DNA from: Rhodocyclus gracilis
GTDB lineage: Bacteria > Pseudomonadota > Gammaproteobacteria > Burkholderiales > Rhodocyclaceae
Reading direction: 5' to 3'
NCBI RefSeq assembly: GCF_009617575.1
Contig: NZ_WIXJ01000006.1
Coordinates: forward strand, 1-64,000
DNA length: 64,000 nt
This document shows, piece by piece, positions 1 through 64,000 of this stretch. A model generated the notes under the pieces. The model searched no databases and was not told where the DNA came from. It saw only the letters and a list, made by a program, of their open reading frames with translations. The stretch's first letter is position 1. Every line of letters begins with the position of its first letter. The position numbers were made by a program, and so were the translations under genes.

Positions 1-456
1 GCACTGAAATGCCTGACCGTCATCGACGAATACACCCGCGAGTGCCTGGCGATTGATGTGGCCGGCTCGATCCGTTCGGCGCGGGTCGTGGAGGTTCTTT
101 CCCGACTGATCAGCATCCACGGCGCGCCACAGGTCTTGCGGTCGGACAACGGGCCCGAGTTCGTGTCCTGCGCGCTACTGCGTTGGGCGGCCAGCCAGGA
201 TCTCGACATGGCGCTGATCGATCCCGGCAAGCCTTGGCAGAACGGGACGACCGAGAGCTTCAACGGCAAGTTTCGGGATGAGTGCCTGTCGATGGAGTGG
301 TTCCGCCATCGGCTCGAGGCCAAGGTCGTCATCGAGCAATGGCGTCAGCACTACAATGAGGTTCGCCCGCATTCGAGCCTGGGTAACCAGACGCCAGCGG
401 CGTTCAAAAAAGCCCGTTTATCAACCACCCAACCGGAGGCCGTTCTCCAGGAATAA
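1..456 (+). CDS. IS3-family transposase OrfB, C-terminal part (5' end outside window)
   Basis: This reading frame is open from the first base and ends at a TAA, so it is the C-terminal part of a DDE transposase whose start lies before the window. The three catalytic acidic positions of the integrase core can be seen: Asp in LTVIDEYTREC near the start, Asp in VLRSDNGPEF, and Glu in NGTTESFNGKFRDECL. The tail QHYNEVRPHSSLG is the usual end of IS3-family OrfB. The sequence after the stop runs into a likely element end ending in CA. The OrfA partner is not visible. The copy looks intact over the part shown. Confidence 0.93.
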   Translation, partial: ALKCLTVIDEYTRECLAIDVAGSIRSARVVEVLSRLISIHGAPQVLRSDNGPEFVSCALLRWAASQDLDMALIDPGKPWQNGTTESFNGKFRDECLSMEWFRHRLEAKVVIEQWRQHYNEVRPHSSLGNQTPAAFKKARLSTTQPEAVLQE

Positions 457-482
457 GTGGTCCGAAGAAGTCAGGCAGGTCA
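457..482 (+). repeat. Probable right end of the IS3-family element
   Basis: Just after the transposase stop, the sequence GTGGTCCGAAG...GGCAGGTCA ends in CA, as IS3-family right ends do. The left end is outside the window, so the inverted repeat cannot be confirmed by pairing. Confidence 0.5.
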
Positions 483-592
483 CGGCGACCAGAGCATTAC
501 CCGTAATTCCAGTGATTGCGTCACTGGTAATGGGTGGAATTCCCCCCGTTAGCTCTGGTACTCTCCCGCCCTTTTATGACAAGGGTTTCAGA

Positions 593-856
593 ATGGCTGA
601 CAGGGGAGGCGCCTTCGCGGTGGGGCAGTGGGTGCGTTCGTTCTTACTGGATACGCGAAGTGTTGCCATAGTCGTGGGGGCGCTGCTGATTGCCAGTGGC
701 CTTTGGGACGTGGCAGCAAGTGGCCGCTATGCAATGGGCGGGGCTTTAGGAACCGTCCGGCTGGATAGGCTTACTGGGCAACTCGTTGTGTGCAAGGCTG
801 AGCAAGGACCGGGCGGGGAGTATTCCGTGGATTGCGCCCCTCAATCCAAACGCTAG
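593..856 (+). CDS. Small single-span membrane protein, function unknown
   Basis: An 87-residue protein. An AAGGG Shine-Dalgarno-like site lies 7 bases before the chosen ATG. A hydrophobic stretch (roughly residues 22-40, including [15 protein letters not shown]) looks like one membrane helix, followed by a short polar tail with [13 protein letters not shown], a pattern seen in many small proteobacterial membrane proteins of unknown role. It lies inside the decayed mobile region between two IS remnants. A longer frame upstream exists but overlaps the transposase, so the inner ATG is preferred. I do not recognise a family and assign no function. Confidence 0.45.
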
Positions 857-881
857 CCCCTGCGGAGAGCACTACAGGTCT

Positions 882-1034
882 CGGCTGGCCGGTGACGTAG
901 GCGCCGGTCTTGCGGATGCTCGGCAGGACTTCCTTGGTCACGAAGTCTTGGAAGGGCTTGGCGGTGGCCTTATCGCTCCGCATGATGAGCTTGTAGAGGC
1001 CCGACTCGGAGATGATGTTGGTAGGGCCTCCGCG
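882..1034 (-). pseudogene. BRO-N phage antirepressor domain remnant
   Basis: The minus strand encodes about 50 residues typical of the BRO family N-terminal domain ([17 protein letters not shown] followed by [19 protein letters not shown]). This DNA-binding domain is common in phage and prophage antirepressors. Neither the usual start nor the C-terminal domain is present. The domain is broken at its N-terminal side exactly where an IS3 remnant on the other strand begins. The open frame that covers it is only a chance fusion through the reverse complement of the IS. It is a prophage relic. Confidence 0.75.
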
Positions 1035-1040
1035 CGAGGA

Positions 1041-1316
1041 GTGCAGTTGTTCTTGATCGAGCCCGGCAAACCAAACCAGAACGCTTACATCGAGTCGTTC
1101 AACGGACGCTTCCGCGACGAGTGCCTCAACGAGCATTGGTTCACCAGCCTGCGCCATGCCCAGGTGGTCATCGAACGCTGGCGCCGCGAATATAACGAGG
1201 AGCGACCGAAGAAGTCTCTGGGCGGCCTGCCGCCTATGCCGAATCACTCACCCGGAAATCAGCTACATTACCCCCGGACTCTAAAGCTCACTGCTACTGA
1301 AAACGGGGGGACGTCG
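1041..1316 (+). pseudogene. IS3-family element remnant: 3' part of orfB plus right end
   Basis: The plus strand encodes the last third of an IS3 OrfB ([18 protein letters not shown], then [12 protein letters not shown] and [12 protein letters not shown]), including the last catalytic Glu but not the first two Asp motifs. After the end of similarity, CTACTGAAAACGGGGGGAC around 1290-1312 resembles an IS3 right terminus. The 5' two thirds are missing. The remnant abuts the BRO-N relic, so insertion and deletion have both occurred here. It differs in sequence from the transposase at 1-456. Confidence 0.8.
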
Positions 1317-1344
1317 GGTGGATGCCTTGGAAGGAGTGCAAGCG

Positions 1345-1545
1345 ATGGAAGCTAAAGAGTGGCTGGCGCAATTTGACGACGCCACGCCACGCAACGAAGT
1401 GAAGACGCGCCTCACAGACAGGGAATATGAGGCGCTACAACTAATCAAACGCACATATGAGCTTGAGAGCGACTCCCGAGCGCTGCGGAAAGTGGCGAGG
1501 AATGGCCTGTTCGGGGTATCCGGTGGGGGCTATCGGGTTCCGTAA
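1345..1545 (+). CDS. Small hypothetical protein
   Basis: A 66-residue frame beginning [15 protein letters not shown]. The start is well supported: AAGGAG lies at 1331-1336, eight bases before the ATG at 1345. The first 50 residues are acidic and basic and probably helical ([17 protein letters not shown]). The tail is glycine-rich. No family is recognised. It lies just outside the remnant IS and just before the recombinase genes, so it may be cargo of the integrated element. Confidence 0.4.
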
Positions 1546-1604
1546 AAACAGGGGATCAGGGACAGGTACAGGTGCTAATAAGAATCATTATAGAAAACTA
1601 AAGA

Positions 1605-1618
1605 GGCCCCGAAGGGCC
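1605..1618 (-). terminator. Intrinsic terminator with UUCG tetraloop, end of the serine recombinase gene
   Basis: Read on the minus strand this is GGCCC-TTCG-GGGCC followed by TCTTTAGTTTTC. The stem is 5 bp with a UUCG loop. It lies about 50 bases past the stop of the recombinase gene at 1668. A near-identical hairpin in the opposite orientation lies at 4059-4072. Confidence 0.7.
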
Positions 1619-1667
1619 CCTGCTGGCGCTGCTCTAATTGACCGGGATTCCGGCTATTTGCCAAGTC

Positions 1668-2348
1668 CTACGCTGCCAGCCTGTCTAGAAGGTTCTTCAC
1701 GCTGGTCTTGTGCCATGTCCCGCCCCTTGGAGTCTCGTAGCCGCCCCCGTTGAGGGCCTCCGCCAGCGCCCCTAGAGATACCCTCCCTTGGGCCCTGAAG
1801 GCTTCCACCACGGGGCGCAGCATCTCGGCGTGATCTTGGGCCTTCGCCTTCACCGCTTCCACGCCTGCCGCATTGCCCTTGCCAGCCCTCAGAAGCGCCG
1901 CTGCCCCGTTGGGGTTCCCTAGCTTGGTTCCTCGCGCCTTGGCCGCTTGTAGGGCCTCCTTGGTGCGCTTGGAGATGGCCTCCCGCTCTTGCTGCGCCAC
2001 AAGGGCCATGATTCCGACCGTGAGATTGTCAGCCGCTGGCATGTCTGCCGCGAGGAACCTAACGCCGGAGTCCCTCAAGGTGAGCAGGAAGGCAGCGTTA
2101 CGGGAAAGACGGTCTAGCTTGGCAATAACGAGAGTCGCGCCTGTGGCCTTGGCTTGGTGAAGGGCCTTCTGTAGCTCCGGGCGGGCGTTGTTCTTCCCTG
2201 ACTCCACTTCTGTGAAGGAGGCAATCACGATGGCCCCAGCCCGTGCCGCGCACCCTGCAATGGCCGCTTGCTGGGCCTCAAGCCCTAGGCCGCTGCTGCC
2301 CTGCTTCGCAGTCGAGACACGATGATAGGCGACGAGTTTGGATGTCAT
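1668..2348 (-). CDS. Serine recombinase (resolvase/invertase family)
   Basis: A 226-residue site-specific recombinase. The N-terminal catalytic domain shows the resolvase pattern: nucleophile Ser12 in YHRVSTAKQ with Arg nearby, the long-helix region AKLDRLSRN, and VAQQEREAISKRT leading into the E helix. The remaining ~80 residues (KARGTKLGNPNG to the end, with GGYETPRGGTWHKTSV) resemble the short DNA-binding tail of small recombinases of the DNA-invertase type. It is on the same strand as the tyrosine integrase upstream. A small palindrome (2382-2395) precedes it. Likely role: resolution or inversion within the mobile element. Confidence 0.9.
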   Translation of the reverse strand: MTSKLVAYHRVSTAKQGSSGLGLEAQQAAIAGCAARAGAIVIASFTEVESGKNNARPELQKALHQAKATGATLVIAKLDRLSRNAAFLLTLRDSGVRFLAADMPAADNLTVGIMALVAQQEREAISKRTKEALQAAKARGTKLGNPNGAAALLRAGKGNAAGVEAVKAKAQDHAEMLRPVVEAFRAQGRVSLGALAEALNGGGYETPRGGTWHKTSVKNLLDRLAA

Positions 2349-2381
2349 GGCGGGGCCTCTTCGGGGCGGGTATAGATTCGT

Positions 2382-2395
2382 CTAACGAGCGTTAG
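2382..2395. promoter_or_regulatory. Palindrome upstream of the serine recombinase
   Basis: CTAACG-AG-CGTTAG is a perfect inverted repeat with 6-bp arms, 34 bases before the recombinase start codon. A minus-strand TATAAA lies just outside it near 2401. This is a plausible operator for self-repression; no factor can be named. Confidence 0.35.
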
Positions 2396-2626
2396 GGGTT
2401 TTTATACCACGATCAAGGAGAGGCGAGCAATGCAGCAAGGCGAGGCGGAGCGAGGGCTCTGGGGGCGGGGCTTCCTCCCTGTTGCAGCGGCATCAGCGCA
2501 GGACGCAGGCCCTACAAAGCTCGTCGTTCCGGTGCGTCACAGCGGCCCGGCAGGTGCCAAGCAAGGCCCCCCCACGGGGGATAATCGCAGGGCGAGCAGA
2601 AGGGATAGACCCCTCACAAATTTTCG

Positions 2627-3904
2627 TCAGTTTTCCCCCGCCTCGGCCTTGAAGGGGTAGCTGATGCGCTCCAGAGCCTCCCGCTTGGTATTAAGGTCAG
2701 CGCCAGAGGAGTAGAGGCCAAAGGTCATCGTCGGCTTCTCATGGCCGAGAATGTCAGCCGCTACCCCTTCAGGGACTCCCGCATTCTCTAGGAGGGTCGC
2801 CACCGTCGAGCGGAAGGAGTGGAAGGTATGCTGACTGCTGAAGCCCTCCGCCGCCTTCAGGCGCCCGAACCGTTTGCCGATGGCGTTTGACCTCCCCTCG
2901 TACTTATTGAAAGTAAGCCCGGACAGAAGATAGCCGTCTTTTGATTCTTTCTTCAGGCGTTCTACCAAGGGGGCAATCACGGAATGAATGGGCACGCTGC
3001 GGGTGCCTGCCTCGGTCTTGTCGTCCTCGATCCAGAAGGCGCCATCCCGAACTTGGGCGGTCTTCAGCGAGCAAAGGGACTCGATGCGGGCGCCGGTGTA
3101 GGCCCCCAGCATGATGAGGTCCGCTAGTTGGGTGTCTCGCTTGGCGTTCTTGGCAGTCCCCACAGGGCGGGCCCGTGCGGCTTCCCATAGCTTGACTACA
3201 TCGGCGGCGTCGTACGCGAAATTGGTAGCCTTCTTGCCCTTCTTCTTCGGGGCGGCCTCGATAACGCCCGCGAAGGGCTCGGCGTCCTTACTCACGGCGT
3301 CGTACCGCTGAAGGTACTTCCAGTAATTCCGGCAAAAGGAGAGGATGCGCTTGACTGAGGAAAGCTTGGCGCCTCGGGCTTCGAGCTTATCAACCCAGCG
3401 CCTCACTGCCCCTTTATTGATGCTCTCAAGGGTCGAGAACTCGGCAATGAGTAGGCTGACATCCTTGACCATCTGGTCCTTGGTCTTAGGAGCAAGCTTT
3501 ATCTGAGCCTTCCACGCCTCGAAGTATTCGCTGCTGGGAGTGGCTGCGCCAGTAGCTACCACCACGAATTCTTGGGCAGCGGTAAGCCCTTTGGCTTCCT
3601 CCACCTTTTCGGCCTCGTCGGTTAAGACGTGCTCGAAAATCTCCCGCGCATCCTCGTCGGGGGCCTGTGCAAGTGACACCCTCCAGCGTAGCGCCTCGGT
3701 GGAGACAGCATTGGTAGAGCCCCTCGCCTGCCTTATCTGGGCCTTCCAAGAAGCGATGAAGGGGGCAGCGAGGAGCCCGGCCTCTCTCTTGTTGGTTGTG
3801 CCCATCGACTTCCTGAAGCGTACCTTGCCTAGGGCCTGCTGTACGTCTTTGGGAACTAGGAGAGTGGCGCACCAAACACCATCCGGGCGACGGTCTAGGT
3901 TCAT
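2627..3904 (-). CDS. Tyrosine recombinase / phage-type integrase
   Basis: A 425-residue integrase. The C-terminal catalytic domain has the tyrosine recombinase set: Arg273 in GAYTGARIESL, Lys near 296 in EDDKTEAGTRS, His362 and Arg365 in FHSFRSTVATL, His388 in ILGHEKPTM and nucleophile Tyr398 in FGLYSSG. The N-terminal part (LDRRPDGVWCATLLVPKDV) is the arm- or core-binding domain seen in integrases that begin with a short beta hairpin. The full length appears intact. Three 12-bp-spaced repeats lie directly upstream of its start, the usual position of an attachment site. It probably mobilised the element that ends near 4.0 kb. Confidence 0.93.
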   Translation of the reverse strand: MNLDRRPDGVWCATLLVPKDVQQALGKVRFRKSMGTTNKREAGLLAAPFIASWKAQIRQARGSTNAVSTEALRWRVSLAQAPDEDAREIFEHVLTDEAEKVEEAKGLTAAQEFVVVATGAATPSSEYFEAWKAQIKLAPKTKDQMVKDVSLLIAEFSTLESINKGAVRRWVDKLEARGAKLSSVKRILSFCRNYWKYLQRYDAVSKDAEPFAGVIEAAPKKKGKKATNFAYDAADVVKLWEAARARPVGTAKNAKRDTQLADLIMLGAYTGARIESLCSLKTAQVRDGAFWIEDDKTEAGTRSVPIHSVIAPLVERLKKESKDGYLLSGLTFNKYEGRSNAIGKRFGRLKAAEGFSSQHTFHSFRSTVATLLENAGVPEGVAADILGHEKPTMTFGLYSSGADLNTKREALERISYPFKAEAGEN

Positions 3905-3930
3905 GGTCTTTTATCTCGGGTTCGAATCAC

Positions 3931-3962
3931 ATTAACCCCAAGATTAACCCTACAATTAACCC
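3931..3962 (+). repeat. Three ATTAACCC direct repeats, 12-bp period, upstream of integrase
   Basis: ATTAACCC begins at 3931, 3943 and 3955, so the copies are exactly 12 bases apart. They lie 27-58 bases upstream of the integrase start codon. Equally spaced short repeats at this place are typical of integrase arm-type sites or a repressor array. Confidence 0.65.
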
Positions 3963-4057
3963 TACGTCAAACGCAAAACGTCCTTATTTCTCAATGACTA
4001 CGAGGGGTTAGATGCCCTTTAACGGAAAGTCCCGCCCTCTCCGCCAAGAACAATCAG

Positions 4058-4080
4058 AGGCCCTTCGGGGCCTTTGTCGT
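4058..4080 (+). terminator. Intrinsic terminator with UUCG tetraloop
   Basis: AGGCCC-TTCG-GGGCCT followed by TTGTCGTTT. It faces rightwards and insulates the envelope-protein gene at 4260 from transcription out of the mobile region. It is an inverted near-copy of the hairpin at 1605-1618. Confidence 0.65.
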
Positions 4081-4226
4081 TTCTGCGCAGTTTCCACGCG
4101 CCATCGCTCGCACCTCCCACAGCGGCACTGCAGAAAAGCCCCTCAGCGCGGCGCCAGACTCTGTAATCCTTCGATACAAGCCCTTACAAACCACCGTCAG
4201 CGACGCTCACGGATGGTGCGTTAATG

Positions 4227-4251
4227 CTCCTGAAACACGCTTCTTCAGGAG
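4227..4251 (+). promoter_or_regulatory. Hairpin that sequesters the Shine-Dalgarno site of the 4260 gene
   Basis: CTCCTGAA (4227-4234) pairs perfectly with TTCAGGAG (4244-4251) around a 9-base loop. The right arm contains the AGGAG Shine-Dalgarno site, which is 8 bases from the ATG at 4260. The folded RNA would hide the ribosome site, as in RNA thermometers or translational switches. This is seen in sequence; the regulatory role is inferred. Confidence 0.5.
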
Positions 4252-4259
4252 AGAAGGTC

Positions 4260-4715
4260 ATGAAAAACGTCTGGATCCCCGCACTGATCACCTCGCTGCT
4301 CGTCAGTGCCAACGCCTTTGCCGATCCTTACTGGGATCGCGGTTATGGCGAGCCGTATGGCCATCATCCGCATCATGAGCGCTTCTATGAAGTTCAAGAG
4401 CCGGTCGTGGTTTATCAAGGGCCTCCCGTGGTCTATCAACCGGCGCCGCGCGTCATCTATCAGGAGCGCATCATCTACCGCGACCGCCCGGTCCCTGTGT
4501 ACGCTGCCCCGGTCGAGCCGCGCTATTACCAGGAGCAGACCCGCGTCTATCAGGCGCCGCCCCCCTATAACGGTAACCGCGTCATCGGCCAGGCGTTGGG
4601 CGCAGTGGCGGGAGGCATCCTCGGTAATCAGGTCGGCGCAGGGAATGGTCGCGTAGCCGCGACGGCGGTCGGCGCCGTCGTCGGCTCGATGGTCGGCGGC
4701 AACCTGAGCGAGTAG
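4260..4715 (+). CDS. Glycine-zipper 2TM envelope protein (17-kDa surface antigen-like)
   Basis: A 151-residue exported protein. It starts with a clear signal peptide (MKNVWIPALITSLLVSANAFA, cleavage after AFA). A Tyr/Pro/Arg-rich middle with repeated VVYQ, VIYQE and YQAPP units follows. The C-terminal glycine-zipper hairpin (GQALGAVAGGILGNQVGAG ... VVGSMVGGNLSE) matches the Rickettsia 17-kDa antigen / Gly-zipper 2TM family of outer-membrane or periplasmic proteins. There is no lipobox cysteine. The ATG at 4260 is chosen because AGGAG precedes it by 8 bases and the signal peptide starts there; an upstream in-frame ATG at 4224 would add 12 non-signal residues. Its ribosome site lies inside a hairpin. 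It is monocistronic. Confidence 0.88.
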   Translation: MKNVWIPALITSLLVSANAFADPYWDRGYGEPYGHHPHHERFYEVQEPVVVYQGPPVVYQPAPRVIYQERIIYRDRPVPVYAAPVEPRYYQEQTRVYQAPPPYNGNRVIGQALGAVAGGILGNQVGAGNGRVAATAVGAVVGSMVGGNLSE

Positions 4716-4822
4716 CCGCGCACCCCGCCCCCGCAAGATACAGCGCACCACGGGCCGGCAAGGCGCCGCCCGTGATACCGTCAGCACATTGGCGCTTCGG
4801 CGCCCCGTGATGCTAAGACGCC

Positions 4823-5431
4823 GTGACCTCTGACGCACTCCTCCTCGTTCTGGCCATTCATGCGGTCGCCCTGATTTCGCCGGGGCCGGACTTCGCCGTC
4901 GTGACGCGACTAAGCGTCATCGGCGGCCGGCGTGGCGGGCTATGGGCGGCGGCCGGCGTTGCCACCGCCATCGGCGTTTATGTATTGACCTGTGCGCTCG
5001 GGCTGTCACTGCTGCTCGCCGCGCTGCCCGGACTCTCGCGCGTGCTCTCTATCGCCGGGGCGATTTACCTCGCCTGGCTTGGGGTGCAATGTCTTCGCTC
5101 GCGTGGCGAATTGCCGGCGACGGGGGCGAAAACCCGGAGCGGTCGTGCCTTCATCACGGGTTTCTTCACCAATCTGCTCAATCCGAAGGCGATGCTCTAC
5201 TTCGGATCGATTCTTTCGCAGACGCTGGCGCCCGGCCTGTCGGCCAGCGACACGGCCTTGCTGTGGACCTTGATGGTCGGCGAATCCTTCCTCTGGTTCG
5301 CCCTGCTGGCGCTGCTCTTCTCGTCCGAGCGCCTGCTTGGCTGGCTGCGCGTGCATCTGCGCTGGTTCGATCGCGCCGTTGGCGTCGTCCTCCTCGGACT
5401 CGCCGCCAAGCTCGCCTCCCGCGCCGCCTGA
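4823..5431 (+). CDS. LysE/RhtB-family amino-acid exporter
   Basis: A 202-residue inner-membrane transporter of the LysE/RhtB family, which exports amino acids or small metabolites. The family N-terminus is seen in SPGPDFAVVTRLSVIGGRRGG, about six hydrophobic segments follow, and the conserved NLLNPKAMLYF motif is at about residue 117. Length matches the family (about 200-210). The start is a GTG at 4823, two bases past an upstream TAAGACGCC; no strong ribosome site is visible. The substrate cannot be told from sequence. The gene stands just before the methionine uptake operon, but a large palindrome separates them. Confidence 0.88.
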   Translation: MTSDALLLVLAIHAVALISPGPDFAVVTRLSVIGGRRGGLWAAAGVATAIGVYVLTCALGLSLLLAALPGLSRVLSIAGAIYLAWLGVQCLRSRGELPATGAKTRSGRAFITGFFTNLLNPKAMLYFGSILSQTLAPGLSASDTALLWTLMVGESFLWFALLALLFSSERLLGWLRVHLRWFDRAVGVVLLGLAAKLASRAA

Positions 5432-5472
5432 CGCCTGCGCCTGCCCCGCCTGATTCCAGCCATTCTCGCTTG

Positions 5473-5501
5473 ATCGATATTCCCGCGCGGGCAATATCGA
5501 T
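5473..5501. promoter_or_regulatory. Large palindrome between the LysE gene and metN
   Basis: ATCGATATT (5473-5481) is inverted as AATATCGAT (5493-5501), and the centre CCCGCGCGGG is itself a palindrome, giving a hairpin of about 14 bp with one bulged C. There is no T-tract, so it is more likely an operator (or mRNA structure) for the metNIQ operon than a terminator. I could not match it to a known methionine regulator site. Confidence 0.5.
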
Positions 5502-5633
5502 ATAGGGATCGCTTCGTTCGGGATTCGCCACCCGAATGCTAATTTCGCTGCCAATTCAGGGAGTCACCGTTTCCAGCAGCGATATCCGAGGCGGGTCTGC
5601 CCCCCGATGCCATAACAAATAACGGGGCAAGGC

Positions 5634-6641
5634 GTGATTGAAATCGACAACATCAGCAAGCACTACGTCGTCGACGGCGTGGCCATTCCGGCGATCTCCG
5701 GAATCAGCCTGCGCGTCGAAGCGGGCGAAGTGTTCGGCATCATCGGCGTCTCCGGTGCCGGCAAAAGCACGCTCGTCCGCACGCTGAATCTGCTCGAACG
5801 GCCGGACAGCGGGCGTATCCGAGTCGACGGCAGCGACATCACCACGCTTTCCAAGGATCAGCTGCTGCGCTACCGACGCAAGACCGGGATGATCTTTCAG
5901 CATTTCAACCTGATCAGCGCCAAGACCGTCGGCGAAAACATCCGCTTTCCGCTCAAGCTGGCCGGCGAATACACGCGCGCCGAGATGGACCGGCGGGTCG
6001 ATGAACTGCTCGATCTCGTCGAACTCGGCGGCCACCGCGACAAATATCCGGCGCAACTCTCCGGCGGGCAGAAACAGCGCGTCGGCATCGCGCGCGCACT
6101 CGCCAACCACCCGAAACTGCTGCTCTGCGACGAAGCCACCTCAGCGCTCGATCCGCAAACGACGCAGTCGATCCTCTCCCTGCTGCTCGATATCAACCGC
6201 CGCTTCGGTCTGACCATCGTCCTCATCACGCATGAAATGGACGTCATCCGCCGCATCTGCGACCGCGTCGCCGTGCTCGACCGCGGCGTGCTCGTCGAAG
6301 AAGGCGTTGTCGCCGACGTCCTGCTGCATCCGCAGCACGAAATAACCCGCGCGCTGGTGCAGGAAAGCTGCCCCAGCGCGACGACCGGCCAGCGTCTCGG
6401 TCTCTCCGGGCCGCTCTTCCGTCTGACGTTTCTCGGCGCCGTCACCTACCAGCCGATCCTGCAAAGCATTTCAGCGGCGCTCGATGTTGGTTTCAACATC
6501 GTCGAGGGCGTTGTTGGGCGGATCAAGGAGACGCCCTACGGCCAGATCACCGTACAGGCGCTTGGCGACGCCGCCGACCCGGCGCGCATCGCCGCCGCCT
6601 TTGGCGAACACGCCGTCCGTTGCGAGGCATTACCGTCATGA
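5634..6641 (+). CDS. metN: Methionine ABC transporter ATP-binding protein MetN
   Basis: A 335-residue ATPase of the D/L-methionine importer MetNIQ. Walker A is GVSGAGKST (residues 38-46), the ABC signature is LSGGQKQRVGIARAL, and Walker B is LLLCDEATSALD. The C-terminal ~80 residues (VTYQPILQSISAALDVGF, GQITVQALGD) form the NIL/ACT-like domain that binds methionine and inhibits the transporter, a hallmark of MetN. The start is a GTG at 5634. The stop overlaps the metI ATG by four bases (ATGA), so translation is probably coupled. Confidence 0.95.
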   Translation: MIEIDNISKHYVVDGVAIPAISGISLRVEAGEVFGIIGVSGAGKSTLVRTLNLLERPDSGRIRVDGSDITTLSKDQLLRYRRKTGMIFQHFNLISAKTVGENIRFPLKLAGEYTRAEMDRRVDELLDLVELGGHRDKYPAQLSGGQKQRVGIARALANHPKLLLCDEATSALDPQTTQSILSLLLDINRRFGLTIVLITHEMDVIRRICDRVAVLDRGVLVEEGVVADVLLHPQHEITRALVQESCPSATTGQRLGLSGPLFRLTFLGAVTYQPILQSISAALDVGFNIVEGVVGRIKETPYGQITVQALGDAADPARIAAAFGEHAVRCEALPS

Positions 6642-7315
6642 ACGCGTCGACCTTCAACCTCTTTGCCTCGCTCGACTGGTCCGATATCGGCATGGCGACG
6701 CTCGAAACGTTGACGATGGTCGGCGGCTCGCTGCTGTTTACCGTCCTGCTCGGACTACCGCTGGGCGTCGTGCTTTTCCTCACCGGCCCGCGCCAACCGC
6801 TCGAGCACGCCCGCCTCTACGCAGCGCTGTCGCTGCTCGTCAATCTGATCCGCTCGACGCCTTTCGTGATCCTGCTGATCATCCTGATCCCGGTGACGGT
6901 GACGCTGATCGGCACCTCCATCGGCGTTCCCGGCGCCATTCCGCCACTCGTCATCGGCGCCACGCCGTTCTTTGCCCGACTCGTTGAGAACGTCTTGCGC
7001 GAAGTGGATCGCGGCATCATCGAAGCCAGCCAGGCCATGGGCGCCACCCTGCCGCAAATCGTCTTCGGCGCCCTCTTGCCGGAGACCTTCCCCGGCCTCC
7101 TCGCCGCCATCACCGTCACCGCCATCACGCTGGTTTCGTACGCCGCGATGTCGGGCGTCATTGGTGGCGGCGGCCTCGGCGACCTCGCCATACGCTTTGG
7201 CTATCAGCGCTTCCAGAGCGACGTGATGTTCGTCACCGTCGCCGTCCTTCTCCTGCTCGTGCAGGCACTCCAGGTGTTTGGAGATCGCCTGGTGCAGCGC
7301 TTTTCCCACAAATAG
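6638..7315 (+). CDS. metI: Methionine ABC transporter permease MetI
   Basis: A 225-residue inner-membrane permease with about five hydrophobic segments. The EAA-type coupling loop is EASQAMGATLPQIVFGALLP. The sequence also contains the RSTPFVILLIILIPVTV block and SGVIGGGGLGDLAIRFGYQRF near the end, all characteristic of MetI. The ATG at 6638 overlaps the metN stop, preferred over a TTG 18 bases upstream. It acts with MetN and the binding protein MetQ encoded next. Confidence 0.95.
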   Translation: MNASTFNLFASLDWSDIGMATLETLTMVGGSLLFTVLLGLPLGVVLFLTGPRQPLEHARLYAALSLLVNLIRSTPFVILLIILIPVTVTLIGTSIGVPGAIPPLVIGATPFFARLVENVLREVDRGIIEASQAMGATLPQIVFGALLPETFPGLLAAITVTAITLVSYAAMSGVIGGGGLGDLAIRFGYQRFQSDVMFVTVAVLLLLVQALQVFGDRLVQRFSHK

Positions 7316-7426
7316 ATCGTCCGCCGGAAACGGGAGCTCACGCATGTCGCCATTTCGATGTTAACCCGCGCGCGAGCCCGCCTCGCGCGTCGTCACGCAC
7401 CGATCTCTTTTCCCAAAGGAACGATC

Positions 7427-8212
7427 ATGAAACGTCAATTCACGCCCCTCTTCGCGGCCATTTTTGCCTTCGCCGCCTTCTCGGCGCAAGCCGACACGAA
7501 ACTGAGCGTCGCCGCCACCGCCGTGCCGCACGCGGAGATTCTCGAACACGTCAAGCCGACGCTGGCCAAGGAAGGCGTCACGCTCGACATCAAGGTATTC
7601 ACCGACTACGTGCAACCGAACGTGCAGGTGGCCGAGAAAAAAATCGACGTGAACTACTTCCAGCACAAGCCTTACCTCGACGAGTTCAACAAGAACAAGG
7701 GAACGCACCTCGTCTCGGTCGCCGCCGTGCACGTCGAGCCCTACGGCGCCTATTCGCGCAAGTTCAAGAAAATCGGCGATCTGCCGTCCGGCGCCACCAT
7801 CGCCATTCCGAACGACCCGTCCAACGCTGGCCGGGCGCTCGTGCTGCTTGAGCAAAACGGGCTGATCAAGCTCAAGGACTCGCACAACATCCTGTCGACG
7901 GTCAAGGACATCACCGAGAACAAGAAGGAATTCAAGTTCAAGGAACTCGAAGCCGCGACGCTGCCGCGCGTACTCGATCAAGTCGATCTGGCCCTGATCA
8001 ACACCAACTACGCGCTCGAAGCCAAGCTCGTGCCGACGCGCGATGCGCTCTTCATCGAAAGCGCCAACTCGCCCTACGCCAATCTGATCGTCGCCCGTCC
8101 TGACAACAAGGACGCACCGGCCGTCAAGAAGCTCGTCTCGGCCCTGCAAAGCGAAGACGTGAAGCAATTCATCGAAACCAAATACAAGGGCGCCGTCGTT
8201 CCCGCCTTCTGA
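7427..8212 (+). CDS. metQ: Methionine-binding protein MetQ (NLPA family)
   Basis: A 261-residue periplasmic binding protein of the NLPA/MetQ family that delivers methionine to MetNI. The signal peptide MKRQFTPLFAAIFAFAAFSAQA is followed by TKLSVAATAVPHAEILEHV, DVNYFQHKPYLDEFN and the NPSNAGRAL-type ligand block (IPNDPSNAGRALVLLEQNG). There is no cysteine at the cleavage site, so unlike E. coli MetQ it is probably a soluble protein rather than a lipoprotein. AAAGGA precedes the ATG by about 5 bases, which supports this start over a longer upstream frame. Confidence 0.94.
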   Translation: MKRQFTPLFAAIFAFAAFSAQADTKLSVAATAVPHAEILEHVKPTLAKEGVTLDIKVFTDYVQPNVQVAEKKIDVNYFQHKPYLDEFNKNKGTHLVSVAAVHVEPYGAYSRKFKKIGDLPSGATIAIPNDPSNAGRALVLLEQNGLIKLKDSHNILSTVKDITENKKEFKFKELEAATLPRVLDQVDLALINTNYALEAKLVPTRDALFIESANSPYANLIVARPDNKDAPAVKKLVSALQSEDVKQFIETKYKGAVVPAF

Positions 8213-8248
8213 TTACGCCGCGCTCTTTAACTATCTGGAGAAATCCCC

Positions 8249-9580
8249 ATGACGCGTTTGAAAACCATCGCCCTTGCCGTTTCCACCCTCGGTCTCGTCG
8301 CCACCACGGCGCCGGCCTTCGGTGGCGAAGTCGAAGACCTGAAAGCCGCCCTGAAGAAACTCACCGAGCGACTCGACCAACTGGAAACGCAGCAGAAAAC
8401 CCAGGCCGCGACGCAAGCGGCGGCGCCCGCAGCGCTCCCCGCCAACGTCGTCACCGCCGGCGACATCCCCGGCTCGATCAAGATTCCGGGAACGGAAACC
8501 TCGCTGAAGGTATATGGTTACGCACAGTTCGACGCGACCTACGACTTGAAGAGCCGCGGCACCGACCCGGACAACAATGACTGGGCCTCTTTCGTTGCCG
8601 TGCAGCCTCTTACCAAGACAGCCGATGGCAAGCGCAAGGATCAGTTGTACGCGACTGCACGCACTTCGCGTATCGGCCTCGAAACGAGCACGCCGACCGA
8701 GAACGGCATCCTGCACACGAAGATCGAGGGTGACTTCAACGCACCGAATGCTTACTCCGGCGAGACGCTGACGAACTCCGTCCTGTTCCGTCTGCGCCAC
8801 GCTTACGGCGAACTCGGCAACTTCCTCGTTGGCCAGACCTGGTCGAACTTCAGCGACTTGGGCTCCTACGTCGACTCGGTCGACTTCAACGGCGTCGGCA
8901 CCGTCCCGTTCGTCCGTCAGGCGCAGGTCCGCTACACCTTCCCGCTTGGCAGCAGCTCGAAGCTCGCGCTGTCGGTCGAAAACTCGCAAGCCGACCCGGC
9001 CAACGACGGCGCGGCCAGCCACTTCGACAAGACCCCCGACTTCATCGCCAACTTCACCACGACGGGCGACTGGGGCCACTTCTCGCTGCGTGGCGTCGCA
9101 CAACAGTACCGCAACGATGCCCACACCAAGCAAGCCTGGGGTCTCGGCGCTGGCGGCAGCCTGAAGTTCGGCAAGGACACGCTGGTCGCGCAGATCAACG
9201 GTGGCAACGGGATTGGCCGTTACACGCTGAACTCCGCCTACCAGCGCGCCTACGACGACGGCAGCTCGATCCACTTGTGGAAGGCAGTCGGTGCTCATGT
9301 CGGCTACACCCACGTCTGGAACTCGACGGTGCGCTCCAACCTGATCCTCGCACACACGAAGTTCACCGGCGACAGCACGACCGAGGCGCTGACCGACAAT
9401 GCCACAGGCGGCCTGGCGGTCAACAAGAAGATCGACGAAGCCCTGATCAATACCTTCTGGGGCGTCGCCAAGAATACGGAAGTCGGTCTCGAGTACGCCT
9501 ACGGCAAGCGCACAACCTTCGCCGGCGACACGGGCACGCAGAACCGTATCAACGCGACGATCCACTACAACCTGTTCTAA
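8249..9580 (+). CDS. DcaP-like outer-membrane porin
   Basis: A 443-residue outer-membrane channel. It has a signal peptide (cleavage after AFG or nearby), then a predicted coiled coil (VEDLKAALKKLTERLDQLET). Next comes an Ala/Gln linker and a beta-barrel of alternating strands that begins with IPGTETSLKVYGYAQFD and ends in INATIHYNLF with C-terminal Phe, as required for barrel assembly. The coiled-coil N-terminus and the KIPGTETS entry match the DcaP trimeric porin family. It follows metQ by 36 bases with its own ribosome site (CTGGAG) and ends at a strong terminator, so it is probably the last gene of the met operon. Confidence 0.85.
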   Translation: MTRLKTIALAVSTLGLVATTAPAFGGEVEDLKAALKKLTERLDQLETQQKTQAATQAAAPAALPANVVTAGDIPGSIKIPGTETSLKVYGYAQFDATYDLKSRGTDPDNNDWASFVAVQPLTKTADGKRKDQLYATARTSRIGLETSTPTENGILHTKIEGDFNAPNAYSGETLTNSVLFRLRHAYGELGNFLVGQTWSNFSDLGSYVDSVDFNGVGTVPFVRQAQVRYTFPLGSSSKLALSVENSQADPANDGAASHFDKTPDFIANFTTTGDWGHFSLRGVAQQYRNDAHTKQAWGLGAGGSLKFGKDTLVAQINGGNGIGRYTLNSAYQRAYDDGSSIHLWKAVGAHVGYTHVWNSTVRSNLILAHTKFTGDSTTEALTDNATGGLAVNKKIDEALINTFWGVAKNTEVGLEYAYGKRTTFAGDTGTQNRINATIHYNLF

Positions 9581-9622
9581 CCCGGCATGACCGACGCCTG
9601 CGCAGATACGGCAGGCGTCAGC

Positions 9623-9664
9623 GAAGCCCCCGGCGGATCAGCAGACCGCCGGGGGCTTCTGCTT
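9623..9664. terminator. Strong bidirectional terminator between porin and amino-acid ABC genes
   Basis: GAAGCCCCCGGCGG (9623-9636) pairs with CCGCCGGGGGCTTC (9646-9659) around a 9-base loop, 14 bp perfect. TGCTTT follows on the plus strand. It serves the rightward met-porin operon and the leftward permease gene ending at 9665. Confidence 0.85.
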
Positions 9665-10339
9665 TCAGGCGAGGCGCCGCGAGACCAAGCTCGCCAGCAC
9701 ATCCAGCGCCGAGCAGATGACGAAGTAGATCGCGCCGACGAAGAGGAATATCTCCGCCGGGTAGATCATCAGCCGGCTATTGACCTGCGCCGCAACAAAC
9801 GAAAGCTCCGGCACGCCAACGATGTACGCCAGCGACGAATCCTTGATCAGCGACACCCACTGATTGATGAACGACGGCAGCATCATGCGCAAGGACTGCG
9901 GCAGGATGATGTAGCGCAGCACCTGCACCCGGCTCAGGCCCAAGGCCAGCCCGGCGTCCCACTGCGCACGGCGAATCCCGGCAATACCGGCATAAACCGC
10001 ATGCGCCAGATACGCGCCGCCAATCAAGGACAGCGCGCAGGCCACCGACAGCAGCCCCGGAACGTCGATCCCCAGCGCCACCGGCAGCAGAAAATACGTC
10101 CAGAAAATAAGCATCAGCACCGGGATCGCCCGGAAAAATCCGAGGACCAGCACCAGCAGCCGATGCACATTGCCCGTCGCCAGCGCCAGCGCAATACCGA
10201 GCAGCAAACCGAGAGCGCCGGCCGCCACCGACGAAACGACACTGAGCACCAGCGTCAGCGCCGCCCCGCCCAACGGCCCCTCCGGGAAAGCGCCCCACAG
10301 CAGATACGGCAGGTTGTCGACAATGATCTGAAAATTCAT
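9665..10339 (-). CDS. Polar amino-acid ABC transporter permease (GltK type)
   Basis: A 224-residue permease of the HEQRO/HisMQ family for glutamate/aspartate or similar polar amino acids. The typical N-terminus (NFQIIVDNLPYLLWGAF), the RAIPVLMLIFWTYFLLP block after the second helix and the EAA loop ALGLSRVQVLRYIILPQSLR are present. The ATG at 10339 overlaps the upstream permease stop by four bases, so the two are co-translated. No ATPase gene accompanies this system in the window. Confidence 0.88.
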   Translation of the reverse strand: MNFQIIVDNLPYLLWGAFPEGPLGGAALTLVLSVVSSVAAGALGLLLGIALALATGNVHRLLVLVLGFFRAIPVLMLIFWTYFLLPVALGIDVPGLLSVACALSLIGGAYLAHAVYAGIAGIRRAQWDAGLALGLSRVQVLRYIILPQSLRMMLPSFINQWVSLIKDSSLAYIVGVPELSFVAAQVNSRLMIYPAEIFLFVGAIYFVICSALDVLASLVSRRLA

Positions 10340-11091
10340 GCCGTCTTCCCCATCGCCCGGGCTTTCGCCCGCTGCTGCCAGGCCCAGCACTGGCCGACCG
10401 CCTCGATCACGGCAATCACCAGGATGTAGAACAGCGTCGCAATCGCAAAGGCCTGAAAGGTCTTGAAGGTTTCACTCTCCACCTGACGCGAGGCGTACGA
10501 CAACTCCACCAGCCCGATCGCCATGGCGAGAGACGAGTTCTTGACGATGTTCATGTACTGCCCGAGCAGCGGCGGCAGGGCGATGCGCAGCGCCTGCGGC
10601 AGCACCACATAACGGAAAATCGGCCACGGCTGCATGCCCAGCGCCTCGGCGGACAGCCGCTGGTGATCGGGTACGCCGCGCAAGCCGGCGCGGATTTCCT
10701 CGACGACGAAAGCCGTCGAATACGCCGTCAGCCCAAGCGTAGCGACCAGGCACTCGAACGACGGCCAGGAGAGTTCGACGCCGCCCACACTCAGCACATG
10801 CGGGCTGTTCAACCACAACATCGCGTCGTCCGACAGCAAGCCGGGCAGGCCGAAGTACCAGAAAAAGAGCTGTACCAGGAGCGGCGTGTTACGGAACAGC
10901 GCGACGTAGGTCGCCACGAGCAGCGTCACCACGCGCACGCCACTGATCCGCAACAAGGCCAGCAGGAAGCCGAGCAAGGTCGACGCGACGGCGACCGCGA
11001 GCGATACCCGCACCGTCATGTCCAGGCCATCGACCAGCCAGAGAACGTACTGCGTGGCGAGCGGCTCGCCAAAAAGAGAAGTCACGGTCAT
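10336..11091 (-). CDS. Polar amino-acid ABC transporter permease (GltJ type)
   Basis: A 251-residue partner permease. It has the block ATYVALFRNTPLLVQLFFWY, the EAA loop EALGMQPWPIFRYVVLPQALR and ends with a basic tail. It forms the membrane heterodimer with the 9665-10339 product. The ATG at 11091 is chosen by homology to GltJ length; a GTG at 11115 is possible. No Shine-Dalgarno site precedes the ATG. Instead, the T-tract of an intrinsic terminator runs right up to it, so expression may depend on read-through from the binding-protein gene. Confidence 0.88.
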   Translation of the reverse strand: MTVTSLFGEPLATQYVLWLVDGLDMTVRVSLAVAVASTLLGFLLALLRISGVRVVTLLVATYVALFRNTPLLVQLFFWYFGLPGLLSDDAMLWLNSPHVLSVGGVELSWPSFECLVATLGLTAYSTAFVVEEIRAGLRGVPDHQRLSAEALGMQPWPIFRYVVLPQALRIALPPLLGQYMNIVKNSSLAMAIGLVELSYASRQVESETFKTFQAFAIATLFYILVIAVIEAVGQCWAWQQRAKARAMGKTA

Positions 11092-11137
11092 AAAAAAGAT
11101 GCGGGCGCCGGCCACACCCCGGTGGCACAGCGCCCGC
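11092..11137 (-). terminator. Intrinsic terminator/attenuator between binding protein and permeases
   Basis: On the minus strand GCGGGCGC (11137-11130) pairs with GCGCCCGC (11108-11101), followed by ATCTTTTTT and then directly the permease ATG. It would lower permease expression relative to the binding protein. The other ~185 bases up to 11322 hold no gene. Confidence 0.75.
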
Positions 11138-11322
11138 CGTCATCACGGAACGAACGTAGAAAAATCAAGCGACGGACGGGTCGGCACACACCCCGTCAAA
11201 CACTATAAGACGGAGACGCCACCGCCGTCGACGCCGCGCCCGGGCGATGCCACGACGACTCTCGCCGCCGCCTTTGCCACCGAGACACCGAGACATACGT
11301 CGCGGCGGTGAGCTACTGCCAG

Positions 11323-12141
11323 TTATTTGTCCCGAATATGCGCGTCACCGATCTTGAAGAGGCGGGGCAACGGCGACTTGCTTTGCGGGCCGAACCACTT
11401 GTCGTAGATCTTCTGCGCCGTGCCGTTCTTTTCCAGCTCGCGCAGCCAATCATTGATGGTTGCCGTCAGGCGCGCTTCGCCCTTCGGAATGCCGGCGCCT
11501 TCGAGTTCTTCGGAGATGGCGAAGGGCGGAATTTCGTACTTTTCCTTGTCCGGCAGTGCGGCGAGCAGCGGCACCAGTTTGGCACCATCCTGCGTGATCG
11601 CCTGCACGTTACCGTTACGCAGCGCGGTCAGCGCGAACGGCGTGTCGTCGTAGGAGATGACCTTGGCCGTCGGGTACTTCTCACGCAGCGTCGTCTCCAT
11701 CGTCGTGCCCTTGTCGGCACCGATGCGCCAATCCTTCAGCTGATCGGCGCTCTTCAGCGTGCCCTTTTTCGCCAGGAATTGCTGGCCGGACGCGAAGTAC
11801 GGGATGCTGAAGTCGATGACTTTGGCGCGTTCTTCGGTGATGGTGAAGTTGGCGAAAACCACGTCGACCTTGCCCGAGGTCAGCAGTGGCACGCGGTTGG
11901 CCGGGTTGGTCGGCACCAGCTCGACCTTGACGCCCAGCTTCTTGCCGAGTTCGAGCGCGTAATCGACGTCGAGACCGATGATCTTGTGGGTTTTCTCGTC
12001 GACAAAGCCAAACGGCGGGTTGGCGTCGAAGGCGGCGACGCGCAGCACGCCCGCCTTGCGGATATCGTCCAGTTTGTCAGCGTGGGCAAGCCCAGAGACC
12101 AGCGCCAGTCCAACGAATGCGGCCAAAGCGTGTAATTTCAT
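11323..12141 (-). CDS. Periplasmic amino-acid binding protein (SBP family 3)
   Basis: A 272-residue exported binding protein for polar amino acids. The signal peptide ends at GLAHA, followed by DKLDDIRKAGVLRVAAFD. The family 3 ligand-site motif GLDVDYALELGKKLGV is present, as are VDVVFANFTITEERAKVIDFS and the lobe-2 hinge block. It is the first gene of the leftward amino-acid ABC operon; the two permeases follow after a 231-base gap that contains an attenuator. Glutamate or aspartate is a reasonable ligand guess but is not shown by the sequence. Confidence 0.9.
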   Translation of the reverse strand: MKLHALAAFVGLALVSGLAHADKLDDIRKAGVLRVAAFDANPPFGFVDEKTHKIIGLDVDYALELGKKLGVKVELVPTNPANRVPLLTSGKVDVVFANFTITEERAKVIDFSIPYFASGQQFLAKKGTLKSADQLKDWRIGADKGTTMETTLREKYPTAKVISYDDTPFALTALRNGNVQAITQDGAKLVPLLAALPDKEKYEIPPFAISEELEGAGIPKGEARLTATINDWLRELEKNGTAQKIYDKWFGPQSKSPLPRLFKIGDAHIRDK

Positions 12142-12225
12142 CTCACAAATCCTTCATTGATAGAGTTACGCACGGGAGAAGAAGGCTAGCAAAGGAGCGC
12201 CCGTCGCCTAACGAAGAAGAGCTGA

Positions 12226-13368
<1,143 letters not shown>

Positions 13369-13536
13369 GCGGGGGGCATCGCCACGCCGCCGCGCTCCCT
13401 TGCCACACGTGAACGGAGGCAGCGGCTCCGCGCCTCCGGAATGCTCAATTCAGGGAGAGCCGAGGCGGCTTCACCGCCCGCCACGTCCATGCGAGCGTGC
13501 ACCTGGCCGACGCCGCCGCTGCCACGCCCATCACTC

Positions 13537-14124
13537 ATGAGCACGCCGCCGCCTGACGACGCCACTGACGCGGACGACGCGCGGCAAGCCTGGCTCGACG
13601 CGATCAGGGACGCCACGCCATTGCTGCCGCCCAACCGCGTCAGCTTCGAGCCGCCCAAACCACGCCCACGGCCTCGTCAACGCGAACTTGATGAGCGCGC
13701 CGTCATCCGCGAGGCGATGCAGACGCCGCTCGACAGCGACGAGTGGTTCGACGCCGGCTCCGCCGACGCTTTTCTGCGCAACGGCGTTTCGCGCATGACG
13801 CTGCGCGATCTGCGGCGAGGCCGCTGGGCGATCCAGGGTCATCTCGACCTGCATGGCTACACCCGGCACGAGGCCCAGGAGGAAGTCGAACGGTTCATCG
13901 ACAGCGCCCTCGGCGCCGGCCAGCGCTGCATCCGCATCGTGCATGGTCGCGGCCTGGGCTCGCCGGGACGCGAAGGCGTGCTGCGCACGCTCGTCAAAAG
14001 CTGGCTGGCGAGGCGCCGCGACGTACTCGCCTTCTGCCACGCGCCGCCGCGTGACGGCGGCGAAGGAGCGCTCTGGATACTGCTGCGCACGCAGCGCAAC
14101 GACAGCCGCAGCACCGCCCGCTGA
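13537..14124 (+). CDS. Smr-domain protein (putative endonuclease)
   Basis: A 195-residue protein. The N-terminal half is proline- and charge-rich (PPKPRPRPRQRELDERAV). The C-terminal half is a Smr domain with LDLHGYTRHEAQEEVERFI and IRIVHGRGLGSPG, the two motifs of the MutS2/SmrA-type nicking nuclease. It resembles the stand-alone SmrA/SmrB proteins of Proteobacteria, which act on nucleic acid or stalled ribosomes. The start is uncertain: no good ribosome site is visible and an in-frame ATG at 13489 is possible. Confidence 0.85.
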   Translation: MSTPPPDDATDADDARQAWLDAIRDATPLLPPNRVSFEPPKPRPRPRQRELDERAVIREAMQTPLDSDEWFDAGSADAFLRNGVSRMTLRDLRRGRWAIQGHLDLHGYTRHEAQEEVERFIDSALGAGQRCIRIVHGRGLGSPGREGVLRTLVKSWLARRRDVLAFCHAPPRDGGEGALWILLRTQRNDSRSTAR

Positions 14125-14138
14125 GCAGGCCGAGCGTG

Positions 14139-14729
14139 CTACACGTGCCGAGCCTGCCCGGCACTGGCGAGCGACGCGGCAAGAGCCTTGTCGAGCGAAT
14201 TGACCATGTAAAACGCCGGCCCAGGATAGCTCGCCAGCGCCTCGGTCTGCGTAGCCGCCAGCGCCGAAACTACGGTGTAGCCCTGACGCTGCCAGAACTC
14301 ACGCGACCCCTGCACCGACACCAGTGAAGAGTGCGACAGGCCCGCCGCCATGGCGCACGCCAGCGCGTGCCGGACCAACGCGCCGGCAACGCCCAGCCCC
14401 GCCACTCGCGGCGACACGGCAAGGTCATGCAGATACAGGTTGTACGCGTCGTGCTGGGGCGCGAACGGGGCGCCAAGCGGCGTGATCTTGCCCAAGGGGG
14501 AGCGGTAGCCGAAGAGGTAGGCGCAGACGCCCATCTCGTTTACGGCCACCCAGGTCCAGCCGGCGGAAGCTGTCAGCCGCTCACGATAGAGCGCCTCAGG
14601 CTCGTTCATCTCCGGAGGGTAGCACTGTGACTGGATGTCCAGTACCACCGGCATGTCGGCCGGCTGCATCGGACGAATCACATTAATTGCGGGCAGCGTC
14701 CGATGCGAAGGCAACTGCGGCGCGGTCAA
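14139..14729 (-). CDS. GNAT-family N-acetyltransferase
   Basis: A 196-residue acyltransferase. The acetyl-CoA pyrophosphate loop is VSPRVAGLGVAGALVRHAL, preceded by the strand NLYLHDLAV; the N-terminal strand and helix INVIRPMQPADMPVVLDIQ are typical. The substrate is unknown. The frame begins with TTG immediately after the glnB stop; a GTG at 14681 is an alternative. Direct abutment to glnB suggests one transcript, so a link to nitrogen signalling is possible but unproven. Confidence 0.8.
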   Translation of the reverse strand: MTAPQLPSHRTLPAINVIRPMQPADMPVVLDIQSQCYPPEMNEPEALYRERLTASAGWTWVAVNEMGVCAYLFGYRSPLGKITPLGAPFAPQHDAYNLYLHDLAVSPRVAGLGVAGALVRHALACAMAAGLSHSSLVSVQGSREFWQRQGYTVVSALAATQTEALASYPGPAFYMVNSLDKALAASLASAGQARHV

Positions 14730-15113
<384 letters not shown>

Positions 15114-15183
15114 TCAGAAAACCATTTCGCGGACGGACGCGCCACCGACTGAACACGCAGAGCCGCTCCCCGCCCGATCGCAC

Positions 15184-16854
15184 TCAGACGGTGTCGCGAT
15201 AGCGATTGGTGATCGGATAACGCCAATCCTTGCCAAAACCGCGCGGCGTGATGCGGATGCCGACCGGCGACTGGCGACGCTTGTATTCGCTGATGCGCAG
15301 CAAGCGGACGACGCGCTGCACGTCGGCCTCGGCATAGCCGCGCGCAATGATGTCGCGCGGTGACTGATCGTTTTCCATGTACGCCTCGACGATGGCATCG
15401 AGCACGTCGTAGGGCGGCAAACTGTCCTGATCGGTCTGGTTGGGCCGCAACTCGGCCGACGGCGCACGCGTGATGATGCGCTCCGGAATCACCGGCCCGC
15501 CCGGCTGCGCGTTGCGCCAGGCCGACAGCCGATAGACCACTGTCTTGGCGATATCCTTGATCACGGCGAAGCCGCCGGCCATGTCGCCGTACAAGGTGCA
15601 ATAGCCGACCGCCATCTCGGATTTGTTGCCGGTCGTCAGCACCAGCGCACCGGAGCGGTTCGACAGCGCCATCAGGATCAGGCCGCGTATGCGCGCCTGC
15701 ACGTTTTCTTCCGTCGTGTCCTGCGCGCCAGCCGTATCGAGTACCGGCGCCAGCAGGCCGGCGAACGTCTGCATCGCCTCGGCAATCGGCACGCTGTCGT
15801 AGCGGACCCCGAGCGTCTGCGCCATCGCCGCCGCGTCGTCGAGGCTGATCTGCGCTGTATAAGGCGACGGCATCATCACCGCGCGCACGCGCTCGGGCCC
15901 GAGCGCGTCGACGGCAATTGCCAGCGTGAGCGCAGAGTCGATACCGCCGGAGAGACCGATGATGGCGCTGGCAAACCCGCTCTTCCCCAGGTAATCGCGC
16001 ACGCCCAGCACGAGCGCGCCGTACACCTCGGCCTCCGGCGACAACACAGGCGCGCATTCGCCGGGCAGGAAATCAGCCTCACACCATTCGACCAGCAGCA
16101 AGGCCTCGGTAAACGAGGCAGCCGCTGCGCAGACGCGGCCTGCACGGTCGACTGCAAACGACGCGCCGTCGAACACCAGCTCGTCCTGGCCACCAACGAG
16201 ATTGGCGTAAAGCACGGGCAAGCCGCTGACGGCGACGCGCTCGCGCAACACCTCGACGCGGCGCCCCGACTTACCGACGCTGTAAGGCGAAGCGTTAAGC
16301 ACCAGCAATAATTCGGCACCGGCATCGCGCGCCGATTCGGCAGCCCCCGCCGACCAGACATCCTCGCAAATGTTGATACCGCAACGCACGCCGCCAATCG
16401 TCACCACGCAAGGCAAATCGCCGGGCGTGAAATAGCGCTGTTCGTCAAAGACGTTGTAATTCGGCAGTCGCTGCTTGCAATACGTCGCCAGACGCCGCCC
16501 GCCTGCCAGCACGGTGGCGGCGTTGTAGCAGCGGCCATCGCGCCACAGCGGGTGGCCGACGAGCACGGCAAAACCGTCTTCCGGCAACTGCCCCGCCGGC
16601 GTGGGCGCAAGATCGGCCAGACGCTGCGCCAGCGCGTCGAGTTCGTGATCGCAGGCGCGCAAAAAATCGGGGCGCAGCAGCAGGTCTTCTGGCGGATAGC
16701 CGGACAAGGCCAGCTCCGGCGTCAGCACCAGCGACGCTCCCGCCGCACGGGCACGCGCCGCAAAATCGGCGATGCGTGCCGCATTGCCGGCAAGATCGCC
16801 GACAACGGCATTCATCTGGGCAATGGCAAGGGTCAGCGACATGGGGGCAGCCAT
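15184..16854 (-). CDS. nadE: Glutamine-dependent NAD(+) synthetase NadE
   Basis: A 556-residue two-domain enzyme that makes NAD from deamido-NAD, ATP and glutamine. The N-terminal nitrilase-type glutaminase has the triad Glu47 (TPELALSGYPPEDL), Lys127 (YCKQRLPNY) and Cys163 (GINICEDVW). The C-terminal synthetase has the ATP-pyrophosphatase loop LSGGIDSALT near residue 305 and ends in RRQSPVGIRITPRGFGKDW. The start is ATG 16854 or ATG 16842; neither has a ribosome site, since the T-tract of the ppa terminator runs up to the first. glnB follows after 112 bases. Confidence 0.95.
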   Translation of the reverse strand: MAAPMSLTLAIAQMNAVVGDLAGNAARIADFAARARAAGASLVLTPELALSGYPPEDLLLRPDFLRACDHELDALAQRLADLAPTPAGQLPEDGFAVLVGHPLWRDGRCYNAATVLAGGRRLATYCKQRLPNYNVFDEQRYFTPGDLPCVVTIGGVRCGINICEDVWSAGAAESARDAGAELLLVLNASPYSVGKSGRRVEVLRERVAVSGLPVLYANLVGGQDELVFDGASFAVDRAGRVCAAAASFTEALLLVEWCEADFLPGECAPVLSPEAEVYGALVLGVRDYLGKSGFASAIIGLSGGIDSALTLAIAVDALGPERVRAVMMPSPYTAQISLDDAAAMAQTLGVRYDSVPIAEAMQTFAGLLAPVLDTAGAQDTTEENVQARIRGLILMALSNRSGALVLTTGNKSEMAVGYCTLYGDMAGGFAVIKDIAKTVVYRLSAWRNAQPGGPVIPERIITRAPSAELRPNQTDQDSLPPYDVLDAIVEAYMENDQSPRDIIARGYAEADVQRVVRLLRISEYKRRQSPVGIRITPRGFGKDWRYPITNRYRDTV

Positions 16855-16891
16855 TCAAAAAAACAAAAAACGTGCCAGCCAGACGCTGGCA
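16855..16891 (-). terminator. Intrinsic terminator of ppa, adjoining the nadE start
   Basis: On the minus strand TGCCAGC-GTCTG-GCTGGCA (16891-16873) is followed by CGTTTTTTGTTTTTTTG, ending directly at the nadE ATG. It ends ppa transcripts and leaves no room for a nadE leader. Confidence 0.8.
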
Positions 16892-17020
16892 ACGAAAAAC
16901 ACGGGTCGAAAAAACGGGGAGCCAGCCTTTCGCACGCGCAAACCTTCACGATGCTCCGGCCGACTCCCCTGCCGCTAATGACGGCCACGAGCGCGATCAG
17001 CGATCACCCCCGGCGCGCAC

Positions 17021-17569
17021 TCACTCGGCGGCGCTGCTCAGCGATTCCTCATAGCGATGAACGCCTTGCATGATTTCCTTCTTGGCCTCTTCGACCTCGA
17101 ACCAGCCTTGAACCTTGACGAACTTGCCCGGCTCGAGATCCTTGTAATGCTCGAAGAAGTGCGAAATCTGATCCAGCTGGATCTGCGGCAGTTCGCGCGG
17201 GCTGTTGATGTGGCGGTACATGCGCGACAGCTTGTCGACCGGCACGGCGAGCACCTTGGCGTCAGCGCCGGCTTCGTCTTCCATCGCCAGCATGCCGATC
17301 GGGCGGCAACGCACGACGACGCCGGGCGGCAGCGAGAACTGACAGACCACCAGCACGTCCACCGGATCACCGTCACCGGCGATGGTGTTCGGGATGTAGC
17401 CATAGTTGCACGGGTAGTGCATGGCGGTGGACATGAAACGGTCGACGAAAATCGCCCCGCTCTCCTTGTCGACCTCGTACTTGATCGGGTCGGAACGCAT
17501 CGGGATTTCGATGATGACGTTGAAATCGTTCGGCAAGGACTTGCCGGCGGGAACGTTATTCAGAGCCAT
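17021..17569 (-). CDS. ppa: Inorganic pyrophosphatase
   Basis: A 182-residue soluble family I pyrophosphatase that hydrolyses PPi to phosphate in the cytoplasm. The signature [11 protein letters not shown] carries the three metal-binding Asp residues. [32 protein letters not shown] and the C-terminal [15 protein letters not shown] are also characteristic. GGAGAGAAAG upstream gives a good ribosome site for the ATG at 17569. A minus-strand TATAAT lies about 36 bases upstream. Confidence 0.96.
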
Positions 17570-17604
17570 TATTAAGCTTTCTCTCCAGGATGGGCGGGTG
17601 GGCG

Positions 17605-17610
17605 ATTATA
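17605..17610 (-). promoter_or_regulatory. -10 box for ppa
   Basis: The minus strand reads TATAAT here, about 36 bases before the ppa start codon. The -35 region is poor. Confidence 0.5.
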
Positions 17611-17796
17611 ACGTCGGTGCCCGTCTCGCGAGCGCAGGCGCGCGCGCAAAAAACGCATTTGCCTCCCCGCTCGTTGCCGCTCGCGCCCGCTTGCGCGAAG
17701 ATGCGCGCTCCTGACGCACCCGCTGGCCTTCCCGACCGCAGTTTTTTGGCGCAAGGCACTACGTCGCCGCGCACCGCCTTCCCTCGTGCCACCACC

Positions 17797-18570
17797 ATGA
17801 CCGACCGTTTACCGCCGCTGCCGCATGACATAGAACACGCCACGCAGGGCGAAGCCGTGCCGGGCGAGTCCCCGTTCGCAAACAGCGCCCCTCTCGCCGG
17901 CGACACCGGCGACTGGCCGACCTCGGCGGGCGTACCGGGCACGGGATATCGGCTGATCCACGTCGACGCCTCGATCATCGTCGCCGACAAGGCGAGCGGG
18001 CTGCTGTCGATGCCCGGACGCGGCCCGGAAAAGCACGACAGTTTTTCCGTACGGCTACAGCGCGAATTCAGCGACGCGCTGATGGTCCACCGGCTCGACA
18101 TGAATACCTCCGGACTGCTCGTCGTCGGCCGCGGCGCCGAGATGCACAGCCGCCTCAGCCGGTTTTTCCGCGAACGGCGCGTCGACAAGGAATACGTCGC
18201 GCTCGTCGACGGCTGCCCCGAACCGGGCAGCGGCGAAATCTGCCTGCCGCTTGCCGCCGACCGCGACAACCGGCCGCGCCACCGTGTCGATCTCGCCCAT
18301 GGCAAACCCTCCACCACGCGCTACTGGCGCGTCGACTACGACAGCGTCGCCGACATCAGCCGCATGGCCCTGCGCCCGCTGACCGGGCGCTCGCACCAGT
18401 TGCGCGTGCACATGCAATCGCTCGGTCACCCGATTCTCGGCGACGCCCTCTACGCAAGCCCTGCCGCCCAAGCGAAAGCGCCACGCCTGTGCCTGCATGC
18501 AACGCGTCTGGCCTTCATCCACCCGGAGCACGGTGGCTGGGTCGAGTTTCACTGTCCGGCGCCTTTCTGA
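17797..18570 (+). CDS. RluA-family pseudouridine synthase
   Basis: A 257-residue RNA-modifying enzyme that isomerises uridine to pseudouridine in tRNA or rRNA. The catalytic Asp is in MVHRLDMNTSGLLVV, followed by SRFFRERRVDKEYVALVDG, LRPLTGRSHQLRVHMQSLG and HPILGDALY, the standard RluA motifs. A polar, poorly conserved ~50-residue N-terminus precedes the domain and there is no S4 domain, so it is closer to RluA than RluC/D. The ATG at 17797 is chosen; the frame extends 69 codons upstream but that part has no similarity and would overlap the ppa promoter. Confidence 0.9.
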   Translation: MTDRLPPLPHDIEHATQGEAVPGESPFANSAPLAGDTGDWPTSAGVPGTGYRLIHVDASIIVADKASGLLSMPGRGPEKHDSFSVRLQREFSDALMVHRLDMNTSGLLVVGRGAEMHSRLSRFFRERRVDKEYVALVDGCPEPGSGEICLPLAADRDNRPRHRVDLAHGKPSTTRYWRVDYDSVADISRMALRPLTGRSHQLRVHMQSLGHPILGDALYASPAAQAKAPRLCLHATRLAFIHPEHGGWVEFHCPAPF

Positions 18571-18580
18571 GCGCCCCGGC

Positions 18581-19495
18581 TCAAAAATCCTCCGCCAGCC
18601 GCCAATAGCGTGCGAAGCGCGGCTGTCCCGACGACGTCAGTTCCGTGTAGCGGTAGCTGACGCGTGCGCCACGCGGTGGCGGGTCTTGCCGTAACGCAGC
18701 GCTCAGACCGCTGCCCAGACGCAGGCGACGCCCATCCGCGCGTTCGACGATCAGGGCGCCGACGGCTCCCTGCCAACGCCCTTTTCCCGGCACATAGCCA
18801 ACAACCGTCGCCTCGTCGTCGCGGAGCGGCTTGAGTTTGAGTAAAGCCTCACTGCGCCCTGTCAGGTACGGCGCATCGGCGCGATGCAGGACCAAGCCCT
18901 CGCCGCCCGCAGCGACAACGGCCGCCAGATGCCGCGACAGACTCGCGTGGTCCGCCACACGAAACTGCTCCACCACTGACAGCCAGGGAACACCGGCACC
19001 GGCCACGTCGGCCCGCAGACGTTCCAGACGCTGCGTGAAATCCAGCCCGCCCTCGGTCGATGCCGCGTCGCTGGCCGGCGGCCTCTCGAACAGCCGGTAC
19101 TGCACACGCCGCCACTCGTCGTCGAGCGGCCGTTCGCGACGCACGGTGGCCGACACCGCGTCGAATTCGCCGCGCCCGATCCACAACTCGCCATCGAGCG
19201 GATGCGCCGGCAAAGCGGCGACGAACCACGCCGGAGCAGCGATCAGCCGGCCACTGCGAAAACGCAGTCGCTGCCCGTCCCAGAAGGCGCGTACGCCGTC
19301 GAGTTTCTCGCTGACCCAATACGCAACCGGATCGAGCGATGGCCGATACACGGCGGCCAGCAATACGGGCGGCGGCACCGGCTCGGCGGCCACGCTGGCA
19401 ACGGTCGCTGCCGCCACGCTGGGCGTCAGCAGCGCCGAGACGAGCAAAGCCATAGAGAGCGTTTCGGACAGGTTTTCGCGCATGGGCGGTGGCAT
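18581..19495 (-). CDS. ligE: Exported ATP-dependent DNA ligase (LigE type)
   Basis: A 304-residue minimal ATP-dependent DNA ligase. A signal peptide-like N-terminus (MALLVSALLTPSVAAA) precedes the catalytic core. The adenylation Lys is in SEKLDGVRAFW (motif I), with LDGELWIGR (III), GGEGLVLHR (IV), LLKLKPL (V) and an OB-fold at the end (RLGSGLSAALR). The order and small size fit the LigE group, which acts in the periplasm or on extracellular or incoming DNA. AGGAGGAG lies 3-4 bases before the ATG at 19495, supporting that start. The housekeeping NAD-dependent ligase would be elsewhere. Confidence 0.88.
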   Translation of the reverse strand: MPPPMRENLSETLSMALLVSALLTPSVAAATVASVAAEPVPPPVLLAAVYRPSLDPVAYWVSEKLDGVRAFWDGQRLRFRSGRLIAAPAWFVAALPAHPLDGELWIGRGEFDAVSATVRRERPLDDEWRRVQYRLFERPPASDAASTEGGLDFTQRLERLRADVAGAGVPWLSVVEQFRVADHASLSRHLAAVVAAGGEGLVLHRADAPYLTGRSEALLKLKPLRDDEATVVGYVPGKGRWQGAVGALIVERADGRRLRLGSGLSAALRQDPPPRGARVSYRYTELTSSGQPRFARYWRLAEDF

Positions 19496-19679
19496 GACTC
19501 CTCCTGAAAATGACGGTAGTGGAACGCGGGACCGCCGCCATTTTACGCATAAGTCATATTTTTACAGCGCCTGCACCGTGCCAACACGACCACCTCGACG
19601 ACGCGCCACCAGCGCTGGCCGGTGATAGCATGGCGCCCGCCCCGGCCGCGCCTCGCCGCCCACTTCATCGCCACCACCC

Positions 19680-20309
19680 ATGCGCACGCATTTTTCTCGT
19701 CCGCCCCTCACCGTCGCTCTGGAAGACCGCGATTACCCGGAATGGCGGCGTGGCCGCGAACGCTATGGCATCTGGATGATCGACGCGGATACGGCGCCGG
19801 TGCGCGAGCGCGTCGCGCAGGCACGGCAAACGCTCGACGGGTTGTTCACCCCACACCGACGCCTCGCCCACATCACGCTCTTCATCTGCGGCTTCATCAA
19901 CGAACCGGCGCAGCTTGACGACGATTTCGACAGCGCCATGCTGGCGCGCCAACGCACGCAACTCGCCAACGCCCGGATCGCGCCGTTCACCCTGCACATC
20001 GGCGGCATCGACAGCTTTGATTCGGCGGCGTTTCTGCACGTTACCGACCGCGCCGGCGGACTGCGGCGAATCCGGGCAGCGCTGACCGTCGGGCAAACGG
20101 AAGTCTGCCCAGGCCGCTATACGCCGCACCTGACGGTTGGGCTGTATCGGGCGGCGTTTGCCAAGCGCGAGGTGCGCCAGCGCATGGCACCGCTGGCGAC
20201 ACTGCCACCGCTCGACCTGACGGTACGCGATATCGTCTTTGCCGGCTACGCGGCCAAAGAACTGGACGGCCCGCTTGAAGTGATCGAGCGCCTGCCCCTC
20301 GGCGACTAG
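19680..20309 (+). CDS. 2H phosphoesterase (2'-5' RNA ligase family)
   Basis: A 209-residue protein of the 2H phosphoesterase superfamily. The two HxT/S catalytic motifs are HITLFICGF near residue 61 and PHLTVGLYR near residue 158. This family includes bacterial 2'-5' RNA ligase/cyclic phosphodiesterase ThpR. The ORF ends four bases past the end of the convergent btuF-like gene. The in vivo substrate is not known for most members. Confidence 0.82.
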   Translation: MRTHFSRPPLTVALEDRDYPEWRRGRERYGIWMIDADTAPVRERVAQARQTLDGLFTPHRRLAHITLFICGFINEPAQLDDDFDSAMLARQRTQLANARIAPFTLHIGGIDSFDSAAFLHVTDRAGGLRRIRAALTVGQTEVCPGRYTPHLTVGLYRAAFAKREVRQRMAPLATLPPLDLTVRDIVFAGYAAKELDGPLEVIERLPLGD

Positions 20310-21256
20310 GGCCAGACCGCCTTGTTCGGCGAAGTCCGTTGCGGTGGCAGCGGAATCGGCCCGGCCGCCGCACTGCGCAGACAACGCGCCATGATTTCCG
20401 CCGCCTCGCCAATGCGCGGGCCGGGACGCGACAGCACATCGGCCTCTTCTTCGCTGAACCAGCACACGCGCTGATCGCGCACGGCGCGAATGCGCTGCCA
20501 GCCGGCGCGCTTGGGCACGCCCATTGCGGAACGGCGCACCATCATCATCACCTGCGGATCGGCGCGCAGAATGAACTCCGGCGACAGGCGCGGAAAGAAC
20601 CCCAGATTCGGCGGCACGATATTGCGTACGCCAAAGCGCGCCAAGGACTCACCGATGAACGACGCCTCGCCGGCGGCGAACAGCGAACTGTCGAATTCGT
20701 AGTAGAACGAAACGCCACGCATCGACGCCGGCACGGTACGCCCGGCGCGATCGATACGCGTATCGATCGTCCGCCAGGCGGCTTCCGGGTCGGGCAGCGC
20801 CAACATGCGCCCCAGCAAGGCCAACGCGCGGCGAATGTCCGCCTGTGTACGCAGATCGAGCATCAACACCTTGACCCCCGCCGCCTCCAGCCGCTCGGCC
20901 AAACGCGGCACATAGGAAGTAAGGACGATATCGGGCTTGAGGGCAACCAGGGCCGACAGATCGGGATTGGTGATCTCGCCCAGCTTGCTGACCCGCTGCA
21001 AGGCCTGCGGATAGTCGGAATAGCGGTCGGTGCCAACGATCCGCGAGCAGGCGCCAAGCACGCAGACGGATTCGCTGAGCGAAGGCACCAGGCTGACGAT
21101 GCGCTGCGGTGCCTCAGGCAGGCGAACGATGCTACCCCGATCATCCTTGAGGACGATCTCGGCCAGCGCCAGTGCTGGCGCCAGCACGAGCGCGCAGAAG
21201 GCAGCCGCCAGCACGCGCCGTGCGCAGCACGCCCGTGCGGTCGCCCACCGCTTCAC
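20306..21256 (-). CDS. btuF: BtuF-like cobalamin-type ABC binding protein
   Basis: A periplasmic binding protein of the helical-backbone metal/cobalamin family (about 316 residues from the GTG chosen). After a basic, hydrophobic signal peptide ending ALALA, the mature part has IVSLVPSLSESVCVLGA, VGTDRYSDYPQAL and LVALKPDIVLTSY, close to BtuF. The start is uncertain: the frame runs back to a TTG at 21346, and the GTG at 21256 gives the shortest product with a full signal peptide. No BtuC/BtuD genes are adjacent. Its divergent neighbour is the Cys-rich/TcuA/TcuB-like run, which supports a cobalamin connection. Confidence 0.78.
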   Translation of the reverse strand: MKRWATARACCARRVLAAAFCALVLAPALALAEIVLKDDRGSIVRLPEAPQRIVSLVPSLSESVCVLGACSRIVGTDRYSDYPQALQRVSKLGEITNPDLSALVALKPDIVLTSYVPRLAERLEAAGVKVLMLDLRTQADIRRALALLGRMLALPDPEAAWRTIDTRIDRAGRTVPASMRGVSFYYEFDSSLFAAGEASFIGESLARFGVRNIVPPNLGFFPRLSPEFILRADPQVMMMVRRSAMGVPKRAGWQRIRAVRDQRVCWFSEEEADVLSRPGPRIGEAAEIMARCLRSAAAGPIPLPPQRTSPNKAVWP

Positions 21257-21619
21257 CCCTGCCGGTCCTGAAACGCCCTGTACACCCACCGTGGCACCCC
21301 TGCGCCCAACTCGTGCGCCCAACGCCTGCAAACATTCCTGCGCCAATCGCCCTGCCCGCTGTCGCGGACACCCGCCCCACGAAGCCCTGCACGCCCGTAT
21401 CTACTATTTCTTGCCGGCGCGCCCCTGTGCAAATCCCACAAGTGAATCTTGCGCGCAAAAATAGGCCGGCATCATAGCCCCGGAGACGCCCGCCGGCAAA
21501 GCAAAGGACTCCTTGCTTGACCGCCTGCGGAGCAAACGGTTTAATGCCCCAGCCTTTTTTGTGCCGCCGTTGCCGGGCAGTGGCACTCATCCTTTCCTGT
21601 CCGCTGCCGTGGAGCCCGT
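21257..21619. other. Divergent intergenic region btuF-like // Cys-rich gene
   Basis: No gene is evident. It holds an inverted repeat, AAGCAAAGGA with TCCTTGCTT at 21499-21518. I looked for a cobalamin riboswitch and found only isolated resemblances (see rejected items). Confidence 0.4.
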
Positions 21620-21976
21620 ATGGAACCGAAAGACACCACCCCCAACGAGGACTACAAGGGCTTCACCAACGCCACCTGCCCCTTCTATCCCTGTCACAGC
21701 GGCGTCAAGCGCGAGTTCAACTGTCTGTTCTGCTATTGCCCGCTGATCGCCTACGAGTGTCCGGGGCAGTACAAGGTGTTCACCAGCAAGAATGGCGTCG
21801 TGCGCAAGGACTGTACCGATTGCTCCCTGCCGCACGACGGCTATCGGCAATCGTGGAATTTCATCCAGAAGTGGGTCGAGCGTCCCGTCATCTGGTCGGG
21901 CAAGGCGCAAACGCGCCCGCTCGCTCCGCGCCCCGAAGCGGCCAACCCCGAGCCGGACGCCTCCCTGCCGTCGTGA
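21620..21976 (+). CDS. Cysteine-rich small-domain protein
   Basis: A 118-residue protein with nine cysteines in the first ~75 residues: CPFYPCHSG, CLFCYCPLIAYECPG and KDCTDCSLPHDGY. This matches the Cys-rich small domain family, probably a metal-binding module; the tail (RPEAANPEPDAS) is disordered. The gene overlaps the next flavoprotein by four bases (GTGA), and a TcuB-like Fe-S protein follows, so the three are likely one operon. Function is unknown; a role in cofactor or cluster insertion for its neighbours is a guess. Confidence 0.8.
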   Translation: MEPKDTTPNEDYKGFTNATCPFYPCHSGVKREFNCLFCYCPLIAYECPGQYKVFTSKNGVVRKDCTDCSLPHDGYRQSWNFIQKWVERPVIWSGKAQTRPLAPRPEAANPEPDASLPS

Positions 21977-23592
21977 GCGTCGGCAGCCCTCCTTCCGAAG
22001 CTACTGAAAACACCTGCCCGGTCGACGTACTCGTCATCGGCGGCGGTGTCGCCGGCTTATGTGCAGCACTTGAGGCCGCCGCAGCGGGCGCTTGCGTCCA
22101 TCTGCTGGAAGCCGCCCCGCGCCCGCTGCGCGGCGGGAATGCCCGCCACTCGCGCAACCTGCGCCAGGCCAACGTTCACGAAACCCCCTGGCAACGCGAC
22201 CACTATCCGGTCGCCGACTTTCGCGCCGAATTGCTCGCGGCCACGGGCCACAGTAGCAGCGTCGGCAGCTGCGGCGACATCGAAGACTCCGCCAGCACGG
22301 CATTGCTGGTCGACACGCTCGTTGCCGGTTCGAGCGAACTGGCCGACTGGCTGATGGCGCACGGTGTCGCCTTGCAGCCGACCGCCGGCGGCCTCATCCC
22401 CTGGTCGCGCAAAACCGTCTTTTTTCTCGGCGGCGGCAAGGCGATGGTCAACGCCCTCTACGCTGCCGCCGACACCGCCGGCATCCACGTCACCTACGAC
22501 TGCCGCGTGCCGTCCCTCCCGCTTGAGCCGGCGCGCCCGACCACGTCGCCAGCAGCCAGCGGACCGATGAGTGAGCGGGAAGAATCGGCCACCTGCGCAC
22601 CCGGTGCGCCCGACGCACGCTTTGCGATCATCGCCGAAACACCGCGCGGCCCACGCCGTTTCAGCGCCCGCGCCGTTGTCGTCGCCAGTGGCGGCTACCC
22701 CGCCAATCGCGACTGGCTGGCCGAACGCTGGGGAGACGCCGCCCGCCATTTCGCCAATCGCGGTAGCCCCTATCTGCGTGGCGAACTGCTGCACGCCCTC
22801 CTCGCTCAAGGTGCGCAGCCGGTCGGCGTTGCCGGCGATTGCCATCTCGTCGCCGTCGACGCGCGCGCGCCGCAGGACGACGCCGGCATCGTCAGCCGCG
22901 TTGACGGCATGCCGCTCGGCATCGTCGTCAACCGTGACGGACAGCGCGTTTGCGACGAAGGCGAGGACATCGGGCCGATCCGTTTTTCGCACTGGGGGCA
23001 ACGCCTCGCGCACCTTCCCGGCCAACTGGCCTGGCTGCTTCTCGACGCCGACGGGCTCGCCGCCCTGCCGGCGCTGCTCTGCCCGCCGGTCATGGCGCCG
23101 ACACTGGAAGCGCTCGCTGCCCGCACAGAGATCGACGGCGACGCGCTTATCCGCACCGTTGCCACCTTTAACGACGCCTTGGCCGCCGCGCGGGCCAACG
23201 GCGACGAGCGCGCCACTCCGCCCGGCCAACCCAGCCGGCGCGTGCATGACAAACCGCCGATCCGGCCGCTCTTGCGCGCCCCCTTTGCCGCCATCCCGAT
23301 GCAGCCCGGGGTGAGCTTCACCTGCTTTGGCGTCGCCGTCGACGCGGCGGCGCGGCTGCGCCGCGACGATGGCAGCGTGTGTTCCGCGCTCTTCGCCGCC
23401 GGCATGATCATGGCGCCCGCCATCCTCGGCAGCGCCTACCTGTCGGGCGCAGCGCTGACCATCAGTGCGGTGTTTGGCCGGATTGCCGGGCGGAATGCGG
23501 CGGCCGTCGCACTTCCCCGCCCGAACGCCGCTGCCACCTTGCCCGCGGGCGCCACCGCACCAGCGCCGCTCCCCGGCAACAGCCCGCCATGA
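21973..23592 (+). CDS. tcuA: TcuA-type FAD-dependent dehydrogenase; probable flavoprotein half of a split CobZ
   Basis: A 539-residue flavoprotein of the succinate dehydrogenase/fumarate reductase A superfamily. The N-terminal FAD loop is VLVIGGGVAGLCAALEAAAAG, followed by GGNARHSRN and ARAVVVASGGY. The C-terminal SYLSGAALTISAVFGRIAGRNA type end is typical of TcuA (tricarballylate dehydrogenase). In Rhodobacter capsulatus a TcuA-TcuB fusion called CobZ replaces CobG in cobalamin synthesis. Here the two halves are separate but overlap (ATGA). No tcuC transporter is near; btuF is divergent and the corrin genes lie 9 kb away without cobG, so the CobZ role is favoured by context. The start is the GTG at 21973. 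Confidence 0.8.
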   Translation: MSVGSPPSEATENTCPVDVLVIGGGVAGLCAALEAAAAGACVHLLEAAPRPLRGGNARHSRNLRQANVHETPWQRDHYPVADFRAELLAATGHSSSVGSCGDIEDSASTALLVDTLVAGSSELADWLMAHGVALQPTAGGLIPWSRKTVFFLGGGKAMVNALYAAADTAGIHVTYDCRVPSLPLEPARPTTSPAASGPMSEREESATCAPGAPDARFAIIAETPRGPRRFSARAVVVASGGYPANRDWLAERWGDAARHFANRGSPYLRGELLHALLAQGAQPVGVAGDCHLVAVDARAPQDDAGIVSRVDGMPLGIVVNRDGQRVCDEGEDIGPIRFSHWGQRLAHLPGQLAWLLLDADGLAALPALLCPPVMAPTLEALAARTEIDGDALIRTVATFNDALAAARANGDERATPPGQPSRRVHDKPPIRPLLRAPFAAIPMQPGVSFTCFGVAVDAAARLRRDDGSVCSALFAAGMIMAPAILGSAYLSGAALTISAVFGRIAGRNAAAVALPRPNAAATLPAGATAPAPLPGNSPP

Positions 23593-24797
23593 CGCCAGCC
23601 GCAAACGATACAGCCGCTCCCGGGCGCTTCGGGCCGTCACCGGCGCGCACCGCCCTCGCCGCCATCCCGCTCGTGATCGACGGGAGTGAGATGGGCAAAC
23701 GGGCAAAGGCCGGCAAGGAGGCCAAGGCAACCATAACCGACGAAGCGCGGCGCACGCTGGCGCTGTGCAACGTGTGCGGCTACTGCACCGGCTACTGCGA
23801 CGTCTTTGCCGCCGCCGAGCGGCGACCGGCGCTCGCTGACGGCGATCTCGCGCATCTGGCGCACCTCTGCCACAACTGCCGCTCCTGCTATTACGCCTGC
23901 CAGTACGCGCCGCCGCACGAATTCGCCATCAACGTGCCGGCGACGCTGGCTCGGCTGCGCGCCGCCGACTACCGGGCACGTGCTTGGCCATGGGCGCCGT
24001 CAACGCCTGCTCTGGGTGCGCTGGTCGTCGCCTGCCTGCTCGGCGTGCCGGCGCTCACGCTGGTGGCGGTGCCGGCCGATACTCTCTTTGCTGCACATCG
24101 CGGCCCGGGCGCCTTCTACGCCATCGTCCCCCAGAACCTGATGAGCGGCGGCGCCGCACTCGCCTTCGGCAGCGCCGCGCTGCTGATTGTCGCCGGGGTC
24201 GTGCGTTTCTGGCGCCAGAGCGCGCGCACGGCCCCCATGCCCACGGCCAGCGCCGGCACCGCCTTGCCGCGCGCACTCGCCGACATCGCTACGCTGCGCA
24301 ACCTCGACGGCGGCGGCACCGGCTGCCACGAACGCGAGGACGCATCGGCGCGCGGTCGCCGCCACGCGCACCACGCGCTGTTCTACGGCTTCCTGCTCTG
24401 CCTCGCCTCGACCGCCAGCGGCGCCTTCCAGCACCATTTCCTCGGCCAGCCGGCGCCCTACCCGGTGCTCAGCGCGCCGGTGCTCCTCGGCAGCCTCGGC
24501 GGCGTCGCCATGCTCGCCGGTATTGCCGGACTGACGCGGCGCAAACGCCATGCCGACCCAGCGCCGACTGCCAGTGAAACCGAGCCGGCCAACCGCCTGC
24601 TGCTCGCCACGCTCGCCGCCATCGCTGCCAGCGGTCTGGCGCTGCTCGCGCTGCGCGACACGCCGGCGATGGGCATGAGCCTCGCGCTGCACTTGGGCAG
24701 CGTGCTCGGGCTGGCGCTGTCGATGCCCTTCGGCAAGTTCGTGCACGGCGCCTATCGCGGGGCGGCGCTGCTGCGTCAGGCGAGGGAAGACCGGTAG
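23589..24797 (+). CDS. tcuB: TcuB-type Fe-S membrane protein; probable second half of a split CobZ
   Basis: A 402-residue protein. The N-terminal region has two cysteine clusters, CNVCGYCTGYCDVF and CHNCRSCYYACQYAPPHEF, that should bind two 4Fe-4S clusters. The rest is a membrane domain of about six hydrophobic segments with histidines (HHALFYGFLLCLAS, FQHHFLGQPAPYP, GKFVHGAYRG) suited to heme ligation. This is the TcuB/CobZ C-terminal architecture. It would pass electrons to or from the flavoprotein encoded just upstream. A degenerate copy of the segment around 24383-24492 is present at 32563-32672. Confidence 0.82.
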   Translation: MTPAANDTAAPGRFGPSPARTALAAIPLVIDGSEMGKRAKAGKEAKATITDEARRTLALCNVCGYCTGYCDVFAAAERRPALADGDLAHLAHLCHNCRSCYYACQYAPPHEFAINVPATLARLRAADYRARAWPWAPSTPALGALVVACLLGVPALTLVAVPADTLFAAHRGPGAFYAIVPQNLMSGGAALAFGSAALLIVAGVVRFWRQSARTAPMPTASAGTALPRALADIATLRNLDGGGTGCHEREDASARGRRHAHHALFYGFLLCLASTASGAFQHHFLGQPAPYPVLSAPVLLGSLGGVAMLAGIAGLTRRKRHADPAPTASETEPANRLLLATLAAIAASGLALLALRDTPAMGMSLALHLGSVLGLALSMPFGKFVHGAYRGAALLRQAREDR

Positions 24798-24990
24798 CTC
24801 GCGGCGCAGAGTCGTCGCTGAACTGCAGGCCACTTACTGACCACTCACCGACCACTCGGCGGCCTTCCGCAGACAACCCGCCAACCACTCGCCGCCGGCG
24901 GCGACGGCTGATCTGTCGACGCCGGCCTGCGTTGGCGCGTGACGCGAGCCGGCAAGGCCCCGACCGCCCCGGCACCAGCACACCGACGCT

Positions 24991-25902
24991 TCACTCCGGA
25001 AAATTGACCGCCGTGTGTCCCTGACTGGCGAGCAGGTGATCGATGAACGCCGATGCCACCGCCGACAGATGCTTGCCGGCCGGATAGGCGACGTACCACT
25101 GGCTCTGCAGCGGGAAACCTGCCACGTCGAGCGGCTGGATCAGGCCGGCTTCACCCTCCAGCGCAAGCGTGTGGCGCGACAGCACGGAGAGGCCGAGGCC
25201 GCCGGCGATCGCCTGCTTGATCGCCTCGTTGCTGCCGAGCTCCATGCGCACCTTGAGCGTGCAGCCCTGCGCCGCGAAGAAGCGCTCGGCCGCACGGCGC
25301 GTGCCGGAGCCGCGTTCGCGCAGGATGAACGGCTCCTCGGCGATGCGCGCGGGCGGAATCGCCTTCTGCCCGGCCAGAGGATGGTCGTGGCGGGCGAGGA
25401 CGACCAGCGGATTGTCGGCAATCGGCGTGGCGACGACGTCCAGCCCGCCCGGCGGCTTGCCGAGGATGACCAGATCGTCCTCGTTGGCAGCCAGGCGCGC
25501 GAGCAGCTTCTCGCGGTTGGTGACGGTGAGCTCGGCCTCGATTCCCGGATGGCGCGCGCAGAACTCGCCGAGCAGGCGCGGAATGAGGTACTTGGCGGTC
25601 GTCACCATGGCAATGCGCAGGCGGCCGCGTTTGAGTCCCTGCAGGTCGGCCAGCCGCATTTCCAGCCGCTCCAGCGCGTCGAGCGTTTCGCGACTGGTCG
25701 CCAGAACTTCCTCACCAGCGGCGGTGAGATGCAGCTTCCGGCCGATGCGTTCGAGCAGCGGCAGGCCGACGGACTCCTCGAGCTGGCGCACCTGCGCGAA
25801 CACCGCCGGCTGCGTCAGATGCAGCGCCTCCGCCGCGCGCGTGTAGCTCAGGTCGCGGGCGACGGCGGCAAAGATCTGCATCTGGCGGAGGCTGAAGCGC
25901 AT
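24991..25902 (-). CDS. cbbR: LysR-type regulator CbbR
   Basis: A 303-residue LysR-family activator. The N-terminal helix-turn-helix [36 protein letters not shown] is followed by a linker helix and the effector domain starting [21 protein letters not shown], as in CbbR proteins. It is divergent from cbbL with 130 bases between, the standard arrangement for control of the Calvin-cycle genes in response to metabolites such as RuBP or NADPH. It probably also represses itself. The gap 24798-24990 downstream holds no gene, only short GACCACTC repeats. Confidence 0.92.
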
Positions 25903-25915
25903 CGCTCAAGAATAC

Positions 25916-25955
25916 ACAAAACTCTATTTCCAGTCTAAAAACTATCGAGTTCTGT
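25916..25955. promoter_or_regulatory. Candidate CbbR operator between cbbR and cbbL
   Basis: ACAAAACTC (25916-25924) is an imperfect inverted repeat (8 of 9) of GAGTTCTGT (25947-25955), in an AT-rich island within GC-rich DNA. LysR sites are usually such dyads in the divergent gap. The cbbL start follows 78 bases downstream. Confidence 0.55.
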
Positions 25956-26032
25956 TTATTCGCAGACCTCGGCATAGTGCCTCCACCCCGAGCGTATCGG
26001 GTCCGACCGACGAGCACACTGAGGAGAGAGGC

Positions 26033-27454
26033 ATGGCCGCAAAGAAATACGACGCCGGCGTCAAGGAGTACCGAACGATGTACTGGCAGCCGGATTATCC
26101 GGTGAAGGATTCCGATTTTCTCGCTGTTTTCAAGGTCGTTCCGCAGGCCGGCGTGTCGCGCGAGGAAGCCGCCGCCGCGGTCGCCGCCGAGTCATCGACC
26201 GCGACATGGACGACGGTGTGGACCGACCTCTTGACCGACCTCGAGTACTACAAGGGTCGCGCCTACGCGATCGAGGACGTGCCGGGCAACGACGAGGCCT
26301 TTTACGCCTTCATCGCCTACCCGATGGACCTGTTCGAGGAAAGCTCGGTGGTCAACGTGTTCACCTCGCTGTGCGGCAACGTCTTCGGCTTCAAGGCGGT
26401 GCGTTCGCTGCGCCTCGAGGACGTGCGCTTCCCGCTGTGGTTCGTCACCACCTGTCCCGGCCCGCCACACGGCATCCAGGTCGAGCGCGACAAGATGGAC
26501 AAGTACGGCCGGCCGCTGCTCGGCTGCACGATCAAGCCCAAGCTCGGCCTGTCGGCGAAGAACTACGGCCGCGCCGTCTATGAATGCCTGCGCGGCGGCC
26601 TCGATTTCACCAAGGACGACGAGAACGTCAACTCGCAGCCGTTCATGCGCTGGCGCGACCGCTTCTCCTTCGTGCAGGAAGCAATCGACAAGGCCGAGCA
26701 GGAAACCAGCGAGCGCAAGGGGCACTACCTCAACGTGACTGCCGGCACCTTCGAGGAAATGATGGAGCGTGCGGCCTACGCCAAGGAACTCGGCTCGCCG
26801 ATCATCATGAACGACTTCCTCACCACCGGCTGGGCGGCGCACCAGAGCCTGTCCAAGTGGTGCCGCAAGAACGGCATGCTGCTGCACGTGCACCGCGCGC
26901 TGCACGGCGTGATCGACCGCAACCCCAACCACGGCATCAACTTCCGCGTGCTGGCCAAACTGCTGCGTCTGATGGGCGGCGACCACCTGCACTCGGGCAC
27001 CGTCGTCGGCAAGCTCGAAGGCGACCGCGCGGCGACGCTCGGCTGGGTCGACCTGATGCGCGAACGCCACATCAAGGCCGACCGCGCGCGCGGCATCTTC
27101 TTCGATCAGGACTGGGGACCGATGCCCGGCGTCTTCCCGGTCGCCTCCGGCGGCATCCACGTCTGGCACATGCCGGCGCTGGTCTCCATTTTCGGCAACG
27201 ACTCGGTACTGCAGTTCGGTGGCGGCACCATCGGCCACCCCTGGGGCAACGCCGCCGGCGCCTGCGCCAACCGCGTCGCGCTCGAAGCCTGCGTGCAGGC
27301 ACGCAACGAAGGTCGCGCGATCGAGAAGGAAGCCAAGGACATCCTCACCGAAGCCGCCCGCTCCAGCCCCGAACTCAAGGTGGCGATGGAAACCTGGAAG
27401 GAGATCAAGTTCGAGTTCGACGTGGTGGACAAGCTCGACGTCCAGCACCGCTGA
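26033..27454 (+). CDS. cbbL: RuBisCO large subunit, form I
   Basis: A 473-residue form I large subunit that fixes CO2 onto ribulose bisphosphate. Catalytic features are intact: Lys168 in [10 protein letters not shown], the carbamylated Lys194 in [19 protein letters not shown], and loop 6 Lys327 in [22 protein letters not shown] is a strong ribosome site. The downstream small subunit of 118 residues and cbbQ/cbbO place it with form IA (cbbLSQO). Some positions differ from usual form IA, such as NHGINFRVL where HHGIHFRVL is normal (Asn303) and [10 protein letters not shown]. Confidence 0.97.
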
Positions 27455-27492
27455 ACCGGCCGACCTCCCCTATTTGACTGAAAGGACAACAC

Positions 27493-27849
27493 ATGAGCAA
27501 CGTACAGGACTACGCCTCCCGCCTGAGCGATCCGGGTAGCCGCAAGATGGGCACCTTCTCCTACCTGCCGCCGATGGACGCCGCGCAAATCCGCAAGCAG
27601 ATCGAGTGGATCGTCAGCAACGGCTGGAACCCGGCGATCGAGCACGTCGAGCCACAGCACGCCATGGACAGCTACTGGTACATGTGGAAGCTGCCGATGT
27701 TCGGCGAAACCGACATCGACCTGATCCTCGCCGAACTCGACGCCTGCCACCGCGCCAACCCGGACAACCACGTGCGCCTGATCGGCTACGACAACTTCAA
27801 GCAGAGCCAGGGCGCCAGCATGGTGATCCATCGCGGCCGGGCGGTCTGA
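27493..27849 (+). CDS. cbbS: RuBisCO small subunit, form I
   Basis: A 118-residue small subunit. It contains [19 protein letters not shown], the conserved [11 protein letters not shown] and the C-terminal [16 protein letters not shown], all typical of form IA small subunits. It has a good AAGGA ribosome site and follows cbbL by 38 bases. It assembles with CbbL into the L8S8 holoenzyme. A GC-rich hairpin lies between it and cbbQ. Confidence 0.96.
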
Positions 27850-27868
27850 CCCCAGCCAGCCCCCGCTG

Positions 27869-27905
27869 CCCCGCCGCGCCGCCCCGTCTCTGACGCGCGG
27901 CGGGG
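27869..27905 (+). terminator. GC-rich intergenic hairpin between cbbS and cbbQ
   Basis: CCCCGCCGCGC (27869-27879) pairs perfectly with GCGCGGCGGGG (27895-27905). There is no T-tract, so it is better read as an mRNA stabiliser or partial terminator that keeps cbbLS transcripts more abundant than cbbQO. Confidence 0.5.
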
Positions 27906-27927
27906 GCTTCCCCGACAGGAGCGTGCA

Positions 27928-28731
27928 ATGAGCGACATCCTTGAGCAGTACCGCATTCCCGCAGAACCCTACTACCGCCCCGTCGCCGACGAGGTCACGC
28001 TGTTCGAGGCCGCCTACGCGGCGAAGATGCCGCTGATGCTCAAGGGGCCGACCGGCTGCGGCAAGACGCGCTTCGTCGAACACATGGCCTGGTGGCTCGG
28101 CAAGCCGTTGGTCACCGTCGCCTGCAACGAGGACATGACCGCCTCCGACCTCGTCGGCCGCTTCCTCCTCGACGCCTCGGGAACGCGCTGGCAGGACGGC
28201 CCGCTGGCCTTCGCCGCGCGCCACGGCGCGATCTGCTACCTCGACGAAGTGGTCGAGGCGCGCCAGGACACGACGGTGGTGATCCACCCGCTGACCGACA
28301 AGCGCCGTGCGCTGCCACTGGAAAAGAAGGGCGAGTTCCTGCGCGCACACCCCGACTTCCATCTGGTGATCTCGTACAACCCGGGCTACCAGAGCCTGAT
28401 GAAGGACCTCAAGCAATCGACCAAGCAGCGCTTCGGCGCGCTCGACTTCCACTACCCGGCGCACGCGGTCGAATCCGAAATCGTCGCCCATGAGGCGAAG
28501 ATCGATGTCGCCGCGGCCGACAAGCTCGTCGCCATTGCCGAGCGCTCGCGCAACCTGAAGGGGCACGGCCTCGACGAAGGCCTGTCGACGCGCATGCTGA
28601 TCCACGCCGGCGAGCTGATCGCGCGCGGCGTGGCGCCGCTGGCGGCGTGCCGCGTCGCGCTGGTGCGGCCGATCACCGACGACCCCGACATGCGCGACGC
28701 GCTCGACGCCGCCGTCGCCACCTTCTTCTAG
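27928..28731 (+). CDS. cbbQ: RuBisCO activase AAA+ subunit CbbQ
   Basis: A 267-residue MoxR-class AAA+ ATPase. Walker A is [13 protein letters not shown], Walker B is [10 protein letters not shown], and sensor and arginine-finger regions follow ([23 protein letters not shown]). CbbQ forms a hexamer that, with CbbO, strips inhibitory sugar phosphates from RuBisCO active sites. ACAGGAGCG is the ribosome site. It is co-transcribed with cbbO. Confidence 0.95.
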
Positions 28732-28746
28732 ACGCCGGGAAACGCG

Positions 28747-31128
28747 ATGAGCGCGCACCTTGCCGAGCATCAGGCGCTGCTCGACGAACTGCCGGCAGCG
28801 GCGCAGGCGCTGGCTGCCGCCGCCTGGCCCGAGGCGGTGCGCGCGCTCAGTGCGCGTGGCCTCGACAACTGGCTCAAGGGCGCGCTGGCGCTGCAGCGCA
28901 TGGGGCGCGGCGACGGCATCGTCGCCGCCTGGATCGGCGACGTGCCAGCGGTGGCGCGCGAACTCGGCGAGGAAATCCTGCCCGACTTCGCCCAGCACTG
29001 CCTACAGTTCGCCTCGCGCACCTCGGGCGCAGTGATCGAGCGCATCGTCGCCAGCGCGCCGACGGCCGCGCGCCGCCTCGGCGATGCCGAACTGTTCCGT
29101 GACTACCTGCGCCTGCTCGACGTCCTGCTCGGCCAGGCGCCACGTGGGCTGCGCCCGCTGCTCGAACACCTAGACGAACTGCTCGCCGTGCTCACGCTCG
29201 GCGGCCTGCGCCGCTGGGCGCTATGGGGCGCGCAAGCGCACCGCACCGACTTTGCCGAACAGCTGCGCTACTTCAGCCTTGCCTCCGAAGAGGCGAAGGC
29301 GGTGCTGCAGCAGGAACGCAAGGGAACGCTGTTCGTCGACATCCACCGGCGCATCGGCATGTACCTGCGCGCGCTGTGGGGGCGCGACTTCTTCCTGCGC
29401 CCGAGCGCCGGCGATTTCGAGTCGCGCGAAGGCAGCCGGCCGTTCATCGCCGACTTTTTCGTCCATCTGCCCGACGCCTGCGACGACTGGCAAGGTCTGC
29501 CCGGGCTCGAGCTGTACCGCGCCGCCGCCGCGCACTGCGCTGCGCACATCGTGGCGACGAGCGCGCGTCTCGACGGCGAGGCGTCATCCCAGCCCACCCC
29601 GCTGTCGACACTGCAACGCGCCTGCGTCGGCCTGATCGAGGACGCACGCGTCGAAGCGCTGGCGATCCGCCGCTTCCCGCGGCTGAAGGAACTGTGGCTG
29701 CAGTTCCACCGCCCCGATGCTCAGCCCGAAGCGCCGACCAACGCGCCGGCCGACAGCGTCGGCGCCCGCTTCGGCCGCATCGCGCGCGCGCTGCTCGACG
29801 CCGATGCCGCCGACGACGCGGGCGCTGCTGATGGCGCTGGCCATCACGATGCGCTCGTCGCCTGGACGCGCGAACGCTTTGCCGCCGCCGATCTGTCCAG
29901 CCACGTCGTTTCGCGCGAACTCGGCCTGGCGCTGGCCGGCGAGATCACGCGCCTCGGCCTGCCCTGGTCGGCGCACCGCGACGGACTGGCCGTTCCCTAC
30001 CGCGACGACAACCGCTACCTGTGGGAATACGACCGCGCGCGCGCCGACGACGCCTTTGCCGCCGCGCAGCGCGAAGCGCAGGTGCGCCGCTACGTCAGCG
30101 TCTCGGAGATGGTCAACGAGGTCGAGGTCGAAACGGCTGGCGACGACGCGCAGGAAATCTGGGTCTGCGCCAGCGAGTTCTTCGCCGACGACGGTGTTTC
30201 GTTCAACGCCCGCGAGGGCCGCGAGCCGGTCGCCGAGCCCTGCCACTACGACGAGTTCGACTACCAGTTGCAACTGACCCGGCCGCTATGGACGACGGTG
30301 CAGGAAAAGCGGCCGAAGCTCGGCGAGCTCGCCGTCGTCGAACAGATCATCGACGCGCACCGTCCGCTGACGCAGCGCCTCAAGCACCTGCTTGAAGCCC
30401 TGCAACCGCAGGGCGTGCAACGCCTCCGCAAGCTCGAGGACGGCGACGAGCTCGACCTCGAAGCGGCAATCCGCGCACAGGTCGACCGGCGCCTCGGGCA
30501 GACGCCCGACCCGCGCGTGATGATGCGTTCGCTGCGCAAGACGCGCGACATCGCCGTGCTGGTGCTGCTCGACCTCTCGGAATCGACCAACGATCGCGTC
30601 GCCGGCCAGGACTACAGCGTGCTCGAACTGACGCGCGCCGCCACCGTGCTGCTCGGCGAGGCGATCGACACCGTCGGCGACGCCTTCGCGCTGCACGGCT
30701 TCTGCTCGGACGGACGGCACAACGTCTTCTACCAGCGCTACAAGGATTTCGCGCAGCCCTGGGGCGATCTCGCCAAGGCGCGGCTGGCCGGCATGGAAGG
30801 CCGTCTGTCGACACGCATGGGCGCGGCGATCCGTCACGCCGGGGCGCAGCTGGCGCGGGTGCGCGCGACGCGCAAGCTGCTGCTCGTCGTCACCGACGGC
30901 GAGCCGGCCGACATCGACGTGCGCGACCCGCACTACCTGCGCTTCGACGCCCAAAAAGCCATCGAGGAAGTCAGCGCCCGCGGCGTCAAGCCTTTCTGCC
31001 TGACGCTCGACCCGCGCGCCGACCAGTACGTCGCGCGCGTTTTCGGCCAGCGCAACTACCTCGTCCTCGACCACGTCGAGCGCCTGCCCGAACGCCTGCC
31101 GCTGCTCTACGCCGGGCTGGCGCGGTGA
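28747..31128 (+). CDS. cbbO: RuBisCO activase adaptor CbbO (von Willebrand A domain)
   Basis: A 793-residue partner of CbbQ. The C-terminal ~220 residues form a von Willebrand A domain with the MIDAS motif in LVLLDLSESTNDR, then TRMGAAIRHAGAQL and LLLVVTDGEPADIDV. The large helical N-terminal part begins MSAHLAEHQALLDELP and is specific to CbbO. The protein links the ATPase to RuBisCO. It starts 15 bases after cbbQ. Length is normal for the family (about 750-800). Confidence 0.94.
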   Translation: MSAHLAEHQALLDELPAAAQALAAAAWPEAVRALSARGLDNWLKGALALQRMGRGDGIVAAWIGDVPAVARELGEEILPDFAQHCLQFASRTSGAVIERIVASAPTAARRLGDAELFRDYLRLLDVLLGQAPRGLRPLLEHLDELLAVLTLGGLRRWALWGAQAHRTDFAEQLRYFSLASEEAKAVLQQERKGTLFVDIHRRIGMYLRALWGRDFFLRPSAGDFESREGSRPFIADFFVHLPDACDDWQGLPGLELYRAAAAHCAAHIVATSARLDGEASSQPTPLSTLQRACVGLIEDARVEALAIRRFPRLKELWLQFHRPDAQPEAPTNAPADSVGARFGRIARALLDADAADDAGAADGAGHHDALVAWTRERFAAADLSSHVVSRELGLALAGEITRLGLPWSAHRDGLAVPYRDDNRYLWEYDRARADDAFAAAQREAQVRRYVSVSEMVNEVEVETAGDDAQEIWVCASEFFADDGVSFNAREGREPVAEPCHYDEFDYQLQLTRPLWTTVQEKRPKLGELAVVEQIIDAHRPLTQRLKHLLEALQPQGVQRLRKLEDGDELDLEAAIRAQVDRRLGQTPDPRVMMRSLRKTRDIAVLVLLDLSESTNDRVAGQDYSVLELTRAATVLLGEAIDTVGDAFALHGFCSDGRHNVFYQRYKDFAQPWGDLAKARLAGMEGRLSTRMGAAIRHAGAQLARVRATRKLLLVVTDGEPADIDVRDPHYLRFDAQKAIEEVSARGVKPFCLTLDPRADQYVARVFGQRNYLVLDHVERLPERLPLLYAGLAR

Positions 31129-31180
31129 GATCGCGGCACGCTATGACGGGCACAACTACGCAGCGCCAGAGGAGGCTTTC

Positions 31181-32122
31181 GTGATTGATGTTGTTGTGCT
31201 GTTTTTTCTCTTTGGGCTGCTCGCCGGCGCGGCTCGTTCCGAACTGAAGTTACCGGCAGCGCTGTATGAGACGCTGTCGGTCTTTCTGCTACTGGCGATC
31301 GGCCTCAAGGGCGGCGAAGGACTCGCCAAGCAGGCGGTGCTGCCGCTGCTACCGCAACTCGGCTCAGTGATCCTGCTCGGTGTCGCACAGACGCTGATCG
31401 CCTACAGTCTGCTGCGCGCGGTCGGCCGTTTCGACCGCGCCAATGCAGCGTCAACGGCAGCGCACTACGGTTCGGTCAGTGTCGCCACCTTCGCCGTCGC
31501 CCTCAACTGGCTAGCAACGCGCGCCATTCCGTTCGAGTCGCAAGCCGCTGTTTTTCTCGCCGTCATGGAAATTCCCGCGATCCTTGTCGGCATTGTCCTG
31601 GCGCGCGGCATTAATCGACACACCAACTGGCGCCGGTTGGCGCACGAAACCTTTCTTGGCAAGGGTGTGACCTTGCTGCTCGGCAGCATGGCGATCGGCT
31701 GGCTGGCCGGCCCGGACGGACTGGCGCCGATCAAAGGCGTCTTCTATGAGCTGTTCAAGGGCGCCCTCGCCCTCTTCCTGCTCGAAATGGGGCTGATCGT
31801 CAGCCGTCACTTCGGCACCTTGCGCCAGCATGGACTCTTTCTGGTTGGCTTTGGTATCGCCATGCCGTTGCTCTCGGCGCTGCTCGGGCTGACGACCGGC
31901 ATCGCCCTCGGCCTGTCGCCGGGCGGCGTGACACTGCTCGTAGTGCTCGCCGCCAGCGCCTCGTACATCGCGGTACCCGCCGCCATGCGCCTTGCCGTCC
32001 CGGAGGCGAACCCGGCACTGTCACTCGCCGCCTCGCTTGGCATCACCTTTCCCTTCAATTTGCTGGTCGGCATTCCGCTCTACCACCGACTGGCCGTCCA
32101 CTTCGCAGGAGATTCGGCATGA
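31181..32122 (+). CDS. sbtA: SbtA-type sodium/bicarbonate symporter
   Basis: A 313-residue membrane protein with about ten hydrophobic segments in two inverted halves, as in the SbtA family of Na+-dependent bicarbonate transporters. Family features include LKLPAALYETLSVFLLLAIGLKGGE, AAHYGSVSVATFA and ASASYIAVPAAMRLAVPEANP. The GTG start at 31181 follows GAGGAGG. The gene lies 52 bases after cbbO on the same strand and overlaps the next gene by ATGA, so it belongs with the carbon-fixation cluster and should supply inorganic carbon. Confidence 0.92.
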   Translation: MIDVVVLFFLFGLLAGAARSELKLPAALYETLSVFLLLAIGLKGGEGLAKQAVLPLLPQLGSVILLGVAQTLIAYSLLRAVGRFDRANAASTAAHYGSVSVATFAVALNWLATRAIPFESQAAVFLAVMEIPAILVGIVLARGINRHTNWRRLAHETFLGKGVTLLLGSMAIGWLAGPDGLAPIKGVFYELFKGALALFLLEMGLIVSRHFGTLRQHGLFLVGFGIAMPLLSALLGLTTGIALGLSPGGVTLLVVLAASASYIAVPAAMRLAVPEANPALSLAASLGITFPFNLLVGIPLYHRLAVHFAGDSA

Positions 32123-32427
32123 CCGCGCCCAGTGAAATCCGCAGCCTGCTGACCGTGATCACCGAAGCAGCACTCGAAAACACCCTGCTGCATGACTTCG
32201 AGGGTCGCGGTGTCCACGGCTGCACTGTCTCCGATGCGCGCGGCCGGGGACAGCGCGGCGTGCGTGACGCCGCTTGGGGAGAAGCGGCGAACGTACGCAT
32301 CGAGGTCATCTGCCGACGCGAATGCGCCGAGGCGCTACTCGACCACCTGCAGCGGCATTACTTCAACAATTACGCCATGGTGGCATTCGTTCAGGAAGTC
32401 GTCGTCCTGCGCCCGAACAAATTCTGA
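32119..32427 (+). CDS. sbtB: SbtB-like PII-family regulator
   Basis: A 102-residue PII-like protein: SLLTVITEAALENTLLHDFE, then the T-loop region GVHGCTVSDARGRGQRGV, RIEVICRRECAEALLDHLQ and YAMVAFVQEVVVL. In cyanobacteria SbtB binds SbtA and adenine nucleotides to gate bicarbonate uptake. The cyanobacterial C-terminal cysteine loop is missing here; the protein ends RPNKF. Translation is coupled to sbtA. Confidence 0.87.
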   Translation: MTAPSEIRSLLTVITEAALENTLLHDFEGRGVHGCTVSDARGRGQRGVRDAAWGEAANVRIEVICRRECAEALLDHLQRHYFNNYAMVAFVQEVVVLRPNKF

Positions 32428-32562
32428 ATCTGCATGTGTGCCAGCGCACCACTCACATGCCTGACCTGACCGCCAAGGTTCGACAAAAACGTCACGAGCA
32501 CCAGGCGAACGGCAGTACAAGCCCCCCGCTTCCATTACTCTGACGCAGGATGTCGACTGTCC

Positions 32563-32672
32563 TACGGCTCCCTGCTCTGCCTCGCCTCGACCGCCAGCGC
32601 CGCCTTCCGGCACCAGGTACTCGGTCAGCCGGCGCCCTACTCCGTCATCAGCGTGCCGGTGATCCTCGGCAG
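32563..32672 (+). pseudogene. Relic fragment of a tcuB-like gene
   Basis: The plus strand reads YGSLLCLASTASAAFRHQV then LGQPAPYSVISVPVILGR and a stop. The TcuB-like protein has YGFLLCLASTASGAFQHHF, LGQPAPYPVLSAPVLLGS at the matching place (24383-24492). DNA identity is high across about 110 bases, with a few substitutions. No start or Fe-S region is present. It is the leftover of a duplicated locus. Confidence 0.85.
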
Positions 32673-32716
32673 ATGACGTACACTCGCGCCTCGCGTAACC
32701 ATTTTTAGGCCATTCA

Positions 32717-33811
32717 ATGACAGGCAGGCAGGGTTGGCAGGATCTTCAAGAGCGTATCCGGGCCGAAATTCAGCATCTGGCAGCCATCAACGCCAGTGAT
32801 CGACGCTGGCCAATGCCTTTTTGCGCCGCCCTCGCCTCCGGCCTGCCGCTTCTGGTCGGCGCGTATTTCGATCATCTCGAATACGGGCTGGTCTCGTCGC
32901 TGGGCGGCATGGTTTTTCTCTACGCGCCCAACACGCCGCTCTATCACCGCATGGTCTCGCTGATGGCCTCAGGATTCGCCATGAGCGCGTGCTACACGCT
33001 TGGCGTGCTGAGCCAGTTCCTGCCCTGGGCGCTGGTGCCGACGCTGGCGTTCATTGCCTTGCTCGTGTCGATGGTTTGCCGCTTCTACGCGCTCGGCCCG
33101 CCCGGCAGCCTGTTTTTCATGATGGCGGCGGCAATTGGCGCGTATTCGCCGATCAACGTTCTCGACGTTCCCCTGCATGTCGGCCTGCTGACCATGGGCT
33201 GCCTGCTCGCCTGCCTGATCGCGTTTTTCTACAGCATCTACGCGCTACGGCAGCAGGCGCCGCAAGCGGTGACACCGCTGCCACCGCCCAGCTTCGAATT
33301 CGTCATCGTCGATTCAGTCATCATCGGCATGTTCGTCGGTCTGTCGCTGATGCTGGCGGAAAGCATGCACCTGGAACGCCCCTACTGGGTGCCGGTGAGT
33401 TGCCTCGCCGTCATTCAGGGCGCCTCGCTGCGCGCAGTGTGGACAAAGCAGACCCACCGCATTGCCGGCACCGCCATTGGCCTCCTGCTCACCTGGGGTC
33501 TGCTCGCCTTGCCCCTCGACAAATGGAGCATCTCGCTGATGATGATTGCCTTGGCTTTCATCATCGAAGTGCTGGTCGTCCGCCACTACGGACTGGCGGC
33601 CGTATTCATCACGCCACTGACGATCTTTCTGGCGGAAGCCGCACGGCTCGGCGCAGGCCCGACCGATGCGCTGCTCATCGCCCGCCTCTTCGATACCGTG
33701 CTCGGTTCGCTGGCCGGATTGCTCGGCGGCGTTTGTCTGCACCACCCGCGTTTTCGCGCGCTACTCGGGCAGCAACTGCGACGCCTGATCCCACGGCGAC
33801 TGCTGTCGTGA
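32717..33811 (+). CDS. FUSC-family membrane protein
   Basis: A 364-residue protein with two sets of four to five hydrophobic segments separated by a hydrophilic loop around residues 175-195. The repeated half pattern (LVSSLGGMVFLYAPN..., and later YWVPVSCLAVIQGASLRAVWTKQTHRIAGTAIGLLLTWGL) matches the FUSC/aromatic-acid exporter-like superfamily. The second-half motif WTKQTHRIAGT is the clearest sign. The long cytoplasmic C-terminal domain of typical AaeB is missing, so this is the compact form. Substrate unknown. Confidence 0.75.
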   Translation: MTGRQGWQDLQERIRAEIQHLAAINASDRRWPMPFCAALASGLPLLVGAYFDHLEYGLVSSLGGMVFLYAPNTPLYHRMVSLMASGFAMSACYTLGVLSQFLPWALVPTLAFIALLVSMVCRFYALGPPGSLFFMMAAAIGAYSPINVLDVPLHVGLLTMGCLLACLIAFFYSIYALRQQAPQAVTPLPPPSFEFVIVDSVIIGMFVGLSLMLAESMHLERPYWVPVSCLAVIQGASLRAVWTKQTHRIAGTAIGLLLTWGLLALPLDKWSISLMMIALAFIIEVLVVRHYGLAAVFITPLTIFLAEAARLGAGPTDALLIARLFDTVLGSLAGLLGGVCLHHPRFRALLGQQLRRLIPRRLLS

Positions 33812-33942
33812 GCGCCGCGCACCGCTCGCCACATCAACTGGCGAAGAGCCGGCCACACTCGCCCGAGGAAGAACTGGCCACCGCCGCATTCCTGCCCACT
33901 AGCCGCCCCTGACCCGCTAACGTTTCGCTAGACATTCGCCGC

Positions 33943-34737
33943 ATGACGCCTCCCGAACCCACTGCCTCCCCCGCTGACTTCAGCCTCCTCATCCTCGGCG
34001 GCACCAGCGAAGCCTACCAACTGGCCGCAGACCTGCACGGCAGGGCCGACACCGGCCTGCGCGTGATCAGCTCGCTCGCCGGACGCACCGCGCAACCGCG
34101 CCTGCCGGCGGGCGAAAGCCGCGTCGGCGGATTTGGCGGCGTAGCCGGCCTGACGGCCTATTTGCGGGCGGAGCACATCGACGCCGTGATCGACGCCACG
34201 CACCCCTTTGCCGGGCAGATGCGCTGGAATGCCGCCGATGCCTGCGCCGCGGCGGGCGTGCCGCTGCTGCGACTGGAGCGCCCCGCCTGGCGAGCCGCCC
34301 CCGGCGATCACTGGCTCGAGATCGACAACTGGGACGAAGCGGTAGCACATCTCGCCGCCAGCGCCCCCGCGACACGCCGTGTGCTGCTGGCGCTGGGGCG
34401 ACAGGAACTGGCGCCCTTCGCCCCCCTTGACCACTGCCATTTCGTCATCCGCAGCGTCGACGCACCCGACCCGCAACCGCCATTCGCGCACGCCGAACTC
34501 GTGCTGGCGCGCGGGCCGTTCTCGCTCGCCGACGAGCGCGAACTGCTCCTTAGCCACGCCATCGACACCATCGTCTGCAAGAATAGCGGCGGCGGCGCGA
34601 CCGACGCCAAGCTCGCCGCCGCGCGCGAACTCGGCGTCCGCGTGCTGATGCGCCGCCGCCCGCCGCAACCGGATTCGCCAAGCGTGGCAAGCGTCGCCGC
34701 CGCAATGCAGTGGGTCGCGGCACGCGCCGGCAAGTAA
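33943..34737 (+). CDS. cobK: Precorrin-6A reductase CobK
   Basis: A 264-residue reductase of corrin synthesis that reduces precorrin-6A to precorrin-6B with NADPH. It begins LLILGGTSEAYQLAADLHG, then ISSLAGRTAQPRLPAGESRVGGFGG, IDATHPFAGQM, LLALGRQELAPF and VCKNSGGGATDAKLAAARELG, all conserved in CobK/CbiJ. It is on the plus strand, convergent with the cobHIJ run. A VOC protein follows after 24 bases. Confidence 0.94.
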   Translation: MTPPEPTASPADFSLLILGGTSEAYQLAADLHGRADTGLRVISSLAGRTAQPRLPAGESRVGGFGGVAGLTAYLRAEHIDAVIDATHPFAGQMRWNAADACAAAGVPLLRLERPAWRAAPGDHWLEIDNWDEAVAHLAASAPATRRVLLALGRQELAPFAPLDHCHFVIRSVDAPDPQPPFAHAELVLARGPFSLADERELLLSHAIDTIVCKNSGGGATDAKLAAARELGVRVLMRRRPPQPDSPSVASVAAAMQWVAARAGK

Positions 34738-34761
34738 CTCACACTCCCGAAAGGAGCGCAC

Positions 34762-35130
34762 ATGTTCGATCACCTGTCACTCGGCGTCAGCGATCTGCCC
34801 GCCAGCGAAGCTTTCTTTCTGAAGGCGCTGGCACCGCTCGGCGTCACGGTCGTCATGCAAGGGCCCTATGGGATCGGGCTGGGCCGCCAGGGCAAGCCAT
34901 CGCTATGGCTGGTGCCGGCCAAGGTCACACCGGCGCCGCTGCATCTGGCTTTCGCCGCCGAAACGCGCGTGCAGGTCGACGCCTTCTACGCCGCGGCACT
35001 CGCCGCGGGCGGCAAGGACAACGGCGCGCCGGGGCTGCGCCCGGACTACCACGCGAATTATTACGGCGCTTTCGTCATCGGCCCGGACGGCCACAACATC
35101 GAGGCCGTCTGCCAGCGGCCGGAGGCCTGA
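34762..35130 (+). CDS. VOC (glyoxalase/dioxygenase superfamily) protein
   Basis: A 122-residue vicinal-oxygen-chelate fold protein: MFDHLSLGVSDLPASEAFF at the start, HLAFAAETRVQVDAFYAAA, and the C-terminal FVIGPDGHNIEAVC. The metal-binding His/Glu pattern is plausible. A ribosome site (GAAAGGAGC) precedes the ATG. It follows cobK but no corrin role is known for this family; co-transcription may be coincidental. Confidence 0.85.
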   Translation: MFDHLSLGVSDLPASEAFFLKALAPLGVTVVMQGPYGIGLGRQGKPSLWLVPAKVTPAPLHLAFAAETRVQVDAFYAAALAAGGKDNGAPGLRPDYHANYYGAFVIGPDGHNIEAVCQRPEA

Positions 35131-35292
35131 GTCCGGTAGCCGCTGGGCGGGGAATCGACGATCAGCGCGAGCGCTGCCAAAATCGTTGCGCGCCCGAGGC
35201 GTTGAGCCTTCTCGTTGCGGCTCCCTCGTTGCCGTCCAGTCGTTGATGTGCTTCGTCGACGCCAGCTTCGTCGACACCTGCTGCGTTGTCGC

Positions 35293-36168
35293 CTAGGTCG
35301 GGCTTCCCTCGTCGTTACTGAGTACTTCGCCGTCGCCCGCCTCGTCATACCAGCGCGGCGTGTAGACCCACGTAGCGCCGTCGCCACGCGGGAAGGCGCG
35401 CGTCTGCGACGAGCCGACGATGACCACGGTGCGCATGTCGACCTGCTCTGGCGTCACCTCGCCAAGCGTGCAGACAACGAGGCGCTCGGCCGGACGACCG
35501 ATGTCGCGGCCAAGGACGACCGGCGTCGTTGCCGGCAGGTGCCGGCGCAGCAGATCGAACGCGCGACCGAGCTGCCAGGGACGCGCCTTCGAGATCGGGT
35601 TGTAGAGCGCCAGCACCAGATCTGCCGTAGCGGCGAGTTCGAGGCGGCGCTCGATCACTTCCCAGGGTTTGAGGTTGTCGGAGAGCGACAGCACGCAGAA
35701 GTCGTGGCCGAGCGGTGCGCCGACGCGCGACGCGGCGGCCTGTGCCGCCGAGATGCCGGGAACGATGCCAACGTCCACCGCCTGCCACGCCGCTGCGTGT
35801 TCGCCGGCGGACACGCACTCGGCGTGCAGCGCCTCGATCACCGCCGTCGCCATGGCGAAGATGCCGGGATCGCCGGACGACACCACGACCACCTTGCGGC
35901 CGCTGGCAGCGAGGGCGAAAGCGTGGCGTGCGCGCTCCATCTCGACGCGGTTGTCGGAGGCGTGCAGCGTCGCCCTGAGCGGCCCGGCCAAGCGAACCGC
36001 CATCTCGACATAAGGGAAGTAGCCGATCAGGTCGTCGGCGTCGCGAAACGCCTCGGCCGCCTCCGGCGCCAGCAGGCCGGCCGATCCCGGCCCGAGACCA
36101 ACGACACGCAGCCAGCCCCCCGCCGACGCCAGCGGCGCCGCGCCGGCGCGCACCACGGGGCGACTCAC
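35293..36168 (-). CDS. cobJ: Precorrin-3B C17-methyltransferase CobJ
   Basis: A 291-residue SAM-dependent methyltransferase for ring contraction. The uroporphyrinogen-methylase fold shows [19 protein letters not shown], then [51 protein letters not shown] and [15 protein letters not shown], typical of CobJ/CbiH. The GTG at 36168 overlaps the cobI stop (GTGA); another GTG lies at 36177. CobJ normally acts on the product of CobG or CobZ. Confidence 0.94.
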
Positions 36169-36896
36169 GCCGCCCACCGTGCGCCCGGAACGAGGATCAT
36201 CGCGAAATAAGGCACGCTCGCCGGATCGATGCTCGACAGCGGCGCGATGCGCTGATTGCCCATGGTGGCGCGCTCGACGTAGTGGGCGCGGTCGAGCAAT
36301 CCAAGCTCTTCGATGACGCTGCGCACCTTGGCGAAATTACTGCCGAGCTTCATGATCGCCGCCGATTCGGTATCGGCGAGACGACGCTTCAGCTCCTCCG
36401 CCGGCAGCACGCCGGAGAGCACCGTCAGGGTCTGATTGCGATAGACCAGCGGCGTACCGACCACCGAGGCGCAAGCCAGCATCGCACACACGCCCGGCGT
36501 GACTTCGGTCTTGTAGCGGTCGGCAAGGCGGTCGTGCACGTACATGAACGAGCCGTAGAGAAAGGGATCGCCCTCGCAGACGACGGCGACATCGCGACCG
36601 GCATCGAGATGCGCGGCGACGATGGCGGCCGATTCGTCGTAGAAGGTGGCCAGCGCCGTTTCATAGCAGAAGGGCGGCGGCAGGTTTTCGGTCGTAACCG
36701 GATAAATCAGCGGTTGCACGATCTGCTCGGGCGCCAGATAACGCTCGATGATGGTAAGCGCGTTCCCTGCCTTGCCGCGCGCGGCAAAGTGCGCCACCAC
36801 GGGAGCCGCACGCAGATGGCGCAGAGCCTTCAGCGTAATCAGCTCAGGGTCGCCGGGACCGACGCCAAGGCCGAACAGTCTGCCGGTTGTGGACAT
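36165..36896 (-). CDS. cobI: Precorrin-2 C20-methyltransferase CobI
   Basis: A 243-residue methyltransferase acting on precorrin-2. It begins [23 protein letters not shown], followed by [39 protein letters not shown] and the end [20 protein letters not shown], which identify CobI/CbiL. The ATG at 36896 overlaps the cobH stop (TGATG); a GTG three bases earlier is possible. It is in a tight cobH-cobI-cobJ unit. Confidence 0.95.
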
Positions 36897-37522
36897 CACT
36901 CGTGCTCCGTACCCAGCGCGTTGAGCGCCGCCGCCGCCATCGCGCTGCCACCGCGCCGGCCGCGCACGATGACGAAGGGCACACCGCGCGAATTGGCGGC
37001 AAGTTCGTCCTTCGATTCGGCGGCGCCGACAAAGCCGACCGGGAAGCCGAGAATCAGCGCCGGCTTCGGTGCGCCCGCGTCGATCATTTCGAGCAGGCGA
37101 AAGAGCGCGGTCGGCGCGTTACCGACCGCCACCACGGCGCCGGCAAGGCGCGGCCGCCACAACTCCAGCGCCGCCGCCGAGCGCGTCGTGCCAAGCTGAC
37201 GCGCGAGTTCAGGCACCTGCGGATCGTTGAGGGTCACGATGACTTCGTTGCCGGCCGGCATGCGCGAACGCGTCACGCCATCGGCAACCATGCGGCTATC
37301 GCACAGAATCGCTGCGCCAGCGGCCAGCGCAACCCGCCCGGCGGCGCCAGCGCCCGGCGAAAAGACGAGATCGTCGACGACGTCGGGCATGCCACAGGCG
37401 TGCGCCACGCGCACCGCGAGTTTCTCCAGATCGTCGGGGATGCGCTCCAGCCGGGCTTCCGCGCGGATGATGGCGAAGGACTGGCGGTAGATGTCGTGCG
37501 CGTCGCGGCTGTAGTCGATCAT
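36896..37522 (-). CDS. cobH: Precorrin-8X methylmutase CobH
   Basis: A 208-residue mutase that moves the C11 methyl group to C12 to give hydrogenobyrinate. It has [21 protein letters not shown] and the active-site His in [34 protein letters not shown] and the C-terminal [17 protein letters not shown] plus [21 protein letters not shown] complete the CobH signature. It is first in the leftward cobHIJ run. Confidence 0.95.
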
Positions 37523-37546
37523 CGGAGCGTCTCGAAAAAACCGGCT

Positions 37547-37552
37547 ATTATA
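37547..37552 (-). promoter_or_regulatory. -10 box for cobH
   Basis: The minus strand reads TATAAT about 25 bases upstream of the cobH start. The -35 region is weak. The rest of the 246-base divergent gap to cobF shows no riboswitch-like structure that I can recognise. Confidence 0.5.
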
Positions 37553-37768
37553 CGCGACCGTCCGGCGCCAGCAGCGTCGGCCGCAACGGCCCGGTGCGCG
37601 CCGTCGACGCCCCAGCGCGCGCCCAGGCGCTCATCCTGCCGCCCGGCCGCCGAAACCGGTATTCCACGCTCGCCGGCGTGCGCACCGCGCAAGGAGCCGA
37701 CGCCCGACACTCTCGACTGGTGCAGACTCTGCGCGAGTAGCGACTTTCCACGATTTTCTCTGTTTACG

Positions 37769-38539
37769 ATGAAAAAAATCCTGCTCATCGGCATCGGCCC
37801 CGGCCATCCGGATTACCTGACGATGCAAGCCGTCAAGGCGTTGCGCACGGTCGACGTTTTTTTCTTTCTGGAGAAGGAAGGTCGCGGCAAGGAGGCGTTG
37901 ATCGCTGCGCGCGACACGATTCTGGCCGAATACGCTGATGCCGCGCGCTACCGCAAGGTGTTCGCGCAAAGCCCACCGCGCAGCACCGAGCAAGGCTACA
38001 CGGCCGGTGTCCGCGACTGGTACGACGACAAAGCGAAGATCATCGCCGGGCTGATCAACGACCAGTTGGCCGACGGCGAAACCGGGGCTTTCCTGATCTG
38101 GGGAGATCCCTCGCTCTACGATGGTACGCTGACCATCCTGCAAGACATCGAACGGCGCGAACTGGCGCAGTTCGACTACGCAATCATTCCGGGTATCACC
38201 AGCGTTCAGGCGCTGGCAGAAAAGCACCGGCTGACGCTCAACCGGATCGGCGAATCGATCACCATCAGCACGCCCCGCAATCTGGCGAACATGCCGGCTG
38301 CCGACATTCATAACACGGTCGTCATGCTCGATTCGAATGCAGCATTCGAGCACATCGACGACGCCCGTCTCGATATTTACTGGGCCGCGTATCTCGGCGC
38401 CGACGACGAAATGCTTGCGGCTGGCGATCTGCGCACGATCGGCCCCGAACTCGCCGAAAAAGCGCGTCAGGCGAGGGCCGAGAAAGGCTGGCTGTTCGAC
38501 ATTTATCTGCTGCGCCGGCGGAATTCGGACGCCGAATAG
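37769..38539 (+). CDS. cobF: Precorrin-6A synthase (deacetylating) CobF
   Basis: A 256-residue methyltransferase that adds the C1 methyl group with loss of acetate, an enzyme of the oxygen-type corrin pathway only. The sequence has ILLIGIGPGHPDYLTMQAV, FLIWGDPSLYDGTLTIL, AIIPGITSVQALAEKH and ITISTPRNLANMP, as in CobF. The ATG at 37769 is without a clear ribosome site. It is divergent from cobH. About 200 gene-free bases follow, with GGAGCAC/GTGCTCC inverted copies around 38606-38704. Confidence 0.93.
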   Translation: MKKILLIGIGPGHPDYLTMQAVKALRTVDVFFFLEKEGRGKEALIAARDTILAEYADAARYRKVFAQSPPRSTEQGYTAGVRDWYDDKAKIIAGLINDQLADGETGAFLIWGDPSLYDGTLTILQDIERRELAQFDYAIIPGITSVQALAEKHRLTLNRIGESITISTPRNLANMPAADIHNTVVMLDSNAAFEHIDDARLDIYWAAYLGADDEMLAAGDLRTIGPELAEKARQARAEKGWLFDIYLLRRRNSDAE

Positions 38540-38739
38540 GCGGCTTCGCTGCTCGTGATCCGGGCGCAAGGAGCCTCTTGCTTCGGCGCCCCAGCCGGTC
38601 AGGGCCGGAGCACCTCACGGTGATCACAAATCGTTGCCCCGGCCCGATCGGCTGGCGCGTGCTCCGTACTGCCTTCGATACGGTACATGCTGCGTCGGGG
38701 AGCACTTAGCCCAGCGGCCGATGCCGTACAGGCTGCCGC

Positions 38740-39513
38740 TTACGACCCGGCGCGCGTGTCGCGGCCGCGGAAGCGGCGCTGATAGTCGGCGGAGTACAGC
38801 GCGCTGTTGCTGAAGTCTTCGGCCGCCAGCGCCGGGCCGACGAGGATCAGCGCGCTGCGCTCGGGCGGCGCCTTCGCCACTTTGGCGGCGATGTCGTCGA
38901 GCGTGCCGCACACGATGCGCTCTTCCGGCCAGGTCGCCCGGTACACCACCGCCACCGGACAGTCGGCGCCGTAGTGCGGCAGCAGTTCGGCGACGATGTC
39001 GTCGAGCACGTGGATCGAGAGGTGCAGCGCCAAGGTCGCGCCGGTGGCGGCGAAGCTCGCCAGTTTTTCGCGCGGCGGCATCGCTGAGGCGCGGCCAGAG
39101 GTGCGCGTCAGTACCAGCGATTGCGCCACTTCCGGCAGCGTCAGTTCGCGCTTGAGCGCGGCGGCGGCAGCAGCAAACGAGGGCACGCCGGGCGTCACCG
39201 TGTAGGGAATACCGAGGCGGTCGAGTTCGCGCAACTGTTCGCCCATCGCGCTCCAGATCGACAGGTCGCCCGAATGCAGGCGCGCCACGTCGAGCCCAGC
39301 GGCGTGCGCGGCAGCCATTTCGGCGACGATTTCCTCGAGGCTCAGCGGCGCGGTGTCGACGACGCGCGCCCCCGGCGGGCAGTAGTCGAGGATCGCCGGG
39401 TGGATCAGCGAACCGGCGTAGAGGCAGACCGGACAGGCGGCGATGCGGTCGCGGCCGCGGACGGTGATCAGGTCGGGCGCGCCGGGGCCGGCGCCGATGA
39501 AGTGAATGCTCAT
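38740..39513 (-). CDS. cobM: Precorrin-4 C11-methyltransferase CobM
   Basis: A 257-residue methyltransferase. It shows [72 protein letters not shown] and [16 protein letters not shown], the CobM/CbiF pattern. The ATG overlaps the stop of the CbiE-like gene by four bases. It is the last gene of the leftward cobQ-cobQ-cbiE-cobM unit. Confidence 0.95.
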
Positions 39514-40292
39514 GCGTGGGATTCCGTGTCGGGTACTGCGCGTTGCGCTGGCAGTTCGAGCGCAACGAGGTTGAGGCGGTGGATATCGTCAAAAGCGGCT
39601 GCAGAGCCGGCGGCGAAGGCGGTCTGGCCGGTGGCAGCGGCAAGCTCGGCGGCGCGCACGCTGCGCCGGCGTTCCTGCGGCCCGCCGAGCGCTTCGAGCA
39701 CATGCATCAGCGCGTCGCCGAAGCCTTGGGCGACGAGATGCGCGGCAAGTTCAGCCGGCGTCGTCTCGTCGGCGGAGAGCACGACCAGACGCGCGCCGGG
39801 AACGAGCTGGTCGGTCAGCCCGGCGAGCGGCCGACCACAGAGCGAAGCGAGCGTCGTTTGCTGCTGCGGCCAGCCGAGGCGCGCGCAGGCGAGCGCGAAC
39901 GACGACGGCGCCGGCAGACAGGCCAGCGGCACGTCGGGCAGCAACCGGCGCAGCGTGCTGCCGATGCCGAAGCAGAAGGGATCGCCCGAGGCGAGCACGA
40001 CCACCGGCCGGCCGGCGAAGTCGCGCAGCGCGGCAACACCGGCGGTGAGCGGCGACGGCCAGGCGCGCGCCTTGCCGCGAATGAGTGGCGCCGCCAGCGC
40101 CAGTTGCCGTTGGCCGCCGACGACCAGCACCGCGCCGGCGATGGCCGCCCGCGCTGCGTCACCGAGACCGGCAACGCCGTCCTCGCCGATGCCGACCAGC
40201 GTCAGCCAGGCCGGGCCGTCGGGCATCGGCGCCAAGGCGTCGAAATCGTCGAAATTGTCGACTTCGCGGCGGGAAGCCTGATCGCCGCTCAT
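39510..40292 (-). CDS. cbiE: Precorrin-6B C5-methyltransferase, CbiE domain only
   Basis: A 260-residue protein matching only the N-terminal CbiE half of Cob[73 protein letters not shown] and the end [14 protein letters not shown] ~30-residue polar N-terminal extension precedes it. CobL enzymes of this pathway are usually about 400 residues with a CbiT domain that methylates C15 and decarboxylates; that part is absent here and not found in the window. The ATG overlaps the cobQ stop. Confidence 0.9.
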
Positions 40293-41971
40293 CGCGCCAG
40301 CGCCCACAAGGTATCGAGATCGAGGTCTTCGGCCAGCTGCGCGGCGAAAGCGTCGAGCGCCGCGTCGACACGTGCCTCGTAGGCGCTGGCGGGCGTCGTC
40401 CGTTCGCCCTGCCCCGCCCCGTGCTCCACCGCCTCGCCGCGCATCTGCGCCAGCCAGTGCCGGCGAAAGCCGTCGGCGGCGAACAGGCCGTGCACGTAGC
40501 TGCCCATCACCCGACCGTCGGCAGAGACGGCGCCTTCGGCGCGCTCGTGACTTCCAAGGGGTGCGATACGCGCACTGAGGTCCGCGTCTTCGCCGCTTTC
40601 GCCATCCGCGTCCACGAGACGCAGCCACGGCTGCGCCAGTGCCGCGCCCTGCGTGCGCCCCATGTGCATCTCGTAGCCAGTGACGCGCTCGCCGCTGACC
40701 CGGTCGACGGCGTCGAGGTCGAGCAGGCGCTTGTCGCCGCCGATGGTCGTTTCGAGCTCGAGCAAGCCGAGCCCTGCGCTCTCGCCGGGCGCACCCTCGA
40801 TACCCTGCGGATCGCGCACGACGCGGCCGAGCATCTGGAAGCCCGCGCACAGGCCGACGACGCGGCCGCCCTGGCGCACATGCGCGTGCAGGTCGTGCTG
40901 CCAGCCCTGTGCGCGCACGAAGTCGAGGTCGGCGCGCGTCGCCTTGGAGCCGGCGATGACGACCACGTCGGCGGCGCGCGGCACCGGCTCGCCCGGCTGC
41001 ACCCAGACGACGCGAACGCCCGGCTCGGCGGCGAGCGGGTCGAGGTCGTCGGCGTTGGCGATGCGCGGCGTGCGCAGTACGGCGATGGTCAGCGGCTTCG
41101 CCTCACCGGGCCGCGGTGGCTTCGCCACGGCGCGCGCGGCGAGGTCGAGCGCCAGCGAATCCTCCTGCGGCAGGCGCGCCGCGCCGTCGAACCAGCGCAC
41201 CAGCCCGAGCACCGGCCAGCCGGTGGCGGCACTGATGGTCGCGGCGGCCGGCGCGAACACCGCCGGGTCGCCACGGAATTTGTTGACCAGCACGCCGCCG
41301 ACGCGCGCGCGCTCGGACTCGGTCCACAGCAGGCGATGGCCGAGCACCGCCGCGCTGACGCCGCCGCGCGATTCGTCGCCGACCAGTAGCACCGGCAGGT
41401 CGGCGGCTTCGGCAAGCCCCATGTTGCTGATGTCCTGCGCGCGCAGATAGGCCTCGGCGCCGCTGCCGGCGCCTTCGATCAGCACCAGATCGGCCTCCTG
41501 CGACAGGCGTTCGAGGCTGTCGAGCACCGCCGGCAGCAGCGCCGGCTTGAGCGTCTGGTAGGCGGCAGCCGAAGCGCGACCGAGCACGCGGCCGCGCAGC
41601 ACGACCTGGCAGTCGACGTCGCTTTCGGGCTTCAACAGCACCGGGTTCATGTGCACCGAGCGTGGCGCACGGCAGGCGCGCGCCTGCAGCGCCTGCGCGC
41701 GGCCGATCTCGCCGCGCACGGGCTCGGCGCTGATGCCCGCCGCGGGAGCCGAACCCTGCTCGGGAACGTCGGCATCGACCGTCACCGCCGCGTTGTTGCT
41801 CATGTTCTGCGCCTTGAACGGACGCACGATCAACCCGCGATTGGCGAAGGCGCGGCACAGGCCGGCGACGAGCAGGCTCTTGCCCACATCCGACGAAGTG
41901 CCTTGGATCATCAGCCGGCGCGCGCGGCGCGGCGCGGCGGGCGCCGGCGTGAACGCAGCGACGTCGCTCAT
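40289..41971 (-). CDS. cobQ: Cobyric acid synthase CobQ/CbiP, downstream copy
   Basis: A 560-residue glutamine-dependent amidotransferase that amidates the b, d, e and g side chains of adenosylcobyrinate a,c-diamide. The N-terminal synthetase domain has [18 protein letters not shown] (P-loop), [35 protein letters not shown] and VLRGRVLG. The C-terminal triad glutaminase has the nucleophile Cys in [13 protein letters not shown] and His in [12 protein letters not shown]. All key residues are intact. It begins four bases after the stop of a second, very similar cobQ. Confidence 0.94.
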   Translation of the reverse strand: MSDVAAFTPAPAAPRRARRLMIQGTSSDVGKSLLVAGLCRAFANRGLIVRPFKAQNMSNNAAVTVDADVPEQGSAPAAGISAEPVRGEIGRAQALQARACRAPRSVHMNPVLLKPESDVDCQVVLRGRVLGRASAAAYQTLKPALLPAVLDSLERLSQEADLVLIEGAGSGAEAYLRAQDISNMGLAEAADLPVLLVGDESRGGVSAAVLGHRLLWTESERARVGGVLVNKFRGDPAVFAPAAATISAATGWPVLGLVRWFDGAARLPQEDSLALDLAARAVAKPPRPGEAKPLTIAVLRTPRIANADDLDPLAAEPGVRVVWVQPGEPVPRAADVVVIAGSKATRADLDFVRAQGWQHDLHAHVRQGGRVVGLCAGFQMLGRVVRDPQGIEGAPGESAGLGLLELETTIGGDKRLLDLDAVDRVSGERVTGYEMHMGRTQGAALAQPWLRLVDADGESGEDADLSARIAPLGSHERAEGAVSADGRVMGSYVHGLFAADGFRRHWLAQMRGEAVEHGAGQGERTTPASAYEARVDAALDAFAAQLAEDLDLDTLWALAR

Positions 41972-41975
41972 GCGC

Positions 41976-43661
41976 CTAGCGCGCCAGCGCCAGCAGCGCG
42001 TCGAGGTCAAGATTGGCCTCGACGTGGTCGGCGAGCGCTTCCAGCGTCGCTTCGACCTGCGCCTCGAAATCGAGCGCGGAAATCTGCGCGCCGAGTTGAC
42101 CGAGCCAGTGGCGGCGGAAACCATCGGCGGCGAACAGGCCATGCACGTAGGCGCCCATCACCCGTCCGTCGGCCGAGATGGCGCCTTCGGGCGTCTCGCG
42201 GCCGTCGCCGTCCACCAGCCGCAACCACGGCCGTTCGAGCCCCGGCCCTTGCGTGCGCCCCATGTGCATCTCGTAGCCGGTGACGCGCTCGCCGCTGACG
42301 CGGTCGATGCGGTCGATGTCGATCAGGCGCTTGTCGTCGCCGATCGTCGTATCGACGTCGAGCAGGCCGAGGCCCGCCGTTTCGCCGGGATCGCCCTCGA
42401 TGCCGAGCGGATCGCGCACGACGCGGCCGAGCATCTGGAAACCGGCGCACAGGCCCACGACGCGGCCGCCGCGGCGCACGTGCGCGCGGATGTCGATGTC
42501 CCAGCCTTCGCGGCGCAGCACGTCGAGGTCGGCGCGCGTCGTCTTCGAGCCGGGCAGCAGCACCACATCGGCGTCGGCCGGGATCGGCTCGCCGGGACGG
42601 ATCCAGCGCACGGCGACGCCGGGTTCGGCGGCGAGCGGATCGAGGTCGTCGAAATTGGCAACGCGCGACAGCTGCGGCACGACGACGGTGAGCCCGCGCC
42701 CTGCGCCCACGGCCGGCTTTTCCAGCGCCAGCGCGTCCTCGGCCGGCAGGCGACCGGCGGCGTCGAACCAGCGCACGACGCCGAGCAGCGGCCAGCCGGT
42801 CTGCTCGCTGATGACGCGGCAGCCGGGTTCGTAGAGCGAGAAATCGCCGCGAAACTTGTTCACGATGTAGCCGACGATGCGCGCGCGCTCGTCTTCGGTG
42901 TGCAGCACGTGCGTGCCGACCACCGCCGCGATGGCGCCGCCGCGGTCGTTGTCGGTGAGCACCACCACCGGCAGGTCGGCCAATTCGGCGAGCTTCATAT
43001 TGGTGATGTCGCAGTGGCGCAGGTAGACCTCGGTGCCGCTGCCGGCGCCTTCGACGATCACCAGATCGGCCTCGGCGGTGGTGCGGCGCAAGCTGTCGAG
43101 CACCGCCGGCATCAGCGTCGGCTTGAGTTCGTGGTAGTGCCGCGCCGGCCAGTTGCCAAGTGCGCGCCCGCGCAGCACCACCTGCGAGCCGACGTAGGCC
43201 TGCGGCTTCAACAGCACCGGGTTCATGTGGATCGACGGCGGCAGCTTGCAGGCGCGCGCCTGCAGCGCCTGCGCGCGGCCGATCTCGCCGCGGCGCAGTT
43301 CGCCGTCGGGGCCGGGCGGCAGGTCGGAATCGACGCTCACCGCGGCGTTGTTGCTCATGTTCTGCGCCTTGAACGGCCGCACGGCGATGCCGCGGCGCGT
43401 GTAGGCGCGGCACAGGCCGGCGACGAGCAGGCTTTTGCCCACGTCCGAACTCGTTCCCTGAATCATCAGGCAGCGCGCGCGCTTCGGCACCGCCGGATCG
43501 AGCAGCGGCACCTCGATCTGCGGCAAGAAGCGCGGCGCCGTGACTGGAGTTGAAGGCGAAGCGCAGGCGCCCGACACGCAAGCGCCTGCGGACACCTCCG
43601 CTGCAACGGACGGAACCGGCGCCACTGGTGCTGACGAAGGGGGCAATTCAGAAGAAGACAC
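41976..43661 (-). CDS. cobQ: Cobyric acid synthase CobQ/CbiP, upstream copy
   Basis: A second full-length CobQ (561 residues from the chosen start) with the same motifs as the copy downstream: [40 protein letters not shown], Cys in [13 protein letters not shown] and His in [12 protein letters not shown]. Before the domain is a ~60-residue Ser/Pro/Ala-rich extension. The GTG at 43661 is chosen because GCGAGG lies 8 bases upstream and a promoter (TTGACC, 17 bases, GATACT) would start transcription about 20 bases before it; the first ATG (43781) lies upstream of that promoter. It is divergent from bchE. Confidence 0.92.
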
Positions 43662-43688
43662 GAACGAAACCTCGCAAAGAGCCGCGCA

Positions 43689-43717
43689 AGTATCCGGACA
43701 GAGAGAGAGACGGTCAA
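43689..43717 (-). promoter_or_regulatory. Promoter for the leftward cobQ-cobQ-cbiE-cobM operon
   Basis: On the minus strand TTGACC (43717-43712), a 17-base spacer and GATACT (43694-43689) form a sigma70-type promoter. The predicted start of transcription near 43682 leaves a leader of about 20 bases before the GTG at 43661. Confidence 0.55.
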
Positions 43718-43811
43718 CGCGACAGCGCGAGGCCTCACGCGCGCGCGCGACGATCCGCCGGAAAGCCCGGCGGGCCGGCATTTGGCGGCGAAAACCACGG
43801 ACCTGTCAGGG

Positions 43812-43840
43812 TTGACGCGAGACGCCGCGCCGCGCAAAAT
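43812..43840 (+). promoter_or_regulatory. Promoter for bchE
   Basis: TTGACG (43812-43817), a 17-base spacer and CAAAAT (43835-43840) form a sigma70-type promoter. The leader would be about 50 bases. It is back-to-back with the cob promoter about 95 bases away. No TGT-N12-ACA site for a PpsR/CrtJ-type repressor is seen. Confidence 0.5.
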
Positions 43841-43897
43841 CCGCGCTCGTTTTCCCTGCCGGTATTGCGCCGGGAAATCTTTGCTCTGGAGCATCCT

Positions 43898-45625
43898 ATG
43901 CGCATCCTTTTCGTCCATCCGAATTACATCTGCGGTGGCGCCGAAATCGCCGGCAAATGGTCACCCGCCTGGGTCGCCTATCTCGCGGGTTACCTCAAGG
44001 CTGGCGGCTATACCGATTACAGCTTCGTCGACGCCATGACCGACGACATCTCGGACGACGAGTTGCGCGAGATTTTCAAGCGCGAACAGCCCGATGTGAT
44101 CGCCACCACGGCCAACACCCCGGCGATCTACACCGCCGAGCGTCTGCTCAAGATCGCCAAGGAAGAATGCCCGAACGCCATCACCCTGCTGGGCGGCATT
44201 CACGCGACGTTCATGTTCCAGCAAATCCTTGCTGAAGCGCCGTGGATCGACGCCATCGTGCGTGGCGAGGGCGAAGCGGTCACGCTCAATCTGGTGCGTG
44301 CCATCGATCAAGGCCGCTGGCCGGCCGAACGTGCCGACATTCTCGGCATCGCTTACATGGACGGCGACCAGATCGTCGCCACCCCCGCCGAGCCGACCAT
44401 CCGCGACGTCGACTCGATCGTCGCCGACTGGGGCGTGCTCGACTGGAAGAAGTACATGTACATCCCGATGGGCGTGCCCGTCGCGACACCGAATCTGGCG
44501 CGCGGCTGCCCGTTCACCTGCTCCTTCTGCTCGCAGTGGAAGTTCTGGCGCGACTACCGCGTCCGCGACCCGAAGAAGGTCGTCGATGAAATCGAAGTGC
44601 TGGTGCGCGAACACGGCGTCGGCTTCTTCATCCTCGCCGACGAGGAACCGACAATCAACCGCAAGAAGTTCGTCGAATTCTGCGAAGAGCTGATCGAACG
44701 CAAGCTGCCGGTCTACTGGGGTATCAACACCCGCGTCACCGACGTGCTGCGCGACGAGGAACTGCTGCCCTTCTACCGCAAGGCCGGCCTGATCCACATC
44801 TCGCTCGGTACCGAAGCCGCCGCCCAGTTGAAGCTCGATCTCTTCAACAAGGAAACGACGGTCGCGCAGAACAAGAAGGCCATCGACCTGCTGCGCGCCA
44901 ACGGCATCGTCACCGAAGCCCAGTTCATCGTCGGCCTGGAAAACGAGACGAAAGAGACGCTCGAAGAAACCTACCGGATGTGCATGGACTGGAATCCGGA
45001 CATGGCCAACTGGTCGATGTTTACGCCCTGGCCGTTCTCCGACCTCTTCCACCAACTCGGCGACAAGGTCGAAATCTTCGACTTCGAGAAGTACAACTTC
45101 GTCACCCCGATCATGAAACCGCTGGCGATGGATCGTGGCGAACTGCTCGACGGCGTGATGAACAACTACCGCCGCTTCTACATGAAGAAGTCCTTCCTCG
45201 GCTACCCGTGGGTGCGCGACCCGATCCGTCGCAAGTATCTCCTGGGCTGCCTCAAGGCCTTCCTGAAGAGTGCTTTCGAACGCAAGTTCTACAGCCTCGG
45301 CAAGCACAACTACTGGGGTCCGCAATCGAAGGGCAAGATCAACTTCGGTTTCGACGAGTCGCGCAAGCTGGTCAAGAACGAGCCGCAGATCGAAGCGCAG
45401 GTCATCCAGTGGAAGACGGCGCCCCCGCGCAAGCGCTCGGCCGCCACGGCGGAAGCCATCAAGGCCGCAGAAACGGCCGCCGCCGCACCGATGGCCGGCT
45501 TCAAGGCCTGCGGTGGTGGCGATCAGCAGATGGAAGAAGGCGCACCAGCCGCTGTCATGGCCTGCGGCGGAGGCACCGAGCAGTTGCCGGGCGCCGCGTC
45601 GGCCATGCCGCGGATGAAGATCTAA
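43898..45625 (+). CDS. bchE: Oxygen-independent Mg-protoporphyrin IX monomethyl ester cyclase BchE
   Basis: A 575-residue radical SAM enzyme that builds the fifth ring of bacteriochlorophyll without oxygen. The cobalamin-binding N-terminal domain begins [19 protein letters not shown]. The radical SAM cluster is Cys204, Cys208 and Cys211 in [40 protein letters not shown] and [18 protein letters not shown] follow BchE of purple bacteria closely. The last ~65 residues are Ala-rich with two ACGGG motifs. CTGGAG lies 6 bases before the ATG. It ends at a strong terminator, so it is monocistronic. It is the only photosynthesis gene in the window. Confidence 0.93.
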
Positions 45626-45655
45626 GGCAGCGCAGAGCTTCGTCAGCATCAATGA

Positions 45656-45693
45656 AAAACGCCCCGCCATTGATTTGGCGGGGCGTTTTCTTT
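45656..45693 (+). terminator. Strong intrinsic terminator of bchE
   Basis: AAAACGCCCCGCC (45656-45668) pairs with GGCGGGGCGTTTT (45677-45689) around an 8-base loop, followed by CTTTTGG. It probably also serves the convergent def gene. Confidence 0.9.
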
Positions 45694-45757
45694 TGGCGAT
45701 CCTGCTCTCAAAAGCAGCGGAGTGCCCGATACCCCGTGCCGGCGCACGCGGGACGGA

Positions 45758-46291
45758 TCAATCCTCGCCGAGCGGCAGACCGGGAAACAGCTCTTCGGTA
45801 AAGCCGAAGCGGCTGAAATCGCGCATCCGCATCGGATAGAGCTTGCCGATCAGATGGTCGCACTCGTGCTGCACGACGCGGGCGTGAAAGCCCGTGACGC
45901 TGCGATCAATCAATTCGCCGGTATGGGTGAAGCCCTGATAGCGAATCGCCTCCCAGCGCGGCACTTCACCGCGCAAACCCGGCACCGACAGGCAACCTTC
46001 CCAACCGAGCACCTCCTCTTCGCCAAGGGGCGTGATGCGCGGATTGATCAGAATGGTGCGCGGTACCGCCTCGGCGTCCGGATAACGCTCGCTCTCGTCG
46101 AAGCCGAAAATCACCACCTGCAGGCCGACGCCGATCTGCGGCGCGGCCAGTCCGACGCCACCAGCGGCTTCCATGGTGTCGAACATGTCGGCGATCAGCC
46201 TCGCCAGCGCCGGATCGTTGAAATCGCTGACCGCCTGCGCGGGTTCAAGGAGGCGGGGATCGCCCATGCGAAGGATGGTATGAACAGTCAT
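45758..46291 (-). CDS. def: Peptide deformylase
   Basis: A 177-residue metalloenzyme that removes the formyl group from nascent proteins. The three family motifs are present: [24 protein letters not shown] and the metal site [13 protein letters not shown]. It begins [18 protein letters not shown]. Usually def is near fmt, but here it stands alone between bchE and acnB, so it may be an extra copy. Confidence 0.95.
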
Positions 46292-46548
46292 TGGCGCACT
46301 CTCCCGTAAAGCTCTCGCGATTCGTCAGGCGCTGGCGGAAGGGCGAGCTAGCCGAAGACCACTGCACCCGCACCAGACGTCGCATCGCCGATGAAAATCA
46401 CCGACGCGCTTGCACGATTATAGGCACGAGAGCGGCCTTGCGTTTTGCTGCCCTATCTTGACCCTATCGTTCCATCTGCCGGCTTTTCGTCGCCCTATTG
46501 TTGTCCTTACGCGGCCATTGCACAGCCCTCTCGCTACCCGATAGAACA
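46292..46548. other. Gene-free stretch between acnB and def
   Basis: No gene or clear promoter consensus was found. It carries the leader of def (leftward) and, beyond it, the acnB terminator at 46549-46582. Confidence 0.4.
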
Positions 46549-46582
46549 ACGCCCGACCGGAACTGCTCTCCCGGCCGGGCGT
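46549..46582 (-). terminator. Intrinsic terminator of acnB
   Basis: ACGCCCGACCGG (46549-46560) pairs, with one mismatch, with CCGGCCGGGCGT (46571-46582). On the minus strand TTGTTCT follows. It lies 26 bases past the acnB stop. Confidence 0.7.
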
Positions 46583-46607
46583 CGCGTCAGTCAGAGAGTG
46601 ACGAAGC

Positions 46608-49217
46608 TCAGTCGGTCACGGTCGCCGCCACGTCGGCAAACTCGGCGATCTGGTCGAAGTTCATGTAGCGATAGACATCAGCCGCCTTGGCGTTCACCCG
46701 CTTGATCTGCTCCATGTACTCGTCGACGGTGACGATGCGGCCGGCCAGCGCGCACATCGCGGCGAGTTCGGCTGAGCTGAGATAGACGCGCGTATCGAGG
46801 CCGAGGCGGTTCGGGAAGTTGCGCGTCGAGGTCGAGATCGCCGTCGAGCCCTTGCGGATCTGCGCCTGGTTGCCCATGCACAGCGAGCAGCCCGGCATTT
46901 CCATGCGCGCGCCGGATTTGCCGAGGATCGCGTAATAGCCTTCCTCGTTGAGGATCATCGCGTCCATCTTGGTCGGCGGTGCAATCCACAGCCGCGTCGG
47001 GATGTCGGCCTGACCTTCAAGCACCTTGGCGGCAGCGCGGAAGTGACCGATGTTGGTCATGCACGAACCGATGAACACTTCGTCGATCTTGTCGCCGGCG
47101 ACTTCGGAGAGCAGTTTCACGTCGTCCGGGTCGTTCGGGCAGGCGAGGATCGGCTCGGTCACCTCGGCCAGATCGATCTCGATCACCGCGGCGTATTCGG
47201 CGTCAGCGTCGGGCGCCAGCAGCGTGCCGTTCTCGATCCAGGCTTCCATCGCCTTGATGCGGCGACGCAGCGTGCGCGCATCCTCGTAGCCGTTGGCGAT
47301 CATCCACTTCATCAGCGTGATGTTCGAGCGCAGGTATTCGACGATCGGCGCCTTGTCGAGATGCACGGAACAGGCGGCGGCCGAACGCTCGGCGGCGGCG
47401 TCGGAAAGCTCGAAAGCCTGTTCGATCTTCAGATCCGGCAGGCCCTCGATTTCGAGGATGCGGCCGGAGAAGATGTTCTTCTTGCCCTTCTTCTCGACCG
47501 TCAGCAGGCCCTGCTTGATCGCGTAGTAGGGAATCGCGTTGACCAGATCGCGCAGCGTGATGCCCGGCTGCAGCTGACCCTTGAAGCGCACCAGCACCGA
47601 TTCGGGCATGTCGAGCGGCATGACGCCGGTGGCCGCGGCAAAGGCAACCAGACCGGAACCCGCCGGGAACGAGATGCCGATCGGGAAGCGCGTGTGCGAG
47701 TCGCCGCCGGTGCCGACGGTGTCGGGCAGCAGCAGGCGGTTCAACCACGAGTGGATGACGCCGTCGCCCGGACGCAGCGAGACGCCGCCGCGCGTGCTGA
47801 TGAACGACGGCAACTCGCGGTGCATGCGCACGTCGACCAGCTTCGGGTAGGCGGCGGTATGGCAGAACGACTGCATCACCAGATCGGCCGAGAAGCCGAG
47901 ACAGGCGAGGTCCTTCAGTTCGTCGCGGGTCATCGGGCCGGTCGTGTCCTGGCTGCCGACGGTGGTCATCTTCGGCTCACAGTAGGTGCCCGGACGGATA
48001 CCCTGCTGCTGACCGCCGATCTCGGGCAGACCACAGGCGCGGCCGACCATCTTCTGCGCCAGCGAGAAACCGCGGCCCGAATCGGCCGGCGACTGCGGCA
48101 GACGGAACAGCGTCGACACCGGCAGGCCGAGCGCTTCGCGCGCGCGCGCCGTCAGACCGCGGCCGATGATCAGCGGAATGCGGCCGCCGGCGCGCACTTC
48201 GTCGAAGATCACCGGCGACTTGACGGTGAATTCGGCGATCAGCTCGCCGTTCTTGAAGGCTTTTCCGGCGTAAGGCTGCAGCTCGACGACGTCGCCCATT
48301 TCCATCTGCGACACATCGAGCTCGATCGGCAGCGCGCCGGCGTCTTCCATCGTGTTGTAGAAGATCGGCGCGATCTTGCTGCCGAGACAGACGCCGCCGA
48401 AACGCTTGTTCGGCACGAAGGGAATGTCCTCGCCGGTCCACCACAGCACCGAGTTGGTTGCCGACTTGCGCGAGGAACCGGTGCCGACGACGTCGCCGAC
48501 GTAGGCGACGGCGTTACCGCGCGCCTTCAGCGCTTCCAGCTGTCGGATCGGACCGAGCTTGCCGGCTTCGTCGGGTTCGATGCCGGCGCGCGGGTTCTTC
48601 AGCATGGCCAGCGCGTGCAGCGGGATGTCCGGGCGCGACCAGGCGTCGGGCGCCGGCGAGAGATCGTCGGTATTGGTTTCGCCGCTCACCTTGAAGATGG
48701 TGACGACGAGCTTTTCCGGCACTTCCGGGCGCGCGGTGAACCACTCGGCGTCGGCCCAGCTCTGCAGCACGGCGCGCGCATTGGCGCCGGCAACGCCTTC
48801 GCCCTTCTCGGCCAGCGCCTGCACGTCGTGGAAGAAGTCAAAAACGAGCAGCGTCTTCTTCAGCGCGTCGGCGGCAGCGGCGCCACATTCGGCGCTGCCG
48901 AGCAGATCGATCAGCGGCTTGACGTTGAAACCGCCGAGCATGGTACCGAGCAGTTCGGTCGCCGCCACCGGCGAGAGCAACGCACACTTCTCGTCGCCCG
49001 CAGCAACCTTGGCGAGGAAGTCCGCCTTGACGCGCGCCGCGTCGTCGACGCCGGCGGGAACGCGATGCGTGATCAGGTCGACCAGCGTCGACTCTTCGCC
49101 GGCCGGCGGGTTTTTCAAGAGCGCGACGAGATCGCGCGTCTGCGCCGCAGTCAGCGGCAGGGGCGGAATGCCCAGCGCAGCGCGCTCGGCAACGTGTTGG
49201 CGGTAGGCTTCAAGCAC
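46608..49217 (-). CDS. acnB: Bifunctional aconitate hydratase B / 2-methylisocitrate dehydratase
   Basis: An 869-residue aconitase B of the TCA and methylcitrate cycles. The N-terminal HEAT-like domain ([21 protein letters not shown]) precedes the swivelling domain and the Fe-S core. The cluster cysteines are in [10 protein letters not shown] (upstream ligand), [15 protein letters not shown] and [14 protein letters not shown]. The start is a GTG with GAGAGAGG eight bases upstream. A 14-bp palindrome lies about 120 bases upstream and may be an operator. It ends at an intrinsic terminator. Confidence 0.96.
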
Positions 49218-49334
49218 GGCAGTTCCTCTCTCACAAAGATCAATCAGCAGGCGCCGCTACTGCGCGCCGGGCGGCCGGACAGGTGAAAAAGGCGCGAAAA
49301 AAGCGCTTTCGCCTACCGGAAACACGCTCTCAAG

Positions 49335-49355
49335 TCTTATATATCTTATAAGATA
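49335..49355. promoter_or_regulatory. Palindromic operator candidate upstream of acnB
   Basis: TATCTTATAAGATA (49342-49355) is a perfect 14-bp palindrome. The flanking TCTTATA (49335-49341) forms an overlapping inverted repeat with TATAAGA. It stands out as an AT-rich island about 120 bases upstream of the acnB start. Such CTTATAAG-type dyads are typical of GntR-family sites; the factor is not identified. The remaining gap to 49587 holds no gene. Confidence 0.5.
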
Positions 49356-49587
49356 CAAAGCAGCCTGTGAAGGTTCGACGTGTGACGAAAGCATGGAGCC
49401 ATCACACTCACAACGGCAATCGCCGGCGAGGAAGGTTCCGCAGACCGCGCGCGCAGCGACGCGATGCGGAAGAGACCGACTACGAGTAATGCCGTGGCAC
49501 GCGGCGACTCTTGCGACAGCCCCGGAGCCGCTCCGGAAACGCGACCTCGGACGCAGCGCCCCGGATCAGCAGCCAAGAAACCGGTGA

Positions 49588-49947
49588 CTAGGCCGAACTA
49601 CCGGCTGCGCCGCCAGCCGCAAGCGGCGGCAGACCGTGTCGGCGCCGCGCTCGCTGGCAGGCATCGTCGGCGATACCGAGCGGCGCCAGTTCGCCAAACT
49701 CGCGGCACGGTCCGGGGCGTAGCGCGTAGATGCTGCAAGCGGCCGAAACACCGATCTCGCCGACCAGAGCGACGCAGCGCGGTGGCGATTCGTCGGTACC
49801 GCGCAGGCGTACCAGCGACGCCGTCAGCGGCACGACAAGCGCCGCCGGCACCGTTCCGCCGGGCGCGGAATCCACCTCGGCACGATGGAAATCGACGCGA
49901 TATGCCGCGCAACAGGCGCCGCAGCCGTGACAGGTCGGCGCGCTCAT
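49588..49947 (-). CDS. YkgJ-family cysteine-cluster protein
   Basis: A 119-residue protein with the family pattern CHGCGACCAAYRVDF at the N-terminus and later CSIYALRPGPCREFGEL. It probably binds zinc or an Fe-S cluster; its role is unknown. The ATG overlaps the stop of the TrmB-type gene by four bases. Confidence 0.85.
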   Translation of the reverse strand: MSAPTCHGCGACCAAYRVDFHRAEVDSAPGGTVPAALVVPLTASLVRLRGTDESPPRCVALVGEIGVSAACSIYALRPGPCREFGELAPLGIADDACQRARRRHGLPPLAAGGAAGSSA

Positions 49948-50756
49948 GGCGCTTCGTCAGCCAGCGTGGGCGAGGCGGGTGAGGTCGACGAAAGAGACGA
50001 AACGGACAAAACAGACGGCGCGAAGGACGAGGACAACGAGGACGACACCGGCAACGCTCCTCGCGCCTGCGCGCCGACCCGCTGCGGCGCGGCGTCGAGA
50101 TCGACGACCAGACGGTAGAGCGTATGCCCGGAATCGCGGTATTTGCGCTCGAACGCCGTCACCGGCTCGCCCGCCGCCCAAACCTCGCCGCGCGTGACCA
50201 AACCGGTCAGGCGTTCGACGGCGAAGGCGAATTCGTCGATGTAGATGCGCCAGTTGCTGCGGCATTCGAGAACGCCGCCCAAGGCGAGCACGGTCGGGAA
50301 CACCGCATGCGCGTGCCAGCGCCGCGCCAGATGGCCGATCTTCGGCCAGGGGTTGGGGTAGAAAATCGTCTGCTGGCGGGGACGCAGGCCCGCGTCGGCC
50401 AAGAGACGCCAGAAGTCGACAAGATCGGCGCGCAGCAGCAGTACGTTAGCCGGCAAAGGCTGGCGCGTGCCCCGACCCAGCCGGATCGCCGACTGATCAA
50501 CGCCGACGACGAAGCACTCCGGATGCTGGCGTGCCAGCCAGACACTGCTCTCGCCCGTGCCGCAGCAGGCATCGACGATCAGCGGCGCCGCCACGCCAAA
50601 GCCCCTGTAGGCCGCGAGAAATTCTTCGAACGCCCGCTGGTTGTAAACGGCAATCGGCTGGCGAAATGGCTGGCCGACGCGGCGATCGAGCAAGGCCGGC
50701 AGCTGCGTGTGGATGTCAGTCTGCGCGCTGACGGGGGTGCGGGAGTTGGCGTGCAT
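49944..50756 (-). CDS. TrmB-family SAM-dependent methyltransferase
   Basis: A 270-residue protein related to tRNA (guanine-N7)-methyltransferase. The SAM site is LIVDACCGTGESSVWLARQH, then FVVGVDQSAIRL and the signature TIFYPNPWPKIGHLARRWH, a variant of the usual PDPWPK motif. The last ~40 residues are a Ser-rich low-complexity tail. The true position-46 enzyme may be elsewhere, so substrate is left open. It is co-translated with the YkgJ gene. Confidence 0.8.
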   Translation of the reverse strand: MHANSRTPVSAQTDIHTQLPALLDRRVGQPFRQPIAVYNQRAFEEFLAAYRGFGVAAPLIVDACCGTGESSVWLARQHPECFVVGVDQSAIRLGRGTRQPLPANVLLLRADLVDFWRLLADAGLRPRQQTIFYPNPWPKIGHLARRWHAHAVFPTVLALGGVLECRSNWRIYIDEFAFAVERLTGLVTRGEVWAAGEPVTAFERKYRDSGHTLYRLVVDLDAAPQRVGAQARGALPVSSSLSSSFAPSVLSVSSLSSTSPASPTLADEAP

Positions 50757-50774
50757 GGTCGGGAGTTATTCGAG

Positions 50775-51899
50775 TTACGAAGCCGCAGCAAACGGCGAGT
50801 CGGCGACCGGGCGGACCGGCACGCCGTGCGCACGCAGGACGTCGGCCGTCGCCGCCACGCTGGTCACGGGCCGCAGGACGGCCAGAAGCGCGCCCGCCTC
50901 GTCGTAACGCACCGACAGCGCCTTCAACCACTGTTTCAGTCGCCCAGGCGCGGCGCGCGCCTGCACACGCGTTTGCACGCCCGCCCAGAATTCGGCCAGA
51001 CTCGGTAACAAACGCTGCCACTCCGCCGCCCGCAAACGCTCGGCGACAGGCGGAGAAAGCGGCTCCGACGCATCACTGGAAAGTCGCGCCTCGCCGATCC
51101 GACGCGCCAGAAACGGATCAGAGACGGCCCCCCGGCCAATCATCACATCGGCGAGGCCGCTTGCGGCGCGGCAGCGGTGATAGTCCTCGACACTCCACAC
51201 CTCGCCGTTGGCGACGACCGGAATCGACAGGGCTGCGCCGATGGGCGCCAGCAACGCCCAATGAGCGGGCGGGCGATAGCCTTCGTCGCGCGTGCGTGCG
51301 TGCACCACCAAGGCGTCGATCCCACCTGCCGCCAGGGCCTGCGCGCACTCCAGCGCGCGCGTCGGCGCCTCTACGCCCAGCCGCATTTTGGCCGACAGCG
51401 GCACCGCCGCCGGCATGGCGCGCCGCACGGCGTCGGCAATGCGAAAGAGGCGTTCGGGGTCGTTGAGCAGGACGGCGCCGCCATCGTGCCGATTCACCGT
51501 CGGCGCCGGACAGCCGAAATTCAGGTCGATGCCGGTCGGGCCGAGTTCGGCAAGGCGCGCGGCGTTCTCGGCAAGACACGAGGCGTCACCGCCCAGCAAC
51601 TGCACGCGTACCGGCGTACCGGAAGGCGTGCAGCTGGCGTGCTCAAGTTCCGGGGCGGTGCGCAGGAAGGTGCGCGGCGGCAGCAGGGAGGACGTCACGC
51701 GAACGAACTCCGTCACCGCCAGATCGAAGCCGCCAAGCCGCGTCAGCACGGCGCGCAAGACCACGTCGGCCACACCATCCATCGGCGCCAGCAGCACGCG
51801 CCCCGGGCGCCGCACCGAGGGATCGGCACTCATCGCCGCACCCGCATTCTTGCCCGCTTCGCCCATCACGATGTCCCGATACCGCTCGAAAAGCCGCAT
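50775..51899 (-). CDS. dusC: tRNA-dihydrouridine synthase DusC
   Basis: A 374-residue flavoenzyme that reduces uridine to dihydrouridine in tRNA. FMN-binding VLLAPMDGVADVVLRAVLT is followed by AVTEFVRVTSSLLPPRTF, TPSGTPVRVQLLGG, the active Cys in DLNFGCPAPTVNRHDGGA, and VVHARTRDEGY with VVANGEVWSVEDY. The TEFVRV and PSGT blocks point to DusC. It starts ~30 residues before the domain; ATGs at 51866 and 51833 are alternatives. A short C-terminal extension ends SPFAAAS. Confidence 0.92.
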   Translation of the reverse strand: MRLFERYRDIVMGEAGKNAGAAMSADPSVRRPGRVLLAPMDGVADVVLRAVLTRLGGFDLAVTEFVRVTSSLLPPRTFLRTAPELEHASCTPSGTPVRVQLLGGDASCLAENAARLAELGPTGIDLNFGCPAPTVNRHDGGAVLLNDPERLFRIADAVRRAMPAAVPLSAKMRLGVEAPTRALECAQALAAGGIDALVVHARTRDEGYRPPAHWALLAPIGAALSIPVVANGEVWSVEDYHRCRAASGLADVMIGRGAVSDPFLARRIGEARLSSDASEPLSPPVAERLRAAEWQRLLPSLAEFWAGVQTRVQARAAPGRLKQWLKALSVRYDEAGALLAVLRPVTSVAATADVLRAHGVPVRPVADSPFAAAS

Positions 51900-52147
51900 T
51901 CTACCCGAGCGCCGCGCCGCGCCTGCCGAAGCAACTGCCAGCTCGCTGGCGATTCGTTTATGGCTCGCGCAGGGCCCATTTCTGTCTTGCCTCTGCGCTC
52001 ACCACCGAGGCGTTCCGCAGCGTCCCGCCCCCGCCAGCCTGTTCGTCACCAACAAGGCGCCCGCCTTCTCACGCGATCGGCCGAAGCGACGCCTCCAGGC
52101 GCACGTAAAATGCCGGCTAGGCACTTCTGCCCACCCCCCGGACTTCC

Positions 52148-52864
52148 GTGCCAGCGCACGTCGCCATGACTACAAACCCCTCGCCCAGCCAGCAATCCGC
52201 ACACTCTGTACCGACAGCGCACTCCGCGCCGGCCCCGGCGGCCCGGATAACCGATGCGACGTCTCGCCCTGCGGCCAACGATCCGCCCCGGCGCCTCGTC
52301 CTCGACACCAACATCGTCATCGACCTCCTGCACTTCGCCAACCCGGCGACAGACTGGCTGCGCGCCGGCATGGCCGCCGGTCGTCTACGCTGTTTCACCT
52401 CCCCCGAGTGTCTGTCCGAACTGGCCAGCGTCTTGCCGCGTCCGCAGTTCCGGCTCGACGCGGCGGGCGTCGCGCGCGTGCTCGCCGCCTACGAGGCGTG
52501 GGTCATTTCGCTGCCTGAAGAGAACCCGGCAGGCTCCATAAACCCAGCAGCCCCGGCAAGCACCGTCGACGCCCCCCGCCGGGAAGAGTCGGCGCACCGC
52601 GACGCCGTCGGCGAGGCCACCGGTGAGGACATCGCCAATCTGCCGCGCTGCCGTGATCGTGACGACCAGAAATTCCTCGTGCTCGCCGCCCGCTGCGGAG
52701 CCGACGCACTGATCACGCGCGACCGCGAACTTCTGCGTCTGGCCCATCCGGGACGGCGCTGCCCGGCGCCGTTCGCGATCCTGACCGCCGAGGCGGCCGC
52801 GCCGCTCTTTGGCGACTCTGGCGACTCTGGCGACTCTGGCGGCTACGGCGCCGAGTCAGACTGA
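52148..52864 (+). CDS. PIN-domain protein (putative toxin component family)
   Basis: A 238-residue protein with a PIN-type RNase fold: RLVLDTNIVIDLLHFANPA carries the first Asp. PECLSELASVLPRPQF has the Glu, and LPRCRDRDDQKFLVLAARCGADALITRDRELL has the later acidic residues. A ~45-residue non-conserved insert (PEENPAGSINPAAPA...) splits the domain, and the C-terminus carries a GDS tandem repeat. No antitoxin gene is adjacent. The start may be GTG 52148 or ATG 52166. It ends nine bases inside the end of convergent yaaA. Confidence 0.78.
   Translation: MPAHVAMTTNPSPSQQSAHSVPTAHSAPAPAARITDATSRPAANDPPRRLVLDTNIVIDLLHFANPATDWLRAGMAAGRLRCFTSPECLSELASVLPRPQFRLDAAGVARVLAAYEAWVISLPEENPAGSINPAAPASTVDAPRREESAHRDAVGEATGEDIANLPRCRDRDDQKFLVLAARCGADALITRDRELLRLAHPGRRCPAPFAILTAEAAAPLFGDSGDSGDSGGYGAESD
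52811..52837 (+). repeat. 9-bp tandem repeat, three copies, in the PIN-protein gene
   Basis: GGCGACTCT is repeated exactly three times and encodes GDSGDSGDS near the C-terminus. Being a multiple of three, it could change copy number without frame loss. Confidence 0.9.
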
Positions 52865-53719
52865 GCGCCGCCGGAACACCCAGCGCGCCGCGTCGGACAC
52901 TTCCGGCGCGAACGCGTAACCGTCCTCGGCAAAGGAGCGCAGATCGGCGGCGTCACGCAGGCGATGGAGGATGGCGTAACGCGCCATCAGGCCACGCGCA
53001 CGCTTGGCAAAAAAGCTCACCACCTTGAAGCGTCCAGCGCTCCAGTCCTCGAACACCGGTTGTACGACCGGCAAGCGGCAGTGGCGCGCCAAAACCTTGA
53101 AATACTCCTCGGAGGCCAGGTTAACGAGCGTTTGCGCCATCGGCAAAGCCCCATTGGCTGGCTCGGTGGTGCGGGCGCGCGCTTGCGCCACTCCCGGCGC
53201 CATCTCGCGTTCCGATTCCTGTGCCATCTCCGGTGCAATCTCCTGCGCCAGTGCTTCGATAGCCCGCGCCGGATGCTCGCCCCAGAAGGCATACAGATCT
53301 TTGCCACGCGGAGTGTCCAGACGCGTCCCCATCTCCAGCCGGTACGCCTCCATGCGGTCGAGCGGCCGCAACACCCCGTACAAGCCGGAGAGAATGCGCA
53401 GATGCCGTTGCGCAAATTGCAGATCGTCCGCACTCAAGGAGCGCGCGGCGAGACCTTCGTAGACGTCGCCGTTGAAAGCGAACACGGCAGGCAACGCCGC
53501 GCTGGCCGAGTCCGAACCCCAGTCGGCGAAGCGCGTCGCGTTGAGCGACGCCAGAGTGTCGCTGATCCCCATCAGCGAGCCCAGTTGCGCCGGAGACATG
53601 GCGCGCAGACGCTCGACCAGGAGCCGCGCCTCGTCGAGAAACGCCGGAGCAGTCGGCGTCAGGGCAAGCGGCGGCGGCGAGAGATCGAGCGTTTTGGCAG
53701 GCGAGAGAACGATGATCAT
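52856..53719 (-). CDS. yaaA: Peroxide stress protein YaaA (DUF328)
   Basis: A 287-residue member of the YaaA/DUF328 family, which limits free iron damage during peroxide stress. It begins MIIVLSPAKTLDLSPPPLAL and contains FNGDVYEGLAARSLSADDL, LRILSGLYGVLRPLDRMEAYRLEMGT, LVNLASEEYFKVL and the C-terminal ARGLMARYAILHRL. A ~30-residue insert (near EMAQESEREMAPGVAQ) sits before the NLAS motif and makes it longer than E. coli YaaA. The ATG at 53719 matches the family start; the frame runs 37 codons upstream. Confidence 0.92.
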   Translation of the reverse strand: MIIVLSPAKTLDLSPPPLALTPTAPAFLDEARLLVERLRAMSPAQLGSLMGISDTLASLNATRFADWGSDSASAALPAVFAFNGDVYEGLAARSLSADDLQFAQRHLRILSGLYGVLRPLDRMEAYRLEMGTRLDTPRGKDLYAFWGEHPARAIEALAQEIAPEMAQESEREMAPGVAQARARTTEPANGALPMAQTLVNLASEEYFKVLARHCRLPVVQPVFEDWSAGRFKVVSFFAKRARGLMARYAILHRLRDAADLRSFAEDGYAFAPEVSDAARWVFRRRSV

Positions 53720-53836
53720 CGGCAAACTCCATCGGCGGTAAGCAAGGCGGGCGACGGGCAGGGGCCCGGCGGCGAGCGTGCTAGGATTGTAGCCGACACC
53801 ATCACCGACGCCGCTCCCCCGGCGCGACACGAACCG

Positions 53837-56071
53837 ATGGAAGAAATCCTTCAGCGCTTTGCCGCCCTCGCCGCGCCGGCAGAGAGTCCAGACTCTTCGC
53901 TCTCTGCGGCTCTTTTGCCCGCCGCCGCCCCTGCAGCGCCTTTCTCACCAACGGGCAGCGGCCGTGGCGCGACGGAGGATCGCCGCCCCCTCCCGGCCTC
54001 GGCGGCCTCCGCGTTCTCCTCATCCGCCGCCCCCGCACAGACGGCGCGCAGCAATGGCACGACGCGCGCGCACGACGAAACACCCGCCGACCTCTTCGTC
54101 GCCCTGATCGACTGCCTGCGCCCACGCGACGCCGACGATACCGAGAGCGCGCGACGCAGCCTGCAAGCCCTGTGTTTCCTGCTCGGCGAACGGCCGGCAC
54201 TGCGCGCTGGCATGCGTAGCGCCATTCGCGAACTGAGCCAGAGCCATCGCCACTCCGAGCTGTACGCCGCCTCCGGCATCTTGCCGAACACCGGCTTTTT
54301 TTCCGAAGCCTTCCGCCGCATCGGCCACAAGCTGCTGCCAGACGTGCCCGATCCGGGCCTGCTGCGCAGCGTGCTACGCCGCGTCTTCCATCGCCCCGAT
54401 GATTTCCGCTGGGTCAGCGGCGCTGGCGAAGACGCCTGGCTACATGTCGTCGACGCCCTGCGCTTTGGCGAAGACGCAGCTGCCGCGCCCTCCGCCACGC
54501 CACCGCGCGCGCATGGCGAAATGCAGCACTCGCTGCGTGTCGTGTCGACCTGGATTGCGGCGCTGGGCAGCGAATCGGAACTGCTGCGCCTGATCCCCTC
54601 GCTGGCCGACGCGGCGACGGCGCAATCGCACCAGTCGCCCTTCATCGCGCAAAACGGCGAACTGCTGGCCTACCTCGACCGGCTCGCCAGGGGCCCGAGC
54701 GGCGAGGGTCTCGCCGCCGACGCCGATGACCGCCACCTGCGCGTCCTGCTCGACCAGTGCCGCGACGTCATCGCCCGTGTGCGCCGCCGCGCCGCACGGC
54801 AGGGCGCCAGCATTCGTCTCACCTATCACCTGCAACGCCTCGAGCAACTCATCGGCCGCGCCGAACAGTTGCTCGACATCGTCACCGTCTGGCACGCCGA
54901 CCCGTCCGGACACAGCGCGCAAGCGCCCATCGTCCGCCTCTTCATGCAGCGGGTTGCCGACGAATGCCAGCGCGACGCCTTGCGCCCGCACTGGCGGCAG
55001 AACGTCGAACTCCTCTCGCTGCGCGTGACCGAGAACGCCGGCCACCACGGCGAGCACTACATCACCGAAACGCGTGGCGAATACCTCGCCATGGCACGCT
55101 CGGCGATGATCGGCGGCTTCATCATCGCCTTCATGGCCTGCATCAAACTCGTGCTGGCCAAGGCCGGCATGCCGCCGGCGACAGGCGCCCTCGCTTTCTG
55201 TCTCAACTACGGGCTGGGCTTTTGCCTGATCCACATCCTGCATGGCGCGGTCGCCACCAAGCAGCCGGCGATGACCGCCAACGCCATCGCCGCGCGCATC
55301 AGCCAGTCCGGCGGCAAGGTGCGCGACATCGAAGCGCTGACGGCGCTGATCGCCAGTACCGTACGCAGCCAGATCGTCGCCATCCTCGGCAACATCGGCG
55401 TCGCCATTCCGCTGGCGGCCTTCCTCGCCATCGCCTTTGTCACCGTGACCGGCACGCCGCTGGCCGACGCCGACAAATCGATGCACCTGCTCGAAGAGCA
55501 AAGCCTGATCAAGAGCGGCGCCGTCTTTTATGCCGCCATCGCTGGCGTCTGCCTCTTCCTCGCCGGGCTGATTTCCGGCTATTTCGACAACTACGCCGCC
55601 TATAACCGCATTCCCGAACGCCTGCTGCAACTCGCCTGGCCGCGACGGCTGCTCGGCGAAGCGCGCATGCAGCGCGTCGCCCGCTATATCGGCGACAACC
55701 TCGGCGCCCTCGCCGGCAATCTGACCTTCGGCTTTCTGCTCGGCGGCACGACGATCATTGGCGTGCTGTTCGGGCTGCCGCTCGATATTCGCCACGTCGC
55801 CTTCTCGTCGGCCTTCATCGGCATCGCCACGGTCGGTACCGGCTTCGCGCCCGATGCCTGGACGCTCGTCTGGGCGGTGCTGGGCGTCGTGGCCATCGGC
55901 ACGGCCAATTTGCTGGTGAGCTTCGCCCTCGCGCTCAACGTCGCCCTGCGCGCCCGGCAGGTGTCCGACGCGCAATGGCGGCTGATCGGCGCCTCGCTGG
56001 CGCGTCATCTGGCCCGCCAGCCACGCGACTTCTTCCTGCCCCCGAAAGCGCGCGCGCCCCATGAGACATAA
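53837..56071 (+). CDS. SpecificRecomb-family (Gcr-type) membrane protein
   Basis: A 744-residue protein of the family annotated site-specific recombinase (PF10136, first described in Neisseria). The cytoplasmic N-terminal half is preceded by a ~75-residue Ala/Pro/Ser-rich stretch. Then comes a helical domain (HYITETRGEYLAMARSAMIGG) and about six membrane segments in the C-terminal half (GGFIIAFMACIKLVLAKAG, ALAFCLNYGLGFCLIHILHG, FGFLLGGTTIIGVLFGLPL). It has no recognised recombinase catalytic motif, so the family name may mislead; function is unknown. The ATG at 53837 has no clear ribosome site. Confidence 0.85.
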   Translation: MEEILQRFAALAAPAESPDSSLSAALLPAAAPAAPFSPTGSGRGATEDRRPLPASAASAFSSSAAPAQTARSNGTTRAHDETPADLFVALIDCLRPRDADDTESARRSLQALCFLLGERPALRAGMRSAIRELSQSHRHSELYAASGILPNTGFFSEAFRRIGHKLLPDVPDPGLLRSVLRRVFHRPDDFRWVSGAGEDAWLHVVDALRFGEDAAAAPSATPPRAHGEMQHSLRVVSTWIAALGSESELLRLIPSLADAATAQSHQSPFIAQNGELLAYLDRLARGPSGEGLAADADDRHLRVLLDQCRDVIARVRRRAARQGASIRLTYHLQRLEQLIGRAEQLLDIVTVWHADPSGHSAQAPIVRLFMQRVADECQRDALRPHWRQNVELLSLRVTENAGHHGEHYITETRGEYLAMARSAMIGGFIIAFMACIKLVLAKAGMPPATGALAFCLNYGLGFCLIHILHGAVATKQPAMTANAIAARISQSGGKVRDIEALTALIASTVRSQIVAILGNIGVAIPLAAFLAIAFVTVTGTPLADADKSMHLLEEQSLIKSGAVFYAAIAGVCLFLAGLISGYFDNYAAYNRIPERLLQLAWPRRLLGEARMQRVARYIGDNLGALAGNLTFGFLLGGTTIIGVLFGLPLDIRHVAFSSAFIGIATVGTGFAPDAWTLVWAVLGVVAIGTANLLVSFALALNVALRARQVSDAQWRLIGASLARHLARQPRDFFLPPKARAPHET

Positions 56072-56143
56072 GGCGCGCCAAGGTCGGGCACGGCCGGCGG
56101 CAGCTTGCTACAATACGTTCCTGATTCTCTTGCAAGGCCTATC

Positions 56144-57316
56144 ATGAAACGCACCCGCTTCTCCGCGCGCAAACGCATTTCCCCCGACGCGGGAGAACTG
56201 GGCCGGCTCGCTACCGGCCTCGCCGAATCGGGCGGTCGCCTCGAAGACCACCTGTGGGAAGCGCAACTCGTCGCGCTGACGGAGCGGTTGCTCGCCGATG
56301 GCGCCGAGGACGACATCAACGCCGCGCTTGACCGGCTCTACGACACCCACGCCGACGCTCACGACGAACTCGCGGATCTCGTCGAATCCTGCGCCGAATC
56401 CTGCGTACTCACGCATCAGGGCCGCGATTTCGACATCCTGCTGTTCAACGCGCCGGTACTCGCCTGGTCGCGCTTTTCGATCCCGGCCGAACGCATCGGC
56501 GGCGGCACGCTGCAATCGCTGAAAGTCCAGCTCGGCGCGCACGTCTTCGCCGCCGGCGCCGATATTGCGCTGGTGGACTTCCTCTACAGCCCCGACCAAC
56601 TGCCGCGCAGCTTTGTCGACACCTGGCGCCTGCTGCGCGAACTCGGCGGCGCCGCGCTCGAACACCGCGACCTGTCGCTCGACGTCGAAACGCTGCCGGA
56701 AACCTCGCGCTTCCTGTCTGACACGCGCTACCTCGTTGGCGCCGTCGCCGTGCCGCGCGGCGCACCGCTCTTCCGCTGGAACGAGAGCGACGGCAACCGC
56801 GAACAGGCACAAAAAGAATGGGTCAAGCAGGGCGGCCCCTGCCTCGAACCGCTGCTCACCGGCTGCGCCTTCCAGCCGCTGCTCGCCGACTCCTATCACG
56901 CCGCCTGCCGCAACGCCGACAGCGCCTCGCGCCCTTACTCCGTACACGCCTCGGCAGCGTTTTTGCAGACCACGCTCGGCCAGCCGACTGAATCGCTGCG
57001 TGCCGTCATCGGCGGCTTTCACGACCGGCAACTGGAGGAATTCCGCATTTCCTTCGGTCCGCGCGACTCCGATGCCGTCTATCACGGCGTCGTCTGGCCG
57101 CTGCTCGGCGCCGAAGACGAAAATACCGACATCATCGGCGAAATCGAAGCCGTCCTGCGCGAGTCGGGCGTCAAGGAAATCGTCAGTCTCGACCAGCAGT
57201 TCCCCTTCGAGTTTTGCGACGATTGCGGCGCGCCGCTCTACCCCAATCTCGAAGGCGAAACGGTGCACGCCGAAATGCCCGAAAGCGCCAACACCGCCTC
57301 ACAAACCCTGCACTGA
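56144..57316 (+). CDS. DUF2863-family protein
   Basis: A 390-residue cytoplasmic protein typical of betaproteobacteria (DUF2863). It begins MKRTRFSARKRISPDAGEL and ends with a CxxC zinc-ribbon-like FCDDCGAPLYPNLEGE. Function unknown. AAGG lies upstream of the ATG at 56144. An intrinsic terminator follows at 57360. Confidence 0.82.
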   Translation: MKRTRFSARKRISPDAGELGRLATGLAESGGRLEDHLWEAQLVALTERLLADGAEDDINAALDRLYDTHADAHDELADLVESCAESCVLTHQGRDFDILLFNAPVLAWSRFSIPAERIGGGTLQSLKVQLGAHVFAAGADIALVDFLYSPDQLPRSFVDTWRLLRELGGAALEHRDLSLDVETLPETSRFLSDTRYLVGAVAVPRGAPLFRWNESDGNREQAQKEWVKQGGPCLEPLLTGCAFQPLLADSYHAACRNADSASRPYSVHASAAFLQTTLGQPTESLRAVIGGFHDRQLEEFRISFGPRDSDAVYHGVVWPLLGAEDENTDIIGEIEAVLRESGVKEIVSLDQQFPFEFCDDCGAPLYPNLEGETVHAEMPESANTASQTLH

Positions 57317-57359
57317 GCGAGTCGCCCATCGCGTCACCGCCCATCACCTGCAACCCTGT

Positions 57360-57383
57360 GGCCGCCCTTCCGGGCGGCCTTTT
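57360..57383 (+). terminator. Intrinsic terminator between the DUF2863 gene and bioA
   Basis: GGCCGCCC-TTCC-GGGCGGCC followed by TTTT. The bioA ATG follows only six bases after the T-tract, without a ribosome site, so bioA expression needs read-through or a promoter inside this stem. Confidence 0.8.
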
Positions 57384-57389
57384 ACCATC

Positions 57390-58733
57390 ATGACCAACGA
57401 CGAACTCCTGCGCCGCAGCCTCGCCGCCATCTGGCATCCGTGCACGCAGATGAAGCAGCATTCGCCGGCACTCGCCGCGCATGAGTCCTGGCTGCCGCTG
57501 ACCCCCATCGCGCGCGGCGAAGGCGTCTGGCTGACCGACTGCGAGGGCAAACGCTACCTCGACGCAATCAGCTCCTGGTGGGTCAACCTCTTCGGCCACT
57601 GCCACCCGGCGATCAACGCGGCGCTACGCGATCAGCTCGAAACACTGGAGCACGTGCTGCTCGCCGGTTTCACGCACACGCCCGCCGTCACGCTGGCGGA
57701 GCGCCTGTCGGCGCTCACCGACGGCGCGCTCGGCCACTGCTTCTTCGCCTCCGACGGCGCATCGGCCACCGAAATCGCCCTGAAGATGTCGGTGCATGCC
57801 TGGCGCAATCGCGGGCGCAGCGAAAAATGCGAATTCGTCTGCGTCGCCGGTGGCTACCACGGCGAGACGGTCGGCGCGCTGGCCGTCACCGACGTCGCCA
57901 TCTTCCGCGCCGCCTACGCGCCGCTGATCCGCGCCGCCGCCGTCGCCCCCAGCCCCGACGCCCGGCAGGCCGCCGCGGGCGAAAGCGCAGTTGACGTCGC
58001 CCGCCGCGCCGCCGCCGGCCTCGAAGCCATCCTCGCCGACCAGCACGAGCGCATCGCCGCCTTCATCGTCGAGCCGCTGATCCAGTGCGCCAACGGCATG
58101 GCCATGTACGACCCGGAATACCTGCGTCTGGCCCGCGCCCTCTGCGACCGCTACGAGGTTCACCTCATCTGCGACGAAATCGCCGTCGGCTATGGCCGTA
58201 CCGGCACCTTCTTCGCCCACGAACAAGCCGGCATCCGCCCCGACCTGCTTTGCCTGTCGAAGGGCATTTCCGGCGGCTACCTGCCGCTGTCGGTCGTCCT
58301 CAGCAGCGACGCCATCTATGCCGCCTTCTGGGACGACAGTACAACGCGCGCCTTTCTGCACTCGCATTCCTACACGGGCAACGCGCTGGCCTGCCGCGCC
58401 GCGCTGGCGACGCTCGACCTCTTCGCAAGCCAGAACACGCTCGCCGCCAATCGCCAGCTCGCGCAACACATCGCTCAGCATCTGGCGCCGCTTGGCGAGC
58501 ACCCGCAAGTCCGCCACCTGCGACAGCGCGGCATGATCGCCGCCTTTGACGTCGTCGACAGCGACCCCGGCTTTGGCCGCCGCTTTCACCGCGAAGCGCT
58601 GGCGCGCGGGCTGCTGCTGCGGCCCATCGGCAACACCGTGTACGTCATGCCGCCCTATCTCATCACGGAAAACGAGTGCGCGCTGCTCGGGCAAGGCATC
58701 GGCGCTGCGCTGCGCGCGAGTCTGCAACCGTGA
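57390..58733 (+). CDS. bioA: Adenosylmethionine-8-amino-7-oxononanoate aminotransferase BioA
   Basis: A 447-residue PLP enzyme converting KAPA to DAPA in biotin synthesis. Features: HPCTQMKQHSPALAAHESW at the start, LDAISSWWVNLFGHCHP, FASDGASATEIALKM, GGYHGETVGALAVTD, the cofactor Asp in LICDEIAVGYGRTGTFF and the PLP Lys in LCLSKGISGGYLPLS. It is the first gene of bioA-bioF-bioHC-bioD. The stop overlaps the bioF GTG. Confidence 0.96.
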   Translation: MTNDELLRRSLAAIWHPCTQMKQHSPALAAHESWLPLTPIARGEGVWLTDCEGKRYLDAISSWWVNLFGHCHPAINAALRDQLETLEHVLLAGFTHTPAVTLAERLSALTDGALGHCFFASDGASATEIALKMSVHAWRNRGRSEKCEFVCVAGGYHGETVGALAVTDVAIFRAAYAPLIRAAAVAPSPDARQAAAGESAVDVARRAAAGLEAILADQHERIAAFIVEPLIQCANGMAMYDPEYLRLARALCDRYEVHLICDEIAVGYGRTGTFFAHEQAGIRPDLLCLSKGISGGYLPLSVVLSSDAIYAAFWDDSTTRAFLHSHSYTGNALACRAALATLDLFASQNTLAANRQLAQHIAQHLAPLGEHPQVRHLRQRGMIAAFDVVDSDPGFGRRFHREALARGLLLRPIGNTVYVMPPYLITENECALLGQGIGAALRASLQP

Positions 58734-59926
58734 GCGTCACTCCGGAGACGCCACGCCCGCCGGAAATGCCCGAGATGCTTGCCGATCTGGCGCGACAACT
58801 GGAAAAACTCGACGCCGACGGACTGACCCGCCGGCCGCCGACGCTGCAAGCGCCCTGCGGCCCGGTGGCGACGATCGACGGGCGCACCCTGATCAGCTTC
58901 GCCAGCAACGACTATCTCGGTCTGGCCAACGATCCGGCGGTGATCGACGCCGCCATCGACGGCGCCCGTCACTGGGGTGTGGGCGCGGGCGCTTCGGCGC
59001 TCGTCAGCGGCCATTTCTCCCCACATGCCGAACTGGAGCGCCGTCTGGCCGAGTTCGTTGGCTATCCGCGCGCCCTGTTTTTTTCGACCGGCTATCTCGC
59101 CAACATCGGCATCGTGCCGACGCTGGTCGGGCGTGGCGACGCCGTCTTTGCCGACCGCCTCAATCACGCCTCGCTGATCGACGCCGTTCAACTCTCCCGC
59201 GCCGATAGCCATCGCTACCCGCACGGCGACCTCGCCGCCCTCGAACGTCTGCTGGCGAGCCGCCCGGCGCGCCGCCGTCTGATCCTGACCGACGCCGTCT
59301 TCAGCATGGACGGCGACGTCGCCCCGCTGCCCGAACTGCTCGACCTCGCCGAACGCTACGACGCCTGGCTCGTCATCGACGACGCGCACGGCTTTGGCGT
59401 TCTCGGACATCAAGGACGCGGCAGCCTCGATCATTGTTGCCTGAAGAAATCGCCGCGCATCGTTTACATGGGAACTCTCGGCAAAGCCGCCGGCGTTTCC
59501 GGCGCCTTTGTTGCCGCAGAAGCAACAGTAATCGACTGGCTCCTGCAACGCGCGCGCAGTCACATCTTCACGACAGCGTCGCCCCCCTTGCTCGCCAACG
59601 CGCTTCTGGCGGCGCTCGATCTGATTGCCGAGGGCGAATCGCGGCGCGCGCATCTGGCCGGCTTGCGCGAGCAGTTGCGTAGCGGCCTCGCCGACACCCG
59701 CTGGCGACTCTTGCCCTCGCCGACCGCCATTCAGCCGGTCCTCGTCGGCGACAACCACGAAGTCATTGCCGTCGCCGCCGCCCTCGCCGAACGCGGCCTA
59801 TGGGTGCCGGCCATCCGCCCACCGACCGTCCCCGCCGGGCAGGCGCGCCTGCGCGTCTCGCTCAGTGCCGCCCATGCCACCGCGCACGTCAGCCAGCTCG
59901 TCGATGCGCTGCGCGCACTCGACTGA
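58730..59926 (+). CDS. bioF: 8-amino-7-oxononanoate synthase BioF
   Basis: A 398-residue PLP enzyme condensing pimeloyl-ACP and alanine. It has SFASNDYLGLANDPAVIDA, GAGASALVSGHFSPHAELE, DAVFSMDGDVAPLPEL, VIDDAHGFGVLGHQGRG and the PLP Lys in YMGTLGKAAGVSGAFVA. The GTG at 58730 overlaps the bioA stop (GTGA); the first residues VSVTPETPRPPEM are not conserved. Confidence 0.95.
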   Translation: MSVTPETPRPPEMPEMLADLARQLEKLDADGLTRRPPTLQAPCGPVATIDGRTLISFASNDYLGLANDPAVIDAAIDGARHWGVGAGASALVSGHFSPHAELERRLAEFVGYPRALFFSTGYLANIGIVPTLVGRGDAVFADRLNHASLIDAVQLSRADSHRYPHGDLAALERLLASRPARRRLILTDAVFSMDGDVAPLPELLDLAERYDAWLVIDDAHGFGVLGHQGRGSLDHCCLKKSPRIVYMGTLGKAAGVSGAFVAAEATVIDWLLQRARSHIFTTASPPLLANALLAALDLIAEGESRRAHLAGLREQLRSGLADTRWRLLPSPTAIQPVLVGDNHEVIAVAAALAERGLWVPAIRPPTVPAGQARLRVSLSAAHATAHVSQLVDALRALD

Positions 59927-59941
59927 CCGCCGCCTGCCACC

Positions 59942-61702
59942 ATGTCTGTGTCTGTCGCCCACCCCCCCCGCGCGCGCGCGCCTTCCCGCCATCTCGCCCT
60001 CATCCACGGCTGGGGATTCGGCGCCGAAGTCTGGCAGAGCACGCTGAGCGCCCTGCGCACCGCGCTCGCCCCCCTCGACCATCCACTCCTCGCCACGCCG
60101 CAGACCGACGCGACGCAAGCCGCGGCACCGCACTGGCAGATCCACCGCCTCAGCCTGCCCGGCTACGACGGCGTCGCCGACCGTGACGAAACCTTTGCCG
60201 CGTGCGCACAAGCCATGGTCGACGCACTGCCCGCCGGCGTCGTGCTTGGCGGCTGGTCGCTCGGCGGACTGCTGGCATTGCATGCCGCCGCCGCCAACCC
60301 CGAAAAAATCGGTGGCCTGATCCTGATCGGCGCCACGCCGTGTTTTCAGGAACGTGCCGACTGGCCGGCAGCCCAGCCCGCCGCAACGCTCGCCGGCTTT
60401 CGCGAGGCGCTCGCCAGCGATGCCGTGGCGACGCGCCGCCGCTTTGCCGCGCAGCTCAATCAGGGCGACCGGCAGGCACGCCCCCTGACGCGCGCGCTGA
60501 CCAATCTGCTGGCAACTACGCCCGCCCCTGCCCCGGCAGCGCTGGCGCGCGGACTCGACTGGCTGCGCGACGTCGACCTGCGGCCGCCACTGCGCGCCTG
60601 CCGCGTGCCGACGCTGATCGTGCACGGCGCGCACGACGCCATCGCCCCGCCCGGCGCAGCGGAATTCCTCGCCGCGCAGATCGAGACGAGCGAATACGTC
60701 TGCCTTGCCGACGCCGCGCACGCGCCCTTTCTTGCCGAACCGGAACAGGTCGCGGCGGCTATCGCCCGCTTTCTCGGCAAGAACATCGCCCAGTCCGGCG
60801 CTGCCGACCCGACGCTGCCGCCGAAGCGTCTCGTGCGCGCGGCCTTCGACCGCGCTGCGGCGGCCTACGACGACGTCGCGGTCATCCAGCGCCGCGTTGC
60901 CGCTCTGCTCTGCGCCGGGCTTCCGAAGACCCTCGCGCCGACCTGCGACGACGCCGCAACCCTCGGTACGGCACCGCCGCACGCGCCAGCCCCATGGCGC
61001 GCCCCCTCACCTACCCGGCCGCTAGCCCTCGACGCCGGCTGCGGCACGGGGTTTGGCGGTCTCGAATTGCGCGCACGCTGGGAGGGGATCGAACTCGTCG
61101 CCGCCGACTTCGCCCCCGCCATGCTGGCCCATCCGACGCATGGCGGCTCGGCACGGGTCGCCAGCGACATCGAAGCCCTGCCTTTCGCGCCCGGCGTCTT
61201 CGACCTCTACTGGTCGAGCCTTGCCGTGCAGTGGTGCGACAGCGCGCGCGTGCTGGCAGAAGCGGCCCGCAGTCTGCGCGCCGGCGGCCATCTGGCGCTG
61301 TCGACGCTCGGCCCGGACACCTTCGCCGAACTCCGGCAGTCCTTCGCCGGCATCGATCGCTACCGTCACACTCTGGCCTTCACGGACCCTGACACCGTGC
61401 GGGAGCATCTGCAACAGGCCGGCTTTGTCGACATCCGGCTCGAACGACAGACGCTGACACTGCATTACGACACGCTGCGCGCCCTGCTCGCTGCCGTGCG
61501 CGACATCGGCGCCAACGGCGTCGGCGGCGGCGCCCGGCGCGGGCTGATGAGCCGCCGCGTCTGGCAGGCGTTCACCGCCGCCTACGAAGCACAGCGCCAG
61601 CCGGCGGGATTACCCGCCAGCTACGACGTCATTCTCGTCCACGCGCGCAAGGCGGCACACCCGCCGGCTGCCGCCTGCGCGATCTTCCCACCGACTTTTT
61701 AG
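59942..61702 (+). CDS. bioC: BioH-BioC fusion: pimeloyl-ACP methyl ester esterase / malonyl-ACP O-methyltransferase
   Basis: A 586-residue fusion of two biotin enzymes. Residues ~15-280 are an alpha/beta hydrolase like BioH: LIHGWGFGAEVW, nucleophile Ser106 in LGGWSLGGLLALHA, Asp232 in VHGAHDAIAPP and His260 in DAAHAPFL. Residues ~295-586 are BioC: RAAFDRAAAAYDDVAVIQRRVA, the SAM site ALDAGCGTGFGGLEL and LYWSSLAVQWCDS. BioC caps the malonyl chain with a methyl group and BioH removes it after elongation. The reading frame is continuous with no internal stop, so it is a real fusion. It starts 15 bases after bioF. Confidence 0.92.
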   Translation: MSVSVAHPPRARAPSRHLALIHGWGFGAEVWQSTLSALRTALAPLDHPLLATPQTDATQAAAPHWQIHRLSLPGYDGVADRDETFAACAQAMVDALPAGVVLGGWSLGGLLALHAAAANPEKIGGLILIGATPCFQERADWPAAQPAATLAGFREALASDAVATRRRFAAQLNQGDRQARPLTRALTNLLATTPAPAPAALARGLDWLRDVDLRPPLRACRVPTLIVHGAHDAIAPPGAAEFLAAQIETSEYVCLADAAHAPFLAEPEQVAAAIARFLGKNIAQSGAADPTLPPKRLVRAAFDRAAAAYDDVAVIQRRVAALLCAGLPKTLAPTCDDAATLGTAPPHAPAPWRAPSPTRPLALDAGCGTGFGGLELRARWEGIELVAADFAPAMLAHPTHGGSARVASDIEALPFAPGVFDLYWSSLAVQWCDSARVLAEAARSLRAGGHLALSTLGPDTFAELRQSFAGIDRYRHTLAFTDPDTVREHLQQAGFVDIRLERQTLTLHYDTLRALLAAVRDIGANGVGGGARRGLMSRRVWQAFTAAYEAQRQPAGLPASYDVILVHARKAAHPPAAACAIFPPTF

Positions 61703-61717
61703 CGTTCATTTGCCCTC

Positions 61718-62398
61718 ATGACGACCCCGATTCCGCCCGCCCGACGCCCCGCCTGGTTTATCGCCGGCACCGACACCGGCGTCGGCAAGACCTTTGTCAC
61801 CTGCGCCCTGCTGCACGCCTTGCGCCAACGCGGCCTGCGCGCCGTCGGCATGAAGCCTGTCGCCAGCGGAACGGACGTAGCGGGCGACAACGAAGACGTC
61901 AGCGCCTTGGCCGATGCCTCGAACGTCGACGCGCCGCGCGCGCTGCGTAATCCCTACTGCTTTCGCGCCGCCATTGCGCCGCACATCGCCGCCGCCGATG
62001 AAGGCGTCAGCGTCGAACTGCCGCGCATCGTCGACGCCTTCGGCGAACTGCGCGCGCTCGCCGATGCGACGCTGGTGGAAGGCGTCGGCGGCTTTCTCGT
62101 GCCGCTGGGCGACGAGATCGACGCCGCCCAACTGGCGGTCGCACTCGATCTGCCGGTCATCCTCGTCGTCGGCATGCGTCTGGGCTGCATCAACCACGCG
62201 CTGCTCAGCTACGAGGCGATCACCGGGCGCGGGCTGCCGGTCGTCGGCTGGGTCGCCAACCGCATCGACCCCGACATGCCGCGCGTCGAGGAAAACCTCG
62301 CCACGCTCGCGCGCCTGTTGCCGGCGCCGCTCCTCGGCGTTGTCGAGCACGGTGTGACGCCCGCTTGCGCTGGCGCCGGACTGCGCCTCCCCGACTAA
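61718..62398 (+). CDS. bioD: Dethiobiotin synthetase BioD
   Basis: A 226-residue ATP-dependent enzyme that closes the ureido ring of dethiobiotin. P-loop [19 protein letters not shown], substrate lysine region [11 protein letters not shown], and [14 protein letters not shown] are standard. It is the last gene of the biotin operon and ends four bases inside the end of the convergent kinase gene. bioB is not in the window. Confidence 0.95.
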
Positions 62399-64000
62399 GG
62401 TGCGCTTGCGGCGGGGTGGTCGCCGTCAGGCTGACTAGCGCCTGCGTCGCAGTTCCCCGCGCTTCCCGGCCCGTTCTCTGCGGCGAGTTCGGCGGCGAGA
62501 CGCGTCAGAGCCGCGTGCAGCTTTGCCACCTCGGCCGTCAGCGCCTCTGGTGACGAAACGTCGTCGGCCCTCTCCGCCATCGCCTCCAGCCCGGCGGCGA
62601 GCTGACTACCCACCGTATCGGCGAAGGTGCCAAAGACGCTTTTCAGCGAATGCGCCTCGCGCGCCAGCGCCCCACGCTCGCCGCGTGCCAGCGCCGCGTC
62701 CAGTGACGCGCGAGCCGCCGGCAAGCTGCTACGGAAAACTTCGACCACCTGCACATAGAGCGCCACATCGCCGCCGAGCTGCGCCAAGGCCAGCGCCCGC
62801 CTCGACGCGCGGCCATCGCCAGACACCTGCGCCGCACCCGACGGGTCGTTAGCCGCATTGCTGGCCAGATGCCTGGCGGCTTCCCCGGCGAGGTTCGTAG
62901 CCGCCGACACCATGCCGCTCTTGCCACTCACAGCCTCCCGAGGCGCCAGTGCTGCCAGCTCTTCCGCCGTCAGCGGTGGCAGGACGCTGGCAATCGCCGC
63001 GAATAAGGCCTCGGCGCGCAGCGGCTTGGCGAGATGCCCGTCCATGCCAGCAGCGCGGCACTCGTCCTGCATTTCGCGCGTGACACTCGCCGTCAGCGCC
63101 AGCACCGGCAGGTGCGATGGCCGCCGCGCTTCCTGCTGCCCCGGAGATTCCTGCGCCCTAGAGGAGGCCTCCTCACGACGCAGCGCACGTGTCGCGTCGA
63201 GGCCATCGAGCCGCGGCATCTGGATGTCCATGAGCACCACATCGAAGGGCTCGCTGGCGATACACGCCAGCGCCGCCTCGCCATCGTCGGCGACGACGAC
63301 CTGATGGCCGTGCTTTTCGAGCAGGGCACTGGCGAGGCGCTGATTGATCGGCGTATCGTCGGCCACCAGCACCCGCAGACGCCGCACACCGCTCGTCAGC
63401 GCAGCCATCATGGCGCCAACCGATTCCGGCGGTGGACTCCCGGAATCTGCTCCCGGAATACCCGCCACGAGCGCCGACGCATCGCCGCGCGCCAGAGCGA
63501 GCCGGACACGAAACGTGCTGCCAAGGCCCGGCGTACTGTCGAGCGATATCTCGCCATCCATCATGCGTACGAGCTTGCGCGTAATGGCGAGCCCCAAACC
63601 ACTGCCGCCAAAACGCCGCGTAATCGAGCTATCGGCCTGCGTGAAGGCGGCGAAGACCTCGGCGTGTTTTTCCGGCGCGATGCCCATACCCGTATCGGTG
63701 ACGGCGATCTCCAGGGCGACCGGCGTGGCGGCAGCCACGGGCGCGTCACTCGCTGCCGCCAGGCCAGCCACCTCGACCCGGATACTGCCGGTAGCGGTGA
63801 ACTTGATGGCGTTGCCGACGAGGTTGATCAGGATCTGGCGCAAGCGCGCCGGATCGCCGAGCACGGCGTCCGGGAGAGACTCATCAATGTGCCAGTCGAG
63901 GCGCAAGCCCTTTTGCGCGGCGCGCACGGCGAGCGGGCGCAATGTCTGCGCCAGCCAGTCGCGCAAGGAGAAAGAGACGCGCTCGATCTCCAGACGCCCG
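62395..64000 (-). CDS. Hybrid histidine kinase with receiver and Hpt domains (N-terminus outside window)
   Basis: The frame is open to the window edge, so only the C-terminal 535 or so residues are seen. First visible are the end of the dimerisation helix ([19 protein letters not shown]) and the HATPase domain with N, G1 and G2 boxes: [27 protein letters not shown] and [14 protein letters not shown] receiver domain follows ([16 protein letters not shown], phospho-Asp in [13 protein letters not shown]). The C-terminal Hpt domain has the phospho-His in [15 protein letters not shown]. It is a BarA-like phosphorelay sensor; the input domain is not visible. Confidence 0.93.

Follow-up and report, generated by a model that had tools for sequence, protein, structure and literature searches.

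Between sbtB and a FUSC-family gene, the window (the whole stretch of 64,000 nucleotides analysed from a Rhodocyclus gracilis contig) carries a truncated, decaying pseudogene copy of codons 245-283 of tcuB, located on the forward strand at positions 32557-32672. Quite probably, this non-functional fragment became linked to the left of the FUSC gene when, in the R. gracilis lineage, the latter entered at the 5' end of cobK by illegitimate recombination. The gene-order comparison prompted by the fragment was more useful than the fragment itself, scraps at recombination borders being common; it places the cobZ-type genes of Rhodocyclus in one neighbourhood with cobKJIH, divided in two species by a RuBisCO/bicarbonate island.

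Parent genes, extent and decay of the tcuB fragment

The gene order in the window is zf-tcuA-tcuB, cbbR, cbbL-cbbS-cbbQ-cbbO, sbtA-sbtB, the fragment, FUSC, cobK, a glyoxalase-like gene, cobJ-cobI-cobH (leftward) and cobF. The parent locus comprises a tcuA / CobZ N-terminal-like flavoprotein gene (21976-23592, forward strand; NCBIfam TIGR02485 'CobZ_N-term', 492 bits, cutoff 373) and a tcuB-type gene for a CobZ C-terminal-like Fe-S membrane protein (23646-24797, forward strand; NCBIfam TIGR02484, 443 bits, cutoff 247), both with putative start codons. By these matches the two genes resemble CobZ/TcuA-TcuB, with precorrin-3A oxidation as a putative activity, and they neighbour cobK, cobJ, cobI, cobH and cobF. 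They are two separate genes, unlike CobZ of Rhodobacter capsulatus, which is reportedly one protein. In each of the three Rhodocyclus genomes, tcuA is preceded by the gene for a small Cys-rich zf-like protein (PF04071; 21620-21976 in the window). Further to the right, cbbR (reverse strand) and cbbL-cbbS-cbbQ-cbbO (forward strand) occupy 24991-31128, followed on the forward strand by sbtA (bicarbonate transporter; Pfam PF05982) and sbtB (P-II-like; PF00543) at 31181-32427, the FUSC_2 family membrane protein gene at 32717-33811 (PF13515) and cobK (precorrin-6x reductase; PF02571) at 33943-34737, the product of which has about 10 N-terminal residues more than that of R. tenuis.

When the region 32500-32720 was compared using BLAST with the whole R. 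gracilis genome (2,930,815 bases in 27 contigs), only two places were matched, the region itself and 24378-24493 (forward strand), inside the intact tcuB gene. The aligned segment showed an identity of 88% over 116 bp (E about 2e-36 to 3.6e-36), with 14 changes among 114 compared bases and no insertions or deletions. The repeat of about 110 bases reported in a preliminary description of this DNA, and the significant identity that its proposed pairwise alignment should yield, are thus real; the exact left end lies 6 bases to the left of the position 32563 given there, which pairs with 24384 in tcuB. The fragment represents TcuB residues 245-283, i.e. 39 of the 383 codons, and its tcuB frame indeed runs into a stop, a TGA at 32674, next after codon 32671-32673. 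A tblastn search placed it at 32551-32679, with 65% amino acid identity and one TGA. About 11 of the 39 residues differ from those of the R. gracilis TcuB, so the 'few changes' described earlier are present, but their number, in bases as in residues, was understated. Regarding the family (299 genomes), strong matches to the fragment came only from R. tenuis and R. purpureus, in both cases from the genuine tcuB gene.

Compared with the tcuB gene of the same genome, the fragment has a dN of 0.139 and a dS of 0.122 (10.5 nonsynonymous and 3.5 synonymous changes), a ratio of about 1.1 based on 14 changes only. Over the same stretch, the tcuB genes of R. gracilis and R. tenuis differ by a dN of 0.012 and a dS of 0.107, and those of R. 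gracilis and R. purpureus by a dN of 0.092 and a dS of 0.441; nonsynonymous counts were 10 for the fragment versus its own tcuB and 1 for the latter versus R. tenuis (Fisher p 0.005). The changes F246S and F249S alter residues that are conserved in 16 of 17 and 17 of 17 TcuB homologs, respectively. Because of this excess of amino acid changes and the broken conserved residues, the fragment is read as decaying, in keeping with its earlier labelling as degenerate, and its substitution pattern is consistent with that of a released, near-neutral copy. Identity to a functional parent, a truncated and disrupted frame and no purifying selection (in a small sample) are found together here. As in truncated gene duplicates and pseudogene fragments of other bacteria, a small part from within a neighbouring gene lies out of context, with an in-frame stop and neutral change; the fragment differs from them in nothing beyond the gene concerned.

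The fragment lies directly upstream of FUSC and contributes to a chimeric open reading frame, about 50 codons long, that starts with an ATG at 32550, as might be expected if it were retained for regulation or for coding, be it as a FUSC leader or as a small protein. Such a role is hardly credible, however, given the near-neutral changes in the fragment, at which no promoter- or terminator-like site was found, and no Rfam family was found in the window. Most likely the fragment makes no product, is not expected to have a function and is an ordinary leftover of recombination.

It is very improbable that the entire CobZ-like locus (zf-tcuA-tcuB) was once duplicated and its second copy lost except for the fragment, as the preliminary description had proposed. 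The fragment is a true copy of tcuB, as this proposal requires, but a query with the whole zf-tcuA-tcuB locus yielded from the R. gracilis genome only the locus itself, the fragment and one weak 35-bp match elsewhere, and the surroundings of the fragment contain no further sequence of tcuA, tcuB or zf. When either flank of the fragment was aligned to tcuB with gaps, the scores stayed within the shuffled range, neither flank matching beyond chance, and a second copy was found neither in R. tenuis nor in R. purpureus. With the duplication confined to this piece of tcuB, a second CobZ-like locus lacks support.

Gene order of tcuAB, cbb-sbt and cobK in Rhodocyclus

The genomes of R. tenuis 2761 and R. 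purpureus DSM 168 were used for comparison within the genus. In R. purpureus, zf-tcuA-tcuB and then cobK are found on one contig in conserved order and orientation, separated by a 2.5-kb gap which holds unrelated genes, one of them caspase-type peptidase-like (named by eye). In the R. purpureus genome neither sbtA nor, beyond a distant homolog (33%), a cbbL-type RuBisCO was found. The RuBisCO genes in the window fit the two-subunit form cbbR-rbcL-rbcS-cbbQ-cbbO, which is missing from R. purpureus (PMC8954225). In R. tenuis, tcuB is followed by cbbR to cbbO, a 3.3-kb stretch, sbtA-sbtB, about 100 bp and cobK, and the sbtB-cobK junction of about 100 bp contains neither the fragment nor FUSC. The stretch between cbbO and sbtA in R. 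tenuis (3300-6500 of the locus) holds, by eye, a gene for a LysR-type regulator and purE/purK-like genes; the corresponding gap in the window measures 53 bp.

tcuAB neighbours cob genes in three of three Rhodocyclus genomes. Around the tcuAB pairs of 14 non-Rhodocyclus genomes of the order, no cob gene was present within the 16-20 kb examined, so that no outgroup with the tcuAB-cob arrangement was found. Since tcuB lies 2.5 kb from cobK without cbb or sbt genes in R. purpureus, and R. tenuis has cbb-sbt at that place, the favoured reading of the gene orders is that the cbb-sbt island inserted between tcuAB and cobK, which formerly lay closer together. With three species compared, loss of cbb-sbt in R. 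purpureus, rather than its gain elsewhere, is a less favoured alternative. The synteny comparison called for in the preliminary description thus places cobZ-type tcuAB near cobK and favours its suggestion that the ancestral cob neighbourhood included cobZ-type genes; the fragment is not the evidence for this. Synteny also speaks for an insertion of cbb-sbt between tcuAB and cobK, but not for the idea that the island moved into the site of a lost second cobZ beside cobK, marked by the fragment: R. tenuis has the island there without the fragment, the left flank of the latter resembles the sbtB-cobK spacer of that species, and the cbb and sbt genes differ in history (dS 0.07-0.20 and 0.58-0.65, respectively).

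Flanks of the fragment and its proposed origin

Positions 32428-32562 can be aligned with the spacer between sbtB and cobK of R. tenuis, up to and including the ATG of cobK, with a score of 174, the maximum of 300 shuffles being 133. The cobK-proximal part of this alignment scored 101, which was reached by none of 1000 dinucleotide-based shuffles and by 3 of 2000 random windows. Compared with cobK upstream regions, the left flank gave p about 0.001 for R. tenuis and a weak match (p 0.005-0.03) for R. purpureus; the upstream regions of these two species do not match each other. The sequence that now precedes cobK, after FUSC, matches neither relative (p about 0.5). We infer from about 60 bp that the sequence to the left of the fragment is the displaced upstream region of cobK, with a possible relic of this region and of the original start codon (ATG 32550) at 32495-32552 (forward strand).

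Under the preferred reading, a segment extending from about 32553 to 33978 (the fragment, FUSC and about 170 bp) would have entered at the 5' end of cobK. The former start codon would have stayed in place at 32550, and cobK would have acquired a new N-terminus, MTPPEPTASPADFS replacing MFTV. As the R. tenuis island is free of the fragment and the left flank resembles the sbtB-cobK spacer of that species, the fragment and FUSC probably arrived together at this site, in one event and after sbtAB. At the borders of 32557-33978 neither a target-site duplication nor terminal repeats were found; the interval contains no transposase and has FUSC as its sole gene, unlike a mobile-element insertion. 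With no terminal repeats, the candidate modes of joining are illegitimate recombination, with the fragment as filler DNA whose template lay 8 kb upstream, or import by transformation of a fragment carrying tcuB-FUSC-cobK from a relative. The fragment resembles filler-DNA junctions and the products of homology-facilitated illegitimate recombination in being a short copy at an insertion border without target duplication; it differs in that the event is deduced from the borders in one genome, not observed.

FUSC, an accessory gene, has no match anywhere in the R. tenuis genome and in R. purpureus sits elsewhere, not at tcuB-cobK. Deletion of FUSC in R. tenuis, instead of its insertion in R. gracilis, would be compatible with both compared spacers following sbtB and is considered less likely. 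At the FUSC locus of R. purpureus (2600-5452), an intact copy and a broken one flank a gene that is Fic-like by eye, and a gene that is, again by eye, transposase-like lies close by. Regarding a possible FUSC donor with adjoining tcuB, the FUSC loci examined in other genera were without tcu or cob neighbours.

A further explanation, which appears unlikely, starts from an ancestor with the order tcuB-FUSC-cobK and takes the fragment for the remnant of the resident tcuB at the right-hand boundary of the cbb-sbt island. On its left, incoming tcuB-cbb-sbtAB-cobK DNA would have recombined by homology within tcuB; on its right, the joining would have been illegitimate and inside the resident tcuB. 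One event would then account for the order of cobK-start relic, tcuB fragment, FUSC and cobK; the short tcuB-cobK distance in R. purpureus, without cbb-sbt, would fit as well, as would the retention in the fragment of the probably ancestral A259. This residue is found in 14 of 17 homologs, the tcuB genes of R. gracilis and R. tenuis sharing G, and hints at a source allele of tcuB that was older than the present one or distinct from it, although a single site proves little, only two sites (259 and 280) bearing on the age of the source allele. Against this explanation, the dS of 0.12 places the fragment too close to the present tcuB for an allele replaced from another species (neighbouring genes, 0.6-0.7), the remaining 3' end of tcuB would have to have been deleted, and R. 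tenuis possesses the island without the fragment. If true, it would allow the gain of cbb-sbt in Rhodocyclus to be dated and oriented from the fragment.

Divergence within the island and vitamin B12 routes

Between the window and R. tenuis, dS was 0.20 for cbbR, 0.08 for cbbL, 0.07 for cbbS, 0.13 for cbbQ and 0.18 for cbbO, versus 0.58 for sbtA, 0.65 for sbtB, 0.72 for tcuA and 0.36-0.84 for the cob genes, with an intermediate 0.34 for tcuB as a whole. Nucleotide identity to R. tenuis was mostly 90-99% over about 25.0-31.1 kb and about 83% rightward. Because the dS values of 0.07-0.20 contrast with 0.36-0.84 in the flanking genes, the lineages leading to R. gracilis and R. tenuis probably exchanged the cbb block recently, after their split, and did not exchange sbtAB. 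Strong codon bias could be the cause of the low dS in cbbL and cbbS and is a poor fit for cbbR, cbbQ and cbbO.

Regarding vitamin B12, R. tenuis and R. purpureus have been described as lacking the anaerobic pathway and requiring the vitamin (PMC8954225). Both also carry tcuAB, cobK, cobJ, cobI, cobH and cobF (aerobic, CobZ-type route; cf. 21620-38536 of the window). The CobN/BchH family had no match in the R. purpureus genome, although the organism is phototrophic, which probably reflects an assembly gap or a search miss. A cbiD gene without a match in R. tenuis or R. purpureus is located at 129217-130005 of the R. gracilis contig, outside the window; as it is present besides the cob genes, R. 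gracilis appears, as far as gene content indicates, to combine elements of the aerobic corrin route with elements of the anaerobic one.
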